Assembly: GCA_020723485.1 (NCBI GenBank)
Contig: DYIU01000005.1
Span: 62,001 to 126,000 of the forward strand
DNA length: 64,000 nucleotides
Source of the DNA: Acidimicrobium ferrooxidans
Lineage (GTDB): Bacteria > Actinomycetota > Geothermincolia > Fen-727 > Anoxymicrobiaceae
Reading direction: 5' to 3'
The notes beneath the pieces were generated by a model, which was given only the letters and a program-made list of their open reading frames with translations, did not search any database and was not told the DNA's origin. Below are positions 1 to 64,000 of this stretch, in pieces. How positions within the stretch are numbered: the first letter of the stretch is position 1; the number at the start of each line of letters is the position of its first letter. The position numbers and the translations under genes are program-made.

Positions 1-1
1 G

Positions 2-1324
2 GACCGCTTCGTCGCCTACCTCAAGACGATGGCGGAGCACACATCCGGCGACATACAGGATTTCGTCTACTTCGAAGACGAGGAGCGGAGGTCCCTCGCG
101 GAAGCATACCTCGATGACTTCCGGCGAAAGCTCCTGGCCTTCGTCACGATTGACGGCGACCTGCTCGGCGCGCTCGCCTCCTTCGAGGAGAGCGGCCTCA
201 TCGAGACGATCGCGTCCTGCGCGACCCACGCGTTCCTCCCGGGGCTCGAGGACCCCAGGAGTGTCAGGAACCAGGTCGTCCTCGGACTCGAGTCGCACCG
301 CAGGCACCTGGGCCGGAACCCGTCCGGCTTCTGGATACCCGAGTGCGCGTACCTCGAGGGCATCGAGGAACTACTGGAGGCTGAAGGTGTCAGCTATGTC
401 CTGGTCGACCCCACGGCCTTCGGGGGGCTGCCCTCGACGAGCCCGCACCTCGCGGGGGATTCCAGCGTGGCGGCACTCGCGCGGAGCGAGCGTGCTCACC
501 GCAACGCCTGGGACGAGGAGGTGGGGTATCCGACCGACGGGCGCTACCTCGAGTCGAACAGGTACTACCTGAGCTCAGGTCTGCACTACTGGAAGGTCAC
601 CGGGCCCGGCATCCCGCTGGAGGACAAGCAGGTCTACGAGCCCTCGCCCGCCAAGGAGCGCGCGCTGGACCACGCGGGCCACTTCATCGCGGAGGTGCGC
701 GGCGAGCTCGAAGCTTCCGGTACCCCGGACGGCGGGGGGCTCCCCGTGGTGGTGGCGAGCTACGATACCGAGTTCTTCGGTCACGGCTGGAAGGAAGGGA
801 TCTACTGGCTGGAGGTGACCCTGCGGTCGCTCGCGCAGTGCTCGGACCTGGCTCTCGTCACACCCTCCACCTACCTCGAGGAGAACCCTCCAGGAAGCCG
901 CGTCTCGCTGCTGCAGACCACCTGGGGCACGGGCAAGGACGACTCGACCTGGATCAACCCCGATACTGCGTGGATGTGGCGGGAGCTGGCACAGGTCCAG
1001 CGCGAGCTCTTCGACCTGGCGGCGCGCCCCGGGGGCGGCGAGAGCGTGCGAAGGGCTCTCGCGCAGGCGGAGCGTGAGGTGCTCCTCCTGGAGTCCAGCG
1101 ACTGGCCTTACATGGTTGCTAAAGACAGGGCTAAAGAGTATGCTATTGAGCGGTTTCGCGCCCATCTCGAGCGGTTTGGCCTCATAGCGGGTGCGCTCGA
1201 GCGCGGGGAGCCTGAAGCGGCCGAGCCGGAGCTTTGCGAGATCGAGGAAATGGATAACATCTTCCAGCAACTCGATCTCGAAACTGTCTTTGGCCCCGGC
1301 GCCGCCGGAGATGAAGGGAGGTGA
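2..1324 (+). CDS. GH57 1,4-alpha-glucan branching enzyme (5' partial)
   Basis: Glycoside hydrolase family 57 enzyme, most likely the 1,4-alpha-glucan branching enzyme of glycogen or alpha-glucan synthesis (cytoplasmic). The frame is open to the window edge, so the N-terminus is missing and 440 residues are visible; family members are usually 520-560 aa. GH57 landmarks are present: WIPECAY, containing the nucleophile Glu, and YDTEFFGHGW, containing the catalytic Asp. A helical C-terminal region with SSDWPYM follows, typical of the branching-enzyme subgroup. The stop codon lies inside the ribosome binding site of the next gene, a GT4 glycosyltransferase, so the two are probably co-transcribed. 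Amylopullulanase or 4-alpha-glucanotransferase are the alternatives within GH57. Confidence 0.85.
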   Translation, partial: DRFVAYLKTMAEHTSGDIQDFVYFEDEERRSLAEAYLDDFRRKLLAFVTIDGDLLGALASFEESGLIETIASCATHAFLPGLEDPRSVRNQVVLGLESHRRHLGRNPSGFWIPECAYLEGIEELLEAEGVSYVLVDPTAFGGLPSTSPHLAGDSSVAALARSERAHRNAWDEEVGYPTDGRYLESNRYYLSSGLHYWKVTGPGIPLEDKQVYEPSPAKERALDHAGHFIAEVRGELEASGTPDGGGLPVVVASYDTEFFGHGWKEGIYWLEVTLRSLAQCSDLALVTPSTYLEENPPGSRVSLLQTTWGTGKDDSTWINPDTAWMWRELAQVQRELFDLAARPGGGESVRRALAQAEREVLLLESSDWPYMVAKDRAKEYAIERFRAHLERFGLIAGALERGEPEAAEPELCEIEEMDNIFQQLDLETVFGPGAAGDEGR

Positions 1325-1331
1325 GGCAGGC

Positions 1332-2570
1332 ATGCGGGTCGTGCTGTTGAGTTGGGAGTATCCTCCACGTATTGTCGGCGGGCTCGGGAGGCATGTCTAT
1401 CACCTCGCCACAACCCTTGCATCCCAGGGCGTAAAGGTCCACGTTGTCACCAAGGACTTCCCCGGCGCCCCGGAATACGAAGAGTCCGAGGGAGTGCACA
1501 TCTACAGGGTAGTGAACTACCCGCCCGACATACCACAGGAAGACTGGGTCCCCTGGACGCTCCAGTTCAACGTTGCGCTTCTGGAGAAGGCGGTCGCCCT
1601 CATCAACGACCTCAAGAACGTCAGCGTCATCCACGCTCACGACTGGCTGGTCGGGCATGCCGCCGCCAGCCTCAAGCACGCCTACCGCATACCGCTCGTT
1701 GCGACCATCCACGCCACCGAGTACGGCCGGCACCAGGGGCACCTCCCGGGGCCCATGAACAAGCTGATCCACCAGATCGAGTGGTGGCTCGCATTTGAGT
1801 CCTCTCGCACCATCTGCTGCAGTCAGTACATGATGGAGCAGATAACTGAGATATTCGAACTCCCGCCGGACAAGGTCGACGTGATTCCCAACGGTATCGA
1901 CTTCGACAGCTTCAGGCGCGACGTCAGCGTCGACCTGTACCGCAAGAAGTACGTGCCGGCCGGCGACAAGCTGGTCTTCTTCGTAGGACGCCTTGTCTAC
2001 GAGAAAGGCGTTCAGACCGTTATCGAGGCCATGCCTCTTATCATGCAGAGGATCCCCAACGTGACCTTCGTGGTGGCAGGCTCTGGGCCCCACCTCAACC
2101 AGTTGAAGTCGCTCGTGGCTGCCTTCGGGCTGGACGAGAAGGTCAAGTTCATCGGCCACATGGACACCGACGCCCTGTGCGCCTTCTACAAGGCTGCCGA
2201 CCTCACCGTAGTGCCGAGCCTTTACGAACCGTTCGGCATGGTGGTCCTGGAGTCGATGGCTATGGGGACGCCGACGATAGTGGCGGACACGGGCGGGCTC
2301 TCCGAGATAGTGGTCCACGAGGAGACCGGGCTCAAATTCGAGCCTGGCAACCCCGACTCGCTGGCGGACGCCATGCTCCGCATCCTCCAGGACGGGGAGC
2401 TCTCCCGCAGGATAACCTCCGACGCGATGGCTTACATGGGCGACGAGTACAACTGGGACTGGATCACCAAGCGCACGCTCGAGGTCTACAGGCGAGCCGA
2501 GCGCGAGTACGAGTACCGCCCACGCACCCTCAAGCTCTGCCCTCCCCTCCCCTCCGAAGCCACCGGCTAG
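1332..2570 (+). CDS. GT4 glycosyltransferase, glycogen synthase type
   Basis: Predicted retaining GT-B glycosyltransferase of family 4 (412 aa), probably building alpha-glucan from a nucleotide sugar. The N-terminal Rossmann half begins with SWEYPPRIVGGLG, the donor/acceptor loop typical of starch and glycogen synthases. The C-terminal half has the GT4 signature YEPFGMVVLESMAMGTP with its conserved Glu. An in-frame extension upstream exists, but ATG 1332 is chosen because GGAGGTGA lies 8-16 bases before it and the product then starts at the family N-terminus. It starts 8 nt after the GH57 gene, and the pair matches GH57 plus GT4 glycogen operons. Maltose-1-phosphate synthase (GlgM-type) is an alternative. 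Its TAG stop shares a G with the following repeat. Confidence 0.85.
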   Translation: MRVVLLSWEYPPRIVGGLGRHVYHLATTLASQGVKVHVVTKDFPGAPEYEESEGVHIYRVVNYPPDIPQEDWVPWTLQFNVALLEKAVALINDLKNVSVIHAHDWLVGHAAASLKHAYRIPLVATIHATEYGRHQGHLPGPMNKLIHQIEWWLAFESSRTICCSQYMMEQITEIFELPPDKVDVIPNGIDFDSFRRDVSVDLYRKKYVPAGDKLVFFVGRLVYEKGVQTVIEAMPLIMQRIPNVTFVVAGSGPHLNQLKSLVAAFGLDEKVKFIGHMDTDALCAFYKAADLTVVPSLYEPFGMVVLESMAMGTPTIVADTGGLSEIVVHEETGLKFEPGNPDSLADAMLRILQDGELSRRITSDAMAYMGDEYNWDWITKRTLEVYRRAEREYEYRPRTLKLCPPLPSEATG

Positions 2571-2684
2571 GGTCAGACCACTTTCGTTCCGTTAGCAACA
2601 CTGGTTGTCTTTAACAACACGTTTAATCCTCTTCTGTTTGTGATGTTGCCAGTGTTGCTAACGGAACGAAAGTGGTCTGACCCC
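2570..2684. repeat. REPIN-like inverted repeat, GGGTCAGACC family
   Basis: Two perfect 35-base arms (2570-2604 and 2650-2684) in inverted orientation flank about 45 bases. Each arm starts at its outer end with GGGTCAGACCACTTTC. The element fills the space between the convergent GT4 and galT genes and could fold as a bidirectional terminator. The arms match the repeats flanking the tyrosine transposase at 5435-6187, so this looks like a mobilised REP doublet. Confidence 0.9.
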
Positions 2685-2691
2685 AATCGGA

Positions 2692-3684
2692 CTATCGCAG
2701 ATAGGCCGCGGCGGACTCGGGGGTGGTGACGTTAATCATCATCCCGGTCCCGAGCTCGAACGCTCCGAGGGTCGTTAGCCTGGGCGCGAACTCGAGGTGC
2801 CAGTGGTAGTAGGGGTGCTCGCGTCCGTCGCACGGCGCGGTGTGGATGTAGTAGTTGTACGGCGGGTCGCCGAACCTGTCGTGGAACAATCCAAGGATTC
2901 CACGGAGCATCTCGGCGAACTCGTCCAGCTGGTCCTCGTCTATCTCTCCGAACGATTCGAGGTGGTATCTCGGGAGTATCCATACCCCGAACGGGAACCG
3001 TGACGCGTAAGGAGAAATGGCGATGTACGCGCTGCTCCTGGCGATGACCCGCTCACCGGATTCGAGCTCCTCTTCCACTATCCGGCAGAACACGCATTCA
3101 CCCTCCTGCTCCGCGTAGAGCTTCGCCCCCTCGAGCTCCAGCTCGATGAGAGGCGGCACCAGCGGGACGCCGAAGAGCTGCGAGTGCGAGTGCTCCAGCG
3201 ACGCGCCCGACTCCCGCCCGTGGTTCACTATGATATGGACGTGCCGCACGTGAGGGTCGTCACAGTTGACCCGGTACCTGTGCCTGTAAACCCGGAGCAC
3301 CAGCTCGACCTCCTCGGCCGGCATGGTGCCGAGGCTAGCGGCGTGGTCGGGGCTGTGGACTATCACCTCGTGCTGCCCGTCCGCGGGCCGTACCGGGAAC
3401 AGGCCTCCCGCGGGGTCGACCGCTGAGCCTGTCTCGAAGGCGGGGAACTTATTGGGGAACACCCTGACCTGCCAGCCGGGCGTGTTGGGCGCCCCGTCCT
3501 CGGGGCGCACGGCCAGTACCTCGAGCGGCGTCATGTGCTCGTGCCCCGGGCAGAACGGGCAGTCGTCTACCTCGTTCGGCAGCCTGGCGGGACGCGTCCT
3601 CTCGAAATCGCTGGGCCTCTTCGCCCTCTCGGTGGCGATGACGACCCACTGGCCGGTGACGATGTCCTGCCTGAGCTCCCCCAT
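2692..3684 (-). CDS. galT: Galactose-1-phosphate uridylyltransferase
   Basis: GalT (330 aa) exchanges UMP between UDP-glucose and galactose-1-phosphate in the Leloir pathway. HIT superfamily, with both halves recognisable. A CPFC zinc pair lies near residue 40, and the active-site stretch GASLEHSHSQ carries the HxH motif whose second His is the UMP-carrying residue in this family. The usual motif is HPHxQ, so Pro is replaced by Ser here. A second CVFC pair follows, and later HWHLEF. The ATG overlaps the stop of the upstream acetyltransferase gene as TGATG, so the two are translationally coupled. The related ADP-glucose phosphorylase activity cannot be excluded by sequence alone. Confidence 0.88.
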   Translation of the reverse strand: MGELRQDIVTGQWVVIATERAKRPSDFERTRPARLPNEVDDCPFCPGHEHMTPLEVLAVRPEDGAPNTPGWQVRVFPNKFPAFETGSAVDPAGGLFPVRPADGQHEVIVHSPDHAASLGTMPAEEVELVLRVYRHRYRVNCDDPHVRHVHIIVNHGRESGASLEHSHSQLFGVPLVPPLIELELEGAKLYAEQEGECVFCRIVEEELESGERVIARSSAYIAISPYASRFPFGVWILPRYHLESFGEIDEDQLDEFAEMLRGILGLFHDRFGDPPYNYYIHTAPCDGREHPYYHWHLEFAPRLTTLGAFELGTGMMINVTTPESAAAYLR

Positions 3685-4343
3685 CAGTACCGCCCCTCGT
3701 CCCAGGCGACGTCGACGGGGCTGCGCCTGTACTTGAGGATCCGCGCGGGGACGCCGCCGACCACGGCGTAAGGCGGCACGTCACGGATGACCAGGCTGTG
3801 GGCCCCGATGACCGAGCCCTCCCCGACCGTGACCCCGCGGAGCACAGTGGCCTTCTCGGCGATCCATACGTTACGCTCGATGATGATGGGCTCCTTGCGG
3901 ATGCCCTGGCTGCGGATGCTCATCTGCGGGTCGATGTACCAGTGGTCGAAGTCGACCACGTATATGTCGTCCGCCCACAGCGCCTCGTCACCTATCTCGA
4001 CGCGCTCGTAGCAGTTGATGGTGTTCTTGCCGCCGAAAGTGCACTTACGGCCGATGCGGAGCGTGCCCTCGTGGGCCCGGAACGCGCATCCCTCCCCGAT
4101 CCAGCAGAACGCGCCGATGCTCATCTCGGCGTCCTTGCCCTTGCTTATGTCGTAGTGCCTGGGCAGGAAGAAAACGCCCTCGGTCTTGATGCCGGGATGG
4201 AAGAGCCTGAACTTGGCGAAGCGGTACAGCCTCACGATGTACTTCGGCGTGTACATCCTCGACCTGATGATGAAGCGAACGTTGCGCGCTAACCAGTTGC
4301 CCTGCCGGTCGCCGGCTATTTCACCATCGTTTACCTGGGACAT
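3684..4343 (-). CDS. Hexapeptide-repeat acyltransferase (LbH/WbbJ type)
   Basis: Left-handed beta-helix acyltransferase of 219 aa, related to WbbJ and maltose O-acetyltransferases, which usually O-acetylate sugars in surface polysaccharides. The imperfect hexapeptide repeats run from about residue 75 to 205, with runs such as IGEGCAFRAHEG, ERNVWIAEKATVLRGVTVGEGSVIGAHS and VGGVPARIL near the C-terminus. The N-terminal 60 residues are basic and may contact membrane or partner. It sits between a SAM methyltransferase and galT with 1-3 nt spacing, suggesting a sugar or polysaccharide modification operon. The exact acceptor is unknown. Confidence 0.8.
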   Translation of the reverse strand: MSQVNDGEIAGDRQGNWLARNVRFIIRSRMYTPKYIVRLYRFAKFRLFHPGIKTEGVFFLPRHYDISKGKDAEMSIGAFCWIGEGCAFRAHEGTLRIGRKCTFGGKNTINCYERVEIGDEALWADDIYVVDFDHWYIDPQMSIRSQGIRKEPIIIERNVWIAEKATVLRGVTVGEGSVIGAHSLVIRDVPPYAVVGGVPARILKYRRSPVDVAWDEGRY

Positions 4344-4346
4344 CGC

Positions 4347-5267
4347 TCACCGCTCGGGCTTCCTGAGGTAGAGGAGCATGTTGTAAAAGAGTGAAGACGG
4401 GAGGTAGGGATAGACCTTCTCGTCGATGGCGTTCAGCTTCAGGTAGGTATGGTAGGACCAGTTGCGCCAGCGGAAGGTCAGGTTGTCCTCGCTCAGCGAG
4501 TTCTCAATGGTGCGGGTCATCCATCCCACGAAGCTCGACAGCAGCTCCTCGCCCTCGCAGCGCGCCTCGGCGAATCCCGCGTCTCGCGCGTCGCGGCAAA
4601 CACGTGTCGGCCAGAAGGTGTGGATGTCGACGACCTTCTCGAACTCCTGTATCTCGTGGTCCATCTCCTCCAGGGGGACGGGAGGACGCATCCGTGCCCG
4701 GACGCCGCCGAAATAGCCGCCGAGCCGCACGTAAAGCTTCACGGCGGCCATCGTGCTCTTGCGGGCGAACTGCCCCATGAGGTCGCCCGCGCGGGTCGGC
4801 TCACCCGCGAGCATGCAGATGCCGCCGGGCTTCAGCACCCGGTATATCTCGGCGAACGCATCGCTTATGTCCGGTATGTGGTGGAGTATCGCGTGGCCGA
4901 TGACCATGTCGAACTCCTCGTCCGGGTAAGCCAGGTGCTCGAGCTCTGACTGCCGCGCGTGGACCGAGACCCCCAGTTCTTCCGCGTTGCGGGCGCAGGC
5001 GTCGACCATCCCCTGGCTTATGTCGCAGGCGTGGAGTTCCCCGACCAGGTCGTCATGGAGGCACAGGTTCAGGCCTACGTACCCGGTGCCGCACCCTACC
5101 TCGAGCAGGCGGTCGACGTGCGGGAACGGACCGCCAAGGAGCTTCTCGAACTTGTGCCGGACACGCCCGGCGTTCTCCATGTCGTAGCGTATGCCCCACT
5201 TGCTGTCGTACTTGTCGCTCTCCACGTCATGGAAGAGCTCATTCGCCTTTTTCAGGTCAACTGCCAT
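4347..5267 (-). CDS. Class I SAM-dependent methyltransferase
   Basis: Methyltransferase of 306 aa with a Methyltransf_11/25-type core. Motif I is LLEVGCGTGYVG, the post-I acidic stretch is ELHACDIS, and the post-II region FDMVIGHAILHHIPD is typical of small-molecule or lipid methyltransferases. The C-terminal 100 residues are a family-specific cap. The frame remains open upstream of ATG 5267, but that extension is encoded by two tandem GGGGTCAGACC repeats (TERKWSDPN twice) and is not protein-like. ATG 5267 has GGAGAG upstream and gives the natural start. It heads the methyltransferase - acyltransferase - galT group. Substrate unknown. Confidence 0.8.
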   Translation of the reverse strand: MAVDLKKANELFHDVESDKYDSKWGIRYDMENAGRVRHKFEKLLGGPFPHVDRLLEVGCGTGYVGLNLCLHDDLVGELHACDISQGMVDACARNAEELGVSVHARQSELEHLAYPDEEFDMVIGHAILHHIPDISDAFAEIYRVLKPGGICMLAGEPTRAGDLMGQFARKSTMAAVKLYVRLGGYFGGVRARMRPPVPLEEMDHEIQEFEKVVDIHTFWPTRVCRDARDAGFAEARCEGEELLSSFVGWMTRTIENSLSEDNLTFRWRNWSYHTYLKLNAIDEKVYPYLPSSLFYNMLLYLRKPER

Positions 5268-5309
5268 CGACTCTCCATCTCTAATTGCCTCAAGAATGAT
5301 AACACGGTT

Positions 5310-5366
5310 GGGGTCAGACCACTTTCGTTCCGTAATACGGTTGGGGTCAGACCACTTTCGTTCCGT
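5310..5366. repeat. Tandem pair of GGGGTCAGACC repeats, left flank of transposase
   Basis: Two direct copies (5310-5333 and 5343-5366) of the 24-base core that begins GGGGTCAGACCACTTTCGTT, offset by 33 bases. They lie 70-125 bases upstream of the tyrosine transposase start. The core equals the arms of the 2570-2684 element and faces an inverted copy at 6231-6263. Confidence 0.9.
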
Positions 5367-5386
5367 TAGCCACATCTTTCACATTT

Positions 5387-5426
5387 GCAACACGTGTTGC
5401 ATTGTGATTGTATTGCTAGTACAATC
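5387..5426 (+). promoter_or_regulatory. Palindromes upstream of the REP-associated transposase
   Basis: A perfect 14-base palindrome GCAACACGTGTTGC (5387-5400) is followed at once by an inverted repeat with arms GATTGTA (5406-5412) and TACAATC (5420-5426), nine bases before the transposase ATG. They could be a transposase-binding hairpin or an operator. The function is inferred from position only. Confidence 0.4.
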
Positions 5427-5434
5427 ATCTCGCG

Positions 5435-6187
5435 ATGAGGCCTCCAAGGTTCGAACACTCCGGAACTCTCTACCACGCGTTTTCCCGCGGGAATGGAAAG
5501 CAGGATATCTTCCTGGATGTCGCGGACTACAAGCGCTTCCTGGAAGAACTGGCGGACGCGGTTGAAGCCTTCTCCTGGGAGTGCTATGCCTTCTGCCTCA
5601 TGCCGAATCACTTCCATCTCGTGATCCGGACGCCCAAGCCCAACCTCTCTGAGGGAATGCAAGCCCTGAACGGCGTCTACGGACAATACTTCAATTACCG
5701 CCACGGGAGGATAGGGCATGTGATGCAGGGCCGATATAAGTCTCCGGTGCTCACCAACGAGACCCGACTGCTTCGGGCCCTCCGCTACGTTGTGCTCAAC
5801 CCGGTCTCTGCGGGCATTGTGGCGAAACCAGGGCAGTGGCGCTGGAGCAGTTACCGAGGGACAGCCGGCTTGGAGGCACCTCCTGCCTTTCTGGAGGCGG
5901 CCCTGACCCGGGCTTTGTTCTCAGACGATGTGGAAAAGGCGACTGACGCCTACGTTGACTGGGTCATAGAAGGAATAGGCGAACAGGATGCCCAACCTGA
6001 CGGCCGGGCATCCTTGAGCTTTCTGTTCGGTGGTGCCAACGATTCGCGATCTCTCAACCGGGCGATACGCACTGCCTATTCAGACGAGGGCTATTCGATG
6101 TCGCAAATCGCAAGGTACCTGGGCATTTCATGTGGTAAGGTCAGCAGGATACTCAAGTTCTTGGAAACCACGGATGACGGTTTATAG
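5435..6187 (+). CDS. REP-associated tyrosine transposase (RAYT, Y1_Tnp)
   Basis: Single-strand transposase of the HUH/Y1 superfamily (250 aa), the type that mobilises REP/REPIN repeats. Core landmarks are in order: YHAFSRGN near the N-terminus, the metal-binding MPNHFHLV (HUH as HFH), and the catalytic Tyr in LRYVVLNPVSAGIV, followed by WRWSSYRG. The C-terminal 60 residues form a helix-turn-helix (YSMSQIARYLGISCGKVSRIL), an extension seen in RAYTs that helps DNA recognition. The gene is bracketed by GGGGTCAGACC repeats in inverted orientation (5310-5366 and 6231-6263), its likely substrate. A single intact copy is typical of RAYTs, which are maintained as housekeeping-like genes rather than as multicopy IS elements. 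Confidence 0.92.
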   Translation: MRPPRFEHSGTLYHAFSRGNGKQDIFLDVADYKRFLEELADAVEAFSWECYAFCLMPNHFHLVIRTPKPNLSEGMQALNGVYGQYFNYRHGRIGHVMQGRYKSPVLTNETRLLRALRYVVLNPVSAGIVAKPGQWRWSSYRGTAGLEAPPAFLEAALTRALFSDDVEKATDAYVDWVIEGIGEQDAQPDGRASLSFLFGGANDSRSLNRAIRTAYSDEGYSMSQIARYLGISCGKVSRILKFLETTDDGL

Positions 6188-6230
6188 CGGCTCGTGGCAT
6201 CCGGCGGTATGCCTGTTTAAGTTGTTGCAG

Positions 6231-6263
6231 GTGTTGCTAACGCAACGAAAGTGGTCTGACCCC
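6231..6263. repeat. GGGGTCAGACC repeat, right flank of transposase (inverted)
   Basis: A 33-base copy ending GTGGTCTGACCCC lies 44 bases after the transposase stop, in inverted orientation to the copies at 5310-5366. It differs from the left copies at one base in the TTCGTT(C/G)CG stretch. Together they delimit a transposase unit of about 950 bases. Confidence 0.85.
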
Positions 6264-6276
6264 ATTTGAAACACGA

Positions 6277-6302
6277 GCGCCGGGCCTGGAAAGGCCCGGC
6301 GC
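6277..6302 (-). terminator. Hairpin terminator after the acyl-CoA dehydrogenase gene
   Basis: Perfect 10-bp stem (GCGCCGGGCC / GGCCCGGCGC) with a 6-base loop, 25 bases past the acyl-CoA dehydrogenase stop. The trailing T-run on the minus strand is short (GTGTTTC), so it may be only partly intrinsic. Confidence 0.6.
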
Positions 6303-6327
6303 AGGTGCATCTCACCAAGAGTGTTGA

Positions 6328-7500
6328 TTACTGCTTTACTTCCTTGATGCCATTGAGGCTTACTGCCAGGACGTAACGCTGTATCTGTGCTGTACCCTCG
6401 TAGATCTGCATGATCTTGGCGTCACGCATGTACTTCTCAACGGGGTAGTCCTTCATGTAGCCGTAGCCGCCGAGCACCTGGACAGCGTCCGTGGTGACCT
6501 TCATGGCCATATCGCCGCAGAATGCCTTGGAGATGGAGCTTGCCACCGTCAGGCGACGGGAGGCCTTGCCGGTCTCCACCATCCTGTTGGCCAGCCAGCC
6601 GGCGTAGTAGTACAGGCGCCTGCCCGCCTCGATGTTTATCAACATGTCGGCCAGCATGAAGCTTATGGCCTGGTTCACCATGATGGGGCTGCCGAACTGC
6701 ACCCGCTCCTTGGCGTACGCGTTCGCCTCCTCGAACGCCGCCCTCGCGACGCCCACGGCGAGGGCCGCGACACCGGCGCGGGTCTGGTCGAGCGTCTGCA
6801 TGACGGTCACGAATGCGCTGCCGGGTTCGCCCAGCATGTCTTCCTTGGGGATCTTCACGTTCTCGAAGAAGACCTCGGCGGTATGGGACGCGCGGATGCC
6901 CAGCTTGTCCTCGTGGCGGCCCATGCTGACGCCCTCGGCGTTGCCGTCCACTATGAAGCCGGACAGCCCGTTGTCGGTCTGTGCAAAGACGGTGTAGACG
7001 TCGGAGATTCCGCCGTTGGTGATGAAGCACTTCTGGCCGTTCAGGATGAAGCCGTCACCATCGGCCTTCGCGGTCGTCTTGATGGACGAAACGTCGCTTC
7101 CGGCTTCCGGCTCGGTCAGGCAGAACCCGGCCAGCTTCGGGTTCTTCTCGTCGCAGAGACGGGTCAGCCACTTCTGCTTCTGCTCCTCGGTGCCGGCGAT
7201 CTGGATTGGAGCGGTCGCAAGGTTGTTCGCGCCTATGCTCGTGGTGAGCCCGGCGCACCCCCACGCCAGCTCCTCAAAGACCATGGCAGCTGTCAGCGGG
7301 TCAAGGCCTCCTCCGCCGTACTCCTCGGGAATGCCGGCGCTGGTCAGGCCCGCCTGTGCCGCCTTCGGCAGGATCAGGTCCGCAGGAAACTCGCCCTTCT
7401 TGTCCCACTCCTCTGCGATTGGCCGCAGTTCGTTCAGCGCGAAGTCGTGCGCCATATCCACTGCCGCTCTCTGCTCATCGGTGAGTTCAAAATCGATCAC
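6328..7500 (-). CDS. Acyl-CoA dehydrogenase
   Basis: FAD-dependent acyl-CoA dehydrogenase (390 aa) that introduces the alpha,beta double bond of a short- or medium-chain acyl-CoA; electrons usually go to EtfAB. Signature 1 is AGFCLTEPEAGSD (near residue 125). The C-terminal signature is QVLGGYGYMKDYPVEKYMRDAK, and the catalytic base Glu lies in MQIYEGTAQIQR, at the site used by butyryl-, short- and medium-chain enzymes rather than the isovaleryl/long-chain position. It starts with GTG behind an AGGAGGAGA ribosome site. It is the last gene of the cobO - mutase - enoyl-CoA hydratase group, which suggests butyryl-CoA or a related acyl-CoA as substrate. No Etf genes are visible in the window. Confidence 0.9.
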   Translation of the reverse strand: MIDFELTDEQRAAVDMAHDFALNELRPIAEEWDKKGEFPADLILPKAAQAGLTSAGIPEEYGGGGLDPLTAAMVFEELAWGCAGLTTSIGANNLATAPIQIAGTEEQKQKWLTRLCDEKNPKLAGFCLTEPEAGSDVSSIKTTAKADGDGFILNGQKCFITNGGISDVYTVFAQTDNGLSGFIVDGNAEGVSMGRHEDKLGIRASHTAEVFFENVKIPKEDMLGEPGSAFVTVMQTLDQTRAGVAALAVGVARAAFEEANAYAKERVQFGSPIMVNQAISFMLADMLINIEAGRRLYYYAGWLANRMVETGKASRRLTVASSISKAFCGDMAMKVTTDAVQVLGGYGYMKDYPVEKYMRDAKIMQIYEGTAQIQRYVLAVSLNGIKEVKQ

Positions 7501-7621
7501 TGTCTCCTCCTTTCAAACTGACAATAACGTCATCTAGCTGCTACTAAGTGCTAAAGTGCGGGGTTATCCTATCAGTCAGCAAACAGACTTTCCAGCGCTT
7601 TAGCAGACAATCTTGCAGATT

Positions 7622-8422
7622 TTACTTTCCTATGAACTGTGCCTTGCCCGGACCCTCCTCGATGAAGGTCTTCATGCCGATCTTCTGGTCCTCGGTCGAG
7701 AAGCAGAGGGCGATTGACTGGGCCTCGATGACCAGTCCGTCCGTGAGCGAGCAGTTGAGCCCGTTGTTGACCGACCTCTTCGCCATCGCGAGAGCGAACG
7801 GCGGATACTTGCTCGCGTACCGCTTGGCGACCTTCTGCGCTTCAGCGATCACCGCAGAGCCGTCCTCACCCTCCACGACCTTGTCGATAAGGCCGTAGGA
7901 GTGCGCGCTCTTCGCGTCGTAGAAGCGCCCGGAGAATATCATCTCCTTGGCCTTCGCGGGCCCGATGAGGCGCGGGAGCCTCTGGGTCCCGCCGGCGCCG
8001 GGGATGATGCCCAGCAGGATCTCGGGGACGCCGATCTGGCACGTCTCACCGGCGAACCGCCAGTCGCAAGCAAGGGCCAGTTCGCAACCGCCGCCCAGTG
8101 CGAAGCCGTTGATCGCAGCGATGACCGGCTTGAGGCAGTTCTCCAGCTTGTTGAGCGCCCCCTGCGCGTTTCCTATTATCTTGGCGACTATCACGGGGGT
8201 CGCCGCGGCCATCTCCTTGATATCCGCGCCTGCGGCGAATACCTTTTCGCCGCCAGTGACCACCACCGCGCGCACTTCGTCGTCGAGCGCCAGCTCGTCC
8301 GCGCAGTTGCCGATCTCGAGAAAGACCTGGGCGTTGAGGGCGTTCATCTTCGGGCGGTCGAGGCGCATGGTCGCGACGTTGTCCTCTATCTCGACCTTGA
8401 CGAACTCATAATCGTAGGCCAT
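7622..8422 (-). CDS. Enoyl-CoA hydratase/isomerase (crotonase) 1
   Basis: Crotonase-family enoyl-CoA hydratase (266 aa). The oxyanion-hole segments AAGADIKEM and GFALGGGCELALACD are intact. Both catalytic acids of canonical hydratases are present: Glu in VPEILLGIIPGAGGTQRL and Glu in AKEMIFSGR. It probably hydrates crotonyl-CoA or a similar enoyl-CoA made by the acyl-CoA dehydrogenase encoded 121 bases downstream. It lies 180 bases after the mutase B12 subunit gene, with a hairpin between, so it may also have its own transcript. Confidence 0.9.
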   Translation of the reverse strand: MAYDYEFVKVEIEDNVATMRLDRPKMNALNAQVFLEIGNCADELALDDEVRAVVVTGGEKVFAAGADIKEMAAATPVIVAKIIGNAQGALNKLENCLKPVIAAINGFALGGGCELALACDWRFAGETCQIGVPEILLGIIPGAGGTQRLPRLIGPAKAKEMIFSGRFYDAKSAHSYGLIDKVVEGEDGSAVIAEAQKVAKRYASKYPPFALAMAKRSVNNGLNCSLTDGLVIEAQSIALCFSTEDQKIGMKTFIEEGPGKAQFIGK

Positions 8423-8561
8423 CTGCTGTACCTCCAGTCCCTGACGTCTTGCTGCCAGTATCGAGCCAAAACCCTGACAATTCTATTACAACCGCCGTTA
8501 AAACTGAATCGGCCCGCGAACCGTGTTTGTGCGGTGACAGCGACTGGTTTAAGTGGGACCG

Positions 8562-8604
8562 AAAGCGCCAGGCAACTCCTGCCGAATATGGACCTGGCGC
8601 CTTT
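8562..8604 (-). terminator. Hairpin after the mutase B12-subunit gene
   Basis: Arms AAAGCGCCAGG (8562-8572) and CCTGGCGCCTTT (8593-8604) pair with one bulged base around a 20-base loop. The element begins at the stop codon of the B12-subunit gene and ends in TTT on the minus strand. It may be a partial terminator inside the operon. Confidence 0.5.
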
Positions 8605-8998
8605 AGATACTGCGGATGAAGTCGACTATGTCGGCGGTAGAGGTGCCCGGGGTGAAGAGCCTGGCGACACCCTCCCGCTCGAGTTCGGCTACGTCCTCGT
8701 CGGGGATTATCCCACCACCCACGACCTTTATGTCGGACGCGCCTCTCTCGCGGAGCATCTCCAGCACGCGGGGGAACACCGTCATGTGCGCGCCCGAGAG
8801 GATAGACAGGCCCACGACGTCAACGTCCTCGTCTACGGCGGCCTGCACGATCTGCTCCGGGGTCTGGTGGAGCCCCAGGTAGATGACCTCCATGCCCGCG
8901 TCGCGGAGCGCGCGCGCAACCACCTTGGCTCCCCTGTCGTGTCCGTCGAGCCCCGGTTTGGCAACCAGCACCCTCTTCGTTCTCGCCTTCTCAGCCAT
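8603..8998 (-). CDS. Acyl-CoA mutase small subunit, B12-binding domain (set 1)
   Basis: Stand-alone cobalamin-binding subunit (131 aa) of an adenosylcobalamin-dependent acyl-CoA mutase. It carries the base-off/His-on motif PGLDGHDRG, then SILSGAH and VVGGGIIP, the three stretches that wrap the dimethylbenzimidazole tail. Such small subunits pair with a separate catalytic subunit in isobutyryl-CoA and 2-hydroxyisobutyryl-CoA mutases. ATG 8998 is preferred because the longer frame runs into a degenerate GGGGTCAGACC repeat. The partner large subunit is encoded just upstream, and a paralogue of identical length lies at 38741-39136. Confidence 0.9.
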
Positions 8999-9040
8999 GC
9001 CACCCAACCTTGCGCCATAGATGTTGCTACTGTTGCTCAT

Positions 9041-9071
9041 GTTGCTTATGCAACGAAAATGGTCTGACCCC
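9041..9071. repeat. Degenerate GGGGTCAGACC repeat between mutase subunit genes
   Basis: A 31-base copy ending ATGGTCTGACCCC, differing at three positions from the copy right of the transposase. Its outermost base forms part of the TAG stop codon of the mutase large-subunit gene. Confidence 0.75.
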
Positions 9072-10729
9072 TAGTAGATCGGTTGCTCGCGGTACTCGCC
9101 GAAGACCTCCTTCAGGACGTTCACGGTCTCGCCGATCGTCACGTGCGCCCGGGCGCAGTCGATTATCGCCGGCATGAGGTTCCCGGTCCCCTCGGCCCTT
9201 CGCCTGAGCTCGGCACGGGCCTCGTCAGCCTTCGCCTGGTCCCGCTCCGCGCGTACGCTCCTGACCGCCTCCACCTGCTCGCGCTCCACGGCGGGGTCGA
9301 TCTTCAGTAACTCGATATCTATCGACTCCCCCTCGTGAGCGTAGCGGTTCACCCCGACGATGACCCGCTCGCCCTTCTCGATCTCCATCTGGTACCGGTA
9401 GGCGGCGTCCGCTATCCTTCGCTGGAAATAGCCCTTCTCAATCGCCTCGAGCACCCCGCCCTCCGCTTCGATCTCGTCGAAGTACTGGTTCGCCTGCGCC
9501 TCGAGCCTGTCGGTGAGGTACTCCACGAAGTAGGAACCCGCAAGCGGGTCGATGGTGTTCGCGACCCCGGTCTCGTGAGCGATCACCTGCTGGGTCCGCA
9601 GGGCGATCTCGACGGCTTTCTCCGTCGGCAGCGCGAGGACTTCGTCCATCGAGTTGGTGTGCAGCGACTGCGTGCCGCCCAGCACGGCGGCGAGCCCCTC
9701 GTACGCTGTCCGGACTATGTTGTTCTCGGGCTGGGGGGCCGTCAGGGAGCAGCCGGCCGTCTGAGTGTGGAAGCGTAGGAGGAGCGACTCCTCCTTCCCG
9801 GCGCCGAACCGATCGCGCATCACGCGGGCCCAGATCCTGCGAGCCGCCCGGTACTTGGCTATCTCCTCGAAGAAATCTATGTGCGAGTTGAAGAAGAACG
9901 AGAGCCGCGGGGCGAAGTCGTCCACGTCGAGACCGGCGTCTATGCCCGCCTGGACGTAGGCCATCCCGTCCGCCAGCGTGAAGGCGAGCTCCTGGGCGGC
10001 GGTCGAGCCGGCCTCGCGGATGTGGTACCCGCTTATGCTGATTGTGTTCCAGCGCGGGACTTCCGCCGAGCAGAACTCCATTATGTCGGTGATTATCCGC
10101 ATCGACGGGCGGGGCGGGAATATCCACGATTTCTGGGCTATGTACTCCTTGAGGATGTCGTTCTGAATGGTGCCGCCCACCTGGTCGAACCGCGCTCCCT
10201 GACGCTCGCCGGTCACGAGGTAGAAGGCGAGCAGTATGCTGGCCGGGGCATTGGTGGTCATGGATGTGGTTATCCTGTCGAGGGGGATGCCGTCGAAGAG
10301 CCTCTGCATGTCGACCACCGAGTCTATCGCCACCCCGCAGCGCCCCACCTCTCCCTCGCTCATGGCGTCGTCGGAGTCACGTCCCATGATGGTGGGCATG
10401 TCGAACGCGACCGAGAGCCCGGTGGTGCCGCGCTCAAGCAGGAAATGGTAGCGCCTGTTGGTCTCGGCGGCGGTCCCGAAACCCGCGAACTGCCTCATGG
10501 TCCACGTCCGGCCCCTGTACATGCTGGAGCGCACCCCGCGGGTGTAAGGGAACTCACCCGGAAAGCCCAGGTCGCGCTCGTAGTTGAGCCCGGCGACCTC
10601 ACCCGGGCCGTACAGAGGCTCTACCGGCTCGCTCGAGACCGTGACGAAGGGACCGCCCTCCTCTGGCGACGAGTGGTAAGTCTCCTCGAGCCAGCGGCGC
10701 TTCTCCTCTTCGTAATGCTCGGTGTCCAT
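9071..10729 (-). CDS. Adenosylcobalamin-dependent acyl-CoA mutase large subunit, isobutyryl-CoA mutase-like
   Basis: Catalytic (TIM-barrel) subunit of 552 aa from the methylmalonyl-CoA mutase family; the B12 domain is a separate gene. Family blocks are intact: [33 protein letters not shown] (His236, matching P. shermanii His244) and [13 protein letters not shown]. Substrate residues differ from methylmalonyl-CoA mutase. The position of Tyr89 is Phe81 (TMRQFAGF) and the position of Arg207 is Gln199 (YIAQKSW). Phe/Gln is the published signature of isobutyryl-CoA mutase. Ala108 argues against 2-hydroxyisobutyryl-CoA mutase, which has Asp. Neighbouring cobO, enoyl-CoA hydratase and acyl-CoA dehydrogenase genes fit isobutyryl/butyryl-CoA interconversion. 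Automatic annotation would call it methylmalonyl-CoA mutase. Confidence 0.85.
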
Positions 10730-10732
10730 CTT

Positions 10733-11254
10733 CTAGAACTCGATCCCCTCACGCATCGGTACGCCTCTGTCGAAGCAGTGCTTGATGCAGGTCATCTCCG
10801 TCAGTACGTCGGCGCGCTCGCGGAACTCCTCGGGAGCGTAGCGGCCGGTGAGCACGACCTCCACCCCTGCCGGCCGCTCGTCGATGAGGGGCAGGACTTC
10901 CTCGACCTTAAGCACGCCGAGTTCCACGGCCACGTTTACCTCGTCGAGGATGATAATGTCGTATTCCCCGCTCATGATAGCGGCGCGCGCAGTCTCGAGG
11001 CCTTCCCTCGCCAGGCGGAGGTCCTCTGACGTCGGCTCTCCTTTCCTGACGAAGCTGTCCAGGCCGGACTGGATTATCTTAAACTCGTCACCAAAGCGGG
11101 CACACGTCAGCAACTCGCCGTACTGGCGACCTTTCAGGAACTGCACCATCAGGACCTTCAGGCCCTTGCCGACCGCCCTCATGGCGAGGCCGAGTGCCGC
11201 GGTGGTCTTCCCCTTGCCGTCCCCGGTATAGACCTGCACGAGCCCCTTTTCCAT
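10733..11254 (-). CDS. cobO: Cob(I)yrinic acid a,c-diamide adenosyltransferase (CobO/BtuR type)
   Basis: CobO/CobA/BtuR-family corrinoid adenosyltransferase (173 aa). It transfers the 5'-deoxyadenosyl group of ATP to cob(I)alamin or its precursors, making the cofactor used by the adjacent mutase. The P-loop GDGKGKTTAALG is at residues 11-22. The family motifs VQFLKG and IILDEVNVAVELG (Walker B-like) and VVLTGR follow. It is the first gene of the mutase operon and ends 3 bases before the mutase large-subunit start, so it probably serves as a dedicated cofactor supplier and repair enzyme. Confidence 0.92.
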   Translation of the reverse strand: MEKGLVQVYTGDGKGKTTAALGLAMRAVGKGLKVLMVQFLKGRQYGELLTCARFGDEFKIIQSGLDSFVRKGEPTSEDLRLAREGLETARAAIMSGEYDIIILDEVNVAVELGVLKVEEVLPLIDERPAGVEVVLTGRYAPEEFRERADVLTEMTCIKHCFDRGVPMREGIEF

Positions 11255-11341
11255 GCCTTCTCCATCAGTAACTGTCGAAAATCGCGGTTGGCAGCCGGCC
11301 GGATTGAGTATATCAAAAACGTATCAACTACCGGTGGAACC

Positions 11342-11370
11342 TTAAACCCGGGGTCTGACCCCGGATTTAA
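11342..11370. repeat. Short GGGGTC palindrome in the cobO / L,D-transpeptidase divergent region
   Basis: A 29-base near-perfect palindrome centred on CCGGGGTCTGACCCCGG, with one mismatch in the outer TTAAA arms. It lies in the 251-base gap between divergent genes (11255-11505). The head sequence resembles the GGGGTCAG repeat family, especially the 32708-32787 element. No other feature is recognisable in the gap. Confidence 0.6.
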
Positions 11371-11505
11371 GCCGGCGTGCGGAACGGGATGGCGGCCGTC
11401 TGCGTCGAATACTCCGGCAGCTGGAAAGGTTGACGGATGTCCTTGAAATGGGTGCGGCGGCTTCCTCATAATTCCAGTTGACCGGGTTGCGAGACGGGAG
11501 AGGCG

Positions 11506-12618
11506 TTGCGGGCTAACGGAGTAGCCGTAAAGAACACGATAATGGAAACGCGGGGCCTCAAGAGGCTCTACCTCTACCTGCGCCGGGCTGACAGGCGGCG
11601 GGTGGTCCTCTTACTTGCTGTGTCTTTCCTGCTCCTTGTGTCGGTCCTCGTTGCAGGCTTCCTCATCGTCCAGGACCTCGCCCTCTGGGGACATATCTTC
11701 CCGGGCATCACCATCGACGGCAGGGACGTAGGCGGCATGACGAAGGCCCAGGCGGCAGACCTGGTCAAGAAGTCGGTCGCCGCGCCTATAATGGAACCCC
11801 TGGTGGTCAACTACGAGAATGAGGACTTCAAGCTCGACGTCAGCTCCATAAACATGTCGGTGGACGTCGACGCGATGGTAGAGAAGGCCTACGGCCTGGG
11901 GCACGGCAAGCTCTTCCTCTCGAGGATGCTCAGGCGCTTCATGAACAAGCCCATCCGGGTCGACGTCCCTGTCGTGCTCAAGTACGACGACGTCAAGCTG
12001 AACCAGTTCGTGGACACGATCGCAGAGGGGCTGAACGTCTCCGCGAGGAGCTCGAGCATCGACATGTCCAATGGCTACCCGGTCGTCAGCTCATCGAGGT
12101 ACGGGTTGCGCGTGAACGAGGACGCCACCAAGAATGCCATTCTCGCGACTCTGCCGACCGGCAACCGCCGCGTCTCCGCCGTAGTGGAGAGCATAAAACC
12201 GGAGGTCACCGAAGCGGACATCGGCTACATAATCGTGGTGAAGCAGGCGGAGCACAAGCTCTATCTCTACAACGGCGAGGAGTTCGTGGACGACTTCGCG
12301 TGCGCAGTGGGCGCAAAGGAATTCCCTACCCCCACCGGCACGTTCACCATTCAGAAGAAAGAGAAGAATCCCACCTGGTACCCGCCTAAGACAGACTGGG
12401 CCAAGAAGATAAGCAGCGCCCCGGTCCCACCCGGCCCCGGCAATCCCCTCGGGCCGTACTGGATGGAGATCGGCAACGGCATCGGCATACACGCCGCTCT
12501 CGATGAGACCTCGCTCGGCTTCTCGGCGTCCCACGGCTGCATAAGGATCTCGGAGTGGGCCGCGGCCTACATCTTCGAGCGTGTCGAGAAGGGCACCCCC
12601 GTCTATATCTACCCCTGA
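11506..12618 (+). CDS. L,D-transpeptidase with peptidoglycan-binding-like domain (YkuD)
   Basis: Cell-wall cross-linking L,D-transpeptidase (370 aa), membrane anchored. A basic cytoplasmic tail precedes one transmembrane helix (about residues 40-62). A PG_binding_4-type region with ITIDGRDVGGMT follows. The YkuD catalytic domain is at about 235-370, with the HAALDE and SHGCIR motifs; Cys345 is the predicted nucleophile. The TTG start is preferred because GGGAG lies 5 bases before it, while the first in-frame ATG (11542) has no ribosome site. Monocistronic and divergent from cobO. Its presence indicates a peptidoglycan-containing bacterium. Confidence 0.88.
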   Translation: MRANGVAVKNTIMETRGLKRLYLYLRRADRRRVVLLLAVSFLLLVSVLVAGFLIVQDLALWGHIFPGITIDGRDVGGMTKAQAADLVKKSVAAPIMEPLVVNYENEDFKLDVSSINMSVDVDAMVEKAYGLGHGKLFLSRMLRRFMNKPIRVDVPVVLKYDDVKLNQFVDTIAEGLNVSARSSSIDMSNGYPVVSSSRYGLRVNEDATKNAILATLPTGNRRVSAVVESIKPEVTEADIGYIIVVKQAEHKLYLYNGEEFVDDFACAVGAKEFPTPTGTFTIQKKEKNPTWYPPKTDWAKKISSAPVPPGPGNPLGPYWMEIGNGIGIHAALDETSLGFSASHGCIRISEWAAAYIFERVEKGTPVYIYP

Positions 12619-12627
12619 CGCACCACG

Positions 12628-12703
12628 GGGGTCAGGTCACTTTGTTGCATCTTTGACCTTATGGTGTATCACTCATGGAAATGCAACAAAGTGACCTGAC
12701 CCC
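12628..12703. repeat. Inverted repeat, GGGGTCAGGTCAC family
   Basis: Perfect 23-base arms (12628-12650 and 12681-12703), starting at the outer end with GGGGTCAGGTCACTTTG, flank 30 bases between two convergent genes. The last base is part of the TAG stop of the minus-strand gene at 12703. The head GGGGTCAG is shared with the transposase repeats, but the inner sequence differs. It may act as a bidirectional terminator. Confidence 0.85.
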
Positions 12704-13440
12704 TATTTTGCGTTTGCGGCGATGTTTGCGAGCGCTATCGCGCCCAGGTACTCGTCCGCGGTGCCGTTCCTCGAGGTGTCAGCGAGCCGGAGACCCAGCG
12801 GGAAGTAGAGCGCGCCCAGCGACGAGCCCGAGCCGAGGTGCACGAGCGTCCTGTAGATGAGGTTGCCCGCCACGCCGTCCGGCGCTATCACGCAGTTCGC
12901 CCAGCGGAGCGCCTCCTCGATGGTTATGTGATAGTGGCGCACGTCTTCGCTTCGTGAAGCAAGGGACTCTCCCCTGTCGATGCTGCCGGCGATGTGGGCG
13001 CCGCGGCCGGCGTCCTCCGCCCTCCCGGCCGACAGCACGGCGATCCGGGGCTCCCAGCCGAGCAGGCTGCAGAACAGACGGCAGTCCCCGGCCAGCTCCT
13101 CCATCTGTCCGAGTGTGTACCCCTCGTCGATGCCGACCGGGCCAAGCAGGAAGGGCCTGCCGCAGGGCAGGCTCAGCAGCGCCACCCTGCGGAGCTCGAG
13201 AGCGCCTCTCCTGGACCTGAGCTCGTCGAGGAAGGAGCTGGAAGGAATCGAGCCCCGGACCGCTGCGTGCAGGCGTCCCGAGCTCAGCGCGTCGAGCATC
13301 TTGGCGCTGGTGCGGAAGACCGTGACAGGGCAGAACGTGGCCCTCTCCGAGATCTCGGGTTCCCGCGGGTCCCCGGCCGCGAGGCCTATGCCCACCGCTG
13401 TTTCAGGGGATGTCCGTGTTTCAAGAGACCTGAGTTCCAC
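12703..13440 (-). CDS. MtxX-like (methanogenesis marker 4) phosphotransacylase-fold protein
   Basis: Protein of 245 aa that resembles MtxX/methanogenesis marker protein 4, a relative of phosphate acetyl/butyryltransferases. Family-like stretches are FLLGPVGIDEG, AVLSAGR..DAGR, CVIAPDGVAGNLIYRTLVHLG and LADTSR. This resemblance is from memory of the family, not from a search. It starts with GTG, 24 bases after an ADP-forming acyl-CoA synthetase alpha-like gene, at the tail of the AOR/Hdr operon. A phosphotransacylase or acyl-phosphate-binding role beside an acyl-CoA synthetase is plausible but unproven. No methanogenesis genes are present. Confidence 0.55.
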   Translation of the reverse strand: MELRSLETRTSPETAVGIGLAAGDPREPEISERATFCPVTVFRTSAKMLDALSSGRLHAAVRGSIPSSSFLDELRSRRGALELRRVALLSLPCGRPFLLGPVGIDEGYTLGQMEELAGDCRLFCSLLGWEPRIAVLSAGRAEDAGRGAHIAGSIDRGESLASRSEDVRHYHITIEEALRWANCVIAPDGVAGNLIYRTLVHLGSGSSLGALYFPLGLRLADTSRNGTADEYLGAIALANIAANAK

Positions 13441-13464
13441 TTCACACCTGCCAGGAGGCGGGGC

Positions 13465-14865
13465 CTAGGCGCCCAGCCTCGCGTGGAAATCGCGCAGTAC
13501 CGCGAGCGCCTCGACCGTGTCCTCGGGATTCTCGAAAATCGGATAGTCCATCCGGCTCTGCACGTGCCTCAGGTAATGACACTGGGTGAGCAGGCACATC
13601 GCGAGGGGCTTGTTGTGCCTGTCGATGATCTTCTTGATATCTCCATATATCTCTCGCGACAGAGCCGAGTAAGCTCCGTCGTACTTGGCGTCTGCCCTTC
13701 GCATGAGCACGACCGCAACGCCGTCAATGTCCTCCTGGCCCATGACCCTGTCGAGCCCGTAGACTATTGCGTCGCTCGAGAGGACGTCCCCCAGGTCCAG
13801 GGGGTTTCCGAACCTGATGACGTCCGCCCGCACGTTCTCCTGGAAGCCCTTGAGCACCTCTTCCGAGAGCCGCGGGAATGTGAATCCCCGCTTGTAAGCG
13901 AGGTCGCTCAGAAGCACCGCGTAGCCGCCGGCGGGAGATACCACCGCCATGCGGTTCCCCCTCATTGGAGGCAGGTCGAATATCCTCGCCATCTCGGTGA
14001 GCCTCTTGATCTCGTCCACCCGGATGACCCCCGCCTGGCGGAGGGCGTCATCGAGAACGGCGTCGTCGTTGGCGAGAGCTGCGGTGTGGCTCGACGCCGT
14101 AAGCGCGCCCACCTCGGTGGTGTTCGCCTTGTATACGAGCACCGGCTTCTTGATGGAGCTCGCGACTTCGTAGAATTCACGGCCGCGCACCACGCTCTCC
14201 AGGAACATGCAGATGACGTGGGTCCCCGGGTCCTCGCCCAGGTACTTCAGGAAGTCGAGCTCGTCCATGTTGACCTTGTTGCCCACCGAGACGAACTTGT
14301 TGAAGCGGGCGCTCTGGTTGTTGAGGAACATGATGAGGCTCATGCCGACGCCGCCGCTCTGGGTGATTATCGAGATGTTGCCCGGCTCGCGCCTGGCCAT
14401 CGGAAGGAACGGGAGACAGAGGCCGTTCTCGGTGTTGATGATGGTCAGCCCGTTCGGGCCCACGAACCTTATCCCGTGTTCGAGCGCCTTGCGGCGCACG
14501 ACTTCGGTGAGCTCCTCACCGCTCTCCCCGTACTCGGAGAAGCCGCCGGAGGGTATCGCCATCCGCGTCACGCCTTTGCGCGCACACTGGTCCATGACGT
14601 CCGGGACCGCGCGGGCGGGCACGAAGCAGACCACCAGGTCTATCGGCCCCGGGATGTCATCGAGCGAAGCGTAGCCCTTGAGGCCGAGCACGTCCTCACC
14701 CCTGGGGTTGACCGGGTAGACGCTTCCGGGAAATTCCCAGGTGACCAGGTTCTGCACGATGAGCCGCCCCATGTTGCGCGGGCTGGGGGAAGCCCCGACG
14801 ACCGCCACGCTGTCCGGGTAGAACATCTTGTCCATGAAGTCCATGTCGCCGATCCGCTCTCTCAT
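13465..14865 (-). CDS. ADP-forming acyl-CoA synthetase alpha-subunit-like CoA-binding protein
   Basis: Protein of 466 aa with the alpha-subunit architecture of NDP-forming acetyl/acyl-CoA synthetase. The N-terminal CoA-binding Rossmann domain has SVAVVGASPSPRNMG. Succinyl-CoA-ligase-like domains follow, with ITQSGGVG and SVGNKVNMDELD, and ASSHTAALA contains the phosphorylatable His. These enzymes convert acyl-CoA + ADP + Pi to acid + ATP, or the reverse. The ATP-grasp beta subunit is absent here; a separate beta subunit is encoded at 58992-59693 and could be the partner. The gene follows the HdrCB-like gene after a 114-base gap with GC-rich hairpins, and precedes the MtxX-like gene. Confidence 0.82.
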   Translation of the reverse strand: MRERIGDMDFMDKMFYPDSVAVVGASPSPRNMGRLIVQNLVTWEFPGSVYPVNPRGEDVLGLKGYASLDDIPGPIDLVVCFVPARAVPDVMDQCARKGVTRMAIPSGGFSEYGESGEELTEVVRRKALEHGIRFVGPNGLTIINTENGLCLPFLPMARREPGNISIITQSGGVGMSLIMFLNNQSARFNKFVSVGNKVNMDELDFLKYLGEDPGTHVICMFLESVVRGREFYEVASSIKKPVLVYKANTTEVGALTASSHTAALANDDAVLDDALRQAGVIRVDEIKRLTEMARIFDLPPMRGNRMAVVSPAGGYAVLLSDLAYKRGFTFPRLSEEVLKGFQENVRADVIRFGNPLDLGDVLSSDAIVYGLDRVMGQEDIDGVAVVLMRRADAKYDGAYSALSREIYGDIKKIIDRHNKPLAMCLLTQCHYLRHVQSRMDYPIFENPEDTVEALAVLRDFHARLGA

Positions 14866-14979
14866 ACAAGTATGGCGGCGCGGGAGAGCGCCACCGCGGT
14901 TAGTATGTCATCGGGCCGGGCAAAAAGCAACGGAACCACGAGGTTGCCCGGGCGGCCCGGGGGCGCCCCACGGTGCCGG

Positions 14980-16209
14980 TCAATCAAGGCCGGGCGCGTC
15001 GTGTTCATCATCCGAGTCGGTGTCCGCCCCGCCGGAAACGGACTCGAGCACTATCTCGACAAGGTCCGCCACCGGCAGTCCCTCTCCCACGCCCAGCGCG
15101 TCCGAGAGGTTCATCTCGCAGAACGGGCAGCATGTCACGAGCGTGGACGCCCCCGTCTCGACAGCCTCCGCCTGCCGGAGGGACGCCACCTCTACGGCGC
15201 TGTCGGTATGCCCGGTGCGCAAGCCACCGCCTCCGCCGCAGCAACGGGCGTTCGACCCGGTCCGGGACATCTCGACCAGCTCGAGCCCGGGGATAGACTC
15301 CAGGACCTTCCTGGGCTGGGAGGTCACCCCCCCGTGCCGCGCGAGGTGACAGGGATCGTGGTAGGTAACGGAGCGCTCCACCGGCCCGGGTTCGAGCCTG
15401 CCCTCTTCGATGAGGTCCGCCAGCACCTCCGACACGTGCAGCACCTCGGGATGGAACGGCGCGACCCTGGGATACTCGTGCTTCATGATGCCGTAGCACC
15501 CCGCGCACGCCGTGATTATCCTTTCGACCCCGAGCGCGTTCAGCTTCTCGATGTTCCTTCCAGCCTGCGCCAGGAACGTCTCCCGGACCCCGACCCTCAT
15601 CGCGGTGCTGCCGCAGCATATCTCCTCGCGCCCCATGATGCCGAAGTCGACTTCCGCCGCCGTGAGCACGCGGGCGGTGGCCGCGGCCACCTTCTGCATG
15701 TTGGGAAGGTAAGCGGCTGTGCACCCCGGGTAGTAGAGCGCTTCGGCGTCCTGCTTCGGGAGGACCTTGAGTCTCGGCTGTATCTTCTTCGCCCAGCGGT
15801 CCCGCTGCGCCCTGGGCATCTGCCACGGGTTGTCGTAGTTCTCCACGCTCTTCACAAGCTCCATCTGGGACGGGAGGGGGCCTTCGCCCCTGGACACCAT
15901 GACGTCTCTGAGCAGGTTCACGAGCTCGGTCAGCCTGATTCCCATGGGGCAGCGTACCGAGCACGAGTAGCACGCGGAGCAGTAGTAGAGGACCTCCGGG
16001 CGCAGCACCTCTTCAGCCTGTCCCGTCAGGGTCAGCCTGACCAGTTCCCTGGGCCCCATGTCCGAATAGCGGGCGACGGGACAGGAGGCGGTGCAGGTGC
16101 CGCACTGCAGGCATGAACGTACTTTTTCGCCCACGTCGCTCCCCGCAACGAGGTCATCGAAGAACTCGCCGGTAAACACCTCCAGCGCTTCCTTGCGTAC
16201 CCCTGTCAT
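14980..16209 (-). CDS. HdrC/HdrB-like (HdrD-type) iron-sulfur protein
   Basis: Fusion-type heterodisulfide-reductase-like protein of 409 aa. The N-terminus has two 4Fe-4S motifs (CLQCGTCTASCP and CSACYSCSVRCP). Two CCG domains follow: GCTAAY with ICCGST and CAGCYG, then HDPCHLAR with CCGGGGG and CCPFCEMNL. In Hdr these bind noncubane 4Fe-4S clusters at the disulfide site; in class II benzoyl-CoA reductase a similar subunit (BamD) relays electrons. The ATG overlaps the stop of the ABC ATPase gene (ATGA), so it belongs to the same operon as the AOR-like and HdrA proteins. A GlcF/LutA-type role is the alternative. Confidence 0.85.
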   Translation of the reverse strand: MTGVRKEALEVFTGEFFDDLVAGSDVGEKVRSCLQCGTCTASCPVARYSDMGPRELVRLTLTGQAEEVLRPEVLYYCSACYSCSVRCPMGIRLTELVNLLRDVMVSRGEGPLPSQMELVKSVENYDNPWQMPRAQRDRWAKKIQPRLKVLPKQDAEALYYPGCTAAYLPNMQKVAAATARVLTAAEVDFGIMGREEICCGSTAMRVGVRETFLAQAGRNIEKLNALGVERIITACAGCYGIMKHEYPRVAPFHPEVLHVSEVLADLIEEGRLEPGPVERSVTYHDPCHLARHGGVTSQPRKVLESIPGLELVEMSRTGSNARCCGGGGGLRTGHTDSAVEVASLRQAEAVETGASTLVTCCPFCEMNLSDALGVGEGLPVADLVEIVLESVSGGADTDSDDEHDAPGLD

Positions 16210-16994
16210 ATCTTCCTCTCCATGGCCATCTCCTTCACCAGGTATTCGAGTATCCTGGCGCGAAGCCCCGTGAACTCGGGGTCGGTGCGCGTCCTCGGGT
16301 ATCCCAGCGTGTTCTCGAGCCGTTCGACTATGCGCGCCGGGCGTCGCGAGAGCCCGATTATGTCCTGCCCCAGGAACACGGCCTCGTCAACAGAGTGTGT
16401 TACGAAGACTATGGTCGTCCCCGTCCTCATCCACAGGTCGACCAGGAACTCCTGCATCCCGTTCCGGGTCTGGGCGTCGAGGGACGCGAACGGCTCGTCC
16501 ATCAGGAGCACCGAGGGCTCAACCGCCAGCGTCCGGGCTATCGCCACGCGCTGTTTCATCCCCCCCGACAGTTCCCTCGGGTAAAGGTCCTCGCAGCCGG
16601 ACAGCCCGACTGTCCCCAGGTATACCTCGGCCCTCTCGCGGGCTTCCCTGGCCGGAATTCCCTTGAGCGCCAGGCCGAACGTGACGTTCCTTAGCACGGT
16701 CCTCCACGGGAAGAGCGCGTACTCCTGGAAGACCATCCCCCTGTCGGGCCCGGGGCCCCGCACAGGCTTCCCCCCGAGAAATACCTCACCGGAGGTCGGT
16801 GCCTCGAGGCCGCCCATCACCCTCAGGAGCGTCGTCTTCCCGCAGCCGGAAGGGCCCACTATGCAGGTCAGGCGCCCGGGCCTGACTTCGATGTCGAGCC
16901 CGGACAGCACCTCGAGCGTCCGCCCGGTCTTCTTCTCTTTGAAGCTCTTCGAGAGCGACCGGAGCTCGAGCGCCGGCCGGCCGTTGCCGTTCAT
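16206..16994 (-). CDS. ABC transporter ATPase, NitT/TauT family
   Basis: ATP-binding subunit (262 aa) of an importer of the nitrate/sulfonate/taurine (SsuB/TauB) class. Walker A is GPSGCGKTT, the Q-loop is VFQEYALFPW, the signature is LSGGM, Walker B is LLMDEPFASLD and the H-loop is VTHSVDEA. The ATG at 16994 is chosen because it overlaps the permease stop (ATGA) and gives the family N-terminus; the frame is open much further upstream only as antisense-like sequence. Unusually, this importer lies inside an operon for redox iron-sulfur proteins, between a QueG-like and an HdrCB-like gene. Confidence 0.9.
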   Translation of the reverse strand: MNGNGRPALELRSLSKSFKEKKTGRTLEVLSGLDIEVRPGRLTCIVGPSGCGKTTLLRVMGGLEAPTSGEVFLGGKPVRGPGPDRGMVFQEYALFPWRTVLRNVTFGLALKGIPAREARERAEVYLGTVGLSGCEDLYPRELSGGMKQRVAIARTLAVEPSVLLMDEPFASLDAQTRNGMQEFLVDLWMRTGTTIVFVTHSVDEAVFLGQDIIGLSRRPARIVERLENTLGYPRTRTDPEFTGLRARILEYLVKEMAMERKI

Positions 16995-17743
16995 CTCCAC
17001 CTGAGGACCCTTTTCTCCGCGGCCTTTATCAGCCTGTCCATCAGGAAGCCGATCACCCCTATCACGACCATCCCCGCGACCACGTAGTCGAAGCGGGCGA
17101 CGTCCCGCGCCGTCAGTATCATGTAACCCAGGCCGTACCCGCTCTTCACCCCAACCATCTCGGCGGCTATCACGGTCATCCAGCCGATACCCACCCCTAT
17201 CCGCATCCCGGTTATGATCGAAGGCAGTGCGGCGGGCGCGAGTACCCGCGCAAGGACGGTGGCCTCGCCGGCACCTAGCGTCCGCGCGGCCTCCACGAGG
17301 TACGGGTCGACCGATTTCACCCCGGAGACGGTGTTCAGCACTATCGGGAAGAAGGCCCCCAGGAAGATCAGGAACGCGGAGGAGAACATGCCCAGGCCGA
17401 ACCAGGTCAGCGCGAGCGGCAGCCACGCGAGCGGCGGCACCGGGCGCACGACCTCCACCAGTGGGTCCAGGGCGTTGTCGAACGCCGGCGACCATCCCAT
17501 CAGGATGCCAAGCGGCACGGCGAAGAGAGTGGCCATGCCGAAGCCGAGCAGGACCCGCCCCAGGCTTGCCGCTATGTGGCCCGGAAGCCTGTAGCCCGGC
17601 GGGAAACCCGTGACGGTGAGCTGGTAGATCCCCTGGGCGACCTCGACCGGCGTCGGCGTGCTCTTTCCCAGCAGGCCCAGGCCGGCCAGTAGCTGCCAGA
17701 GCGCGAGTACTATGAGAGGCGAGAGGACCTTCCACTTCTTCAC
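16991..17743 (-). CDS. ABC transporter permease, NitT/TauT family
   Basis: Inner-membrane permease (250 aa) of the SsuC/TauC type, with about six transmembrane helices. The cytoplasmic coupling loop is EAARTLGAGEATVLARVLAPAALPSI, the EAA-like motif that contacts the ATPase. It starts with GTG overlapping the binding-protein stop (GTGA) and ends overlapping the ATPase start (ATGA). The full transporter set is intact, which implies a dedicated imported substrate for this operon. Confidence 0.9.
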   Translation of the reverse strand: MKKWKVLSPLIVLALWQLLAGLGLLGKSTPTPVEVAQGIYQLTVTGFPPGYRLPGHIAASLGRVLLGFGMATLFAVPLGILMGWSPAFDNALDPLVEVVRPVPPLAWLPLALTWFGLGMFSSAFLIFLGAFFPIVLNTVSGVKSVDPYLVEAARTLGAGEATVLARVLAPAALPSIITGMRIGVGIGWMTVIAAEMVGVKSGYGLGYMILTARDVARFDYVVAGMVVIGVIGFLMDRLIKAAEKRVLRWR

Positions 17744-18735
17744 GAACCGCCCCCGGGCAGGAAGGCCGTGTCCACCAGCGCCCGCGTGAACGCGCCGGGG
17801 CTGTCGACCTTTATCACGCCGTTGTCCTTCAGGAACTCCACGTACCGCTCGATGCCCTCGGGCCTGGGCCTGAACGAGAACTCGATGTTCTTCATCGCGG
17901 CGCGCGCCACGTCATTCGGCTGTCCCGTGAACAGGTGGGCCATGTCGGCGGCCTCGAGCTCGTTCTCGTTTATGTACTCGGTAGCCCTCACGTGGGCCGC
18001 CACGACCCTCCTGACGGTGTCCGGGTTCTCCCTCAGGAATCCGGCGTCGGCGACCAGCATGCAGCAGGGATGATGCGGCCATATCTCGTCAGAGGTGACG
18101 AGCACGCGCCCCGCCTTCTGCGCGGCGACCATCGACGGGTACGGTTCCCACACCACCGCCGCGTCCACCTGCCCGGCGGAGAGCGCCGGTATCATCTCGG
18201 GCGGTTTTACCACGATTATGCTGACGTCTTTCTCGCTCACGTCCGCCTTGTCGAGCGCCAGGCGCAGGAGGAAATCCTGAACGGTGGAGTAACCGGGGAC
18301 CGCGATGGTGCGGCCTTTCAGAGACTCCACGTCAGGCGCTTCCAGCCCGTTGCGGACCACTATTGCCGAGCCTTCCATGTTGGCCTGGGCGACGATACGC
18401 ACGTCCGCCATGTCCTGGCCGGCGAACGTCACCACCGGCGCGGTGCCGGCGTAGCCCATGTCGAGGTCTCCGGCGGAGAACGCGCTCATCTCCTCCGGGC
18501 CGGCGCTGAACGCGCCGCCCTCCCTCACGTCAAGGCCCTCGTCCGCGAAGAAACCCTTCTCTCTCGCGATGTAATAGGCAACCTGGTGCAGGTCGTTGCG
18601 GAGTATCCCCATGCGCACCACGCGGGTGCCCTGGGGCTCCCCTCCGCATCCGGCGAGCGGAAGCGACAGCGCCATGGCGCAGAAGGCCGCCAGGGCGACG
18701 GCAATGACTGCCGGGAGAGCGCGGCTCGGTCTCAT
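17740..18735 (-). CDS. ABC transporter substrate-binding lipoprotein (NMT1/SsuA type)
   Basis: Substrate-binding protein of 331 aa. A signal peptide ends in the lipobox LAGC (Cys30), giving a membrane-tethered lipoprotein. The mature part begins VVRMGILRNDLHQVAYYIAREKGFF, the opening of NMT1/THI5-like and SsuA proteins that bind nitrate, sulfonates, pyrimidine precursors or aromatic acids. ATG 18735 has GGAGGTGG seven to eight bases upstream and lies 4 bases after the QueG-like gene stop. It does not resemble tungstate-binding TupA or WtpA, so a direct role in feeding the W/Mo enzyme its metal is not supported. The ligand is unknown. Confidence 0.9.
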   Translation of the reverse strand: MRPSRALPAVIAVALAAFCAMALSLPLAGCGGEPQGTRVVRMGILRNDLHQVAYYIAREKGFFADEGLDVREGGAFSAGPEEMSAFSAGDLDMGYAGTAPVVTFAGQDMADVRIVAQANMEGSAIVVRNGLEAPDVESLKGRTIAVPGYSTVQDFLLRLALDKADVSEKDVSIIVVKPPEMIPALSAGQVDAAVVWEPYPSMVAAQKAGRVLVTSDEIWPHHPCCMLVADAGFLRENPDTVRRVVAAHVRATEYINENELEAADMAHLFTGQPNDVARAAMKNIEFSFRPRPEGIERYVEFLKDNGVIKVDSPGAFTRALVDTAFLPGGGS

Positions 18736-18739
18736 CTGT

Positions 18740-19519
18740 CTACCCACCTCCCAACGGGCAGTTCTTGATGCAGTTGAAGCAGAAGTACTGGAACCCCAGC
18801 GAGCCGGCGTGGTAGAGCTTCCAGTAACCATCGTCCGCGAGCATCGCCTGGCGCTGGGCCTCATCCGCGGCGGCCCACTTCGACCAGAACCTTATGTTCC
18901 CGCCTATTCCGTACGGCTGGCACGCCTTCAGGCACGCGAGAACGTCGGTCCGCCCCTCGACCTCGAGCGCCCCCGAGGGGCACGTCTCCACGCACTCCAT
19001 GCAGTCGTCGCACAGCCGCTCTTCCAGGGGAGGGTCGCCGGGCAGTTCGAGGTCGGTCAGCACCTCGGTGAATATGACCCTGCTCCCGAACCGGGGGTGC
19101 AGCACCAGGTTGTTACGACCGAAGCTCCCGAGCCCCGCGGCCACCGCCGAGTGCCTGGCGGAGACATCCCCGATCGCTCCCTGGGTCTCCCGGCTCATCA
19201 GCAGGGGGTAGGACACCGGCACTGTCATGGCCTTCGCGCCGAACTCCCGCCCCAGGAATCGAGCGAGCTTGTAGTTGCAGGAGCGGGAAAACTCCATCAG
19301 GTCGAGGCGGCCGTTCATGGCTATCATCATGTTGTCGCTCTCACAGCTGGGCAGCTCGGCGTAAGCCAGCACGACCAGCGTCCTGACGCCGGGGAAAACG
19401 CTTTCCAGCGACGGCGAGCGCGGGCTGTCGTACGAAGATGCGGCCGCGAACCCTACGTCGTCGACCCCCAGGCCCTCCGCGAACTCCTTCACGATCTCTT
19501 TCCTGGCTTCTGAACTCAT
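18740..19519 (-). CDS. QueG-like 4Fe-4S protein
   Basis: Protein of 259 aa related to epoxyqueuosine reductase QueG and to the iron-sulfur half of reductive dehalogenases. It has the QueG-like stretch RHSAVAAGLGSFGRNNLVLHP followed by EVLTDLEL. A CDDCMECVETCPSGALE 4Fe-4S motif and a C-terminal CFNCIKNCPLGG complete a two-cluster arrangement. QueG proteins bind a corrinoid; whether this one does cannot be read from sequence. Position in the operon (ATGA overlap with hdrA) argues for a redox role in this pathway rather than tRNA modification. ATG 19519 gives the natural start; the upstream open frame is antisense-like. Confidence 0.75.
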   Translation of the reverse strand: MSSEARKEIVKEFAEGLGVDDVGFAAASSYDSPRSPSLESVFPGVRTLVVLAYAELPSCESDNMMIAMNGRLDLMEFSRSCNYKLARFLGREFGAKAMTVPVSYPLLMSRETQGAIGDVSARHSAVAAGLGSFGRNNLVLHPRFGSRVIFTEVLTDLELPGDPPLEERLCDDCMECVETCPSGALEVEGRTDVLACLKACQPYGIGGNIRFWSKWAAADEAQRQAMLADDGYWKLYHAGSLGFQYFCFNCIKNCPLGGG

Positions 19520-21465
19520 AACATCAACCCCTCGATGTTGGCGAGTATCTGCTGGTCGTCGCCCAGCTCCAGTGACGCAGCCCCCCCGAGGCATGCGGCC
19601 ACACACAGCCCGCAGCCTTTGCATACCGCCTCGTTCACAACCGCGGCACCTTCCTCTGAGAGCTCGACGGCGGTGTAAGGGCAGGCCAGCACGCATTGCC
19701 CGCAGCCGCGGCACAGCTCCGCGTCGACGGTGGACACCCCCGCCTCTACCTGCACGGTGCCCCTGTCAAGGAGCGAAAGCGCCTCGGTGGAGGCAGCACC
19801 GGCCTGGGCGACGGTATCAGGTATGTCCTTGGGACCCTGGCAGCAGCCGGCGAGGAATATCCCGTCAACGAGCGAGGAGACGGGGCGGAGTTTCGGGTGC
19901 GCCTCAGTGAAGAAACCTTCCGGCCCCAGCTGGAGACCGAGCACCCGCGCGAGCTCCGCTGCGCCGCGGGCCGGGACCAGGCCGGCGGCCAGCACCACCA
20001 TGTCCACCGGGAGCTCCACCTGCCGCCCGAGGAGGGTGTCCTCCGCGAACACCGTGAGCCTGCCGCCCAGTCTCGCGACGTCGGCGCACTTGCCCCGCAC
20101 GAAGAATATCCCCTCGTCGCGGACCCTCCGGTAGAACTCCTGGTAGCCCTTCCCGAAAGCGTTCACGTCGATATAGAACTCGTATACTTTCGCTCCGGTC
20201 TTCTCGCGCGCCAGGTGGGCCTGCTTCATGGAGTACATGCAGCACACGCGCGAGCAATATTCGTTCGCGTTCTCGTCCCGCGAGCCGATGCAGTGCAGGA
20301 AAGCTATGGCTCCGGGCTCGCTCCCGTCCGCCAGGACCACCTTCCCACCGGTCGGTCCGGACGCGGACAGCATCCTCTCGAACTGAAGGGCGTCGAGGAC
20401 CTCTTCGTAGCGCCCGTAACCGAACTGCGGCATCAGTCCCGAGTCGAACACGTCAAACCCCGTCGCAACGATCACCGCCCCGACTTCGAGCTCCCTTGTC
20501 GTAGACCTCATCTCGAGGTCTACGGCGCCGACGCCGCACGCCTCGACGCAGGGCGCCTTGCACTTGCCCTTCGTGAACATAAGGCAGTGCTCGCGGTCCA
20601 CGGCGGCGGCGAGGGGCACCGCCTGCGGGAACGGCATGTACATAGCCCCCCGCGACGACAGCCCCGCGTCGAACTCGTCCGGAATGCGGCCGGCGAGGAC
20701 GCAGGCCTCGGCGCAGTCCCCGCATCCGGTGCAGCTGTCGACGTCGACCCCCCTCGGGTTGGTCCGCACCTCAGCCTTGAAGTTGCCGGCGAAGCCCTCC
20801 AGCGATGTCACCTCGCTGGTCGTCATGATCTCGATGTTCGGGTACCTGGCCGCCTCGACCATCTTCGGGGTGAGGATGCAGGCCGAGCAGTCCAGGGTCG
20901 GGAAGGTCTTGTCGAGCTGGGCCATGTGCCCGCCGATGCTCGGGCCTCGCTCGACCAGGTAGACCTGTTTTCCCGCGGCGGCCAGGCCGAGCGCCGCCTG
21001 TATCCCCGCTATCCCGCCCCCGATGACCAGCACCGCCTGCGTGACCGGGTACGTGCGGCTCGAGAGCTCCCGGTTGAAGGCGACCCTGTACACCGCGCCG
21101 CCGATGAGCGCCGAAGCTTTCGCGGTGGCCTCGCCGGGATCGTCGTGCACCCAGGAGCACTGCTCGCGGATGTTGGCCATCTCGAGCATGTAAGGATTGA
21201 GTCCCGCGTCCGCGAGCGTCTCGCGAAAGGTCGGCTCGTGCAACCTCGGAGAGCAAGCGGCCACCACGACCCGGTCCAGCCCAAGCTCCTCAATGTCGGC
21301 GCGGATGATAGCCTGGCCCGGGTCAGAGCACATGTAAGGGTAGTCGCGCGCGACCGCCACGCCCGGAAGCCCGGCCGCTCTCCGGGCCGCCAGGGAACAG
21401 TCGACCACTCCCGCGATGTTGGTCCCGCAGTGGCAGACGTATACGCCCGTCCTTCCCGCCATCAT
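19516..21465 (-). CDS. HdrA-like FAD and iron-sulfur subunit
   Basis: HdrA-family electron-bifurcating-type subunit (649 aa). The N-terminus has CHCGTNIAGVVD, and the FAD-binding Rossmann motif VIGGGIAGIQAALGLA is near residue 147. It has SIGGHMAQLDKTFPTLDCSACILTPKM, an internal ferredoxin motif CTGCGDCAEAC, HCIGSRD..NEYCSRVCCMYSMKQA, and two C-terminal 4Fe-4S motifs (CRGCGQCVLACP and CKGCGLCVAAC). In methanogens and in BamE of class II benzoyl-CoA reductase such subunits bifurcate or distribute electrons between ferredoxin and other carriers. It overlaps the genes on both sides by 4 bases. No MvhD or hydrogenase subunit is in the window, so the electron partner is probably the ferredoxin and AOR-like protein upstream. 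Confidence 0.92.
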   Translation of the reverse strand: MMAGRTGVYVCHCGTNIAGVVDCSLAARRAAGLPGVAVARDYPYMCSDPGQAIIRADIEELGLDRVVVAACSPRLHEPTFRETLADAGLNPYMLEMANIREQCSWVHDDPGEATAKASALIGGAVYRVAFNRELSSRTYPVTQAVLVIGGGIAGIQAALGLAAAGKQVYLVERGPSIGGHMAQLDKTFPTLDCSACILTPKMVEAARYPNIEIMTTSEVTSLEGFAGNFKAEVRTNPRGVDVDSCTGCGDCAEACVLAGRIPDEFDAGLSSRGAMYMPFPQAVPLAAAVDREHCLMFTKGKCKAPCVEACGVGAVDLEMRSTTRELEVGAVIVATGFDVFDSGLMPQFGYGRYEEVLDALQFERMLSASGPTGGKVVLADGSEPGAIAFLHCIGSRDENANEYCSRVCCMYSMKQAHLAREKTGAKVYEFYIDVNAFGKGYQEFYRRVRDEGIFFVRGKCADVARLGGRLTVFAEDTLLGRQVELPVDMVVLAAGLVPARGAAELARVLGLQLGPEGFFTEAHPKLRPVSSLVDGIFLAGCCQGPKDIPDTVAQAGAASTEALSLLDRGTVQVEAGVSTVDAELCRGCGQCVLACPYTAVELSEEGAAVVNEAVCKGCGLCVAACLGGAASLELGDDQQILANIEGLML

Positions 21466-22811
21466 GACTCCATCAGTATGGGTGCCTCTTCCCTCTTCAG
21501 ATGTTCTTCCGAACGCATGCGGAAATACAGCGAAAGGAACCGTGCGGTGAGCTCCTTGAGCGTGGTCAGCAGCGACTCTGCCTCTGCCAGTGAGTCTTCG
21601 CCTGACTCGACCTTTATTCTAAGCGTTTTGACCATCCCGGTCACCTCGGAGTATCCGAGCGCCAGCCCGCGCAGCCCCTCCATGTCCGTGACCAGGCCCG
21701 GGTTCCCCTCGATGTACGGCAGCCGCCGCCACGCGCTCTCGAGGAACACCCTCACCTTCTCCGGCTCCCAGACCTTTACCCCGATCTTCCAGGTGACGGG
21801 CATCTTCTCGAGGCCGAAAGCCACTATTCGTGCGTTCGAGACCTCCCGCTTGATGTCGAGGAGCGCCTCCGCGACGTCGTCCTCCACGGCCGGACCTCCC
21901 CGGCGATGCTCCCACGTACGAAGTGGACGCCCCGTCTTCACCCCTGAAAGGTCGCCCGGGCCGTGGGTGAGCGAGCGCCAGTGCCCCTGCATGAGTTCCA
22001 GTGCGAGCGCGTTGGCGCGCGGGAAGAGGGGGTGCTCGAGGTGGGGACCGCTCGCAAGCACCGAACCGCGCCCCAACCGGCTGAAGATGACGGCCGCCCG
22101 GCCCGCGAGGAGCCGGCCGGCCTCGCTCTCGGGCCACAGGAACGCCGCCCTCGGGGTCAGACCCGAATAGACCGCCCGGACCTCATCCGGATTGCCCGCC
22201 TCCATGACCGGCCCCCCGAAAAGGACCGTCCTCAGTCCGGCTCCGGGCTCGAAACAAGGAAACCGCTTCGCGGCGGCGGTGGGGGCCATCAACACCTCTC
22301 CGTAGACCGGGTGGAACACCCAGTCTCCACCGTAGGGCGCGAGGTACTTATGTGCGAGACAGAGCGGCTCCGGAGGCTCCGGCATCACGTTCAGCATCCT
22401 GCCCTCAACGAGGGAGAACGGTGTGAACGGCGGCAGGTCGACCCCGGACAGCACCAGGTACGCCCCCGCGCAGGAGCCGACGTAGAGGCCGCCGGCCTCC
22501 ACGAAGGAACCGAGCGCGCTCGCCCCGGCCGGTCCCAGGCCCTCCGCCATGGCGTAGGTATCTCCCCCGCCGACCAGCAGCATGTCCAGGCCCTCGAGGC
22601 CCCCCGACAGGACCGCCGATTCGTCGATGAAACCCACCCTGCAGATGCCGGCATGCTCCAGCATGTCGGCGAACCAAAGCCACGAATGTGATGCACCGGC
22701 GCCGATGAATATAGCGGCGCTCGGAGCCGTAGGCGATGAGAATCCCTCGCGGTATCGTTCGAAGATGGGATCTGCGGCCGCCTTCGCGAGGCGGCCCGTC
22801 GACCTGCCCAT
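21462..22811 (-). CDS. BPL_N-type glutamine-amidotransferase-like protein with unknown C-terminal half
   Basis: Protein of 449 aa. Residues 1-230 form a class I glutamine-amidotransferase-like (biotin-protein-ligase N-terminal, BPL_N) fold: LLVGGGDTYAMAEGLG followed by GGLYVGSCAGAYLVLSG, with the nucleophile-position Cys in SCAG. Residues 240-449 hold GSVLASGPHLEHPLFPRANALAL, then a helical tail I do not recognise, rich in E/K and ending REEAPILMES. Its stop overlaps the hdrA start (ATGA), and the AOR-like gene lies 24 bases upstream. A role in cofactor or substrate processing for the AOR/Hdr complex is only inference. Confidence 0.65.
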   Translation of the reverse strand: MGRSTGRLAKAAADPIFERYREGFSSPTAPSAAIFIGAGASHSWLWFADMLEHAGICRVGFIDESAVLSGGLEGLDMLLVGGGDTYAMAEGLGPAGASALGSFVEAGGLYVGSCAGAYLVLSGVDLPPFTPFSLVEGRMLNVMPEPPEPLCLAHKYLAPYGGDWVFHPVYGEVLMAPTAAAKRFPCFEPGAGLRTVLFGGPVMEAGNPDEVRAVYSGLTPRAAFLWPESEAGRLLAGRAAVIFSRLGRGSVLASGPHLEHPLFPRANALALELMQGHWRSLTHGPGDLSGVKTGRPLRTWEHRRGGPAVEDDVAEALLDIKREVSNARIVAFGLEKMPVTWKIGVKVWEPEKVRVFLESAWRRLPYIEGNPGLVTDMEGLRGLALGYSEVTGMVKTLRIKVESGEDSLAEAESLLTTLKELTARFLSLYFRMRSEEHLKREEAPILMES

Positions 22812-22835
22812 TCGCGCGCCTCCGGGCCGGGTGCT

Positions 22836-24104
22836 TCAGGTGAAAAGGCTCTCGATGCCGGACGCGTCCAGCTCGACGCCCGCCGCCGGCCCGCAGAGCC
22901 CGAGCAGCGAATCAACGTCGACCCCGCCGGCCAGGAGCAGAGCGGGACAGACGCCCAGGACATAACCGGCCCTGTTTGCCGCCAGCCACTTCTCGGAGGC
23001 CGCCAGGGGCGGGACCCAGGGCCCGAATGCGTCATATGAGACCTGCTCTCCCGCGGGCCACCCGGCCTCCATCGTTCCCTCGAGGCCTCCTACCGCGGAA
23101 GCTATCTCGCCTGGGTCCGACAGCGGCGAGGCGGACAGCTCCCGTGCGCCTCGCACCAGGTCGATTCCCTCACGGGCCATCGACTCCATCGCCCTCCCGG
23201 CGGCTTCGGCTCCCCAGCCTCCCTGCCAGAGCCAGAACGCTGCGGCGGCGGAGATGACCAGCATGCCGGGCTCCTCAACCCCGTCGGGGGACATGACATC
23301 GGGCGCCTCGTTGTACTTGACGAAGGTCGAGCACGCGGTCGGACAGGCGAAGCAGGAGCGGTACCGGTGCACCAGAGGCTCGAGCCAGGCGTCCACGTCG
23401 TCCCCTCCAAGCCCCGAGCACACCGCCTTGAACCCCCGCTCGGCGGGGGCCGCGCTCATGAGCTCAAGAGCCTTCTCGTAGAACTCCCCGGGCTCTTCGG
23501 CGTCGAGCATCCCCAGCCCGCGCAGCGCCACCGCCTTCAAGTTCTTGGCGCCCATCACGGACCCCAGCGCGGAGCTGTCTCCCGAGCCCCAGTAGTTGAT
23601 GGAGTACGCGGCGAGGTCCCGGGTGGCCTCCCCTGCCGGACCGATGGATATGACCTGTATCAGGCTCTCGCCCATTTCCTTGCGTATCGCGTCGGTCGTC
23701 TGCCACGTGTCCATCCCCTTCAGGCCGGAAGCGTCGAGCACGTCCGCCACCCCGTCGTGCAGCCACAGGTAGACCGGCTTCGCCGAGGAACCTCTCACTA
23801 CCACGGCCGAGAACCCGGAGAGCTTCATCTCAGCTCCCGCGTACATGCTCAGTGGAGACACCGCCGCCTCGCCGGTCAGCGGGCTCTTCCCCAGTACGAA
23901 TCCCAGGCAGGCGCCGGGGACCGGGGTGCCCGTGAAGAGACCCGAACCGAACACCAGCGGGTCGTCTCCGGAATATTTCTCGTAGAGCGCCAGGCCCGCC
24001 GCCAGCCCGGGGCCGGCCTCGTCGGCCTCGTCGAATGGGACCTGCTCCGTCTTCCCCGTCGAGAGGTCGACCAGCAGCACGTCACCGTAGTACATCGCGT
24101 CCAT
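22836..24104 (-). CDS. Short aldehyde:ferredoxin oxidoreductase (AOR/BamB)-like protein
   Basis: Tungsten/molybdenum-pterin AOR-family protein, only 422 aa against about 600-650 in characterised members. Domain 1 is clear: YYGDVLLVDLSTGK, GTPVPGACLGFVLGKSPLTGE, and GSVMGAKNLKAVAL near residue 180. The 4Fe-4S motif CFACPTAC (Cys251, 254, 258) is intact, and Cys386 in GVCPALL may be the fourth ligand. The RGG-type glycine loop before the GSVMG block is changed to GDSSALG, and roughly 180 residues of the C-terminal pterin domains are missing. It is preceded by a ferredoxin gene and followed by hdrA and an HdrCB-like gene. That set resembles BamBCDE of class II benzoyl-CoA reductase or AOR-Hdr complexes. 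Whether it still binds W-pterin is open. Confidence 0.8.
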   Translation of the reverse strand: MDAMYYGDVLLVDLSTGKTEQVPFDEADEAGPGLAAGLALYEKYSGDDPLVFGSGLFTGTPVPGACLGFVLGKSPLTGEAAVSPLSMYAGAEMKLSGFSAVVVRGSSAKPVYLWLHDGVADVLDASGLKGMDTWQTTDAIRKEMGESLIQVISIGPAGEATRDLAAYSINYWGSGDSSALGSVMGAKNLKAVALRGLGMLDAEEPGEFYEKALELMSAAPAERGFKAVCSGLGGDDVDAWLEPLVHRYRSCFACPTACSTFVKYNEAPDVMSPDGVEEPGMLVISAAAAFWLWQGGWGAEAAGRAMESMAREGIDLVRGARELSASPLSDPGEIASAVGGLEGTMEAGWPAGEQVSYDAFGPWVPPLAASEKWLAANRAGYVLGVCPALLLAGGVDVDSLLGLCGPAAGVELDASGIESLFT

Positions 24105-24113
24105 CGGGTCTCC

Positions 24114-24473
24114 TCACTCGAGATAAAGGGCGTTCTGCGGGCAGATAGCCACGCATTGAGGCTCGAGGCCCGCGCTCTCGCACAGGTCGCAGGCCTCCCG
24201 GATCAGGATAGGTTTCGCGGAAGCTCCGCCGCCGGAGCCCGCCCCGCGCTGCTGGAGCTCTCCGAGCTTCACGGCTTCCGGGCCCTCGGGCTTGCCGAGG
24301 AAGAGGTCTTCCTCGGTCTTGACGATGACCCCCATGTAGTCCTTTTTCTCCTCGGCACGGTAGAGCATGATGCTCGAGGAGATGAGTGAGAACGCCTCGT
24401 CCCAGTGGTACCCGCACGCGAGCTCGCACAGCGCGCACCCGGTGCATTCCAGGGGTTTGACCTTGACCCTCAA
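24114..24473 (-). CDS. 4Fe-4S ferredoxin-like electron-transfer protein (AOR-associated)
   Basis: Small ferredoxin-like protein of 119 aa. The N-terminal cluster motif is CTGCALCELACG. After an insertion of about 60 residues containing a glycine-rich linker, the C-terminal part has CDLCESAG..CVAICPQNALYLE. This layout matches the ferredoxin subunits encoded next to AOR-family enzymes (BamC and AOR small subunits). The TTG at 24473 is chosen because GGGAGG lies 6 bases before it; a longer TTG start at 24500 is possible. It is the first gene of the operon running to 14980 and ends 10 bases before the AOR-like gene. Confidence 0.82.
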   Translation of the reverse strand: MRVKVKPLECTGCALCELACGYHWDEAFSLISSSIMLYRAEEKKDYMGVIVKTEEDLFLGKPEGPEAVKLGELQQRGAGSGGGASAKPILIREACDLCESAGLEPQCVAICPQNALYLE

Positions 24474-24522
24474 GCGTGCCTCCCTTCTCGCTTCCGACAA
24501 GTAGCAATTCTATCAAAAGAGA

Positions 24523-24541
24523 GGCCCCGAAAAGCGGGGCC
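24523..24541. terminator. Hairpin between the ferredoxin operon and FAD module 1
   Basis: Perfect 7-bp stem GGCCCCG / CGGGGCC with loop AAAAG lies upstream of the ferredoxin start and downstream of the FAD-protein stop at 24607. On the minus strand it is followed by TCTCTTTTGATAG, a short T-rich tail, consistent with termination of the upstream module. Confidence 0.5.
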
Positions 24542-24585
24542 AGGCCCGCGAGCCATGAAAAAATGCACGGCCGGGACCTGGCCCC
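24536..24585. repeat. GGGGCCAGG inverted repeat, variant of the GGGGTCAGG family
   Basis: Arms GGGGCCAGGCCC (24536-24547) and GGGACCTGGCCCC (24573-24585) pair with one mismatch around an A-rich loop. Size, palindromic design and placement after a stop codon resemble the GGGGTCAG elements, with T changed to C. Weakly supported. Confidence 0.4.
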
Positions 24586-24606
24586 ACTGCTGCCGCAGTC
24601 GCGTCC

Positions 24607-26142
24607 CTACGTCGAGGCCAACGGGAGGTTCAGCCTCCCGGGGGCCATTATGTTGCCGGGGTCGATATCGCGCTTCAGCTCACCCAGGAGGTCGGCGTAC
24701 GTGCCCAGGCGCGGTGTCTGCAGCGTGCCGAAGCTGAAGCCCCCGTAACCGCCGTAGGGGCGGTCGAACAGCCCGCCGTCGTCCAGTACCATGTTGATGG
24801 CGTCATACCCGAAGGCGAGGCCCCGCTTCACGCTCTCCGAGTCGTCGAAGCTGATGAAGAAATCGAGCTCCAGCATGCAGCTCCTCCCGAACTCGAGTGG
24901 CTGGGTATAGACCGTGACCTCGGTAGGCGGGAAGGCCTCCTTCCAGAGGCGCCAGTCGGTGTCGCGGAAATGCTTGTCGGCAAGGCGCTGGTACTTCTTG
25001 TGCAGGTCCGAGACCCTGTCCAGGCACGAATTGAACCAGACCACCTGGAACGAGCCGAAGAAACGCGTCACCCTCATGGTGCACTGGAGGACCTTGCACT
25101 CGTAGGTTATGTCCCCGATCATCTCCGACAGCATCTCCACAATGCTGTCGTCCATGAGCTCGTACCCCCCGCGCTCGACGAGACGGAGCAGTTGCTCTTC
25201 CTTGAGCCGCGCCTCCTCCTCGTCCTCGCCGCCCAGTATCACGATGGCGTTGTTGCGAGGGATGTACTCCACAATCGATTCGGCCACCTCGTCGTCCTCG
25301 GTTGCGAACCAGGAGAAGTAAGCGTCCTGGAGGTGGGAGCACTCGTTCACGAAATCCTCGCGGGTGACTTCGTAGAAGAACTCCGATACCGAGTTCAGGT
25401 CCTCGGTTTCGAACGTCACGACCTTGAGGACCTCCACGGCCGGCCACTCGTAGACCTGGGTGGTCATCTCGGTCATGACACCGAATATTCCCATCGAGGA
25501 GTGGAACAGCCCGCTCATGTCGGGCCCCGGCCCCTCGACGCAGACCTTCTCGGCGCCGGGCAGCGCCCCCGAGCCGGTCTTCAGTATCTCGCCGTCAGGC
25601 ATCACGAACGTCATGGAGACTATGTGGTCCGGCCCCACGCCGTACTTGTTGGCAGGCATGCCGATGCCTTTGTCCATGTGGTTCGTCGCCACCCCGGCGG
25701 TGTGCGGACCCGAGGGGTTCACGGCATACAGCCCCTTCTTCCTGAGCATGTTCTGCGCCACCCCGAACCGGACGGACGGCTGGATGGTGATTGTCATGTT
25801 CTGCTCGTCGATATCGAGTATCCTGTCCATCCGGCGCAGGTCCAGCAGTATGCCTCCCCGCTGGGGTATGCAGCCCCCGGCGCAGTTTATCGCCGTCGAC
25901 GCGGGTGTCACCGCCATGCCGAACCGCCCCGCCAGGCGCACGATCTCCTGGACCTGTTCGGTCGTCTCCGGCAGGACCACGATATGAGGCTTCTTGGCGG
26001 TCTCGAAGCTGTTATCCTTCGAGTAGCCGATGAGGATAGCGGGGTCGTTCGAGACCCACTCTTCCCCTACCACCTCCTGCAGGAGCCCTACCACCTCTTC
26101 GACCGTCTCTTCCACCGTAGGGTCGTACGGGCGTACCGCCAT
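24607..26142 (-). CDS. FAD-linked oxidase, GlcD-like (module 1, FAD-B)
   Basis: PCMH-type FAD protein of 511 aa, related to glycolate/D-lactate oxidase GlcD and vanillyl-alcohol-oxidase flavoproteins. The FAD domain has PHIVVLPETTEQVQEIV, a pyrophosphate loop TPASTAINCAGGCIPQRGG and DLRRMDRIL. The C-terminal cap ends IDPGNIMAPGRL, the usual FAD-oxidase_C closing motif. It presumably oxidises a hydroxy acid, hydroxyacyl or similar substrate and passes electrons to the HdrD-like protein encoded upstream. ATG 26142 follows that gene's stop by one base (TGATATG). Its paralogue at 33613-35148 has exactly the same length. Substrate unknown. Confidence 0.82.
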   Translation of the reverse strand: MAVRPYDPTVEETVEEVVGLLQEVVGEEWVSNDPAILIGYSKDNSFETAKKPHIVVLPETTEQVQEIVRLAGRFGMAVTPASTAINCAGGCIPQRGGILLDLRRMDRILDIDEQNMTITIQPSVRFGVAQNMLRKKGLYAVNPSGPHTAGVATNHMDKGIGMPANKYGVGPDHIVSMTFVMPDGEILKTGSGALPGAEKVCVEGPGPDMSGLFHSSMGIFGVMTEMTTQVYEWPAVEVLKVVTFETEDLNSVSEFFYEVTREDFVNECSHLQDAYFSWFATEDDEVAESIVEYIPRNNAIVILGGEDEEEARLKEEQLLRLVERGGYELMDDSIVEMLSEMIGDITYECKVLQCTMRVTRFFGSFQVVWFNSCLDRVSDLHKKYQRLADKHFRDTDWRLWKEAFPPTEVTVYTQPLEFGRSCMLELDFFISFDDSESVKRGLAFGYDAINMVLDDGGLFDRPYGGYGGFSFGTLQTPRLGTYADLLGELKRDIDPGNIMAPGRLNLPLAST

Positions 26143-26143
26143 A

Positions 26144-27364
26144 TCACTCACCCCCCAGGCCGACAGACTCGGCAAGCAGCTCTATCACGTTCCTCACTTC
26201 CATGCCGTCGGAGGCCCCGCGCAGGTTCTGCTCGCAGAACGGGCACGCGGTCACCAGCGCCTCCGCGCCGTGCTCGGAGGCCTCGTAGAGCCTCTCCCGG
26301 GCGGCCCACTCGGCAAACTCGGGGAAAGCGGTGCGGACCCCGGCGCCCGCTCCGCAGCACCAGGAGTTGTCTCTCGAGCGCTGCATCTCGACCAGCTCGA
26401 AACCGGGCAGGGCCCGAAGTATATCCCGCGGCGGGTCGTACACGCCGCAGTAGCGCCCCAGGTGGCAAGGGTCGTGGTAGGCGGCTTTCATGGCCACCTC
26501 CGCCTCCGGCTCGAGCGCGCCGTCCGCCACCAGGTCCGCCAGCATCTCCACCATGTGGACCACCTTATAAGACGGCTTTCGAATCTCCGGGTACTCCTCG
26601 CCCATCACCGAGTAGCACCCGGCGCAGCCGGTCACCACCGTCTTGACGCCGAGGCTCTCGAGCATGTCCATGTTCTCGTGCGCCATGCGAAGGTAGGTCT
26701 CACGGTCCCCGATGCGCAGGACTGTCGAGCCGCAGCACAGCTCTTTGTCCCCGAGGATGCCGAAGTCGACACCGGCCTTCTGCATGAGGGCCGCGGCCCG
26801 CTGCAGGGTGCCGGTGAGGTTCGCGTCCAGCGAGTATGTGCACCCGGCGTACAGGAGCACCTCGGGGCTCTGCTTGTCCGCGTCCTTTACGCCCATCTTC
26901 CTGGCCCACGCCGCCCGCTTCTGCTTCGGGGCCTGCCACGGGTTCCCGTAGTTCTCGAGCGACTTGAGCAGCGGCTCGTGCTCGGGGAGAGGGGCCGCGC
27001 CGTCGCGTACGGCCCGCTCCCGCAGGGCGGTGATGGTCTTCAGGGGGTCCTTTCCGGAGTACGGCGCGCATACCGACATGCAGCCCCCGCACTGAGTGCA
27101 GGTGTAGAGCGCGTGGAGGAGCTTCTCGGTGTAGTCGAGCTGTCCGGTTATGAGCCCGCGGGCGATGTCCTGCTTCCCGGAGGCGTAGTACGCCTCGAAG
27201 CGCCACTTCTTGCCGGGCGGGCACATATCCACAAACCTGGGGTCCTCGTACTCGCCCTGGTAGACGTGGATGTACTTGCACAGCGAGCACTTGCTGCAGC
27301 GGTATGCCCATTTCTGCACCTGGGCCAGCGGGTCGTAAGGGTCGCGGTTGAACTCTGACATCAC
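26144..27364 (-). CDS. HdrD/GlcF-like iron-sulfur protein (module 1)
   Basis: Iron-sulfur protein of 406 aa with two N-terminal 4Fe-4S motifs. The first is unusual: CSKCSLCK and its fourth Cys (MCPPG) are separated by about 20 residues. The second is CTQCGGCMSVCAP. Two CCG domains follow (GCTYSLD, LCCGST, CAGCYSVM; then HDPCHLGRYCG, WCCGAGAG, CPFCEQNL). It is the likely electron acceptor of the two flanking FAD proteins, analogous to GlcF in glycolate oxidase. Its start overlaps the stop of the upstream FAD gene by 4 bases and its stop is 1 base from the next start, so the trio is translationally coupled. Confidence 0.87.
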   Translation of the reverse strand: MMSEFNRDPYDPLAQVQKWAYRCSKCSLCKYIHVYQGEYEDPRFVDMCPPGKKWRFEAYYASGKQDIARGLITGQLDYTEKLLHALYTCTQCGGCMSVCAPYSGKDPLKTITALRERAVRDGAAPLPEHEPLLKSLENYGNPWQAPKQKRAAWARKMGVKDADKQSPEVLLYAGCTYSLDANLTGTLQRAAALMQKAGVDFGILGDKELCCGSTVLRIGDRETYLRMAHENMDMLESLGVKTVVTGCAGCYSVMGEEYPEIRKPSYKVVHMVEMLADLVADGALEPEAEVAMKAAYHDPCHLGRYCGVYDPPRDILRALPGFELVEMQRSRDNSWCCGAGAGVRTAFPEFAEWAARERLYEASEHGAEALVTACPFCEQNLRGASDGMEVRNVIELLAESVGLGGE

Positions 27365-28662
27365 TCATCACCCCCCTCGATGACCTGGTCGGGGTTCATG
27401 ACGTTGTTGGGGTCGATGCGCCGCTTGGCGATGCGGATCAGCTTCTCGTAGTTGCCGGTGCGCCTGTAGAGAGCGTGTGCGAGCGAGCCTGTCGGGTTGG
27501 AGAAGAACGCGCCGGAGTCGAGGAGCTTCTCCAGCGTGTCCATCCCGGCGCGCTCCGGGAGTTCGTAATGGTTGTACACGGACGCTCCGCGCTTGACGGG
27601 GACCACCATCCGCGGGACCCCTTCCGGCAGCATGCCGTCGAAGGATGGGACCTTCTCGAACAGGGTGTAGAAACCGACAGTGCCCTCCGGGGCGTTCCAG
27701 GGCGCGCGAAGCGCCTCGGAGAAAGCCGGCGCCAGGCCGGAGAGCTCATCCGGGGAACCGAGCGCCTCGTCGACGCGCCTCCGGTGGTAGGCGACGAGGT
27801 CGGACGAGCCCTCGAGCGCCGCCACCGTCACCCACGGGGAAGGGACGCTTTCCCCGGTGACCGCCTCCGCCTTCGCCCTGTTGAGCGCGAGGCACTCGAC
27901 CGCCATCTCCCTCCTCGAAATGAACTGCGCCGCTTTCAGGGCCGGCCCCATCTCCTGGAAGCCGAGCACCGTTATCGCGCGCTCTTCAAAACGCGGGTAA
28001 AGGTATACGTAGCCCTTGAACGGAAGGCCGAACATGTTGTGAGAACCCAGCATCATCTTCGAGATGTTCGGACCCCCGTCCTCACGCCAGTTGATGCAGT
28101 GCTCCTCCGCCCCCGGCAGGGCGTGCGAGCCGCTCTTGTAAACGCGGCCGTCCGCCAGCACCATGTGAAGGTTGGATATCTGCTTGTTGGTGTATCTCGA
28201 GGCCATCAAAAGGATGTCCTTCTCCTGGTATGCCGCCAGTGCGCTCTGGGCCCGTGCCGCCGCGGGGAGCGCCATGCGGAGGCCCAGCGCCTCCACTTCG
28301 GGCAGCAGCTTCTCCCACGTGACCCCCGGCTCGACCACCGCGAAGAGCCTCTTCGAATCGAGCGACCAGATCCTGTCCATCATCGAGAGGTCTACCACTA
28401 CGCCCTCACGCCGCGGCTCCAGCCCGAACGGCATCGGGGTGTACAGCGCAAGCCCAGTGCCGTTGGCGATACCGATGAGGCCCTGTATCTCCTCGACGCT
28501 GCGTGGCTTGACCAGCGCCAGCAGCATCCCGGCATCGCCGCCGGCGGCGACGTAGCCGGCTATCTCGTCCGGGTCCGACGAGAACCGCTCATCCTCGCTG
28601 TAGATGAGCCGCCGGACCTCCGCCATCACAAGCGAACTGTCCCTGACTTTCACCGCTTCCAA
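27361..28662 (-). CDS. FAD-linked oxidase-like protein with altered FAD loop (module 1, FAD-A)
   Basis: PCMH/GlcE-like protein of 433 aa. FAD-domain landmarks are LVKPRSVEEIQGLI, DLSMMDRIWSLD, VVEPGVTWEKLLPEVEALG and a C-terminal IDPNNVMNPDQVI. The glycine-rich pyrophosphate loop normally following the first motif is replaced by YTPMPFGLEPRREG, so FAD binding may be altered or lost. Its paralogue in module 2 has the same replacement. It is encoded directly upstream of the HdrD-like gene with a 4-base overlap and downstream of the SCP2 gene. It may be a structural or substrate-binding partner of the second FAD protein. Confidence 0.78.
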   Translation of the reverse strand: MEAVKVRDSSLVMAEVRRLIYSEDERFSSDPDEIAGYVAAGGDAGMLLALVKPRSVEEIQGLIGIANGTGLALYTPMPFGLEPRREGVVVDLSMMDRIWSLDSKRLFAVVEPGVTWEKLLPEVEALGLRMALPAAARAQSALAAYQEKDILLMASRYTNKQISNLHMVLADGRVYKSGSHALPGAEEHCINWREDGGPNISKMMLGSHNMFGLPFKGYVYLYPRFEERAITVLGFQEMGPALKAAQFISRREMAVECLALNRAKAEAVTGESVPSPWVTVAALEGSSDLVAYHRRRVDEALGSPDELSGLAPAFSEALRAPWNAPEGTVGFYTLFEKVPSFDGMLPEGVPRMVVPVKRGASVYNHYELPERAGMDTLEKLLDSGAFFSNPTGSLAHALYRRTGNYEKLIRIAKRRIDPNNVMNPDQVIEGGDE

Positions 28663-28723
28663 GTCTCAGCACCTCCCTGGCTTACGTTGCGCCGCGTCCT
28701 TTCGGACTGCGTCCGCCGCGGCC

Positions 28724-29140
28724 TCAGCCTGCGTTCAGGATGGATTCCATTCCCTTCTCTCTGAGTATCTCCGGGTAGATGTTGAAGGCTGGCTTTATGA
28801 CCGGCAGCATCTTGAGCATTCTCGGAATCGAACCCTCCGATGCGATCTCGCCGCTCGACAGCGACTTTATCAGGTTGAGCTTGCCGAGCCAGAACATGTG
28901 GGCCACGTCCGTGTCCATGGTGAGAGTGGCGTCGGGAGTCAGCTCCTGCGGACCGGGTAGAACCAGGATCTCGTCCCCCCTGCAGTCTATCCACAGCTCT
29001 CCGTCGGGGTCGCGGTACACAAACCTGACCACGAGCTTTGAATCGAGGGCTTTCTTCTTGATGTTCTTGTCCTGCGACAGACGGGAGAAGAGCTCGATGG
29101 CTACGTCATAGAGGTCCTGGATGTCCGAGAAGTAGGGCAT
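28724..29140 (-). CDS. SCP2 sterol-binding-domain protein
   Basis: Small protein of 138 aa with the SCP-2 sterol-transfer fold pattern: VVRFVYRDPDGELWIDC, ATLTMDTDVAHMFWLGKLN and the closing IPRMLKMLPVIKPAF. These proteins bind hydrophobic ligands such as lipids, acyl-CoAs or sterols and often deliver them to enzymes. ATG 29140 has AAAGGAGATG upstream; the longer TTG frame lacks a ribosome site. It is the first gene behind a promoter overlapped by a TetR-type operator and precedes the FAD-HdrD-FAD trio, which suggests the trio acts on a hydrophobic substrate. Confidence 0.78.
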   Translation of the reverse strand: MPYFSDIQDLYDVAIELFSRLSQDKNIKKKALDSKLVVRFVYRDPDGELWIDCRGDEILVLPGPQELTPDATLTMDTDVAHMFWLGKLNLIKSLSSGEIASEGSIPRMLKMLPVIKPAFNIYPEILREKGMESILNAG

Positions 29141-29264
29141 GCGGCATCTCCTTTCACAGGGCGGCCCTCCAGGACCACCAGGGACAAGACAAGCCTGGGA
29201 CAAGGTACCGCGGCGCGCGTCAGACCCCCTGCCGTCACCGCTCAGTGGCCATTCAAATGACCGG

Positions 29265-29279
29265 GGTTATAATATGACC
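29265..29279 (-). promoter_or_regulatory. TetR-type operator upstream of the SCP2 operon
   Basis: GGTTATAATATGACC, a 15-base near-palindrome one base off the perfect GGTCATNNNATGACC found in front of the neighbouring TetR gene (30159-30173). It covers the -10 box of the minus-strand promoter at 29269-29298, in the same register as the other site. Confidence 0.65.
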
Positions 29280-29298
29280 GCGTTCAGCATCATGTCAA
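29269..29298 (-). promoter_or_regulatory. Sigma-70-type promoter of the SCP2-FAD-HdrD-FAD operon
   Basis: On the minus strand a consensus TTGACA (29293-29298) and TATTAT (29269-29274) are separated by 18 bases. The predicted transcript starts near 29262 and reaches the SCP2 start 120 bases on. The -10 box lies inside the operator-like palindrome, so bound TetR would block it. Confidence 0.65.
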
Positions 29299-29381
29299 TT
29301 CTGTTAAGGGGAGGTCGGCGCTTAACACAGTTGAACGGCGGGCAGGATCAGTGTCGGGCGGCCTTGTTGCTCTTCAACGCG

Positions 29382-30110
29382 TCAGCTCCTGGTGCCGCTC
29401 CGCCCGGACGCCTTCTGACCTGAGGACTTCTCCTCTGGCGGCGCACCGCACTTGAGCCCGTCCACCAGGATCTCTATCGACTTGGAGAACATCTTCTCCA
29501 GGGAATCGCGGTCGATGACGCCCGGGTCGCTGAGGATAGCAAGGTCCAGGAGGGCTGTGGCGAGTTGCCAGGCCGCGACACTGAAGGCGTACGGGTCCAC
29601 GTCGCGCCGGAAGAGGCCTGAATCGATTCCCTGCTGGACGAACGCGCTGCCGAAACGTACCGCCTCGATTATGGTCCAGTTGATGAGGTTGATGGCGTCC
29701 TGTGAGAGGTTCCTGCGCAGCCTTTCGGTGAACGTGTCGTGCAGGACCCGGAACACGTGCGGGACCTCGAGGAAGAACTCTATGTAAGAGAGGTAGACAG
29801 CCTTTATCTTGCTCTCGAGCCCGCGCTTCCGCCTGGCCGCCTCCTCGAGCTCCTCGCGGAATCCGGCTATGCCCTTGATGCACACCGCAAGGAGCAGCTC
29901 GTCCTTGCTCTTGAAATACAGGTATATGGTGCCCTTTGAGAGCTCGGTCCTCCGGGCTATCTCCTCTATCGTCGCGCTCTCGAACCCCTTCTCGTCGAAG
30001 AGCTCCTCCGCCGCCTCGAGTATGTCGCTCCTGCGCTGGAGCTTCTCCCTTTCTCTCCTTGCAAGCGTGCTGATGGTTATCGCCTTCTCCAAATGCGGTC
30101 GCTGCCGCAC
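29382..30110 (-). CDS. TetR-family transcriptional regulator 1
   Basis: TetR regulator of 242 aa. The N-terminal DNA-binding domain has ILEAAEELFDEKGFESATIEEIARR followed by TELSKGTIYLYFKSKDELL. The C-terminal ligand domain is helical, of the TetR_C class seen in fatty-acid-responsive regulators. It starts with GTG; internal TTG starts cannot be excluded. Matching palindromes over its own -10 box (30159-30173) and over that of the SCP2 operon (29265-29279) suggest it represses both, and a lipid or acyl-CoA inducer would fit the operon content. Confidence 0.88.
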   Translation of the reverse strand: MRQRPHLEKAITISTLARREREKLQRRSDILEAAEELFDEKGFESATIEEIARRTELSKGTIYLYFKSKDELLLAVCIKGIAGFREELEEAARRKRGLESKIKAVYLSYIEFFLEVPHVFRVLHDTFTERLRRNLSQDAINLINWTIIEAVRFGSAFVQQGIDSGLFRRDVDPYAFSVAAWQLATALLDLAILSDPGVIDRDSLEKMFSKSIEILVDGLKCGAPPEEKSSGQKASGRSGTRS

Positions 30111-30158
30111 CGCGGGAGCAGGCTCGCTCTCCGCCTGGATACGTCATTAACTGAACGG

Positions 30159-30173
30159 GGTCATGTTATGACC
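30159..30173 (-). promoter_or_regulatory. TetR-type operator upstream of TetR gene 1
   Basis: Perfect palindrome GGTCATGTTATGACC (6-base arms, 3-base centre) 49 bases upstream of the TetR GTG start. It covers the -10 box of the promoter at 30163-30191. A one-mismatch copy sits before the SCP2 operon. Confidence 0.7.
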
Positions 30174-30191
30174 AATTCGCGCGGCGGTCAA
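30163..30191 (-). promoter_or_regulatory. Promoter of TetR gene 1
   Basis: Minus-strand TTGACC (30186-30191), 17-base spacer and TAACAT (30163-30168). The -10 box sits at the same offset inside the palindrome as in the SCP2 promoter, supporting autoregulation. Confidence 0.6.
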
Positions 30192-30240
30192 ACCGGTATG
30201 CGGAAATGAACGGACTGAAGCCGACGGGACCCGATGACTC

Positions 30241-30987
30241 TCAGATGGTGTAACCGCCGTCCACCGTGAAGAGCTGCCCGGTTATGTAGTCGCCGCTCAT
30301 GCAGAGGAACGCGACCAGCTCGGCGACCTCCTCGGGCCTTCCGTAGCGCCGCATCGGTATGGTCTTCAGGATCTTCGCCCGCGTCTCGGCCCCGGTGTCG
30401 GCAGCCATGTCGGTCTCTATGAAGCCGGGGACCACCGCGTTGACCGTTATCCCGTAACGCGCCAGCTCGCGGGACAGTGACTTGACCATGCCAACGAGGG
30501 CGGCCTTGGTGGCCCCGTATACGCTGTCGCCGGGGTAACCGGTGACCCCGATGACGGAGGAAACGTTGATTATGCGGCCCCACCCCTCGTCTTTCATGAG
30601 GTCCGCTGCCGGTCCGGCCAGGTAGAACGCGCTCTTGAGGTTGGTCGATATCATGCGGTCCAGGAAGTCATAGCGGACGTCCTCTATCCGCGAGCCCTGC
30701 CATATCCCGGCGTTGTTCACCAGGATGTCAACCTTTCCGAGGGCCTCGAGCGTGGCGCCGAAGAGCTCCAGCGCGCCCTCCGGGTCGCCGACGTCCGCCT
30801 GCAGCGCTACGCATCTGCCGCCGATGGCTTCCAGGTCCTGCATCACCTGCCCCGCCGCGTCAGCTCGCTCCCTGTAGTTGACGGCGACGTCCGCCCCGTT
30901 GCGCGCCAGCTCCAGGGCGATCGCTCTTCCTATCCCCCGCGAGGAGCCGGTCACCAGTGCGACCTTCCCTTCGAGCGTTTGCATCAT
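30241..30987 (-). CDS. Short-chain dehydrogenase/reductase (FabG-like)
   Basis: Classical SDR of 248 aa, annotated by family as 3-oxoacyl-ACP/CoA reductase. The cofactor motif is TGSSRGIG, the structural motif is NNAG, the catalytic Ser lies in NVSSVIG, the Tyr-Lys in YGATKAAL, and PGFIETDM follows. NADPH preference is suggested by the Arg after TGSS. It is the last gene of the long minus-strand operon that begins near 39829 with TetR 2 and contains mutase set 2. It could therefore act as a hydroxyacyl-CoA dehydrogenase there rather than in fatty acid synthesis. Confidence 0.88.
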   Translation of the reverse strand: MMQTLEGKVALVTGSSRGIGRAIALELARNGADVAVNYRERADAAGQVMQDLEAIGGRCVALQADVGDPEGALELFGATLEALGKVDILVNNAGIWQGSRIEDVRYDFLDRMISTNLKSAFYLAGPAADLMKDEGWGRIINVSSVIGVTGYPGDSVYGATKAALVGMVKSLSRELARYGITVNAVVPGFIETDMAADTGAETRAKILKTIPMRRYGRPEEVAELVAFLCMSGDYITGQLFTVDGGYTI

Positions 30988-31020
30988 TCACTCCAGGTGG
31001 CTAGACCCGGCCGGCAGGAG

Positions 31021-32685
31021 CTACGCGGATTCGACCAGGTGTGATGATTCCTTGAACGTGCCGTAGTGCGCGCGGTAGACGTCCCAGACCTCCTCCAGGG
31101 TGGCGTAGGCCTCCACGGCGGCCATGGTCGGCTCGAACAGGTTCTCGTCGCGCTCGGCTGCTTCCCGCAGCTGCTCCAGGCTCTCGAGCGTGCGGTCGCC
31201 GTCCCGCGTCTCCTTGAGGCGGCCTATGCGCTCTTTCTGGGCGTCTTCCATCTCCTGGGATATCCTGAGCAGGTCTATCGGAGGCTCGACCTCCTCAACA
31301 TACTTGTTGACGCCCACTATCACCTGGCGGCCGGCCTCCACCTCCTTCTGGTATCGCCACGCCGCGCGGGCCACCTCGCGCTGGATGTAACCGTTCTCGA
31401 CGGCCTCGAGCATGCCGCCCTGCTCGTCTATCTTGCGTATGTACTCGACGGCCTCCTCCTCCATCTCGTTCGTCAGCTTCTCGACGAAATACGAACCCCC
31501 CATGGGGTCGACGGTGTTGGCCACACCCGATTCCTCTGCTATCACCTGCTGGGTCCGCACAGCTATCTTGAGGGACTCCTCGGTGGGCAGGGCCAGGGCC
31601 TCGTCGAAGGCGTCCGTGTGGAGGCTCTGCGTGCCGCCCAGGACCGCCGCCAGCGCCTGGATGGTGGCGCGCACTATGTTGTTGAGCGGCTGCTGGGCCG
31701 TGAGCGAGCATCCCGCGGTCTGGGTATGGAACCTCACCATCATGGAGCGCGGGTCCCGCGCGCCGAAGCGCTCCTTCATTATTCTCGCCCAGAGCCTTCG
31801 GCCGGCCCTGTACTTGGCTATTTCCTCGAAGAAGTCGTTGTGGGCGTTCCACATGAAGGTGAGCCTCGGGCCGAAGCTGTCTATTTCGAGGCCGCGGCCC
31901 AGAAATGAGTTCACGAAGTCTACGCCCTCGCTGAGGGTGAAAGCGAGCTCCTGGGCGGCGGTGCAGCCTTTCTCCCTTATCTGGTAACCGACGATGCTTA
32001 TCGGGTACCACCTGGGCACGTTTCGCGTGCAGAACTCGACCACGTCCGTGCAGAGCTTCAGCTCCGCGCGCCTTGGAAGGACCCTCACGTTAGCCGCCAC
32101 GTCCCGGCAGAACGTATCGTTCTGGAAGGTTCCCTGCAGCTTCGAGAAGTCCGCTCCCTGGCGCCTGGCCAGTGCGAAGTACATGGACGGTATCGGCGGG
32201 TGGGCTATGACCAGGGACGTCGAGACGTCCGCGAGAGGGATGTCCGCGAACAGGCGCTCCATGTCCTCGAGCGAGTCGCAAGGGACGCCGTCCCTGCCGA
32301 CCTCGCCGTGGGCAAGCGGGTGGTCGCTGTTGAGCCCGTGGATCGTGGGCATGTCGTATGCGACGTTCAAGCCCGGGGCGCCGTGCTCCATCAGGTACTT
32401 GAGGCGCCTGTTGGACTCGTCGGGATCGCCGAAACCCATGAACTGCCTGATGGTCCACAGCCTCCCGCGGTACATGGTGGAGTGCACCCCGCGGGTGAAC
32501 GGGTACTCGCCGGGAAAGCCCAGGTCCCGCTCGTAATCAAAGCCGGGCAGGTCCCACGGGCCGTACAGGCGCTCGATCTCGCGCCCCGACACCGTCTCGA
32601 ACGGCTCCTTGCGCTCGGGCGCGGCGTCCAGCGCCGGGCCGAGCGTCTCCCGCTCCCAGCGCTCCTTCTCTATGCGGTCCATCAT
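31021..32685 (-). CDS. Adenosylcobalamin-dependent acyl-CoA mutase large subunit, divergent active site (set 2)
   Basis: Methylmalonyl-CoA-mutase-family large subunit of 554 aa. Global blocks are intact (YDMPTIHG, GTFQNDTFC, FGGTQ-like [14 protein letters not shown], and ESGVANTVDPMGGSYFVE). Three residues that define substrate handling differ. Tyr89 of the P. shermanii enzyme is Phe82 (TIRQFMGF), Arg207 is Ala198 (DVAANVR), and the conserved His244 is Gln235 (VGYQIREKG). This matches neither methylmalonyl-, isobutyryl- nor 2-hydroxyisobutyryl-CoA mutase signatures. A B12 subunit and MeaB are encoded in the same operon, arguing that it is a working mutase. An enoyl-CoA hydratase and FAD-HdrD-FAD module are its neighbours. 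The substrate is unknown. Confidence 0.87.
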   Translation of the reverse strand: MMDRIEKERWERETLGPALDAAPERKEPFETVSGREIERLYGPWDLPGFDYERDLGFPGEYPFTRGVHSTMYRGRLWTIRQFMGFGDPDESNRRLKYLMEHGAPGLNVAYDMPTIHGLNSDHPLAHGEVGRDGVPCDSLEDMERLFADIPLADVSTSLVIAHPPIPSMYFALARRQGADFSKLQGTFQNDTFCRDVAANVRVLPRRAELKLCTDVVEFCTRNVPRWYPISIVGYQIREKGCTAAQELAFTLSEGVDFVNSFLGRGLEIDSFGPRLTFMWNAHNDFFEEIAKYRAGRRLWARIMKERFGARDPRSMMVRFHTQTAGCSLTAQQPLNNIVRATIQALAAVLGGTQSLHTDAFDEALALPTEESLKIAVRTQQVIAEESGVANTVDPMGGSYFVEKLTNEMEEEAVEYIRKIDEQGGMLEAVENGYIQREVARAAWRYQKEVEAGRQVIVGVNKYVEEVEPPIDLLRISQEMEDAQKERIGRLKETRDGDRTLESLEQLREAAERDENLFEPTMAAVEAYATLEEVWDVYRAHYGTFKESSHLVESA

Positions 32686-32707
32686 GTTCCTCCGGTGGTC
32701 TTTAAGT

Positions 32708-32787
32708 CCGGGGTCAGGTCTGTATCATTATGTTGGTACATCTCAGACTTACAGGCTGGTTTGTCTGGTGAACAGACCTGACCCCGG
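32708..32787. repeat. Inverted repeat, CCGGGGTCAGGTCTGT family
   Basis: Perfect 16-base arms (32708-32723 and 32772-32787) flank 48 bases between the enoyl-CoA hydratase and mutase genes of one operon. The outer TTTAAGTCCGGGG resembles the short palindrome at 11342-11370. Placed inside an operon, it could cause partial termination or mRNA processing. Confidence 0.8.
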
Positions 32788-32802
32788 ATCTAAGGACCGG
32801 TT

Positions 32803-33585
32803 TCAGCGGCCCTTGAACTGGGGCTTCCGCTTCTCGACGAAAGACCTCACTCCCTCTATGCAGTCCTCGGTGCCCATGGTTATTGCGCAGGCGGCCGCCT
32901 CGTACGCGCCGCCCACCGGTATCGAGCAATCGGCCGCGGCGTTAACCATCTCCTTTGCCAGAGCCATGGCCACCGGCGCCTTACCCGCCAGCATGGAGGC
33001 TATCTTCTTCGCTTTCTCCATGAGCTGGTCTCCCGGTACGACCTGGGAGACCAGTCCCATCATGTGCGCTTCCTGGGGCTCGATTATGCGTCCCGTCAGC
33101 ACCAGGTCCTTGGCTCGGCCCAGCCCCACTATTTTCACCAGGCGCTGAGTCCCAGCCCAGCCCGGCATCACGCCGTAGTTTATCTCCAGCTGTCCGAACC
33201 GCGCCTCCTCGGAGCATATCCTCATGTCACAGGCGAGCGCCACCTCGCAGCCCCCGCCGAAGGCGAACCCGTTCACGGCGGCGATGACGGGCTTCTCCAT
33301 CTCTTCCATGTCACGCAGTATGCGCTGGCCCGCCATGAGGCCGAACTTGGCGGTGACGGGGTCGAGAGCCTCGAACTGGGTGATGTCGGCGCCGCCGATG
33401 AAGGACCCTCCCGTACCCGTGACTATCACCGCACGCACCTCTTCATCGGCGCGCAGCAGAGCGAGCTTTTCACCCATCTCGACGATGTTCTCGAAGAGCA
33501 CGAGGTTCAACGGCGGCCTGTCGAGCGTGAGTGTGGCCACCGCGCCGTCCTTCTCGAGGGTCCAGACGCTTTCCATGTGATTCAC
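32803..33585 (-). CDS. Enoyl-CoA hydratase/isomerase (crotonase) 2
   Basis: Crotonase-family protein of 260 aa. Oxyanion-hole motifs FIGGADITQF and GFAFGGGCEVALACD are present, and the first acid is kept as Glu in FGQLEINYG. The second catalytic position, Glu in canonical hydratases (AKEMV-type), is Asp here (RAKDLVLTG). It might therefore be a hydratase with altered activity or another crotonase-fold enzyme such as an isomerase or hydrolase. The gene lies between FAD-B of module 2 and the divergent mutase, so its substrate is probably the product or precursor of that mutase. Confidence 0.85.
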   Translation of the reverse strand: MNHMESVWTLEKDGAVATLTLDRPPLNLVLFENIVEMGEKLALLRADEEVRAVIVTGTGGSFIGGADITQFEALDPVTAKFGLMAGQRILRDMEEMEKPVIAAVNGFAFGGGCEVALACDMRICSEEARFGQLEINYGVMPGWAGTQRLVKIVGLGRAKDLVLTGRIIEPQEAHMMGLVSQVVPGDQLMEKAKKIASMLAGKAPVAMALAKEMVNAAADCSIPVGGAYEAAACAITMGTEDCIEGVRSFVEKRKPQFKGR

Positions 33586-33612
33586 CCCTTGTCGTGGTCG
33601 TGAATACTGGGG

Positions 33613-35148
33613 TCAGACTCCGGCCTGGTCGGCGGTCATGCCGAGGCGTCCGGGATTCATTATGTTGTACGGGTCGAGCTCTCGCTTGATCCCCTTCAGT
33701 AATTCGAAATACGTCCCGAGCATGGGGCTCTGCACCCACCCGAAACCGGACCTCTCGCCGCCGTACGGCCTGTCGAACTGCCCACCGCTCTCGCAGATGA
33801 ACGGTATCGCGTCGCGGGCCATGGCCAGGCCGCGCTTTACTCCCTCGGGCTCTCCCTGGTTGGGGTAGGCGTCCATCTCGAGCATCCCGCTGCGCCCGAA
33901 CTCGAGCGCCTGAAGGTAGAACGTCGCAAGCTCGTACGGATACGGCCTGTCGCTCTTCTCAGGATCGGTATCGGCGAAATGTTTGCGGGTCAGCTTTTCG
34001 AACTGGCGGGTCATGTCAGGCGCCTGCTCCATCGGGATATTGAACCAGAACAGCTCGAAACAACCCGTCATGCGCTCGACCCTGGGTGTGACCTGGATTA
34101 TCTTGAAGACCCGCTCCCACGGGACGAGGCTCTTCATGAGCTCCAGCATCGCTTCCGGAGCGAGCTCGGTGCCGGTGCGCTCTATGACCCCCATGCACTG
34201 CGCACGGCGCAGCTCCATCTCTTCCTCGGTCTCGCCGCCGATGTACATTATCGCGTTGTGCCTCGGCAACTGCGGCCGGATTATCTCCGCTCCCTCGTGG
34301 TTCATGGTTATGCCCATCCCCAGGTACGTGTCCTGGAACAGGATGGTCTCTATGCTGCAGTCCTCGCGCGCCATCTGCTGGAGGAAGTTCGCGACACCCT
34401 CCAGGTCGTCCTCGTCGAACTTGGCGGGTATGAGGTCCTCGTGCTCGGGGAGCGGGTATAGCTGGGCCACCATCTCCGTGCAGATCCCCATCGTGCCCAT
34501 CGAGGCGTGGAATATGCCGCTTATGTCGGGGCCGGGGCCCTCGACGCAGATGCTTCCGTAGTTGTCCTGTGACATGCAGCCCGTCCTGATGACCTCGCCA
34601 TCCGGCAGGACGAGGACCATCCCCAGTATGGAGTCGGTCCCCACGCCGTACTTGTTCGAGACCTGGAAGACACCCTTGTCCAGGTAGTTGCTGAGCATCG
34701 AGACGGAAGCGGGCGCGCTGGGCACCACGTTGCGCAGGCCAACCTTCTCCGCATCGACGTACACCTTGCCGAAGGTGGCGCCCGGCTGGATGCGCACCGA
34801 CATGTTCTCGACGTCCAGGTCGAGGATGGCGTCCATCCGCCTCATGTCGCAGATGATGCCCCCGCGCTGCGGGATGCAACCGCCCCCAGTGTTCCCGCCG
34901 GTGGACCAGGCCACCACGGGCGCCCCGTACTTCCAGGCGACCTTCAGTATCTTCGAGACCTGCTCCGTGGACTCGGGGAGCACCACCAGGTTGGGGTTGT
35001 GCGCGGTCTCGAGACTCTGGTCGCGCGAGTAGCCGATGAGGATCATGGGGTCGTTCTCCACCCATTCCTCGCCGACGACCTTCTTCAGCTCTTCGTAGAC
35101 CTCCTCGTACAGCTCTTTTGCCGTGAGGTCGACCTCTCTTACTGCCAT
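33613..35148 (-). CDS. FAD-linked oxidase, GlcD-like (module 2, FAD-B)
   Basis: PCMH-type FAD protein of 511 aa, paralogous to 24607-26142 along its whole length. The FAD loop is better preserved here (STGGNTGGGCIPQRGG), followed by DMRRMDAILDLD. The C-terminus ends LDPYNIMNPGRLG. Both paralogues share FDRPYGG and KYGVG motifs near the cap domain. ATG 35148 is 11 bases after the HdrD-like gene; the longer open frame is overlap with that gene. Its TGA stop lies inside a GGGGTCAGAC sequence, a fragment of the repeat family. It likely oxidises a substrate of the acyl-CoA or hydroxy-acid type and reduces the HdrD-like partner. Confidence 0.82.
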   Translation of the reverse strand: MAVREVDLTAKELYEEVYEELKKVVGEEWVENDPMILIGYSRDQSLETAHNPNLVVLPESTEQVSKILKVAWKYGAPVVAWSTGGNTGGGCIPQRGGIICDMRRMDAILDLDVENMSVRIQPGATFGKVYVDAEKVGLRNVVPSAPASVSMLSNYLDKGVFQVSNKYGVGTDSILGMVLVLPDGEVIRTGCMSQDNYGSICVEGPGPDISGIFHASMGTMGICTEMVAQLYPLPEHEDLIPAKFDEDDLEGVANFLQQMAREDCSIETILFQDTYLGMGITMNHEGAEIIRPQLPRHNAIMYIGGETEEEMELRRAQCMGVIERTGTELAPEAMLELMKSLVPWERVFKIIQVTPRVERMTGCFELFWFNIPMEQAPDMTRQFEKLTRKHFADTDPEKSDRPYPYELATFYLQALEFGRSGMLEMDAYPNQGEPEGVKRGLAMARDAIPFICESGGQFDRPYGGERSGFGWVQSPMLGTYFELLKGIKRELDPYNIMNPGRLGMTADQAGV

Positions 35149-35159
35149 CTGACGCCCCC

Positions 35160-36362
35160 TTATCCCATCGACTCGCGCACGAGCTCGAGTATGTCCAGAA
35201 GCTTCAACTTGGATCCCTTGACCTCGCCCAGGTTCTGCTCGCAGAACGGGCAGGCGGTAACGAGCGTATCGGCCCCGGTGCTGGCGGCCTCCCTCAATCG
35301 CTCGGACGCCACCCACGCGGCGAACTCGGGGTAGGCGGTGCGTACACCCGCTCCGGCCCCACAGCAGAACGAGTTGGCGCGGTTCCGGGGCATCTCAACG
35401 AGCTCGACCCCCGGTATCGCCTCGAGGATGCTGCGCGGGGCGTCGTAGACGCCGGTGAAACGCCCTAGGTGGCACGGGTCGTGGTAAGTGACCTTGCGGT
35501 CGACGCGGTTCTTGAGTTTTATATCACCGGATGCTATCAGCTCGTCGACGAGCTCCAGTGAGTGCATCACCTCCGCCTCGAGACCGCCCAGCTCCTCGTA
35601 CTCCTCGCGGAGCACCGAGTTGCAGCCGGAGCAGGAGGTGATGATGCGCTCGACGCCGAGCGAGTTGAGCAGCTCCATGTTCTTCCCGGCCATCTTCTCA
35701 TAGGCGTCGTAGTTACCCATGCGCAGCAGCGTGCTGCCGCAGCACAGCTCGTCCTTGCCCAGCACGCCGAAAGGCACCCCTGCCGCCTGCAGGATCTCCG
35801 CGGTCATGCGGGCGATGTTCTGGAGCTTCGGGTCGTACGCGGCCGTACACCCTACGAAGAACAGCGTGTCGACCTTCTCCTTGCGGGGGTCTGCGAGCTT
35901 CATCTTGCGCATCCAGGCGTCGCGGCGGGCGCGCGGCTGCTGCCAGGGGTTCTCGTAGTTCTCCATGGACTTTATGAGCGTCTCGTGCTCGGGAAGCGGC
36001 GCGAGCTCGTCTCGGAAGACCCTCTCGCGCAGCGCGACGATGGTCTTCAGGGGGTTCTTGTTGCCCTGGTCCGAGCAGATGACCTGGCAGGCCCCGCACT
36101 CGGTGCAGGTGAAGAGAATGTGCAGCAGGCGGTCGTTGTAGTCGAGCTTGCCCTCCAGGATGCCGCGCGCTATCTCCTGCCTTCCGGACGCGTAGTACGC
36201 CTCATACCTGAAGCGGGCACCCGAGGGGCAGAGGGCCATGAACTCTGTGTCTGTGATCTCGTTGTGGTCCATCCATTTACAGAGCATGCACTTTCCGCAG
36301 CGGTAGGCGTCCTTCTGGACCTGGAGCAGCGGATCGTATTCGTTCTTCGTGAGTTCTGACAC
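35160..36362 (-). CDS. HdrD/GlcF-like iron-sulfur protein (module 2)
   Basis: Iron-sulfur protein of 400 aa, paralogous to 26144-27364. It has the same split first cluster (CGKCMLCK, then LCPSG about 20 residues later), second cluster CTECGACQVICSD, and two CCG domains (GCTAAYD, LCCGST, CSGCNSVL; HDPCHLGRFTG, FCCGAGAG, CPFCEQNL). The conserved long gap in the first cluster distinguishes this pair from the HdrCB-like protein at 14980. It starts 2 bases after the FAD-A gene and ends 11 bases before FAD-B. Confidence 0.87.
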   Translation of the reverse strand: MSELTKNEYDPLLQVQKDAYRCGKCMLCKWMDHNEITDTEFMALCPSGARFRYEAYYASGRQEIARGILEGKLDYNDRLLHILFTCTECGACQVICSDQGNKNPLKTIVALRERVFRDELAPLPEHETLIKSMENYENPWQQPRARRDAWMRKMKLADPRKEKVDTLFFVGCTAAYDPKLQNIARMTAEILQAAGVPFGVLGKDELCCGSTLLRMGNYDAYEKMAGKNMELLNSLGVERIITSCSGCNSVLREEYEELGGLEAEVMHSLELVDELIASGDIKLKNRVDRKVTYHDPCHLGRFTGVYDAPRSILEAIPGVELVEMPRNRANSFCCGAGAGVRTAYPEFAAWVASERLREAASTGADTLVTACPFCEQNLGEVKGSKLKLLDILELVRESMG

Positions 36363-36364
36363 CT

Positions 36365-37696
36365 TTACACCTCCACTATCTGTCCGGGGTTGAGCACGTC
36401 ATCGGGGTCCATGAACCTCTTGATGTCCTTGAGCAGGCGCATGTAGGCCGGCTGTTTGCCGAACACGTGCGCCGCCAGCGCGCCGGTGGGATTGGGGAAG
36501 AATGCCCCCGCGTCCGCCAGCTCGAAAAGGAGCTTCTCCAATGCTGCGCCGGCGCCGTTGCCCGACTCAGCCACGTCGAACTGGAGGTAGACCGTCGCCC
36601 CGTGCTTGACCGGCACCAGCATCTGCGAGAGCCCGCCCTGGACCTTGAGCGCCGACTCCACCATCCCGGAAAGCTCTTCCACCCTGCTGAAGTTCGTGTA
36701 GAAACCCAGGGAGAGCTCCGGCGCGTACCACGGGCGGCCAAGGGCCTCCGCCGCCGCGGACTCCACCGCCGGCATGGACTTGGGCTTGAGCTTCAGCTCC
36801 GACGCCAGCTCGCCAAGCCTCTTCTCGTGGTATGCGACCAGGTCCGGGGAGCCGTCCAGCCCCAGCACCAGGTTCCACGCCTCAAGCCCGGGGTCGCCTC
36901 CCAGCACCTCTTTCGCCTTGGCCTTGTTGAGGATGACCACCTCGGTCCCCATCTCGGCGCGCGCCGCCCTCTGCGCGAGGTCGCACGCCTGTTTCCGGGA
37001 GGAGAATCCCCTCGCAACGACCTTTCGAGCCTCGGCCTCCGGGTACAGGTAGACGTATCCGCTAAGGGGCAACCCGAACGAGTTCCGCGAGCCCGTGAAT
37101 ATCCTCGAGATGTTAGGCCCTCCGTCCTCCCGCCAGTGAGCGACTGAGTTGGGCAGGGCATCCGAGCCGCTCCTGTACTCCCGGCCGTCGGCGAGGAGCA
37201 CGTGGAACGTGGCGAGCTGCCTGTTGGAGAAGCGGCTCGCCGGAAGGACCACTTCGCGCTCTAGAACGCTTTCGAGCACGTACGGGGAACGCGCGGCCGC
37301 GGGAAGCGCGGCCCTGACGCCCTGTGCCTCCAGGGCCGGCAGCACCTGCTCCCACGTCACCCCGGGCTCGACCTCGAGGAACAGGCGCTTCGGGTCGAGC
37401 GACAGCACGTCGGCCATCTTTCTGTAATCGATGATGAATCCTTTGCGACGGGGGTTTACGCCCCAGGGCTGAGGCGTGTATACGGCGAGCTTGTAGTTGC
37501 GCGCGACCTCCAGCGCGTGCTCGATGTCCGACTGGCTCCTGGGCATTATCACCGCGATGACGCCGCCCTGGTCGGCCCCGGGCTGGAGGTACCCGGATAT
37601 CTCGTCCTCGTCCGCTGTGAAACGCTGCGGGTCGACCATCAGCTCCCGCAGTCGCGCACGGGCCAGTTTGATGTTGTTAGAGCTCCTTCTGGCCAT
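36365..37696 (-). CDS. FAD-linked oxidase-like protein with altered FAD loop (module 2, FAD-A)
   Basis: PCMH/GlcE-like protein of 443 aa, paralogous to 27361-28662. It carries VIMPRSQSDIEHAL, DYRKMADVLSLD, LEVEPGVTWEQVLPALEAQG and a closing MDPDDVLNPGQIV. As in module 1, the glycine-rich pyrophosphate loop is replaced, here by YTPQPWGVNPRRKG, so the change is a conserved feature of this subfamily rather than an accident. WREDGGPNIS is shared by both. It follows meaB after 53 bases and precedes the HdrD-like gene by 2 bases. Confidence 0.78.
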   Translation of the reverse strand: MARRSSNNIKLARARLRELMVDPQRFTADEDEISGYLQPGADQGGVIAVIMPRSQSDIEHALEVARNYKLAVYTPQPWGVNPRRKGFIIDYRKMADVLSLDPKRLFLEVEPGVTWEQVLPALEAQGVRAALPAAARSPYVLESVLEREVVLPASRFSNRQLATFHVLLADGREYRSGSDALPNSVAHWREDGGPNISRIFTGSRNSFGLPLSGYVYLYPEAEARKVVARGFSSRKQACDLAQRAARAEMGTEVVILNKAKAKEVLGGDPGLEAWNLVLGLDGSPDLVAYHEKRLGELASELKLKPKSMPAVESAAAEALGRPWYAPELSLGFYTNFSRVEELSGMVESALKVQGGLSQMLVPVKHGATVYLQFDVAESGNGAGAALEKLLFELADAGAFFPNPTGALAAHVFGKQPAYMRLLKDIKRFMDPDDVLNPGQIVEV

Positions 37697-37749
37697 CCAT
37701 CCTCCTCTCCGCCTGCCGGTCAGATGCGCAGTGCGCCCTGTCCGGGTCT

Positions 37750-38715
37750 CTAGTTACCAGCGCGTTTGAGCAGGTACTTCACCACCTCCTCCGCGGCGCT
37801 GTGAGGATCGATCTGACGCTCGGCCATGCGCCTCACAAGCTCCTTGCCCTCGCCCTCCTCCAGCGCCCTGCCCGCCTCGCGGGAGACCATGAGGTCGAGT
37901 ATGCCCAGCAGCTCAGCCTTCATGCGCTGCTCGGTCTTCTCGGCCATCATGCCGCTCTCCAGCAGGTGAGCGGAATGGCGCTCTATCGCGCGTTCCAGTT
38001 CGTCCACACCTTCACCCTCGAGGGCCACAGTCGCCACGACCGGCGGCTTCCAGTCCCCGGGTCCCCCCGGCCTCGTCTCGAGCATCATCTCCAGGTCCGC
38101 GAGCGTGCGCTGGGCTCCCTCACGGTCGGCCTTGTTGACCACGAAGACGTCGCCGATCTCGAGTATCCCGGCCTTTATCGCCTGTATCTCATCACCGGCG
38201 CCCGGCATCGTGACCACGCAGCAGGTGTGCGCGTACTTGACGATCTCTATCTCGACCTGCCCCGCTCCGACGGTCTCGACGATTACGAGGTCCTTGCCGA
38301 ACGCGTCCAGGATGTTGATGACGTCGTTGGTGGCCACCGAAAGTCCACCCAGCGCGCCGCGGCTGCCCATGCTGCGGATGAACACCTCGGGGTCGCCTGC
38401 CAGTTCCTGCATACGCACCCTGTCGCCGAGCAGCGCGCCGCCCGTGAACGGGCTGGTGGGGTCGACACATATCACTCCCACCGTCTTTCCGGCGGCGCGG
38501 TACCCCTGGGCCAGCCTGCACGCGAGGGTGCTCTTGCCCGAGCCCGGTGAGCCCGTAAGCCCGACGATGTGGGCGCGCCCGGTCCTGCTGTGGAGCATCC
38601 TCAGGACCTCGCGGGCGTCCCGGTCGCCGTTCTCCACCATGGTTATAAGGCGGGCGGCGGCCCGCCGGTCCCCTTTGAGCACTCTTTCGTAAAGGTCTTT
38701 GGGGGCGTCTCTCAA
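37750..38715 (-). CDS. meaB: MeaB/ArgK-family GTPase, mutase chaperone
   Basis: G3E-type GTPase of 321 aa that gates cofactor loading and protects adenosylcobalamin-dependent acyl-CoA mutases. The P-loop GLTGSPGSGKSTL is near residue 53. The family stretch VICVDPTSPFTGGALLGDRVRM, the ETVGAGQVEIEI switch region and the VVNKADREG base-recognition motif follow. It lies 25 bases after the B12-subunit gene of set 2 and shares an operon with the divergent mutase, so it is probably its dedicated chaperone. Set 1 has no MeaB gene beside it. Confidence 0.92.
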   Translation of the reverse strand: MRDAPKDLYERVLKGDRRAAARLITMVENGDRDAREVLRMLHSRTGRAHIVGLTGSPGSGKSTLACRLAQGYRAAGKTVGVICVDPTSPFTGGALLGDRVRMQELAGDPEVFIRSMGSRGALGGLSVATNDVINILDAFGKDLVIVETVGAGQVEIEIVKYAHTCCVVTMPGAGDEIQAIKAGILEIGDVFVVNKADREGAQRTLADLEMMLETRPGGPGDWKPPVVATVALEGEGVDELERAIERHSAHLLESGMMAEKTEQRMKAELLGILDLMVSREAGRALEEGEGKELVRRMAERQIDPHSAAEEVVKYLLKRAGN

Positions 38716-38740
38716 CTGCCGGCCTCCACTCTCGTTGCCC

Positions 38741-39136
38741 TCATTTCAGCCTCTCGGCCAGGAAGTCAACTATGTCCGATGTGTTGGTGCCCGGCCCGAA
38801 TATGCGCGCCACCCCGTGCTCGCGCACGAGCACCTCCGCGTCGTCGGGCGGTATGACACCCCCGGCGATGACCAGCATGTCTTCCGCTCCCCGCTCGACG
38901 AGGAGCTCTGTTATGCGCGGGATGAGCGCCATGTGTGCGCCCGAGAGAAGGGATATCCCCAGGACGTCCACGTCCTCCTGTATGGCGGCTTCCACCAGGT
39001 TCTCGGAGGTCTGCTTCAGGCCCGAGTAGATGACCTCCATGCCGGCGTCCCGCAGCGCCTGCCCGACAATCAGTACCCCGCGGTCGTGGCCGTCAAGCCC
39101 GGGCTTGCAGAGAAAGACCCTTATCTTCCTGTCCAT
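38741..39136 (-). CDS. Acyl-CoA mutase small subunit, B12-binding domain (set 2)
   Basis: Stand-alone cobalamin-binding subunit of 131 aa, the same length as the set 1 protein at 8603-8998. The base-off motif [16 protein letters not shown] and IAGGVIPPDD are intact. It should pair with the divergent large subunit encoded 6 kb downstream in the same operon. The upstream neighbour is TetR 2 (57-base gap) and the downstream neighbour is meaB. Confidence 0.9.
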   Translation of the reverse strand: MDRKIRVFLCKPGLDGHDRGVLIVGQALRDAGMEVIYSGLKQTSENLVEAAIQEDVDVLGISLLSGAHMALIPRITELLVERGAEDMLVIAGGVIPPDDAEVLVREHGVARIFGPGTNTSDIVDFLAERLK

Positions 39137-39193
39137 CCGACCTCCACCGAATCACCATTGCCGCCGCGGCGACCGCGCGGCGCCAGTCCGCTA

Positions 39194-39829
39194 TCAGTCT
39201 CTGGCCCCGCTCGAGCCGCCTGTTCCGTACGCCCTCGCGCACGCCGAGCGGGCCCGGCGGCGCGTGGAATTGCAGCATATGCCGAGGGTGATCAGCTCGA
39301 ATAAGCTCGCCGACACATCCTCGATGGAATGATTGCTGTTCAAGAGAAACTCGGGGGCCATGGTCGTGCGCAGCGCGCCCGTCAGTGCCCCGATTATTAT
39401 GTCGGTGCTCAGCCCCGCGTCGAATACGCCCTGGCTCTTCCCCTCATCGATGACCTGCTGCATCTCCTGCAGGATGCCCGTCTCCACTTTCTCCACGCGC
39501 TCCCAGAGCTCCGGCAGGTCGCGCTGGAGGTCAATGAGGGCCTTCGAGCTCAGCTGTGGCTCGGCGTAGAAGTGCGACAGCCGCATCAGCTTCTCCAGGG
39601 GGTCGTCGCTGCCCTGGATTATCCGGCGCATGTTTTCCTCGAAAAGGCCCAGCGCCTCCTCGACGATCAGGCGGGCTATCTCGTCCTTTGAGGTGAACGT
39701 CTCGTATACCGTGCGCTTACTGACGCCGGCGCGGTGAGCGATGGCGTCAACGGTGGTCCCGCGCATGCCCCGGGTCCCGAACAGGCTCCGGGCGGAGCCC
39801 AGAATCTTTTCTCTCGTGGTGTCTGCCAC
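39194..39829 (-). CDS. TetR-family transcriptional regulator 2
   Basis: TetR regulator of 211 aa. The DNA-binding domain has ILGSARSLFGTRGMRGTTVDAIAHRAGVSKRTVYETF. The C-terminus is Arg/Ala-rich after TLGICCNS. It starts with GTG. It heads the set 2 operon (B12 subunit, meaB, FAD-HdrD-FAD, enoyl-CoA hydratase, mutase, SDR) and is probably its repressor. A candidate operator with GAAAAC/GTTTTC arms lies just upstream. Confidence 0.86.
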   Translation of the reverse strand: MADTTREKILGSARSLFGTRGMRGTTVDAIAHRAGVSKRTVYETFTSKDEIARLIVEEALGLFEENMRRIIQGSDDPLEKLMRLSHFYAEPQLSSKALIDLQRDLPELWERVEKVETGILQEMQQVIDEGKSQGVFDAGLSTDIIIGALTGALRTTMAPEFLLNSNHSIEDVSASLFELITLGICCNSTRRRARSACARAYGTGGSSGARD

Positions 39830-39850
39830 AGGTACCGCCCTGAAAACTGT

Positions 39851-39869
39851 GAAAACCTCAAGAGTTTTC
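39851..39869 (-). promoter_or_regulatory. Candidate operator upstream of TetR gene 2
   Basis: Inverted repeat with arms GAAAAC and GTTTTC around 7 bases, 21 bases before the GTG start and just downstream of the predicted promoter. A further GAAAAC half-site lies at 39843-39848. It differs from the TetR 1 operator. Confidence 0.4.
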
Positions 39870-39879
39870 TCGGTTTCGA

Positions 39880-39909
39880 ATACTAACAGTGGAAGGCGCC
39901 GGGGGTCAA
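39880..39909 (-). promoter_or_regulatory. Promoter of the TetR 2 / mutase set 2 operon
   Basis: Minus-strand TTGACC (39904-39909), 18-base spacer and TAGTAT (39880-39885). Predicted to drive the operon from 39829 downward. Confidence 0.5.
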
Positions 39910-39933
39910 TAGCGTCCAGCGGGGGTCGGAGTG

Positions 39934-39959
39934 TTGAGCGGCCGTGCCTGTGCTACAAT
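39934..39959 (+). promoter_or_regulatory. Extended -10 promoter upstream of 39985
   Basis: TGCTACAAT (an extended -10, with TACAAT at 39954-39959) lies 25 bases before the ATG at 39985. A TTGAGC at 39934 is spaced only 14 bases, so the extended -10 is the stronger element. Confidence 0.45.
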
Positions 39960-39984
39960 ACTCTGGTTTCAGGGGGTTTAGAGC

Positions 39985-40662
39985 ATGGCCAACAAGAGAA
40001 TCGAGCTCGAGCAGTACAAACATTACGTGGACCTGCTCGCCGAAGAGCCCAACCGCAAGACCTGGCGCAAGGGCGTTCAGATCGTGATGATAGCGGCCAT
40101 GCTGCTTGCGCTGGCGATGTTCGTCCTCGGCTTGATGTCCGGGAACATCGCCTCTAATCCTCGCAACGTGCTCGAGAAACCACCCGCCGGGACACCCGCC
40201 GCTCCTGAGAACCAGATCGACCAGCAGAACATCCCCATACAGCAGGACATCCCCATACAGCAGGACATCCCGATACAGGACTCCGGACAGCAGCTCCCGG
40301 AGGGTCTGACCATCCCCAACCAGAGCAGGGCCACCGACGCGCCCGGCCTCCCCCGTGGGACGGGGGACGGGTCGCTTCTCGCGCAGGCGACCTCGACCGT
40401 GCCGGCCGAGCCGACCCCGGCACCGCCGACGGGCACCGATGTCGGGACCCAGCCTGCTTCGAGCGCGCCCGGTGACGCGGATACCGCCAGCAAGAAGGCG
40501 GGGCCCGGCGAGGTGACCACGGGGGTGGGTAACCTCTCCAACCTGACCAACGGGGCGGGCGGAAGGGGATTCCAGGTCTACCTCCTGGTCCTCTTCGTGG
40601 GGCTGTGCGTCTTCCTCTACTTTCCGATCAGGAAGGTCCGTCTCGAGGGGAAATCCAAGTGA
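39985..40662 (+). CDS. Bitopic membrane protein with Pro/Gln-rich repeat linker
   Basis: Unrecognised protein of 225 aa. A basic N-terminal segment precedes a transmembrane helix at about residues 32-52. A 140-residue low-complexity outer region rich in P, T, A, Q and G follows, with a second hydrophobic helix at about 196-214 and a basic tail (RKVRLEGKSK). An 18-base tandem repeat (40231-40278) encodes IPIQQD units. The start has a GGGGG stretch 8 bases upstream and an extended -10 promoter. Its stop overlaps the next membrane-protein start (GTGA), so the two are coupled. No function is assignable. Confidence 0.7.
   Translation: MANKRIELEQYKHYVDLLAEEPNRKTWRKGVQIVMIAAMLLALAMFVLGLMSGNIASNPRNVLEKPPAGTPAAPENQIDQQNIPIQQDIPIQQDIPIQDSGQQLPEGLTIPNQSRATDAPGLPRGTGDGSLLAQATSTVPAEPTPAPPTGTDVGTQPASSAPGDADTASKKAGPGEVTTGVGNLSNLTNGAGGRGFQVYLLVLFVGLCVFLYFPIRKVRLEGKSK
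40231..40278 (+). repeat. 18-base tandem repeat inside a coding region
   Basis: Unit ATCCCCATACAGCAGGAC is present twice exactly and a third time partly with one change (ATCCCGATACAG). In frame it encodes IPIQQD. Likely length-variable by slippage. Confidence 0.85.
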
Positions 40663-41405
40663 GGGCCAACGTAATCGTCTTCGAGGTGGTCACCTTCGTG
40701 CTGTTCCTGGTGTTCTACCAGGGCGGCAGACGCGCTCTGGGGCGGAGCCGCAACCGGGCGTTCCTGGGAGGCGCCGTGGCGTACTCGCTCGTCATCGAGA
40801 CCTTCGCCGTCGCATTCGGCGTGAAGAACTTCTACTGGTACTCAATAAACGGTTACTACAAGACGTACCCGCTGGGTGGCTACATCGTATGGCTTGGGGT
40901 TGTACCGCTGGCCGCCGCCCTCCTCTTCTACATGGTTTCCATGACATCTTACCTGGCTGCTTCGACCCTGCTGCCGCGAAAGAGCACGTGGGCACGCTCA
41001 TCGGTGGCTGGCGCGGTCGCCGTCGCGATGTACGCCCTGATAGAGCCCGTGGCGGTGACCAACCACTGGTGGACCTGGAATCTCAAGAGCTTCTTCGTGA
41101 TCGATGTTCCGCTCCTCGCGCTCATCGCCGTCTTCGGCGCCGTGTTCCTGTACGGCGCGGTCTTCGACCTCACGCTGGTGCAGTACTCCGACCCAGGCCT
41201 TCTGAAGAAGCTCGAAGACCCGACTATCAGGCGCTGGCCGATCAAGAGCAAGAAGCTCACCAAGAACCTCGTCTTCCGCCAGCAACTCGAGGTGTTCGGG
41301 TTCAGGCTGGCGGTCTCCCTGCTCGCCTTCGCGGTGTTCATTGCGCCGTTCATGGCGCTCCTGTGGGCTGTGGCCAACCGCGGCCAGATTGAACCAGGCT
41401 GGTAA
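40659..41405 (+). CDS. Polytopic membrane protein, possibly carotenoid-biosynthesis (DUF422)-like
   Basis: Integral membrane protein of 248 aa with about seven hydrophobic helices. The stretch IETFAVAFGVKNFYWYS and later VPLAAALLFYM loosely recall the CruF/DUF422 carotenoid hydratase family; this match is weak and from memory. The GTG start overlaps the stop of the upstream gene (GTGA). A basic cytoplasmic loop (RRWPIKSKKLTKN) precedes the last helix. It is the second gene of a four-gene plus-strand group with a UroD-family and a GH2 protein. Confidence 0.6.
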   Translation: MRANVIVFEVVTFVLFLVFYQGGRRALGRSRNRAFLGGAVAYSLVIETFAVAFGVKNFYWYSINGYYKTYPLGGYIVWLGVVPLAAALLFYMVSMTSYLAASTLLPRKSTWARSSVAGAVAVAMYALIEPVAVTNHWWTWNLKSFFVIDVPLLALIAVFGAVFLYGAVFDLTLVQYSDPGLLKKLEDPTIRRWPIKSKKLTKNLVFRQQLEVFGFRLAVSLLAFAVFIAPFMALLWAVANRGQIEPGW

Positions 41406-41442
41406 TATCCCCGGGTCCTCACTCCAAGTCGAGGAGGCGCTG

Positions 41443-42642
41443 ATGGCAGCAAGTCACGAGAGGGTGCTGGCCGCGCTCGAGCTGCGCGAGGCCGACCGGG
41501 TGCCGACCATGGACCTGATGGCCGAGCTCTCGACTTTCGCCGAGGTGCTGGGCAAGAAGGTTTTCCCCTGGGGCAGGTTCTACGAGACCCCCTCGAGGCT
41601 CAAGGTCATGAGCTACCTGGTCCCCCTGCTCAACAGGTTGAACGTGATCGGCTCGTCCCTGGACCAGTTCGTCCTGGACCACGCAGCCGCCTCGGTCGAG
41701 CTGGGCATGGACTCGGCCTGGATCACCTACATGCCCATCTGGAGATTCTGCGAGCCGTTCCTCTGGGAAGACTGCTTCGGGCGCACATGGAAGGTCGAGC
41801 TGGACGGGAAGGGAAGCCTGAGCACCCCGATGTACACCGGCGGTCTTATAGATTCACCCGATGCCTGGAGGAACTGGGACAAGTCCGCGATGCTGCGCCT
41901 GCCGGAGCGGGCCAACAGGGTGTACTCGAGGATCCAGCGCGAGCAGGGTGACAGGCTGTTCGTGTTCGCCTCGCTCGCATTCGGGATATTCGAGAACCTC
42001 TGGCAGCCTATGGGGTTCGAGAGGTTCGTGGTTGCGCTCCGAAAGGAGAAAGATTTCATCAGGAGGGTTGTCAAGTTCTACGAGGACTACATCTGCCTGG
42101 CGATCGAAGCCCTGGCCGACGCCGGGGTCCCTGCCTACCTGTACGGCGATGACCTGGCCTACCGCTCAGGTCCCATGCTCAACCCCAGGTCGCTCGACGA
42201 GCTGCTCGGGGACAGCCTGCGCCGCATCACGGAGACGGCCCACGCCCTCGGCATGAAGATTGCCATACACAGCTGCGGCAACACATACAAGCTGCTCGAG
42301 TGGTTCGCGGACTGCGGTTTTGACGGCGTGCAGTCACTGGAGCCAGGCGCCGGGATGGAGCTCGGGAGGGTCAAGGAAATGGTCGGGGAAAGGTTGTGCC
42401 TCATCGGCAATATCGACGTCACGCACACACTGTTCGATGGGACGCGGGACGAGGTCTTCGCGGAGGTTCGGGGGGCAATCGCCGCGGCAGGCGCCGGCGG
42501 CGGCTACATCCTGTCCCCCACCCACAGCCACCAGGGTGTGGACGCCCGCCACCTGCGCTGGATGCTGGAAGCGGTGGAGGAGTGCGGTCGATACCCGCTG
42601 GGCGTCCAGGACAACGGGAGCGGTCATGTCCTGGATGGATGA
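41443..42642 (+). CDS. Uroporphyrinogen decarboxylase-family protein (URO-D/methyltransferase fold)
   Basis: URO-D superfamily TIM-barrel protein of 399 aa, closer in style to corrinoid-linked methyltransferases (MtaA/MtbA) and uncharacterised UroD-like enzymes than to HemE. The N-terminus is ERVLAALELREADRVPTMD, typical of this group. The potential zinc-binding HxC is present in AIHSCGNTY. The third ligand (Cys in MtaA-type enzymes, near GGGYIL) is replaced by SPTHSHQ, so zinc use is uncertain. ATG 41443 has GAGGAGG upstream. The gene overlaps the GH2 gene by 17 bases, an unusual coupling of a UroD-like enzyme with a glycosidase. Confidence 0.78.
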   Translation: MAASHERVLAALELREADRVPTMDLMAELSTFAEVLGKKVFPWGRFYETPSRLKVMSYLVPLLNRLNVIGSSLDQFVLDHAAASVELGMDSAWITYMPIWRFCEPFLWEDCFGRTWKVELDGKGSLSTPMYTGGLIDSPDAWRNWDKSAMLRLPERANRVYSRIQREQGDRLFVFASLAFGIFENLWQPMGFERFVVALRKEKDFIRRVVKFYEDYICLAIEALADAGVPAYLYGDDLAYRSGPMLNPRSLDELLGDSLRRITETAHALGMKIAIHSCGNTYKLLEWFADCGFDGVQSLEPGAGMELGRVKEMVGERLCLIGNIDVTHTLFDGTRDEVFAEVRGAIAAAGAGGGYILSPTHSHQGVDARHLRWMLEAVEECGRYPLGVQDNGSGHVLDG

Positions 42643-44374
42643 GCTGGAGGCGTTCCCCCGCCCGGACAGGGCCAGAGAGAACACCACCCTCTTGTGCGGG
42701 GAATGGGCTTTCGAGTACGATCCCGATGACACGGGTTTGTCGTCTCGCTGGTTCGAAAGCCCCCGTTTCTCAAGGAATATAGAGGTGCCTTTCTGCGTCG
42801 AGTCCGACTCCTCGGGCATAGGCGACCCCAACCCTCCCCGGGTGGTCTGGTACGCCCGGGAGTTCGACCGCCCCGGGGCTACCGCCGGCGACAGGACCCT
42901 CCTCCACTTCGGCGCCGTGGATTACCTCGCGGAAGCCTGGCTTAACGGACACCGCCTCGGAATCCACGAGGGGGGATACACCCCGTTCTCCTTCGACGTT
43001 ACCGGGGCGCTCGAGGAGAAGAACCTCCTTGTTGTCAGGGTCGAGGACCGCAGGAGCCCACACATCCCGAGGGGCAAGCAGACGCTGCTCCGGAAACCGT
43101 TCCTCATCTTCTACCCGGGGGTGACCGGTATCTGGCAGCCGGTGTGGCTGGAGCAGGCGGGTGAGGCTTACCTCGAGAGCTACCGCGCGGTAACGGCCGA
43201 CGGAGGACGGCGCCTTGAGCTCAACTGCCGGATGGCGGCGGGGAGCACCGGTGTTCTAACCGTGGAGCTCGTCTCGCCGGACGGCGATGTCATCGTCGGG
43301 GAAGCGGAGCTCGAGCCTGGCCCCGGTGATCCCGAGGTGGAGCTCGTTCTCGAACCTGGCAACCCGCACCTGTGGTCGGTCGACGAGCCGTGGCTCTACG
43401 GCCTCAGGATAACCGCGAGGACCGGGTCCTCAACCGACGTTGTTCGAGGTTACGTCGGCATCCGCACCATCGAGGCCAGGGGAAAGGACGTCCTCCTCAA
43501 CGGGGAGCCGCTCTACCAGAAGCTGCTCCTGTGCCAGGGCTACTACCCCGGCGGGCACTACACCCCTTCCGGACCGCAGGAGTTCAAAAGGGACATCGAG
43601 CTCGTGCGTTCGATGGGCTTCAACGGCGTCAGGATTCATCAGAAGGTGGAGGACCCGCGCTTCCTCTACTACTGCGACCGGCTGGGGTGCCTGGCGTGGG
43701 AGGAGATGCCGTCCGCCTACCGTTTCTCGAGCGGAATGAGGGCGGCTCTCGAGGCCCAGTGGGCCGAAGTCATAGAACGCGACTTCAACCACCCCTCGAT
43801 AATCGCGAGGGTGCCTTTCAACGAGAGCTGGGGGGTGGGGCTGTTCCCGTTCCCCTTCAACGTCAGGAAGAAGACTGTCGAATACGTGAAGCGCGTGTGC
43901 CGGATTACAGGAGCGCTCGACCCCACACGGCCGGTGATCGACAACAGCGGTTACGAACACACCTCAGAGACGGACATCGTCGACATCCACCACTACCTGT
44001 CCGACGCTGAGCGCTGCAGAAAGCTCTACGACGAGCTGGAGTCCCCCGGCCGATTGAAGTGGTCGGCCCTCCGCCTGCTCGCGGGCGCGGTGCCCGGGAA
44101 GCAGAGCCAGAACCCGTTCGCCAGGGGCGAGCGCTACGCGGGTCAGCCCGTGATGATAAGCGAGTACGGCGGCTTCGGGTTCTACAGGACCGGCGAGGAG
44201 AGACCCCTGCTGGAAAGCTACGGGGAGTACACCGACCTCATCCGCAAGCGGGAGAACCTCAAGGGGTACTGCTATACCCAGCTGTACGACACGTACCAGG
44301 AGAAGAACGGCCTTCTCACCTTCGACAGGACGCCCAAGGTCGACGTCGACGCCATCCGCGAGATCAACGATTAA
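42626..44374 (+). CDS. GH2 family glycoside hydrolase (beta-galactosidase/glucuronidase type)
   Basis: Glycoside hydrolase family 2 enzyme of 582 aa with no signal peptide. It has an N-terminal jelly-roll sugar-binding domain (HFGAVDYLAEAWLNG), an Ig-like middle domain, and a TIM barrel beginning at GKDVLLNGEPLY. The acid/base Glu is in FNESWG and the nucleophile Glu in ISEYGGFG. It is shorter than LacZ and resembles uncharacterised GH2 enzymes of 580-600 aa. ATG 42626 (GGGAG upstream) lies within the preceding UroD-like gene. Its TAA stop overlaps the stop of the convergent AIR-synthase-like gene. Substrate not predictable. Confidence 0.87.
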   Translation: MSWMDELEAFPRPDRARENTTLLCGEWAFEYDPDDTGLSSRWFESPRFSRNIEVPFCVESDSSGIGDPNPPRVVWYAREFDRPGATAGDRTLLHFGAVDYLAEAWLNGHRLGIHEGGYTPFSFDVTGALEEKNLLVVRVEDRRSPHIPRGKQTLLRKPFLIFYPGVTGIWQPVWLEQAGEAYLESYRAVTADGGRRLELNCRMAAGSTGVLTVELVSPDGDVIVGEAELEPGPGDPEVELVLEPGNPHLWSVDEPWLYGLRITARTGSSTDVVRGYVGIRTIEARGKDVLLNGEPLYQKLLLCQGYYPGGHYTPSGPQEFKRDIELVRSMGFNGVRIHQKVEDPRFLYYCDRLGCLAWEEMPSAYRFSSGMRAALEAQWAEVIERDFNHPSIIARVPFNESWGVGLFPFPFNVRKKTVEYVKRVCRITGALDPTRPVIDNSGYEHTSETDIVDIHHYLSDAERCRKLYDELESPGRLKWSALRLLAGAVPGKQSQNPFARGERYAGQPVMISEYGGFGFYRTGEERPLLESYGEYTDLIRKRENLKGYCYTQLYDTYQEKNGLLTFDRTPKVDVDAIREIND

Positions 44375-45327
44375 AGGCCTGTGACCGGGGTCTCGCGCCA
44401 GTCCAGGAAGGTGGAGCGGCCGCCTTTCCAGGCGACCTCGATGCTCGAACCGTCGGTGACCTCTCCGAACTCCGCGCAGGTGACGCCGGCCTCCTCCACA
44501 ACTGAGCGCACCTCGCCGAGGTCCCCCGGGGCGACCGAGAGCATGAAACCGTAGGATGGGTACGCCTTGAGCCACCAGTCCATCTCGACTCCGGCCGGGA
44601 CCGGTACGCTCTCCAGGTCGACGGACGCCCCGGTCTCGGACGCCTCCATCATCATGGCGAGCGTCCCGAGGATGCCCGGGTTCGAGATGTCGCGACAGGC
44701 GTGGCAGAGCTCGCGCTCCGCGAGCCGTGTCATGACCTCCAGCTTCTCGACGGTCCGCTCGCCCTCCGCGGAGAAGACCGTGTCCCACGCGAAGAACGGA
44801 GGATAGGGCTCGCCCTCCATGTCGAGCACCAGCACCAGCCGGTCGCCCGGGCGGGCGCCATCGCCCCGCATGAGCTTCTTCGCGTAGCCTGCGATGCTGA
44901 CGGAGACGGTGGGACCTCCCTCGGGATTGGTGTGCCCTCCGAGCAGGGGCACCCCGTAGTACTCGAGGGCCTTCGCCATGCCCTTGATGAATCCGTCGCG
45001 CTCCTCGTCGGAGAGCCCGCCCGCGAACACGACCGTCACCAGGCCCAGGGGCCTTCCGCCCATCGCGTAGATGTCGTTGACGTTCACCGTGACAGCGCCG
45101 AAGCCCGTGAAGAAAGGGTCACGCCAGAGGGCGGACATCATCCCCTCACCCGCCAGCAGGAGGTACCCGTCGTCCATCGGGATGGCGCCGGCGTCGTCCC
45201 CGGGCCCCTGGACCAGGACGGTATCACCGCTCAGGGCGCTGAACCTGCGCGCCCAGCTCCCGATGACCGACTTGCGCGTGAGCCCGGGGTAGTTCCTGAG
45301 GTCCTCAAGCAACTCATCAAGTTCCAT
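44371..45327 (-). CDS. AIR-synthase-related protein, methanogenesis marker 2-like
   Basis: Protein of 318 aa with the PurM/ThiL/SelD fold. The ATP-binding N-terminal half has GPGDDAGAI, NVNDIYAMGG and PLLGGHTNPEGG. The C-terminal half has DISNPGILGTLAMMMEAS and a FMLSVAPGD motif. This pattern fits the AIR-synthase-related methanogenesis marker protein 2 group better than thiamine-monophosphate kinase or HypE, judged from memory. Such proteins phosphorylate or dehydrate small substrates with ATP. ATG 45327 is chosen over an upstream start. It is convergent with the GH2 gene and divergent from priA. Function unknown. Confidence 0.7.
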   Translation of the reverse strand: MELDELLEDLRNYPGLTRKSVIGSWARRFSALSGDTVLVQGPGDDAGAIPMDDGYLLLAGEGMMSALWRDPFFTGFGAVTVNVNDIYAMGGRPLGLVTVVFAGGLSDEERDGFIKGMAKALEYYGVPLLGGHTNPEGGPTVSVSIAGYAKKLMRGDGARPGDRLVLVLDMEGEPYPPFFAWDTVFSAEGERTVEKLEVMTRLAERELCHACRDISNPGILGTLAMMMEASETGASVDLESVPVPAGVEMDWWLKAYPSYGFMLSVAPGDLGEVRSVVEEAGVTCAEFGEVTDGSSIEVAWKGGRSTFLDWRETPVTGL

Positions 45328-45401
45328 GCACGCAATTCTACACAATCGCCACCGCGCAAGGTACCTTGTCGCAGCACGGATATATAATCAGCGCGGAGGT
45401 G

Positions 45402-47870
45402 ATGGAAACGGCGCGCGCAAGGCCCTACGCTGAGGTGATCATCGACTCACCGCTCCAGGAGCTCGACCGCCCGTTCACGTACGAGGTCCCCCCCGGCATG
45501 GACGGCTCGCTCGAGATAGGCTCGCTGGTGCTGGTCCCGTTCAGCAACCGGCTTACCCTGGGTTACGTCGTCGGGTTCCCGGCCAATACGGGGGACCTTC
45601 GCCTGAAATCGATTACCCGCGTGCTCGACGAGCCGCCCCTCTTCGACTTCAACACCCAGAGGCTCTGCCGGTGGATAGCCTCCCGTTACATGTCATCGCT
45701 CTCACAAGCCTTCCGCCTCGTCATGCCGCCGGGTCGCAGTCGCAAGGTCAAACAGTACGCCAGGCTCATCCCCGACCGCGACGACGCCCGGCGTGCCCTC
45801 GGTGGCAAAGCAGGCATTCAGTCGGACGTGGTCGAGGTGCTTGCCGCAGCCGGCCGTGAGGTTGACGTGAAAGACCTCCATGAGCACATGGGCCGGGGCA
45901 ACATCGCTCCCGCGCTCCGCTCTCTCGAGGACGCGGGTCTCATCTCCCGCCGGTTCGTCCTTACCGAGCCAGCCGCGGCCCCCAGGTCGAGGCTCGTGGT
46001 GCGAGCGGTCGAGGGGGCCGTTCCCGACCTCGAGGGCCTGCCACACCGCCAGAGAGACATCATGGAACACCTCGAGGCACGGGGCGGGGTGGATTTCCAG
46101 AGCGACCTGCTCAGGGCCACAGGCGCCACGTCGTCTAGCCTCAAATCGCTTGCGAAGAAGGGCATGGTCGAGATAGCCAGCGAAGAGGTCCTGCGCCGGC
46201 CCAGGCTCGACTCCCCGGGTGAAGGCGCAGCGCCCCCGACCCCCAACGAGAGCCAGCGCAGCGCCATCGACCGCATAGTCTCCGCCGTCGACTCGGGCGA
46301 GCCGGGGACGTTCCTCCTGGAGGGCGTCACCGGCTCCGGCAAGACGGAGGTATACCTGAGGTCGATAGAGCGGGTCCTCGAAAAAGGCCGGAGCGCCATC
46401 GTCCTGGTCCCCGAGATATCCCTGACCCCGCAGACGCTCCAGCGGTTCGAGGCGCGCTTCAGCGGAAAGGTGGCCGTTCTCCACAGCCGCCTGGGGGCGG
46501 GGGAGCGTTACGACCAGTGGCGAGGTGTCCGGGAGGGGCGCTACAGGGTGGTGGTGGGGCCTCGTTCGGCGCTGTTCGCTCCCGTGGAAGACCTCGGCAT
46601 GATAGCCATCGACGAGGAGCACGAACCCTCCTACAAGAGCGACACCGCCCCCCGGTACCATGCGCGCGACGTTGCAGAGGCGCGGGCGCGCATGTCCGGC
46701 GCGGTCCTCGTACTGGGCAGCGCCACCCCCTCGTTCGAGTCCCTCGAGAAGGCGCGGGCCGGCGTGTACGAGCACCTTCTGCTCCCCTCCCGCATCGACA
46801 ACCGTCCAATGCCCGACATCGAGGTCGTCGACATGAGAGAGACCGGGGGTGGAGGGATGGTCCCGCTGCTGTCCCGCCAGCTCCTGGACGCCCTGTCCAG
46901 GACCGTCGAGTCCGGCGACCAGGCCATCCTGTTCCTCAACCGTCGGGGGTTCGCGAACTATATGCAGTGCCGCGCCTGCGGGCACATCATGGGATGCGAC
47001 GACTGCGAGGTGAGCCTCTGTTACCACACACGCGGCAACATGCTCCTGTGCCACCACTGCGGCCGCCGCAGCGGGGTCCCCGACGAGTGCCCCGAATGCG
47101 GCAGGGGCCCCATGAGCTCGTTCGGGGCTGGCACGCAGCGGGTCGAAGACGAGCTCCTCGCCCACCTTCCCGGGGTCGCGTACATCAGGATGGACGCCGA
47201 CACGACAACTTCCAAAGACGCCCACTGGCACATGCTCGGCGCGTTCGCCCGCGGCGAGGCGCAGGTCCTCATCGGCACGCAGATGGTGGCGAAGGGGCTC
47301 GACATCCCCGGGGTCACCCTGGTGGGGGTGGTGAACGCAGACACCGCTCTCGCCCTGCCGGACTTCCGTGCCAGCGAGCGCACTTACCAGCTGCTCACCC
47401 AGGTGAGCGGCAGAGCCGGGCGCGGGCTGCGCCCCGGCAGGGTCATAATCCAGACTTTCAACCCTGGACACCCCGCCGTGCGGGCGGTCTCGGCCGGCAC
47501 CGGGCAGTTCGTGGCCTCCGAGCTCCAGGCGCGGCTCGGCGCAGGTTACCCTCCGTTCGTCGAACTGGTCAACGTGACGTTGACCGCTCCGGAGCTCGCC
47601 GCCGCTTCCAGGTCGGCCCAGCGGCTGCGTGCGCTTCTGGACACCGACCTCTCGGGCACGGGCGCCCGCCTTCTCGGGCCGGCACCGGCCCCGCTCTCGC
47701 GCCTGCGCGGCCAGTACCGCTGGCACATCCTCATCAAGGCTCCCGAGCTCGGACCGATCTCTCCCCTGGTGAAAGGTTCGATAGCCCGCTTCCACGATTA
47801 CTCGCGGTCGATGCCCGCGGGTAAAGACGTGAAGATATCACTCGACGTCGACCCGGTATCCCTGCTCTAG
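45402..47870 (+). CDS. priA: Primosomal protein N' (replication restart helicase PriA)
   Basis: PriA (822 aa), the 3'-5' superfamily 2 helicase that reloads the replisome at stalled forks. The 3'BD-like N-terminus has PLQELDRPFTYEVP. Walker A is GVTGSGKTEVYL, the DEEH box is IDEEHEPSYK, and the zinc-binding insertion has CRACGHIMGCDDC and CHHCGRRSG..CPECG. GTQMVAKGLDIPGV and VSGRAGRG complete the helicase core. GGAGGT lies only 1 base before ATG 45402 and a TATAAT lies at 45383-45388, so a near-leaderless transcript is possible. An upstream TTG (45366) and the adjacent GTG are alternative starts. Confidence 0.93.
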   Translation: METARARPYAEVIIDSPLQELDRPFTYEVPPGMDGSLEIGSLVLVPFSNRLTLGYVVGFPANTGDLRLKSITRVLDEPPLFDFNTQRLCRWIASRYMSSLSQAFRLVMPPGRSRKVKQYARLIPDRDDARRALGGKAGIQSDVVEVLAAAGREVDVKDLHEHMGRGNIAPALRSLEDAGLISRRFVLTEPAAAPRSRLVVRAVEGAVPDLEGLPHRQRDIMEHLEARGGVDFQSDLLRATGATSSSLKSLAKKGMVEIASEEVLRRPRLDSPGEGAAPPTPNESQRSAIDRIVSAVDSGEPGTFLLEGVTGSGKTEVYLRSIERVLEKGRSAIVLVPEISLTPQTLQRFEARFSGKVAVLHSRLGAGERYDQWRGVREGRYRVVVGPRSALFAPVEDLGMIAIDEEHEPSYKSDTAPRYHARDVAEARARMSGAVLVLGSATPSFESLEKARAGVYEHLLLPSRIDNRPMPDIEVVDMRETGGGGMVPLLSRQLLDALSRTVESGDQAILFLNRRGFANYMQCRACGHIMGCDDCEVSLCYHTRGNMLLCHHCGRRSGVPDECPECGRGPMSSFGAGTQRVEDELLAHLPGVAYIRMDADTTTSKDAHWHMLGAFARGEAQVLIGTQMVAKGLDIPGVTLVGVVNADTALALPDFRASERTYQLLTQVSGRAGRGLRPGRVIIQTFNPGHPAVRAVSAGTGQFVASELQARLGAGYPPFVELVNVTLTAPELAAASRSAQRLRALLDTDLSGTGARLLGPAPAPLSRLRGQYRWHILIKAPELGPISPLVKGSIARFHDYSRSMPAGKDVKISLDVDPVSLL

Positions 47871-47979
47871 TGCACATTGGGGTCAAGTGCACATTGGGTC
47901 AGGTCATTTTTTGCGGTGGAACACCTGATCAGTAAGGCTCTTGAAACGCAAAAAAATGACCTGACCCCAATGTGCACTT
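47871..47979. repeat. Inverted repeat with TGCACATTGGGGTCA arms between priA and radical SAM gene
   Basis: Arms at 47885-47915 and 47947-47979 (31 and 33 bases, two single-base indels) carry AAGTGCACATTGGGGTCAGG and a T/A-rich inner end. A partial direct duplication of the outer end (47871-47890) precedes it. It separates convergent genes and belongs to the GGGGTCAG-headed family. The U-run at the stem base makes it a plausible terminator. Confidence 0.85.
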
Positions 47980-47982
47980 ATG

Positions 47983-49236
47983 CTATTCGAGGGGGATGTG
48001 GTCTATCGGGTACGGGAGGGGCACGTCAGGCGGTATCTTGTCGATATATCTCCGGCGGAACTCCGGGTCCTGCATGCGGCACGGGACGGTCTTCTTGCTG
48101 TATTCAGGGTGCGCGCGCATGCGGTTCCAGATGGCCCGCAGCGGCTCCTGGCGGACGTTGCCGAAATGGAGCGGGTTGAAATCACAGGGGGTGACGTAGC
48201 CGTCGTGGGTGATGTGTATCTGGTATTTGCCCCCGAAACAGCCGATTATGTCGGTCTCGTTGACGTAGGACATCGTGACTATCTTGGGGCCGTCCTTCCT
48301 GACGAACTGGCCCTCCTGCAGCTCGGACAGATGCAGGTGTTCCTCCGGGGTGAGGAGCATGTCGTCCCGGTCCAGCATCTTCCCGGTGGGCGTGACGTCG
48401 AAGACCGTTATCTCCTTCACGCCCAGCTCCCTGCCCAGCTCGAAGAACCTCTCCACGTGCCTCTCGGAGACGGCCTCATGCGTGGCGAAAGTGCTGATGC
48501 CCGTCGATATTCCGGCCTCTCCGGCATACTTGAGGCCTCGGCATGCCCGCTCGAAGAGGCCCGGCACTCCCCTCGCCTCGTCGTGCACCTCGGGGACCGG
48601 GCTGTCGAGGCTCACGAAGGTTACCTGGAGGCCAGCGTCCGCTAGCTGCCGCACGCGGCCCTCTTCGAGGTAGTACCCGCTCGTGAATATCTGCGGAGTC
48701 GCGTCACGCTCCACTATGTACTCGATGAGCTCCGGCAGGTCTTGACGGACCATGGGCTCACCGCCGGTGAGCACGACACTCCCGACCATCAGGTCCACGC
48801 ACTGTCGGATGACGTCCTTGACTTCGGAGGTGTCCATCTCCCCGGTGCGCGGACGCCGGTGCGCCGAACAGTGGTAGCAGGAGCAGGGGCACCTCCCGGT
48901 AACCGCGAAGGTAACGGCGGCCGGGCCGCCTCCCATGTGAAAGTCCCGTAGCAGCCCGCCTCTCAGGACGCGGCTGTAAGCCTTCGTCGCGAAGGGTGGC
49001 AGGTAGAACGTGTAGTGGTCCGGCGAAGCGAACTTGGTGAAAGGCAGCTTCTGTGGGAACCGCTTCACCAGGTAGCAGCCCAGTGAAAACGCCCCGGGCA
49101 TGGAAGGCGGTCCGAGGTTGCGGTAGAAGAAACGCCTGAAACGCCTGAGAGGCGGCCTCAGAACGGGTATCTCGGCGACCTGCTCGATCACTCCCTGGGG
49201 CTTTCCGGTCATATCAGCTTTATCCATGATGGTCAT
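47983..49236 (-). CDS. Radical SAM/SPASM-domain protein
   Basis: Radical SAM enzyme of 417 aa. The SAM-cluster motif CPCSCYHC (CxxxCxxC) is at about residue 114, followed by VVLTGGEPM. The C-terminal SPASM-like region has IGCFGGKYQIHIT, VTPCDFNPLHFGN and VPCRMQ. Such enzymes modify peptides or act in cofactor and heme pathways, for example the AhbC/NirJ and PqqE-like groups. No obvious precursor peptide lies nearby, although a small ORF (49387-49659) is divergent to it. ATG 49236 has AGGAGAG upstream. It is monocistronic. Confidence 0.85.
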   Translation of the reverse strand: MTIMDKADMTGKPQGVIEQVAEIPVLRPPLRRFRRFFYRNLGPPSMPGAFSLGCYLVKRFPQKLPFTKFASPDHYTFYLPPFATKAYSRVLRGGLLRDFHMGGGPAAVTFAVTGRCPCSCYHCSAHRRPRTGEMDTSEVKDVIRQCVDLMVGSVVLTGGEPMVRQDLPELIEYIVERDATPQIFTSGYYLEEGRVRQLADAGLQVTFVSLDSPVPEVHDEARGVPGLFERACRGLKYAGEAGISTGISTFATHEAVSERHVERFFELGRELGVKEITVFDVTPTGKMLDRDDMLLTPEEHLHLSELQEGQFVRKDGPKIVTMSYVNETDIIGCFGGKYQIHITHDGYVTPCDFNPLHFGNVRQEPLRAIWNRMRAHPEYSKKTVPCRMQDPEFRRRYIDKIPPDVPLPYPIDHIPLE

Positions 49237-49386
49237 ACTCTCCTAAGCCCTCATACGAATCAAGGACCCCCGCGGGTTCAGATTGCCGTAAAACAGCCGT
49301 AAGTATTCTTCCAGCGCGGGCGTCTTGTGGAAATGTGATTGGACAACCGGCGCGATGCGCGCGCCGAAACCGCTGGGAGGCAGTAG

Positions 49387-49659
49387 ATGAGCCGGATAAG
49401 ATTCGCAAGACCCGCGAGGGAAACTGCCTGGCCATGGTGGATACTCTTCCTCTCGGGCATTCTGGTCGCGCTTCTCGCCGTCACGCTCCTGGTCGGTGCG
49501 CTCGGTGGGTACAGGAGCCCGAAAGCGAGCGCTTCCCCCGCCACCGGCGGGCCGGGAGCGGCCTGCGGCGCCCACATAGCTCAAGCGTCCGCGGCTGCCT
49601 CCTCGGGTGCCGGGCTGGTCTTCGCGGGCTGCATTTACAGGAACCCGGGCTTTGACTGA
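49387..49659 (+). CDS. Small single-pass membrane protein
   Basis: Unrecognised protein of 90 aa. A basic N-terminus (SRIRFARPARE) precedes one transmembrane helix (about residues 18-40, WWILFLSGILVALLAVTLLV), then a small-residue-rich tail with two Cys (AACGAHI and FAGCIY). GGGAGG lies 8 bases before the ATG, supporting translation. It is divergent from the radical SAM gene, 150 bases apart. Too short for a confident family call; composition is consistent with the genome. Confidence 0.5.
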   Translation: MSRIRFARPARETAWPWWILFLSGILVALLAVTLLVGALGGYRSPKASASPATGGPGAACGAHIAQASAAASSGAGLVFAGCIYRNPGFD

Positions 49660-49706
49660 GATGCGAAAGAATCCTCCGCGGGAATGTCCTGCGACCGGGG
49701 CCGTCC

Positions 49707-50489
49707 TCAGTTGAGTTCGGCCCGGTCGATGAACTCCTTCTGCTCGCAGAGGGCATCGCGCAGGGAGCACGCGCAGACCTCGCTGCAGGTCATGAACATC
49801 AGGTCGTTGCCCTGCTGGCGAGCCTCGGAGTCGACCGCGGTGACGATGGCCGGCACGAGCTTATCCCCAATGGCGACGGGCATGAAGAAGCCGGTTCCGC
49901 TCTCGTTGCTCGCGAACTCTATGCCGCCCCTCAGGGTGGCGCCGACGGCGTAGACCTCTCCGGCCTCCGGGATCTCTTCCTGGCACCAGGCGCAGGTGCT
50001 CTGGCAGGCGAGAGCGTAGTTCTCGGCGATCCACTCGGTCACGCGAGGGCACTCCTCCGGCAGGATCCCGCAGTCGCCGTACTCGTCCTTCTCCTCGTCG
50101 CACGCCTCGCAGACGTCCCAGTGCCCGCACTGTTCGCCCCTGGCCACCGTGGAGCCGCACTCAAGGCACCAGATGAGGCCGCAGTCACTGCAGAGCCCGA
50201 GTGTGGGGTCGTCGACGTCGCCCACCTCGTCGCAGGAGACTGTGTTCCGGCTGCAGCAGCCGGGGCAATCACCGACGAACACGAGCCTCAGGAACTCGTC
50301 CTCGGACACGTTCGGGTCGCCGGCGGGTTCGAGCAGGCCCTGCTGGTCCATATCGCGCAGCAGCACCAGCACGTATTCCTCGAGGGTGAGCCCGTCTGCG
50401 GCGGCCGCCTCTTCCATGGAGGCGCGTATGTCTTCCGGTATCTTCTCGGCCAGTTCCCTTGCCAGCCGTTCTTCTTCCTCGTCCCTCAT
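49707..50489 (-). CDS. Cysteine-rich zinc-ribbon-like protein linked to nrdJ
   Basis: Unrecognised protein of 260 aa. An acidic helical N-terminus (residues 1-60) precedes a region with about 24 Cys: DCPGCCSRN, LCSDCGLIWCLECG, CGHWDVCEACDEE, ACQSTCAWCQ and MTCSEVCACS. The pairs suggest several structural zinc sites or a metal-binding role. It starts 30 bases after the B12-dependent ribonucleotide reductase gene and is probably co-transcribed with it. It might be a redox or metal partner of the reductase, but nothing in the sequence proves that. Confidence 0.65.
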   Translation of the reverse strand: MRDEEEERLARELAEKIPEDIRASMEEAAAADGLTLEEYVLVLLRDMDQQGLLEPAGDPNVSEDEFLRLVFVGDCPGCCSRNTVSCDEVGDVDDPTLGLCSDCGLIWCLECGSTVARGEQCGHWDVCEACDEEKDEYGDCGILPEECPRVTEWIAENYALACQSTCAWCQEEIPEAGEVYAVGATLRGGIEFASNESGTGFFMPVAIGDKLVPAIVTAVDSEARQQGNDLMFMTCSEVCACSLRDALCEQKEFIDRAELN

Positions 50490-50519
50490 CGTTTCTCCTC
50501 GGATGGCCGGGCGGCCCCC

Positions 50520-52718
50520 TCAGGCCGGCCCGCAGCGAGAGAAGCCGCACGACCTGCAGACGATGCACCCTCCCTCGAACTCCATCACGGCCCCGCATTC
50601 CGGACAGCCCATGTTTGAGGTGCCGGCATCCAGTTCGAAGGGGTCGACGCCGTGAGCGTCGAGGTACTTCTCGATAGCCCTGCCTATCGCATCGGGGCAG
50701 GAGAGCACCTCCGCCTGCTTGCTGCGGATGGATGACATGCATCGTATGCCCTTGAGCTGCTCGGTTATCTCCTCGATGTCGATGCCGGCCCGCAGGCCGA
50801 GCGAGATCAGCCGGCTGGTCGCCTCGGACTGGGACGGGCAGCCGCCCGCGCGGCCCAGCGACGTGAAGACCTCGCATATGCCCATGTCGTCGGAGTTCAC
50901 AGTCACGTAGAGATTGCCGCAGCCTATCTTGACCTTTTCGGTCGTGCCCGTCGTGACCTTCTGACGCTCCCGGGCCCGCAGACCGCCTTCCGCGGACTCA
51001 GCGTGTCCCCGGTAGAGCACCTGCCTGGGTCTTGACCCGTACCGGTATATGGTCACGCCCTTGCACCCGAGCTGGTAAGCGAGCAGGTAAAGCGCCTCGA
51101 CGTCCTCTATGCTCGCGTCATGCGGCAGGTTCACCGTCTTGCTCACGGCGTTGTCGGTTCGCTCCTGGAAAGCTGCCTGCATGCGCACGTGCCACTCGGG
51201 TGAGACCTCGTGAGCGCTCGCGAACAGCCGGGCGAGCTCCGGGGGTATGCCGTCGACCTCGGAAAGGCTGCCGCCGCCGGCGATCTTCTCCACCAGGCCG
51301 TCGTCCGCCAGGCCGTAGCGCGCGGCTGCGGGCAGGAACTCAGGATGTACCTCCAGCAGGCGCTCCCCGTCGAGCACGCGCCGTTCGTAAGCGACCGCGA
51401 ACAGCGGCTCTATCCCGCTCGAGCACCCGGCTATTATGCTGATAGAGCCCGTCGGCGCTATGGTGGTGGTTGTAGCGTTACGGAGAGGGGGCTCGCCACC
51501 GGGGGCGTAGACGCTCTTCTCGAAATTGGGGAAAGGTCCCCTCTCCTCGGCCAACGCCTGCGACGCCTCGCGCGCCACCCTGGAGACGAACGACATCACC
51601 TCGCGGGCGGTCTCGAGCGCGGGCTCCGAGTCGTACGGCGTGCCCAGCTTTATCAGCATGTCGGCGAAACCCATGACGCCCAGGCCTATTTTTCGGTTCG
51701 CGCGCGTCAGCTCTTCGATCTCAGGCAGGGGGTAACGGCTCACGTCTATGACGTTGTCAAGGAAGTGAACCCCCTCGCGTACCAGTACCTCGAGCCGCGC
51801 CCAGTCCACCCTGGCCCCGTCACCGTCGGACCGCACAAGAAGGCCCAGGTTGATGCTCCCGAGGTTGCAGGACTCGTACGGGAGGAGCGGCTGCTCCCCA
51901 CACGGGTTGGTGCTCTCTATCTCGCCGAGGGCTGGAAGAGGGTTTGCCTCGTTCATCCGGTCGAGGAATATGACCCCCGGCTCTCCGGAACCCCACGCGG
52001 TGGCGGCTATCTCGTCGAACACGTCACGGGCGTTGAGGCTCGATTCGACCTCGCGGGTCCGGGGATTCACCAGGTCGTAGGAGCGCCCGTGCTCCAGGGC
52101 GGACATGAACTCGCGGGTCAGAGCCACGGAGATATTGAAGTTGTTGAGCAGGTGGTGCTCGTCCTTCGCGTGGATGAAATCGAGGATGTCGGGGTGGTCG
52201 ACCCGCAGCACCCCCATATTGGCCCCGCGCCGCGTGCCGCCCTGCTTGACCGTCTCGGTCGCGGCGTCGAAGACGGTCATGAAGCTGACCGGGCCGCTCG
52301 CGATGCCCCTGGTGGACATCACCACGTCGTTCTGGGGTCGAAGTCGTGAGAACGAGAAGCCTGTGCCCCCGCCGGACTTGTGTATGAGCGCCATGTTCTT
52401 GACGGCCTCGAAGATGGCCTGCATGCTGTCGCCGACCGGGAGCACGAAGCAGGCCGAGAGCTGCCCGAGCGGGCGGCCGGCGTTCATCAGCGTCGGCGAG
52501 TTGGGCAGGAACTCGAGCGAGGACATCATCAGCTCGAACGTCCGGCGCGTGCGCTCGGCACCGTCCTCGCCCCGGTACGGGACATCGGCGGCGGCGACCG
52601 ACGCGGCGACCCTCTCGAACATCTGCGCCGGGCTCTCCGTCAGCGTGCCGTCCGCGTCCCGCGCCAGGTACCTCCGCTCGAGGACCTTGACCGCGTTGTC
52701 TGATAGTTCCGTCGTCAT
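50520..52718 (-). CDS. nrdJ: Vitamin B12-dependent (class II) ribonucleotide reductase
   Basis: NrdJ (732 aa) reduces ribonucleotides to deoxyribonucleotides with adenosylcobalamin, independent of oxygen. Motifs include SACFVLPVGDS, KSGGGTGFSFSRLRP and GTRRGANMGVL. NPCGEQPLLPYESCNLGS has the Asn-x-Cys-x-Glu thiyl-radical triad, and ATTTIAPTGSIS follows. The C-terminal tail CPECG..CRSCG is the zinc-ribbon/redox Cys tail. ATG 52718 is used because GGGGAGAAG lies upstream. A stable hairpin (52733-52753) sits directly before the ribosome site. A minus-strand TATAAT is present at 52836-52841. Cobalamin demand here ties in with cobO and the mutases. Confidence 0.94.
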   Translation of the reverse strand: MTTELSDNAVKVLERRYLARDADGTLTESPAQMFERVAASVAAADVPYRGEDGAERTRRTFELMMSSLEFLPNSPTLMNAGRPLGQLSACFVLPVGDSMQAIFEAVKNMALIHKSGGGTGFSFSRLRPQNDVVMSTRGIASGPVSFMTVFDAATETVKQGGTRRGANMGVLRVDHPDILDFIHAKDEHHLLNNFNISVALTREFMSALEHGRSYDLVNPRTREVESSLNARDVFDEIAATAWGSGEPGVIFLDRMNEANPLPALGEIESTNPCGEQPLLPYESCNLGSINLGLLVRSDGDGARVDWARLEVLVREGVHFLDNVIDVSRYPLPEIEELTRANRKIGLGVMGFADMLIKLGTPYDSEPALETAREVMSFVSRVAREASQALAEERGPFPNFEKSVYAPGGEPPLRNATTTTIAPTGSISIIAGCSSGIEPLFAVAYERRVLDGERLLEVHPEFLPAAARYGLADDGLVEKIAGGGSLSEVDGIPPELARLFASAHEVSPEWHVRMQAAFQERTDNAVSKTVNLPHDASIEDVEALYLLAYQLGCKGVTIYRYGSRPRQVLYRGHAESAEGGLRARERQKVTTGTTEKVKIGCGNLYVTVNSDDMGICEVFTSLGRAGGCPSQSEATSRLISLGLRAGIDIEEITEQLKGIRCMSSIRSKQAEVLSCPDAIGRAIEKYLDAHGVDPFELDAGTSNMGCPECGAVMEFEGGCIVCRSCGFSRCGPA

Positions 52719-52732
52719 CTGCTCTTCTCCCC

Positions 52733-52753
52733 GCGGGTGGCTATTCCACCCGC
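52733..52753 (-). promoter_or_regulatory. Hairpin next to the nrdJ ribosome binding site
   Basis: Perfect 8-bp stem GCGGGTGG / CCACCCGC with a 5-base loop ends 14 bases before the nrdJ ATG and abuts its GGGGAG ribosome site. It could influence translation. No cobalamin-riboswitch sequence was seen in the 239-base leader region. Confidence 0.45.
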
Positions 52754-52960
52754 CTTCCGGCAAACCTCCAAAGACTGACAACGGGCCGCTCGAACCGCCG
52801 GTCCGCGCTGCCCGTGACCTTACTCCAGTACACTGATTATACGCCTGTTAGCAGACATTTATCATCGTGCTGTAAGGCACGCAGGCCGCGTGGAAGACAA
52901 GTAATTCAAACAACATGTTAGAATAAACCGTGCGGGAATCGGCCTTGGGGAGTCCGGGTG

Positions 52961-53461
52961 ATGGGCAGTTCTCTCAAACGCGCAGTCGATATCGTGTCTT
53001 GGATGCTTCTTGCCATATTGATGCTCTTCACGCTTCTCCTAATCCTCTCCGCCTTCAACCTGGGAATCCGGGCATTCGTTGTCTCTTCAGGCTCAATGTC
53101 TCCCGCTCTTCGCACGGGAGACCTTGTCTTCGTTCGCGAATCATCCAAATACCAGAAGGGAGACATCATCACCTTCATTGATTCGCGCAATGAGTACATC
53201 AGCCACCGAATCGTCAAGGTCGAAAAGAAAGAGGGGAAGACGTCGTTTGTCACCAAAGGTGACGCCAATAACAGCAGGGACGGATCACCGGTGAGCCCGG
53301 TCAACGTCATGGGCAGGGTATCCTTCAGCGTGCCGCTCATCGGCATCCCGATTGCGTTCTTCCATACCAGGATCGGGCTGTCCATCCTGATAGTGAGCAT
53401 CGGTGCACTCCTGATATGGCTGATCCTCGCCGGCGGGAGATCCACCGATAAGCGTGCATGA
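52961..53461 (+). CDS. SipW-type (archaeal/ER-like, S26B) signal peptidase I
   Basis: Signal peptidase of 166 aa with two membrane helices (about residues 12-38 and 140-160). The nucleophile Ser lies in SSGSMSPALRTGD. The general base is His in YISHRIVKV rather than Lys, the mark of the S26B/SipW class. VTKGDANNSRD is the closing box. A GTG immediately before the ATG is an alternative start, with GGGGAG 5-8 bases upstream. In Firmicutes and Actinobacteria SipW processes TasA/camelysin-like proteins. One such candidate is encoded convergently at 53546 and another at 54328. Confidence 0.9.
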   Translation: MGSSLKRAVDIVSWMLLAILMLFTLLLILSAFNLGIRAFVVSSGSMSPALRTGDLVFVRESSKYQKGDIITFIDSRNEYISHRIVKVEKKEGKTSFVTKGDANNSRDGSPVSPVNVMGRVSFSVPLIGIPIAFFHTRIGLSILIVSIGALLIWLILAGGRSTDKRA

Positions 53462-53495
53462 CCTGCTCGTCAACAGTCTTCTGATTTCAAATAGA

Positions 53496-53522
53496 GGAGC
53501 GGCCGCTCGTGGCGGCCGCTCC
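53496..53522. terminator. Bidirectional hairpin terminator
   Basis: Perfect 11-bp GC-rich stem (GGAGCGGCCGC / GCGGCCGCTCC) with a 5-base loop lies between the convergent signal peptidase and TasA-like genes. It has no long T-run on either side. Confidence 0.65.
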
Positions 53523-53545
53523 CCATGAGGTCGTCGAGTGCGGTT

Positions 53546-54103
53546 CTAAGGAGTGTACAGGTACGGCGCCGTCGTGGGCGGCGTGCCACCGAGTTGAACC
53601 GCGAAGATGAACGTCTTGAAGTAGTACGTGACACCCATGAAGCTCGAGGGCAGGGAGTCTTTGACGTGCAGCTGCAGGTTTATCGTGATCCAGGTGTCCG
53701 GCGCGGCATTGCTCTTTATGCTCTGCCACGTGGTGTAGAGATCGTGCACGTCCTTGTAAGCCCCTCCCCAGAGCCACGTGCCGTCCACCTGCAGGGCGAC
53801 TTCCACCTTGTCGCCGAAACCGGCGTCGGCGTCCCCCACCTGGTTTCGAAGGCCGATGTATATGTCCTGGTTCACGGTACCCTTGGGCTTTATGTAGCAG
53901 GTAGCCGTGGTCGTGTCACCGGGCACCAGGTTGGACAGCGATACCATCGGGTCCGGGCTCCACTCTGAGGCAAGGATGTTCCCGAAAGCGATCACGTTCC
54001 AGTTGCTCGTTGAAGTGGCCTGGAACTGTGCGCCTGAGAACGCCAGCGCCAGCGCGGCGACGACCGCCAGCACCACCATCGTTACCAGAATCTTCTTTCT
54101 CAT
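53546..54103 (-). CDS. TasA/camelysin-like secreted protein, candidate SipW substrate
   Basis: Secreted protein of 185 aa. A basic start (MRKKILVTM) precedes a hydrophobic signal and SGAQFQATSTSNWNVIAFGNI. The last part resembles the SipW-dependent cleavage and early-mature pattern of TasA/CalY proteins (FS-T-S-N-x-x-xG). The remainder is beta-rich, with PGDTTTATCYIKPKGTVNQDIYI in the position of the DUF-like jelly roll. It is possibly a fibre or surface-coat protein. GGGAGGTTG precedes the ATG by 7 bases. Its roughly 130-base leader is purine-rich and potentially structured. Confidence 0.72.
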   Translation of the reverse strand: MRKKILVTMVVLAVVAALALAFSGAQFQATSTSNWNVIAFGNILASEWSPDPMVSLSNLVPGDTTTATCYIKPKGTVNQDIYIGLRNQVGDADAGFGDKVEVALQVDGTWLWGGAYKDVHDLYTTWQSIKSNAAPDTWITINLQLHVKDSLPSSFMGVTYYFKTFIFAVQLGGTPPTTAPYLYTP

Positions 54104-54279
54104 CGTCTACAACCTCCCTTGAGTCTTCCTGTTTCTCGCTAAGATATGCTCTCCGACTCGCATCGCCCTCCGTCTCACCTCCTCCGGGTTGCCAGCGAAG
54201 GAAACCTGCCAGCCGGGCCGAATCAGACCTATAATGAAACTAGCGCATGAAGGCCCGACCCGGCTGACATGTGCTTCCC

Positions 54280-54301
54280 GGGGGTAGTTACAGCTACCCC
54301 C
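54280..54301 (-). terminator. Hairpin after the large SipW-cognate gene
   Basis: Perfect 8-bp stem GGGGGTAG / CTACCCCC with a 6-base loop, 27 bases past the stop at 54328 on the minus strand. It has no T-run. It lies upstream of the TasA-like gene leader. Confidence 0.5.
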
Positions 54302-54327
54302 ACCTCTATTTCTCTATATATCAAGCG

Positions 54328-55788
54328 CTATTGAGCGCGCCTGATTCCTCCCTCAGCGGTATCCTGCTGCGCCGCTTCCACCTTGATGGGCTTCTCGTAT
54401 ACGACCTCGGTCCCATCGGGCTTGACCAGCGCCAGCCTGTACAAACCCGCTGGCGCCCCCCTGAGATCGAACACGCACCTCAGCTCGTTGCCCGCCGAAT
54501 ACTTCACCCCGAGTGCCCAACCCCACCACGAGTCGGCGACCAGCTTCACCCTGAGGTCGGGGGTAAGTCCGGTGCCGGTCGCGGTGAACTGCACCAGCGT
54601 CCCCGCCATGCATTGATCGGGGGTGACCTCGCCCAGTGCAGCCTCTGAGGCAGGTTCCGTGTCAGGCGCCTGCTGCTGCGGCGCGCTTTGATCAGCGGGT
54701 TGCGTGGCTGGCTCCTGGGCCGGACTATCCGTCGCGGCCTCCATCGGTAAGACCATGACGCACCCGGGCAGCACCTGCTGTGTCCCATCGACACAGCTCA
54801 CGTAGAGATCACCTGGCCCTGGCGCGGCCCTGGCCAGGTCGAACGTGACCCCCAGCTGACCTGCCCACAGTATGACCGGCGCGGCAGGCTGGATGACGCT
54901 GCTCCCCTGCACGATAGCGATTCCGTTAGCGAGGTCCATGCGCGAACCGGATACCCTCATCTGGACTACCTGCCCCTGGGTCCCGGAGGAGGGTTGAATC
55001 CCGGTGACGTTCATCGGCGAGACATAAGGCCGGGCGGTAAACGAGCCCTCCACGAGGAGGCTGCTACCGTCGGACCTTGTCACCACCAGATCGTAGGTGC
55101 CCGCGCTGACCGCTTTCCGTGCGAACCTCACGCGTAAGCCGTTCCCGCTCACCGACTCCACTGCGCCGTCCACCTGCACACCGTTCGCCACAAGCAACGC
55201 CGAGACGAAACTCGACCGCACGGGCCCGCCGAGGTCGGCGAGCAGGCTCGAGGGGTCATCGTTCGAGACGAATACCTTGAATTCAAGCGGGTCCTCCACG
55301 GTGACGGACGTTTGGGCGGCCGCAGAACAGCGTCCGCTCCCGCCGCCGCAGAGACCCACGACCACGAACCCCCTGTAGACGACCACCTCCTGCCCGGTGG
55401 TTGTCCTCGCCACGATGTCGTAAGAGCCAGTCGCAACTCCGCGCAGGTCGAACACGCAGTACAGGATTCCGTCGCCGATGTGCCAGAGCTTCTTTGCCGG
55501 GACTGAGACGGTACCCTTCACCAGCTCTATGTCGTTTACCTGGCATAAATCCGATCCATAGAGGAACACCGCCCAGGAGCATATTCCGGTTACTCCGAAG
55601 CACGGACACGCTTTGCACACACGGGGTACCGGCCCCCAGGTTCCAAACGAGATGACGTTGCCGGAAACAGTGGTCGTGCTCGAGAAGCAGGAGGACGTGG
55701 AGCCGACTCTCGCCGCCGCTGCAGCTAGAATCAGCACAAGTACGGTTATCAAGACACGCTTACGACCTGTCCGACCCAACCCACCCAT
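54328..55788 (-). CDS. Secreted multi-domain IPT/Ig-like protein with SipW-type signal
   Basis: Secreted protein of 486 aa. After GRTGRKRVLITVLVLILAAAA comes SSCFSSTTTVSGNVISFGTW, which again fits the SipW-cognate pattern seen in the TasA-like neighbour. The body holds at least three Ig/IPT-like beta-domains (VFDLRGVATGSYDIVART; FARKAVSAGTYDLVVTRSDG; VFDLRGAPAGLYRLALVKPDG), so it is a repeat protein. A Q/P/A-rich linker (about 380-410) precedes the last domain. Cys-rich clusters near the N-terminus (RVCKACPCFG) are unusual. ATG 55788 is chosen because the upstream open frame lacks protein-like sequence. Function unknown, probably surface or matrix. Confidence 0.68.
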   Translation of the reverse strand: MGGLGRTGRKRVLITVLVLILAAAAARVGSTSSCFSSTTTVSGNVISFGTWGPVPRVCKACPCFGVTGICSWAVFLYGSDLCQVNDIELVKGTVSVPAKKLWHIGDGILYCVFDLRGVATGSYDIVARTTTGQEVVVYRGFVVVGLCGGGSGRCSAAAQTSVTVEDPLEFKVFVSNDDPSSLLADLGGPVRSSFVSALLVANGVQVDGAVESVSGNGLRVRFARKAVSAGTYDLVVTRSDGSSLLVEGSFTARPYVSPMNVTGIQPSSGTQGQVVQMRVSGSRMDLANGIAIVQGSSVIQPAAPVILWAGQLGVTFDLARAAPGPGDLYVSCVDGTQQVLPGCVMVLPMEAATDSPAQEPATQPADQSAPQQQAPDTEPASEAALGEVTPDQCMAGTLVQFTATGTGLTPDLRVKLVADSWWGWALGVKYSAGNELRCVFDLRGAPAGLYRLALVKPDGTEVVYEKPIKVEAAQQDTAEGGIRRAQ

Positions 55789-56060
55789 GACTTGAGACCC
55801 CTTGCCACGAGGCGATATGCCGACAGCCTTGATGCATGTGAGATTCAATACCGGTTCGAACGCAAACCTGCCAATGCCGCATGCTAAATCTATTGAGTTC
55901 GGCACGGGCATGTCAACACGCCAAGGAGCAGCCGCCGATATCGGCGCATGAACGCAGGCATCAAGTGCTGCACGAGGGTACTCCGTGAAGTGAGAAGGCG
56001 CTCTGAACTGGGCTTGGTCGGCACTTAACATCAGGCTTGACAGCGCCCAATTTCGCGATT
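55789..56060. other. Intergenic region, no gene seen
   Basis: About 270 bases between the divergent IPT-like gene and the promoter at 56061. Lower GC than surroundings, no convincing ORF, RNA or repeat. It presumably holds the upstream region of both divergent genes. Confidence 0.5.
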
Positions 56061-56088
56061 TTGACACCCCGGGGATTTGTGTTATAAA
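56061..56088 (+). promoter_or_regulatory. Strong sigma-70-type promoter of the keto-acid cleavage operon
   Basis: TTGACA (56061-56066), 16-base spacer and TATAAA (56083-56088). The ATG of the first gene is 47 bases downstream of the -10 box. Confidence 0.75.
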
Positions 56089-56134
56089 TACTTTTGCTCA
56101 TCAGTCAGTGTATTAATCGTGGAGGTGGTTCTTG

Positions 56135-57004
56135 ATGGCGGCAACAAGCGAGAAATGCATCATCACCTGCGCTCTGGCAGGCGCTGCGACACGGAAGGAA
56201 CAGAACCCCAATGTACCGTACACGCGCGACGAGTTCGTCGCCGAGGCGGTCAAGTGCTACGAGGCCGGAGCGTCCATCGTGCACATCCACGCGCGCGACC
56301 CTGAGCACGGCGCCCCTACGCCCGACCTCGACATCCTCGGCGGTATCATCGAGGGCATCAGGGCGGAGTGCCCTATCATCATCAACCTGAGCACAGCCAT
56401 CTCCCCGTTCGCCAGCAAAGAAGACCGCATCGCCGTCATCGAGACGTTCAAGCCCGAGATGGCCTCCCTCAACACGAACAGCATGAACTTCGCCGTAGGC
56501 GACTGGAAGGAGCACAAGGTCCTCTTCGAGATAGTGTTCGAGAACACGTTCCAGCAGCTCGAGTGGTACGGGAACGTCATGAAGGAGTCCGGCACCAAGC
56601 CGGAGCTCGAGGTATACGACATGGGCGGCCTCTACAACGTGCTCTTCATGAAGGAATCCGGCCTGTTCGTCGAGCCGCTGCACTTCCAGTTCGTGTTCGG
56701 GGTCCTGGGCGGCATGCCGTTCACCACCCGAAACTACGGCCTGTTCCTCGAGAGCATCCCCGACGACGCCACCTTCAGCTCATGCGGGGTCGGCCCTGCC
56801 TCCTTCGCTAGTGCTTACCATTCGGCGGTCAACGGCGGTCACATCCGCGTCGGCCTCGAGGACAACATCTGGATTTCGAAGGGCAAGCTCGCCGAGGGCT
56901 CGTGGGAGCAGGCCAAGAAGGCGGTCGAGATAGCGAAGCTCGCGGACCGCGAGATCGCCACCGTCGAGGACACCCGCGAGATACTGGGACTGAAGGGGCC
57001 GTGA
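56135..57004 (+). CDS. Beta-keto acid cleavage enzyme (BKACE, DUF849)
   Basis: BKACE-family enzyme of 289 aa. Members condense a beta-keto acid with acetyl-CoA to give acetoacetate plus a new acyl-CoA; the reference is 3-keto-5-aminohexanoate cleavage enzyme of lysine fermentation. The zinc ligands are visible: two His in VHIHARDP near residue 50 and Glu in VGLEDNIW near the C-terminus. TCALAGAAT at the N-terminus is the family opening. GGAGGTGG is 6-13 bases before ATG 56135, behind a strong promoter. The CoA-transferase pair downstream could activate or recycle the acetoacetate. Which keto acid it uses is not predictable. Confidence 0.9.
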   Translation: MAATSEKCIITCALAGAATRKEQNPNVPYTRDEFVAEAVKCYEAGASIVHIHARDPEHGAPTPDLDILGGIIEGIRAECPIIINLSTAISPFASKEDRIAVIETFKPEMASLNTNSMNFAVGDWKEHKVLFEIVFENTFQQLEWYGNVMKESGTKPELEVYDMGGLYNVLFMKESGLFVEPLHFQFVFGVLGGMPFTTRNYGLFLESIPDDATFSSCGVGPASFASAYHSAVNGGHIRVGLEDNIWISKGKLAEGSWEQAKKAVEIAKLADREIATVEDTREILGLKGP

Positions 57005-57027
57005 GCGGCGCCCGGCATGATGACTTC

Positions 57028-57054
57028 GGAGACCCCGCGAGAGGCGGGGTCTCC
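57028..57054 (+). terminator. Hairpin after the BKACE gene
   Basis: Perfect 11-bp stem (GGAGACCCCGC / GCGGGGTCTCC) with a 5-base loop, 24 bases past the stop, followed only by TTCT. Probably a partial terminator before the CoA-transferase genes. Confidence 0.65.
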
Positions 57055-57195
57055 TTCTGAGAGGGCCCCAGGTCTTTTGATTTGAGGGGTGAAGGTATGA
57101 TAAGAATATCCACCGTGAGACGGGGGCGGTAGGGCCCTGGATGCCTTATGGCGCCGCTCCCGTCAGGCACCGGAGCAACAGGAGGTCAGGATACC

Positions 57196-58203
57196 TTGTA
57201 CGACGATCTGATAGGCCTCGATGCAGGCACCGAAGAGCTGTTCACCGACCCCGACCCCGACAAGGCCAGAGAGTTCTTCCATCACAAGAACCGCGGCCTG
57301 GTCAACAAGGTCACAACGATCGAGCAGGCGGTCAGCGTCCACATCAAGGACGGCGACTACATCGCGGTCGGCGGCTTCGGCCACGTCCGCATCCCCACCG
57401 CCCTCCTCTACGAGATCGTACGCCAGAAGAAGCGCAACCTGGGCATGGCCGGCCACACCTCGATATACGACAGCGACCTGCTTGCGACAGCCGGCTGCAT
57501 AGACCGCTGCGACATCTCCTACGTCATCGGGTATGAGATACGCGGCCTGTCCGCCAGCGCGCGCAGGGCGTTCCAGAGCAAGGAGATACGCAAGACCGAC
57601 TGGTCCAACGGGGCGCTCGCATGGAGGTTCGCCGCGGCGGCGGCCGGGCTCTCGTTCGTCCCGTCCCGGCACATGCTGGGTACGGACACGTTCAAGCGCT
57701 CCGCCGCCAAGACCGTCACATGCCCGTTCACCGGCAAGAAGTTCGCCGCGCTGCCGGCGCTTTACCCCGACGTGGCCATCATCCACGTCCACAACGCCGA
57801 CACCTTCGGCAACTGCCAGATAACCGAGGGCATCCTGGTCTCTGACGCGTACCTGGCCCGCGCGGGAAAGAAGGTCATTGTCTCCTGCGAGAGGCTTGTG
57901 CCCCACGAGGAGATACGCGCCAACCCGCAGGCAACGACCATTCCCTACTGGTGCGTGGACGCTGTGGTGGAGGTGCCCTACGGGAGCCACCCCGGGAACA
58001 TGCCGGGCGAGTACTGGTTCGACGAGGACTACTTCAAGATGTACCTGGACGCGGTCAAGACCGAGGAGGGCGCCCAGAAGGTGTTCAACGACTACATCTA
58101 TAACGTCAAGGGCTTCGGGGAATACCTGGAGAAGATCGGCGGCGTGAAGAAGATGCGTGACCTGCGCGCCATCGAGAAGCTCATCTACATGAACAAGTGT
58201 TAG
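57196..58203 (+). CDS. CoA-transferase subunit A (glutaconate/acetoacetate CoA-transferase family)
   Basis: Class I CoA-transferase alpha subunit of 335 aa, GctA-like. The opening VSVHIKDGDYIAVGGFGHVRIPTAL is the family glycine-rich loop; HVHNADTFGN and SCERLVPHEEI follow. The TTG at 57196 is preferred (GGAGGT ends 9 bases before it). An in-frame ATG at 57148 has no ribosome site and would add 16 residues. The beta subunit follows after 14 bases. With the upstream BKACE gene it may move CoA between acetoacetate or another acid and acyl-CoA. Relatedness to the IpdA ring-opening hydrolase of steroid degradation is an alternative within the fold. Confidence 0.82.
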   Translation: MYDDLIGLDAGTEELFTDPDPDKAREFFHHKNRGLVNKVTTIEQAVSVHIKDGDYIAVGGFGHVRIPTALLYEIVRQKKRNLGMAGHTSIYDSDLLATAGCIDRCDISYVIGYEIRGLSASARRAFQSKEIRKTDWSNGALAWRFAAAAAGLSFVPSRHMLGTDTFKRSAAKTVTCPFTGKKFAALPALYPDVAIIHVHNADTFGNCQITEGILVSDAYLARAGKKVIVSCERLVPHEEIRANPQATTIPYWCVDAVVEVPYGSHPGNMPGEYWFDEDYFKMYLDAVKTEEGAQKVFNDYIYNVKGFGEYLEKIGGVKKMRDLRAIEKLIYMNKC

Positions 58204-58217
58204 GAGGATCAGGAGAT

Positions 58218-58991
58218 ATGTGCGCTGACTACAACCCTCTCGAGCTGCTGGTCTGCATAGGCTCGCGCATCATCGAGGACAATTCGACCGTGTTCGTGGG
58301 CACCGGGGTCCCGATGGCCGCCACGATGCTCGCGCAGAAATCCCACTGCCCGAACGTCATCGCGATATTCGAGGCCGGCGCGGTGGCCCCCCAGATGCCG
58401 GGCATGCCCATATCGGTCGGCGACTCACGCACCTCTTACAAGGCGCTCATCGCAAGCTCAATGAACGACGTCATGGAAGCCTGCCAGAGGGGCATGGTCG
58501 ACTACACGTTCCTGGGCGGCGCCCAGATAGACATGTACGGTAACCTTAACTCGACCATGCTGGGCGGTGAGTACCAGGAGCCGAAGGTGCGCCTGCCGGG
58601 CAGCGGTGGGGCGAACGACCTTGCGAGCCTCTGCTGGAAGACCAACGTCATCACCCCTATGGACAAGCGCCGCTTCGTGGAGAAGGTCGATTTCATAACG
58701 ACCCCCGGCTACCTCAACGGAAAGGGAGCCCGCGAGGCCGCAGGCCTGCCTCCGGGGACCGGTCCCTACAAGGTCATCACCAACCTCTGCATCCTGGGTT
58801 ACGACGACGAAACGTGCAGGATGAGGGTCGAGTCCCTGCATCCCGGCGTCACCTTCGAGCAGGTGCAAGAAAACTGTGGCTTTGAGCTGCTGAAAGCTGA
58901 TAACCTAGAGATTACTCCGCCTCCCACAGGGGAGGAGCTGCGCATACTGCGCGAAGAAGTTGACCCTGAAGGTTACATAATCGGAAGGTAG
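58218..58991 (+). CDS. CoA-transferase subunit B
   Basis: Class I CoA-transferase beta subunit of 257 aa, GctB-like. The likely catalytic Glu is in IAIFEAGAVAP. TFLGGAQIDMYGNLNSTMLG and LPGSGGANDLASL are family motifs. ATG 58218 is directly preceded by AGGAGAT; an upstream in-frame TTG overlaps the previous gene. The next gene, an ATP-grasp acyl-CoA synthetase beta subunit, starts at the base after its TAG. Confidence 0.85.
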   Translation: MCADYNPLELLVCIGSRIIEDNSTVFVGTGVPMAATMLAQKSHCPNVIAIFEAGAVAPQMPGMPISVGDSRTSYKALIASSMNDVMEACQRGMVDYTFLGGAQIDMYGNLNSTMLGGEYQEPKVRLPGSGGANDLASLCWKTNVITPMDKRRFVEKVDFITTPGYLNGKGAREAAGLPPGTGPYKVITNLCILGYDDETCRMRVESLHPGVTFEQVQENCGFELLKADNLEITPPPTGEELRILREEVDPEGYIIGR

Positions 58992-59693
58992 ATGCTCATG
59001 GCCACAGACCCGATAATCGAGAAGGCGCTCGGCAACGGGCAGTCCGCCCTCTCGGAATTCGACTCCAAGCGGCTGATCGCCGAGTACGGAATACCAGTCG
59101 TCAGCGAGCGCCTGGTCCAGACCGCCGACGAGGCGGAGCAGGCTGCTTCCGAGATAGGTTACCCGGTGGTGCTGAAGGCCTGTGGGCCTGAGATCTCCCA
59201 CAAGACCGAGCGTGAGCTCGTGGTGGTGGGGATCCGCGGCAAGGAGGAGCTGCGGTTCGCCTTCGACAAGATCCTGTCCAACCTCGGGGATACCCCGCGC
59301 GAGGGCGTGCTGGTCCAGGAGATGGTGTCCGGCGAGAGAGAGCTGGTCATCGGCCTCATCCGCGACCCGCAGTTCGGACCGTGCGTGATGTTCGGCCTGG
59401 GGGGCATCTTCACCGAGATCCTGAAGGATACCTCCTTCCGGGTGGCGCCTATCACCGAGGACGAAGCTCTCCAGATGATGGAAGACATCAAGGCCAGGGA
59501 CATCCTGGGACCGGTCAGGCGAAAGGAGCCCGCTGACAAGCAGACCCTGGCCAGGGCCCTGGTCGGGCTGGGCAACATCGGCATGGAACAGGACGACGTG
59601 GCCGAGATCGATGTCAACCCGCTCATCATAGCCGGCGATGGCTCCCCGGTCGCGGTCGACGCACTGGTGGTACTGAAGTCCGACGGGAAGTAA
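58992..59693 (+). CDS. ADP-forming acetate/acyl-CoA synthetase beta subunit (ATP-grasp)
   Basis: ATP-grasp domain protein of 233 aa, the beta subunit of NDP-forming acyl-CoA synthetase. It has SKRLIAEYGIPV, YPVVLKACGPEISHKTE (the ATP-grasp Lys and the His-containing loop), GVLVQEMVSGERELVIG, FGLGGIFTEIL and DVAEIDVNPLI. It contains only the ATP-grasp part, so it needs an alpha subunit; a candidate is encoded at 13465-14865. With the CoA-transferase it would recover ATP from acyl-CoA. Its TAA overlaps the next ATG (TAATG). Confidence 0.88.
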   Translation: MLMATDPIIEKALGNGQSALSEFDSKRLIAEYGIPVVSERLVQTADEAEQAASEIGYPVVLKACGPEISHKTERELVVVGIRGKEELRFAFDKILSNLGDTPREGVLVQEMVSGERELVIGLIRDPQFGPCVMFGLGGIFTEILKDTSFRVAPITEDEALQMMEDIKARDILGPVRRKEPADKQTLARALVGLGNIGMEQDDVAEIDVNPLIIAGDGSPVAVDALVVLKSDGK

Positions 59694-60418
59694 TGGAAGG
59701 TCCAGCGGCCCAGCCGGAAGAATCACGGAGCTTCATCCGCAGCCGTACTTTCATAGCGCTCGTGATCATCGCCGTGATCCTCGTGCTCCTATGGGTGGCG
59801 AGCGAGCTCGTCATCCCTCCCGTTGCTTCTCGCATCGCCGAGAACGAGATACGGTCCAGGTACCCCGAGGCGCAGGACGTCTCAGTCAGCATAAAGGCGT
59901 TCCCCGCCCTCAAGGTCGCTTTCAAGAAATACGACAACCTCGAGGTCAAGGTAGGCCAGGTAACGCTGCAGGGCGTGAAATTCGACAGCATCGACCTCGA
60001 GAGTGAAGAGTGGCCCTCGGGCGATTTCACCGCCCTCATCGGCCAGGACGAGATAACCAGGTTCTTCTCGGTCAAGAACTCCTACATCATCGACCCGGTG
60101 ATCGCACTCGCGGAGGGTGCCATCGTCGTCACAGGAAAGATCAACGTCGGCGGGACGACCGTCACGGTCAATGCCACCGGCCAGCTGGATTCGGTTGACG
60201 GCAGGAGGGTCTTCTTCCGGCCGGACGAGCTCCAGGTAGCGGGGATAGCGGTGCCCGCCGAGGGCATCATGCTGGTCCGCCAGATCATGGAACGCGATCC
60301 CGTTTTCACCGTGAGGGAGGACCTCCCTTACACCATCACCGCTATCAAGTCCGAGAACGGGAAGCTCGCGATCACCGGCAAGGCCGACCTCGAGAAGGCG
60401 CTGAACGTCTCGCTCTAG
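59693..60418 (+). CDS. LmeA/DUF2993 family lipid-binding protein
   Basis: DUF2993 protein of 241 aa with one N-terminal transmembrane anchor (about residues 19-42) and a beta-rich extracytoplasmic domain (VASRIAENEIRSRYP, LEVKVGQVTLQGVKFDSID). In mycobacteria the family member LmeA binds phospholipids and acts in lipomannan elongation. The family is common in Actinobacteria and Cyanobacteria, which supports the host guess weakly. Start overlaps the ATP-grasp gene stop; the PP2C-like gene follows. Confidence 0.8.
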   Translation: MEGPAAQPEESRSFIRSRTFIALVIIAVILVLLWVASELVIPPVASRIAENEIRSRYPEAQDVSVSIKAFPALKVAFKKYDNLEVKVGQVTLQGVKFDSIDLESEEWPSGDFTALIGQDEITRFFSVKNSYIIDPVIALAEGAIVVTGKINVGGTTVTVNATGQLDSVDGRRVFFRPDELQVAGIAVPAEGIMLVRQIMERDPVFTVREDLPYTITAIKSENGKLAITGKADLEKALNVSL

Positions 60419-60509
60419 GCTGTTGCGGCGCGCACGCCTGGAAGGTATCATTCTCACGTCACCTGCTTCACAGCGGCTGCTGGAAGCGGGTTCATCATGG
60501 GAGGTGCAT

Positions 60510-61910
60510 GTGGCAGAAGCGAATTCTAACGTTGGGTCCGCTTCACATCTCGGAGAGAAACAGGTAACCCGCGACTCGCATTTCGTCTACGACTATTCGA
60601 GGCGCCGGGTACCACTTCCCATAGTGTCCTACATGGCGGTCGCCGACGCCTCCGGTGAGATATCGCCCGGGGAGAATCCCGCCAAGAGAGCGCTCGACAT
60701 GCTGCGGGACCTCATCGAGCCCGCGGTTATAGCGGAGGAGGAACTCGAGACCGGGCATATGGAGGTGCTCATCCGCGATGCCCTTTCGAGCATCAATAGC
60801 TCGCTCTTCTCGGAGTCGGGAGCCAGGGTCCAGGTATCGCTCACGGTCGTAGTGGCGGATACGCGCCGGGCCTATATCGGGCATGCAGGCAACACGAGGG
60901 TCTACCTCCTGCACAACGACCGGCTCTACGACCTGGTGCCGAGCGGCGCCTCCAGGTCGGCGGAGCCGCCTCCCCCACCGCCCGAGGTCGCACCTACGCT
61001 CTTCCAGGTCCCGGAAGGAGAGCGGGCGCAGGCAGCCGTACCGGCCGAGGCCGCACCCGGCGTCCCGGCACAGCCCGCCGGTCCACAGCCTGCGGTCAGC
61101 GGGACCTACCTGGGTCAGTCGGCGGAGGTAAACACGGGCTTCAACCAGGTGGACATCATCCCCGGGGACACCGTCGTGCTCGGTACGGACGGACTCTGGA
61201 GGTCCGTTACGGAGGAGGAGCTGGTCGAGAACCTGCTCTCCGCGATGAACGTCCAGAGGAGCGCGAACCAGCTTGTCAGGCTCGCGTTCAGCAGGGACCC
61301 TTCAGACAACGCCACGATGGTGGCGTGGCAGTATGGCACAGAAGAAGAGGAGGTCGCCGCAGCTGCCCCCGGACGGGCCGGCAGGCGCCCCAGGAAGAAG
61401 GGCCAGGCCAGGACGAGGGCGGGCGAGGGACTGCTGGTGGTGCTTCTCGCTCTGGTGCTGGTCGGTATCTTCGCGGTAGGTTTCGCGTTCGGCTGGAGGA
61501 TTACCGACACTTTCAGAAAACCGGCCAAGGAAGCAGCTAAGAAGGCCGACGCCAGGAAGGCCTCGGAGGAGAAGAAGGCCGAAGAAGAAAAGGCGGCGCA
61601 GCAGTCCGCGCCCAGCGCCGAGAGCAGCGCCCCGGCGACGGCAGCATTCCCCAAGACCGCCACGGTCAAGGGCCAGGGAGTCAGGATGCGGGCCACTCCC
61701 GACACCAACGGCGCGCTCGTAGGCCTGCTCAGGGACGGGCAGCAGGTCACGGTGCTTGGTGAAGCGATGGGGACCGACTCGAAGACCTGGTCGCGGGTGA
61801 AAGCCGTCGTCAGGACGGAGGGCCAGGACACGGAATCGGAAGGTTACGTCCGGAACGATTTCCTGGTGGTCTCGGCGCAGGCCGCTACGCCGGGGACAAG
61901 CGCTCCCTAG
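60510..61910 (+). CDS. PP2C-family phosphatase-like protein with C-terminal membrane helix and SH3 domain
   Basis: Protein of 466 aa. Residues 1-290 form a PP2C-like domain with VSYMAVADASGE in place of the usual DGMGG motif, GHAGNTRVYLL, GDTVVLGTDGLW and SDNATMVAW. The first metal-binding Asp is kept but the glycines are changed. A Pro-rich insertion (PPPPPP) interrupts the domain. One transmembrane helix (about 315-335), a K/E/A-rich coiled stretch and a bacterial SH3 domain (VRMRATPDTNGALVGLL) complete it. The cytoplasmic phosphatase with an outer SH3 suggests sensing of the cell wall. GTG 60510 is chosen because GGGAGG lies 5 bases upstream; the longer frame is possible. Confidence 0.72.
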   Translation: MAEANSNVGSASHLGEKQVTRDSHFVYDYSRRRVPLPIVSYMAVADASGEISPGENPAKRALDMLRDLIEPAVIAEEELETGHMEVLIRDALSSINSSLFSESGARVQVSLTVVVADTRRAYIGHAGNTRVYLLHNDRLYDLVPSGASRSAEPPPPPPEVAPTLFQVPEGERAQAAVPAEAAPGVPAQPAGPQPAVSGTYLGQSAEVNTGFNQVDIIPGDTVVLGTDGLWRSVTEEELVENLLSAMNVQRSANQLVRLAFSRDPSDNATMVAWQYGTEEEEVAAAAPGRAGRRPRKKGQARTRAGEGLLVVLLALVLVGIFAVGFAFGWRITDTFRKPAKEAAKKADARKASEEKKAEEEKAAQQSAPSAESSAPATAAFPKTATVKGQGVRMRATPDTNGALVGLLRDGQQVTVLGEAMGTDSKTWSRVKAVVRTEGQDTESEGYVRNDFLVVSAQAATPGTSAP

Positions 61911-62119
61911 ACGAATATCCCCAGGACCGCGCCCGCTATCATCCCACCGAAGAAGACTGAGAATATCACTATCAAAGCGACTGTTAGCTTCTTTTTCAGC
62001 TCGATGTCGCGCTCGAGGAGGGGCATCTGCTCCTCGAATCCGGGCTGGCTCACCCGCCGGGCGCGCGCGACCTCCGTGCCCTCGAGGAATCCCGGCGCCT
62101 GCCCCACGCTTGGTTCCAT
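61907..62119 (-). CDS. Small C-terminally anchored membrane protein
   Basis: Unrecognised protein of 70 aa. A polar N-terminus with charged residues precedes LERDIELKKK and a C-terminal hydrophobic helix (about residues 47-69). The start overlaps the stop of the M28-like gene (TGATG), which supports real translation. The stop overlaps the convergent PP2C-like gene by 4 bases. Confidence 0.6.
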   Translation of the reverse strand: MEPSVGQAPGFLEGTEVARARRVSQPGFEEQMPLLERDIELKKKLTVALIVIFSVFFGGMIAGAVLGIFV

Positions 62120-63162
62120 CAGTACTTGAGCTCCTCAAGATCGTCCGACGTCAGGTCCTTCAGGAATATCTCCACCAGGGTGCCTGCCGCCTCAACCTTG
62201 CCGGCGGACACGCTGGTATAACGGTTGTCGGTGACTAGCGCTCCGTCCTGGTTACACCACTCGATCCATACCGCCGGCACTTCGGAATCTTCGAACGGAA
62301 TATTATCAGAGTCACTGTTCGATTTCAGCGTTGTGACACCCATATTTTTTTCTCCGGCGAAAGTCGCGAGTTTATCCCTTAGACGCTGAAGCCCTGAACC
62401 CTGCGTCCTCAGTGCGAGGACGTCGCCCTGGCCGACAGAGTCGACGGCGATCATGCCCACTATGTCCTTCCTCTTCAGGGTGCCCAGCAGGTCGACGTAC
62501 GTCCGCGCGCCCAGGAGCCTGCCGTCTATATCCCCCGGGCCCGGGCGGTTCGCCCCGAGAAAGACGAAGTGCAGGGTAGGCTCCAGCCTGGTGCTCGAGA
62601 AGACGCGCGCCAGCTCGAGCACCGTTCCCGCGCCCGAGGCGTTATCCACCGCTCCCCTGGACTCCTCGGCCGAATCGTAGTGCGCCGCGAGGACGATGTC
62701 GTAACCGGTCCGCGTCCCCCGCCGGGTGCTCATGATGTTGCGCGAGCCGAACCCGTCAGGCATGGTGAACGGCTGGTCCTCCACCATGTACCCGTACTCC
62801 CCGAGCTTGCTGACTATATAGTCCGCGGCGGACGATTCCTTCACCGAGCCCGCCGGCCGCTCCCCGATGCTCTCCGACAGGGCGAACACGTGGCCCATGG
62901 CCTGGGCCGCTGAGAACTGGGGCGCCTTCGGCCTGGCCGCCGAACCGCTCTCTTCGGCATCGTCGTCCCCGGCAGCCCCGGGCTCCTCCCCCTCGACCTT
63001 CTCCTCGACCTTCTTAGCCGGGGGGTCGGCGAAGATGAGGTTCATGCCCACACCGGTCCCCAGGCCCACGGTAAGGACCAGGAGAAAGATGAGTAAAAGT
63101 TTCCCGTAGCTCAGCCGCCGGGGCTTCCTGCCCTCGGGGCGCTCGAATTCGTCTTCGTCCAT
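62119..63162 (-). CDS. M28 peptidase-like membrane protein with degenerate metal site
   Basis: M28 (Zn aminopeptidase/carboxypeptidase) fold protein of 347 aa anchored by one N-terminal helix (about residues 20-42) and an acidic linker. Zn ligands His (AAHYDSAEE) and Asp (GAVDNASGAG) are present, as is Asp in IAVDSVGQ. The conserved Glu-Glu pair, which supplies the catalytic base and a metal ligand (normally FLGAEE), reads FLGANRPG. The last His ligand is not found near WIEWCNQDG. It is therefore likely a non-catalytic homologue. It is coupled to the 70-aa membrane protein and divergent from rarA. Confidence 0.75.
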   Translation of the reverse strand: MDEDEFERPEGRKPRRLSYGKLLLIFLLVLTVGLGTGVGMNLIFADPPAKKVEEKVEGEEPGAAGDDDAEESGSAARPKAPQFSAAQAMGHVFALSESIGERPAGSVKESSAADYIVSKLGEYGYMVEDQPFTMPDGFGSRNIMSTRRGTRTGYDIVLAAHYDSAEESRGAVDNASGAGTVLELARVFSSTRLEPTLHFVFLGANRPGPGDIDGRLLGARTYVDLLGTLKRKDIVGMIAVDSVGQGDVLALRTQGSGLQRLRDKLATFAGEKNMGVTTLKSNSDSDNIPFEDSEVPAVWIEWCNQDGALVTDNRYTSVSAGKVEAAGTLVEIFLKDLTSDDLEELKY

Positions 63163-63180
63163 GGCCAGACGAATATATCA

Positions 63181-63205
63181 GATTGCGTCGCAATCGTGCA
63201 TGCAC
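63181..63205. promoter_or_regulatory. Two adjacent palindromes in the M28-like / rarA divergent region
   Basis: GATTGCGTCGCAATC (63181-63195, 7-base arms) is followed directly by GTGCATGCAC (63196-63205). They could be an operator for one of the divergent genes. No regulator is encoded nearby. Confidence 0.35.
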
Positions 63206-63276
63206 ACCGTCACATGCACCTTGTCATACCAATGTTTACAATAAAGGCATGGAGGAAAAGCATCTAACGGAGAGAG

Positions 63277-64000
63277 ATGGACCTTTTCGACCGGCAGCCT
63301 GAAGACCCGCTGGAGGGAACGCCCCTGGCCGAGAGGATGCGGCCGGGGTCCCTCGAGGAGTTCCAGGGCCAGGAAGAGATCGTGGGCCCCGGCCAGCCGC
63401 TGCGCGTCGCCATCGAGGAGGACAGCGTCTCCTCGATGATATTCTGGGGGCCGCCCGGGTCGGGAAAGACGACGCTCGCGCGCATCATAGCGAACGCCAC
63501 CGAGAGTGATTTCGTCAGGTTCTCCGCCGTCACCTCAGGAGTGCCCGAGCTGCGCAAGGTGATCGCCGAAGCGCGCGACAGGCGGAAGTTCAACGGGGTG
63601 CGGACGATCCTCTTCGTGGACGAGATCCACCGCTTCAACAAGGCCCAGCAGGACGCTTTCCTCCCGCACGTCGAGGACGGCACAATCACGCTCATCGGCG
63701 CCACCACCGAGAACCCTTCCTTCGAGGTGATATCACCGCTGCTCTCGAGGACCAGGGTTTACGTCCTCAAGCAGCTATCGGAGCAGGACCTTGCACGGAT
63801 CGTCCGAAGTGCGCTCGAGGACGCGGAGCGGGGCCTGGGAGGCGAGGGTCTGGAGGCGGACGACGAAGCCGTGGCTTTGATGGCCGGCGTCGCCGACGGA
63901 GACGCCCGGATTGCCCTGAACCTGCTCGAGCTCTCGGCGTTCACCGCCAGGGAGGCGGAGGGGACCGCGCGCATCACCGCGGAGACCGTTCTCAAGGCCT
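63277..64000 (+). CDS. rarA: Replication-associated recombination protein A (RarA/MgsA), 3' partial
   Basis: AAA+ ATPase of the RarA/WRNIP1 family, acting at stalled replication forks. The visible 241 residues start MDLFDRQPEDPLEGTPLAERMRP. Walker A is GPPGSGKTTLA, Walker B is ILFVDEIHRFNKAQQDAFLP, sensor 1 is IGATTENPSF and LLSRTRV is the arginine-finger region. The frame is open to the window end, so about half of the usual 430-450 aa is present. GGAGAGAG precedes the ATG. Confidence 0.93.
   Translation, partial: MDLFDRQPEDPLEGTPLAERMRPGSLEEFQGQEEIVGPGQPLRVAIEEDSVSSMIFWGPPGSGKTTLARIIANATESDFVRFSAVTSGVPELRKVIAEARDRRKFNGVRTILFVDEIHRFNKAQQDAFLPHVEDGTITLIGATTENPSFEVISPLLSRTRVYVLKQLSEQDLARIVRSALEDAERGLGGEGLEADDEAVALMAGVADGDARIALNLLELSAFTAREAEGTARITAETVLKA

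Follow-up and report, generated by a model that had tools for sequence, protein, structure and literature searches.

The gene at positions 22,836 to 24,104 (minus strand) of the window, the 64,000-nucleotide stretch of DNA analyzed here, encodes a compact, 422-residue protein that has the AOR fold without a tungstopterin site. We term this protein sAOR, and its assignment draws on the open reading frame, Pfam, homologs, and a structural model. We propose, with a probability of about 0.6, that sAOR represents an undescribed, pterin-free family of AOR-fold proteins that binds the ferredoxin encoded directly upstream, serving as a dock and, in members that retain the cluster cysteines, also relaying electrons through a single cluster. 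Overall, the protein appears to be an old enzyme body put to new use, as a non-catalytic component of a redox system that has not been described before.

The start codon of sAOR, an ATG, is closely preceded by the purine-rich stretch GAGGAGA. In keeping with the original prediction of an AOR-family protein ≈180 residues shorter than known members and with a clear domain 1, sAOR has 183 residues fewer than the 605-residue AOR of Pyrococcus furiosus (PfAOR), and Pfam recognizes AFOR_N across residues 8 to 196 (147.7 bits; E = 4.8e-43; cut-off 29.8). The AFOR_C match is not accepted (11.7 bits; cut-off 27), and sequence matches in the PDB are to AOR, FOR, WOR5, WOR83, and BamB, essentially through domain 1. 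The missing portion lies mainly within the protein. In profile alignments, residues 1 to 320 match AOR domain 1 and the beginning of domain 2 (E = 2.9e-55). The final 50 residues match the stretch of AOR that surrounds C494 (E = 3.2e-5), scoring 34.7, and 30 column shuffles reached no more than 12.2. The alignment to AOR domains 2 and 3 thus reveals an internal deletion of ≈130 residues (roughly PfAOR 350–485) together with the loss of the last ≈75. The expectation that the C-terminal pterin domain would be largely missing agrees with the Pfam result, but sAOR is not a simple C-terminal truncation, since the tail carrying C386 is retained.

The AlphaFold2 model of sAOR, built from 25 sequences, is compact, with a pLDDT of 93.9 and a pTM of 0.94. 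All confident Foldseek matches in the PDB are to AOR, FOR, WOR, and BamB structures, with TM scores normalized to the query of 0.63 to 0.80. The proposed comparison with PfAOR (1aor, 0.79) and BamB (4z3w, 0.65) gives an AOR-type fold, as do the matches to AorB (8c0z, 0.80) and A. mobile WOR1L (9mqx, 0.77). The CxxCxxxC motif that was read from the sequence is present as C251-FA-C254-PTA-C258 (23,331–23,354, minus strand, with the codons checked); its cysteines correspond by mapping to PfAOR C288, C291, and C295, three ligands of the [4Fe–4S] cluster. A fourth probable ligand, C386 in the C-terminal tail (22,947–22,949, minus strand; motif YVLGVCP), was overlooked by that prediction and aligns with PfAOR C494 in the C-terminal profile alignment. 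Counterparts of the four PfAOR cysteines are each retained in 22 to 24 of the 25 short members, and the complete set is found in 22.

Other genera of the same family encode orthologs of similar length that are free of internal stops (62–68% identity), as do genomes further out in the order and class (38–42%). A single-sequence scan of species genomes gave no matches, and an alignment-based scan recovered relatives in Clostridia (Syntrophomonadaceae), Desulfobacterota including Desulfosarcina cetonica, other proteobacterial MAGs, Theionarchaea, and Thermoplasmata. Across other Actinomycetota and these Clostridia, Desulfobacterota, and archaeal groups, the orthologs span ≈360–500 residues. The 25 short proteins and 15 full-length AORs lie on the two sides of a branch with 100/99 support. 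Full-length matches from the alignment scan were excluded from the short set as ordinary AORs. Also rejected was an AOR-like ORF of ≈310 residues from the match start in Desulforhopalus singaporensis (L110, 3266–4195), which has a normal AGRTG loop and is probably a broken full-length AOR. One genome (G005) carries an apparently split sAOR copy with Ns in the assembly at the break. The D. cetonica draft contains several frame-split genes (L056, 9633–9947 and 11,356–13,364; L143, 2716–3511 and 5353–6763), which encode a ferredoxin, an AMP-binding enzyme, an ABC permease, and a CCG protein and are probably assembly errors.

The likely small-subunit partner of sAOR is a ferredoxin (Fd; 24,114–24,500, minus strand) with two 4-Cys motifs, assigned from Pfam, its neighborhood, and a check of its cysteines; relatives begin at the codon corresponding to 24,467. 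An Fd gene lies directly upstream of sAOR in every locus whose upstream region is covered. By analogy to AorB–AorA and BamB–BamC, sAOR would bind this two-cluster ferredoxin. In AorAB, 11.9 Å separate the cluster of AorB from the first cluster of AorA (PMC10413684), so a pterin-free sAOR–Fd pair would put one extra cluster beside the ferredoxin. We infer that where all four cysteines are kept the cluster is assembled, and that sAOR may then relay electrons between Fd and a partner in the same system. Candidates for that partner are the glutaminase-like protein encoded downstream (BPLN) and the nearby CCG, HdrA, and FAD electron-transfer proteins.

Three desulfobacterial members (L054, L055, and L056) bear directly on how general such a relay could be. 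They form one supported clade (100/96) and have lost three or four of the cluster cysteines, the C386 counterpart disappearing jointly with those of C254 and C258, and they keep W172, D176, H246, and R247. The L055 ferredoxin, the only complete ferredoxin ORF among these loci, retains all eight cysteines. The electron-relay role therefore cannot be universal, and docking may be the core, more general role. Carried to its limit, this argument would make sAOR purely a scaffold or allosteric dock, with the AOR fold kept only to place Fd beside BPLN or another enzyme and the cluster serving a structural purpose. Both the joint loss of cysteines in a clade that otherwise keeps the family signature and the intact L055 ferredoxin are consistent with such a role. 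Against it, all four ligands persist in 22 of the 25 members, from bacteria and archaea alike, at sequence identities of about 30–40%, and we consider a pure scaffold possible but rather unlikely.

Changes in sAOR also affect the cofactor site. As noted originally, the glycine loop reads GDSSALG (residues 175–181; 23,562–23,582, minus strand; placed by sequence and mapping), and its D176 is invariant in all 25 short members. PfAOR R76, T243, E313, D338, H448, K450, and D489 are substituted or missing in every or almost every one of them, and N93 is likewise replaced or deleted. Among the bis-pterin and Mg contacts, R76 is replaced by Leu, Ala, or Val and D338 by Ala and other residues, and K450 and D489 have no counterpart. 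None of the second-shell residues Thr243, Glu313, Tyr427, and His448 is kept at its mapped position. The pterin contacts named for AorB are R75, G94, R181, D361, and D504 (PMC10413684). Judging from this residue mapping, the sAOR family has most likely lost the W/Mo bis-pterin site, and the possibility that every pterin-binding residue persists in a compact form is excluded.

Eight residues are conserved within the family and absent from full-length AORs: P84, Q150, W172, D176, H246, F261, G280, and P387. Five of these fall at or near former cofactor positions, with P84 at the N93 site, W172 and D176 in the glycine loop, G280 at the E311 site, and P387 beside the C494 counterpart. These positions could mean that a different ligand or substrate now occupies the old pterin cavity and that sAOR is newly catalytic. 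However, few of these five residues are polar and ≈130 residues of domains 2 and 3 are gone, which makes a repurposed pocket improbable.

The original prediction had offered two options, a minimal W/Mo enzyme or an AOR-derived electron-transfer or structural subunit. Full-length AORs are encoded in all 18 sAOR genomes tested (3–20 AFOR_C matches each; six full-length AORs in the genome studied here), so the tungsten cofactor is probably available in the cell, and D343 is retained in 15 of the 25 short members. MoaA has a Pfam match in 12 of the 18 genomes, the archaeal ones not being matched by that model. Despite the full-length AORs and the retained D343, which favor a minimal enzyme, the bis-pterin and substrate residues (R76, T243, E313, Y427, H448, K450, D338, and D489) have been exchanged or lost throughout the family, several of the replacements are conserved, and AFOR_C remains under its cut-off. 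The first option is thus unsupported and very improbable. We favor the second, given the fold, the four ligands in 22 of 25 members, and the upstream ferredoxin. Finally, the shortness of sAOR is all that speaks for a frameshift, an assembly fragment, or half of a split AOR, and we reject this explanation as having next to no probability, because similar-length orthologs without stops occur in many bacterial and archaeal genera, the C-terminal tail matches AOR in the vicinity of C494, the model is compact and confident, and the genome holds no orphan AFOR_C gene, its six AFOR_C matches all lying in full-length ORFs of 625–773 residues.

The genes surrounding sAOR in the window, all on the minus strand, include several for putative electron-transfer proteins. 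Upstream of Fd lie FAD1, a GlcD-like FAD-linked oxidase (24,607–26,175), CCG, an Fe–S protein with two CCG domains that resembles GlcF, TfrB, and HdrB (26,144–27,364), and FAD2, a second FAD-linked oxidase (27,361–28,662), all assigned from domains and neighborhood, followed by a short-chain dehydrogenase (SDR; 30,241–30,987; neighborhood). Downstream of sAOR are BPLN (21,462–22,811) and, overlapping it by 4 nucleotides, a 649-residue HdrA-like flavin/Fe–S protein (19,516–21,465; ORF, domains, and neighborhood). Next come a QueG/reductive-dehalogenase-like Fe–S protein, matched mainly over its Fe–S region (18,740–19,714; domains and neighborhood), and an ABC transporter, for which the ORFs and neighborhood identify a substrate-binding protein kept beside BPLN and HdrA in relatives (17,740–18,864) and a cassette-conserved permease (16,991–17,743). 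The transporter ATPase, of the SaoA/taurine/nitrate type, occupies 16,206–16,970, the distal part of an ORF spanning 16,206–17,735. Close relatives share the order FAD2-CCG-FAD1, SDR, Fd, sAOR, BPLN, HdrA, (QueG-like), ABC transporter, and in most of them the SDR gene is directly upstream of Fd. A second FAD2-CCG-FAD1-like set (31,021–38,715, minus strand) lies upstream of SDR and adjoins genes for an acyl-CoA mutase large subunit, an enoyl-CoA hydratase, and a MeaB GTPase.

Even in Theionarchaea, the immediate neighbors of sAOR are Fd on the upstream side and BPLN on the downstream side. In Thermoplasmata (L066, 8225–11,182; also L062 and L067), pyrB-pyrI (aspartate carbamoyltransferase) is followed directly by Fd-sAOR, and BPLN is encoded at a separate locus close to a CCG protein; in two of the three, a gene for a putative cytochrome b-like membrane protein, assigned by similarity to an L055 protein, is also near BPLN. 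None of the annotated proteins flanking sAOR is WorABC, the NADH-binding bifurcation module of class IV WOR and the Bam complex.

BPLN combines a class I glutaminase-like (BPL_N) domain with a C-terminal helical domain, as identified by Pfam, alignment, and fold search. Its fold matches Pdx2 and HisH in Foldseek (Pdx2 TM 0.73, normalized to the target), and Cys114, His257, and Glu259, arranged as in the class I glutaminase triad, are invariant in 15 sequences. Within the phylum, the 10 genomes (of 396) that encode BPLN are precisely those that encode sAOR, an overlap whose chance probability would be 4e-20 for independent genomes; these genomes are not independent. BPLN is also found in all eight distant sAOR genomes. 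So strict an association with a glutaminase-like protein identifies a system that has not been described.

An AIR-synthase-like protein (AIRS; 44,371–45,345, minus strand) that falls between the sll0787 (NitF) and methanogenesis-marker-2 families is also encoded in the window. All 19 sAOR genomes tested encode an AIRS protein of this kind, as compared with 13 of 386 phylum genomes without sAOR, and in about half of the 19 the gene is on the same contig within roughly 25 kb of sAOR. Fifteen of the 19 also encode a NitD-like radical SAM protein. Relatives of the Nit1C genes NitD (radical SAM), NitE (GNAT), and NitF (AIRS) are all found beside sAOR in some genomes. In contrast to Nit1C, however, the sAOR genomes lack a Nit1-type nitrilase (TIGR04048; 0 of 18) and their AIRS proteins score under the NitF cut-off; with the nitrilase absent, we rejected Nit1C as the pathway of sAOR. 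In an actinobacterial MAG (L053, 8378–9646), an arginase-family gene lies directly upstream of the Fd-sAOR pair, with NitD-, NitE-, and NitF-like genes and a TPP enzyme downstream. In the window, the AIRS gene and a radical SAM/SPASM gene (47,983–49,236) flank a 697-residue ORF without a Pfam or NCBIfam match (45,702–47,795, minus strand); because a long ORF also exists on the opposite strand, the 697-residue ORF may be mechanical rather than a gene.

A broader and doubtful idea is that sAOR, Fd, BPLN, and AIRS work together as a single, new ATP-dependent amidotransfer system with redox coupling. In the manner of PurQ and PurL, BPLN would free ammonia and AIRS would activate an amide-type substrate, and the sAOR-docked Fd would supply electrons. 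If so, sAOR would be the first case of an AOR descendant taken over for nitrogen chemistry.

According to a recent review, all known members of the AOR family carry a W/Mo bis-pterin (PMC12096430). The sAOR branch, conserved in bacteria and archaea and devoid of the cofactor site, breaks this rule. We found no description of a pterin-free AOR branch in the literature examined. A published survey required both AOR domains (PMC13328260), so the sAOR family would be missed by it; the family possibly overlaps with WOR clades 24, 32, 37, 39, and 59 (Schut et al. 2021), the five that InterPro dropped. Automatic annotation may also label sAORs as aldehyde ferredoxin oxidoreductases, in which case tungsten use in anaerobe genomes would be overstated.

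Among known systems, the AOR/WOR large subunits (WorL; 1aor, 8c0z, and 9mqx) share with sAOR domain 1, the four [4Fe–4S] cysteines, the fold (TM 0.77–0.80), and an adjoining gene for a ferredoxin-type small subunit. Unlike these enzymes, sAOR has no bis-pterin contacts or catalytic residues, is ≈180 residues shorter, and has no recognized AFOR_C, and it fails the two-domain family definition (PMC13328260). The small subunit of class II WOR (WorLS) holds four [4Fe–4S] clusters, whereas Fd has only two 4-Cys motifs. The class II benzoyl-CoA reductase BamBC likewise pairs an AOR-fold subunit with an Fe–S small subunit in a neighborhood with HdrA-like and CCG proteins. BamB, however, keeps the tungstopterin and its full length and is the lower structural match (TM 0.65), and BamC has three clusters (PMC13328260) rather than two. 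BPLN resembles the class I glutaminases Pdx2 and HisH in its fold and invariant Cys, His, and Glu, but differs in its additional helical domain and in having no known synthase partner. Overall, sAOR is an AOR by descent and fold but not a WOR enzyme by published definitions, whether these rest on the W/Mo pterin or on both domains. A similar fate befell the Mo-enzyme fold in NuoG of complex I.
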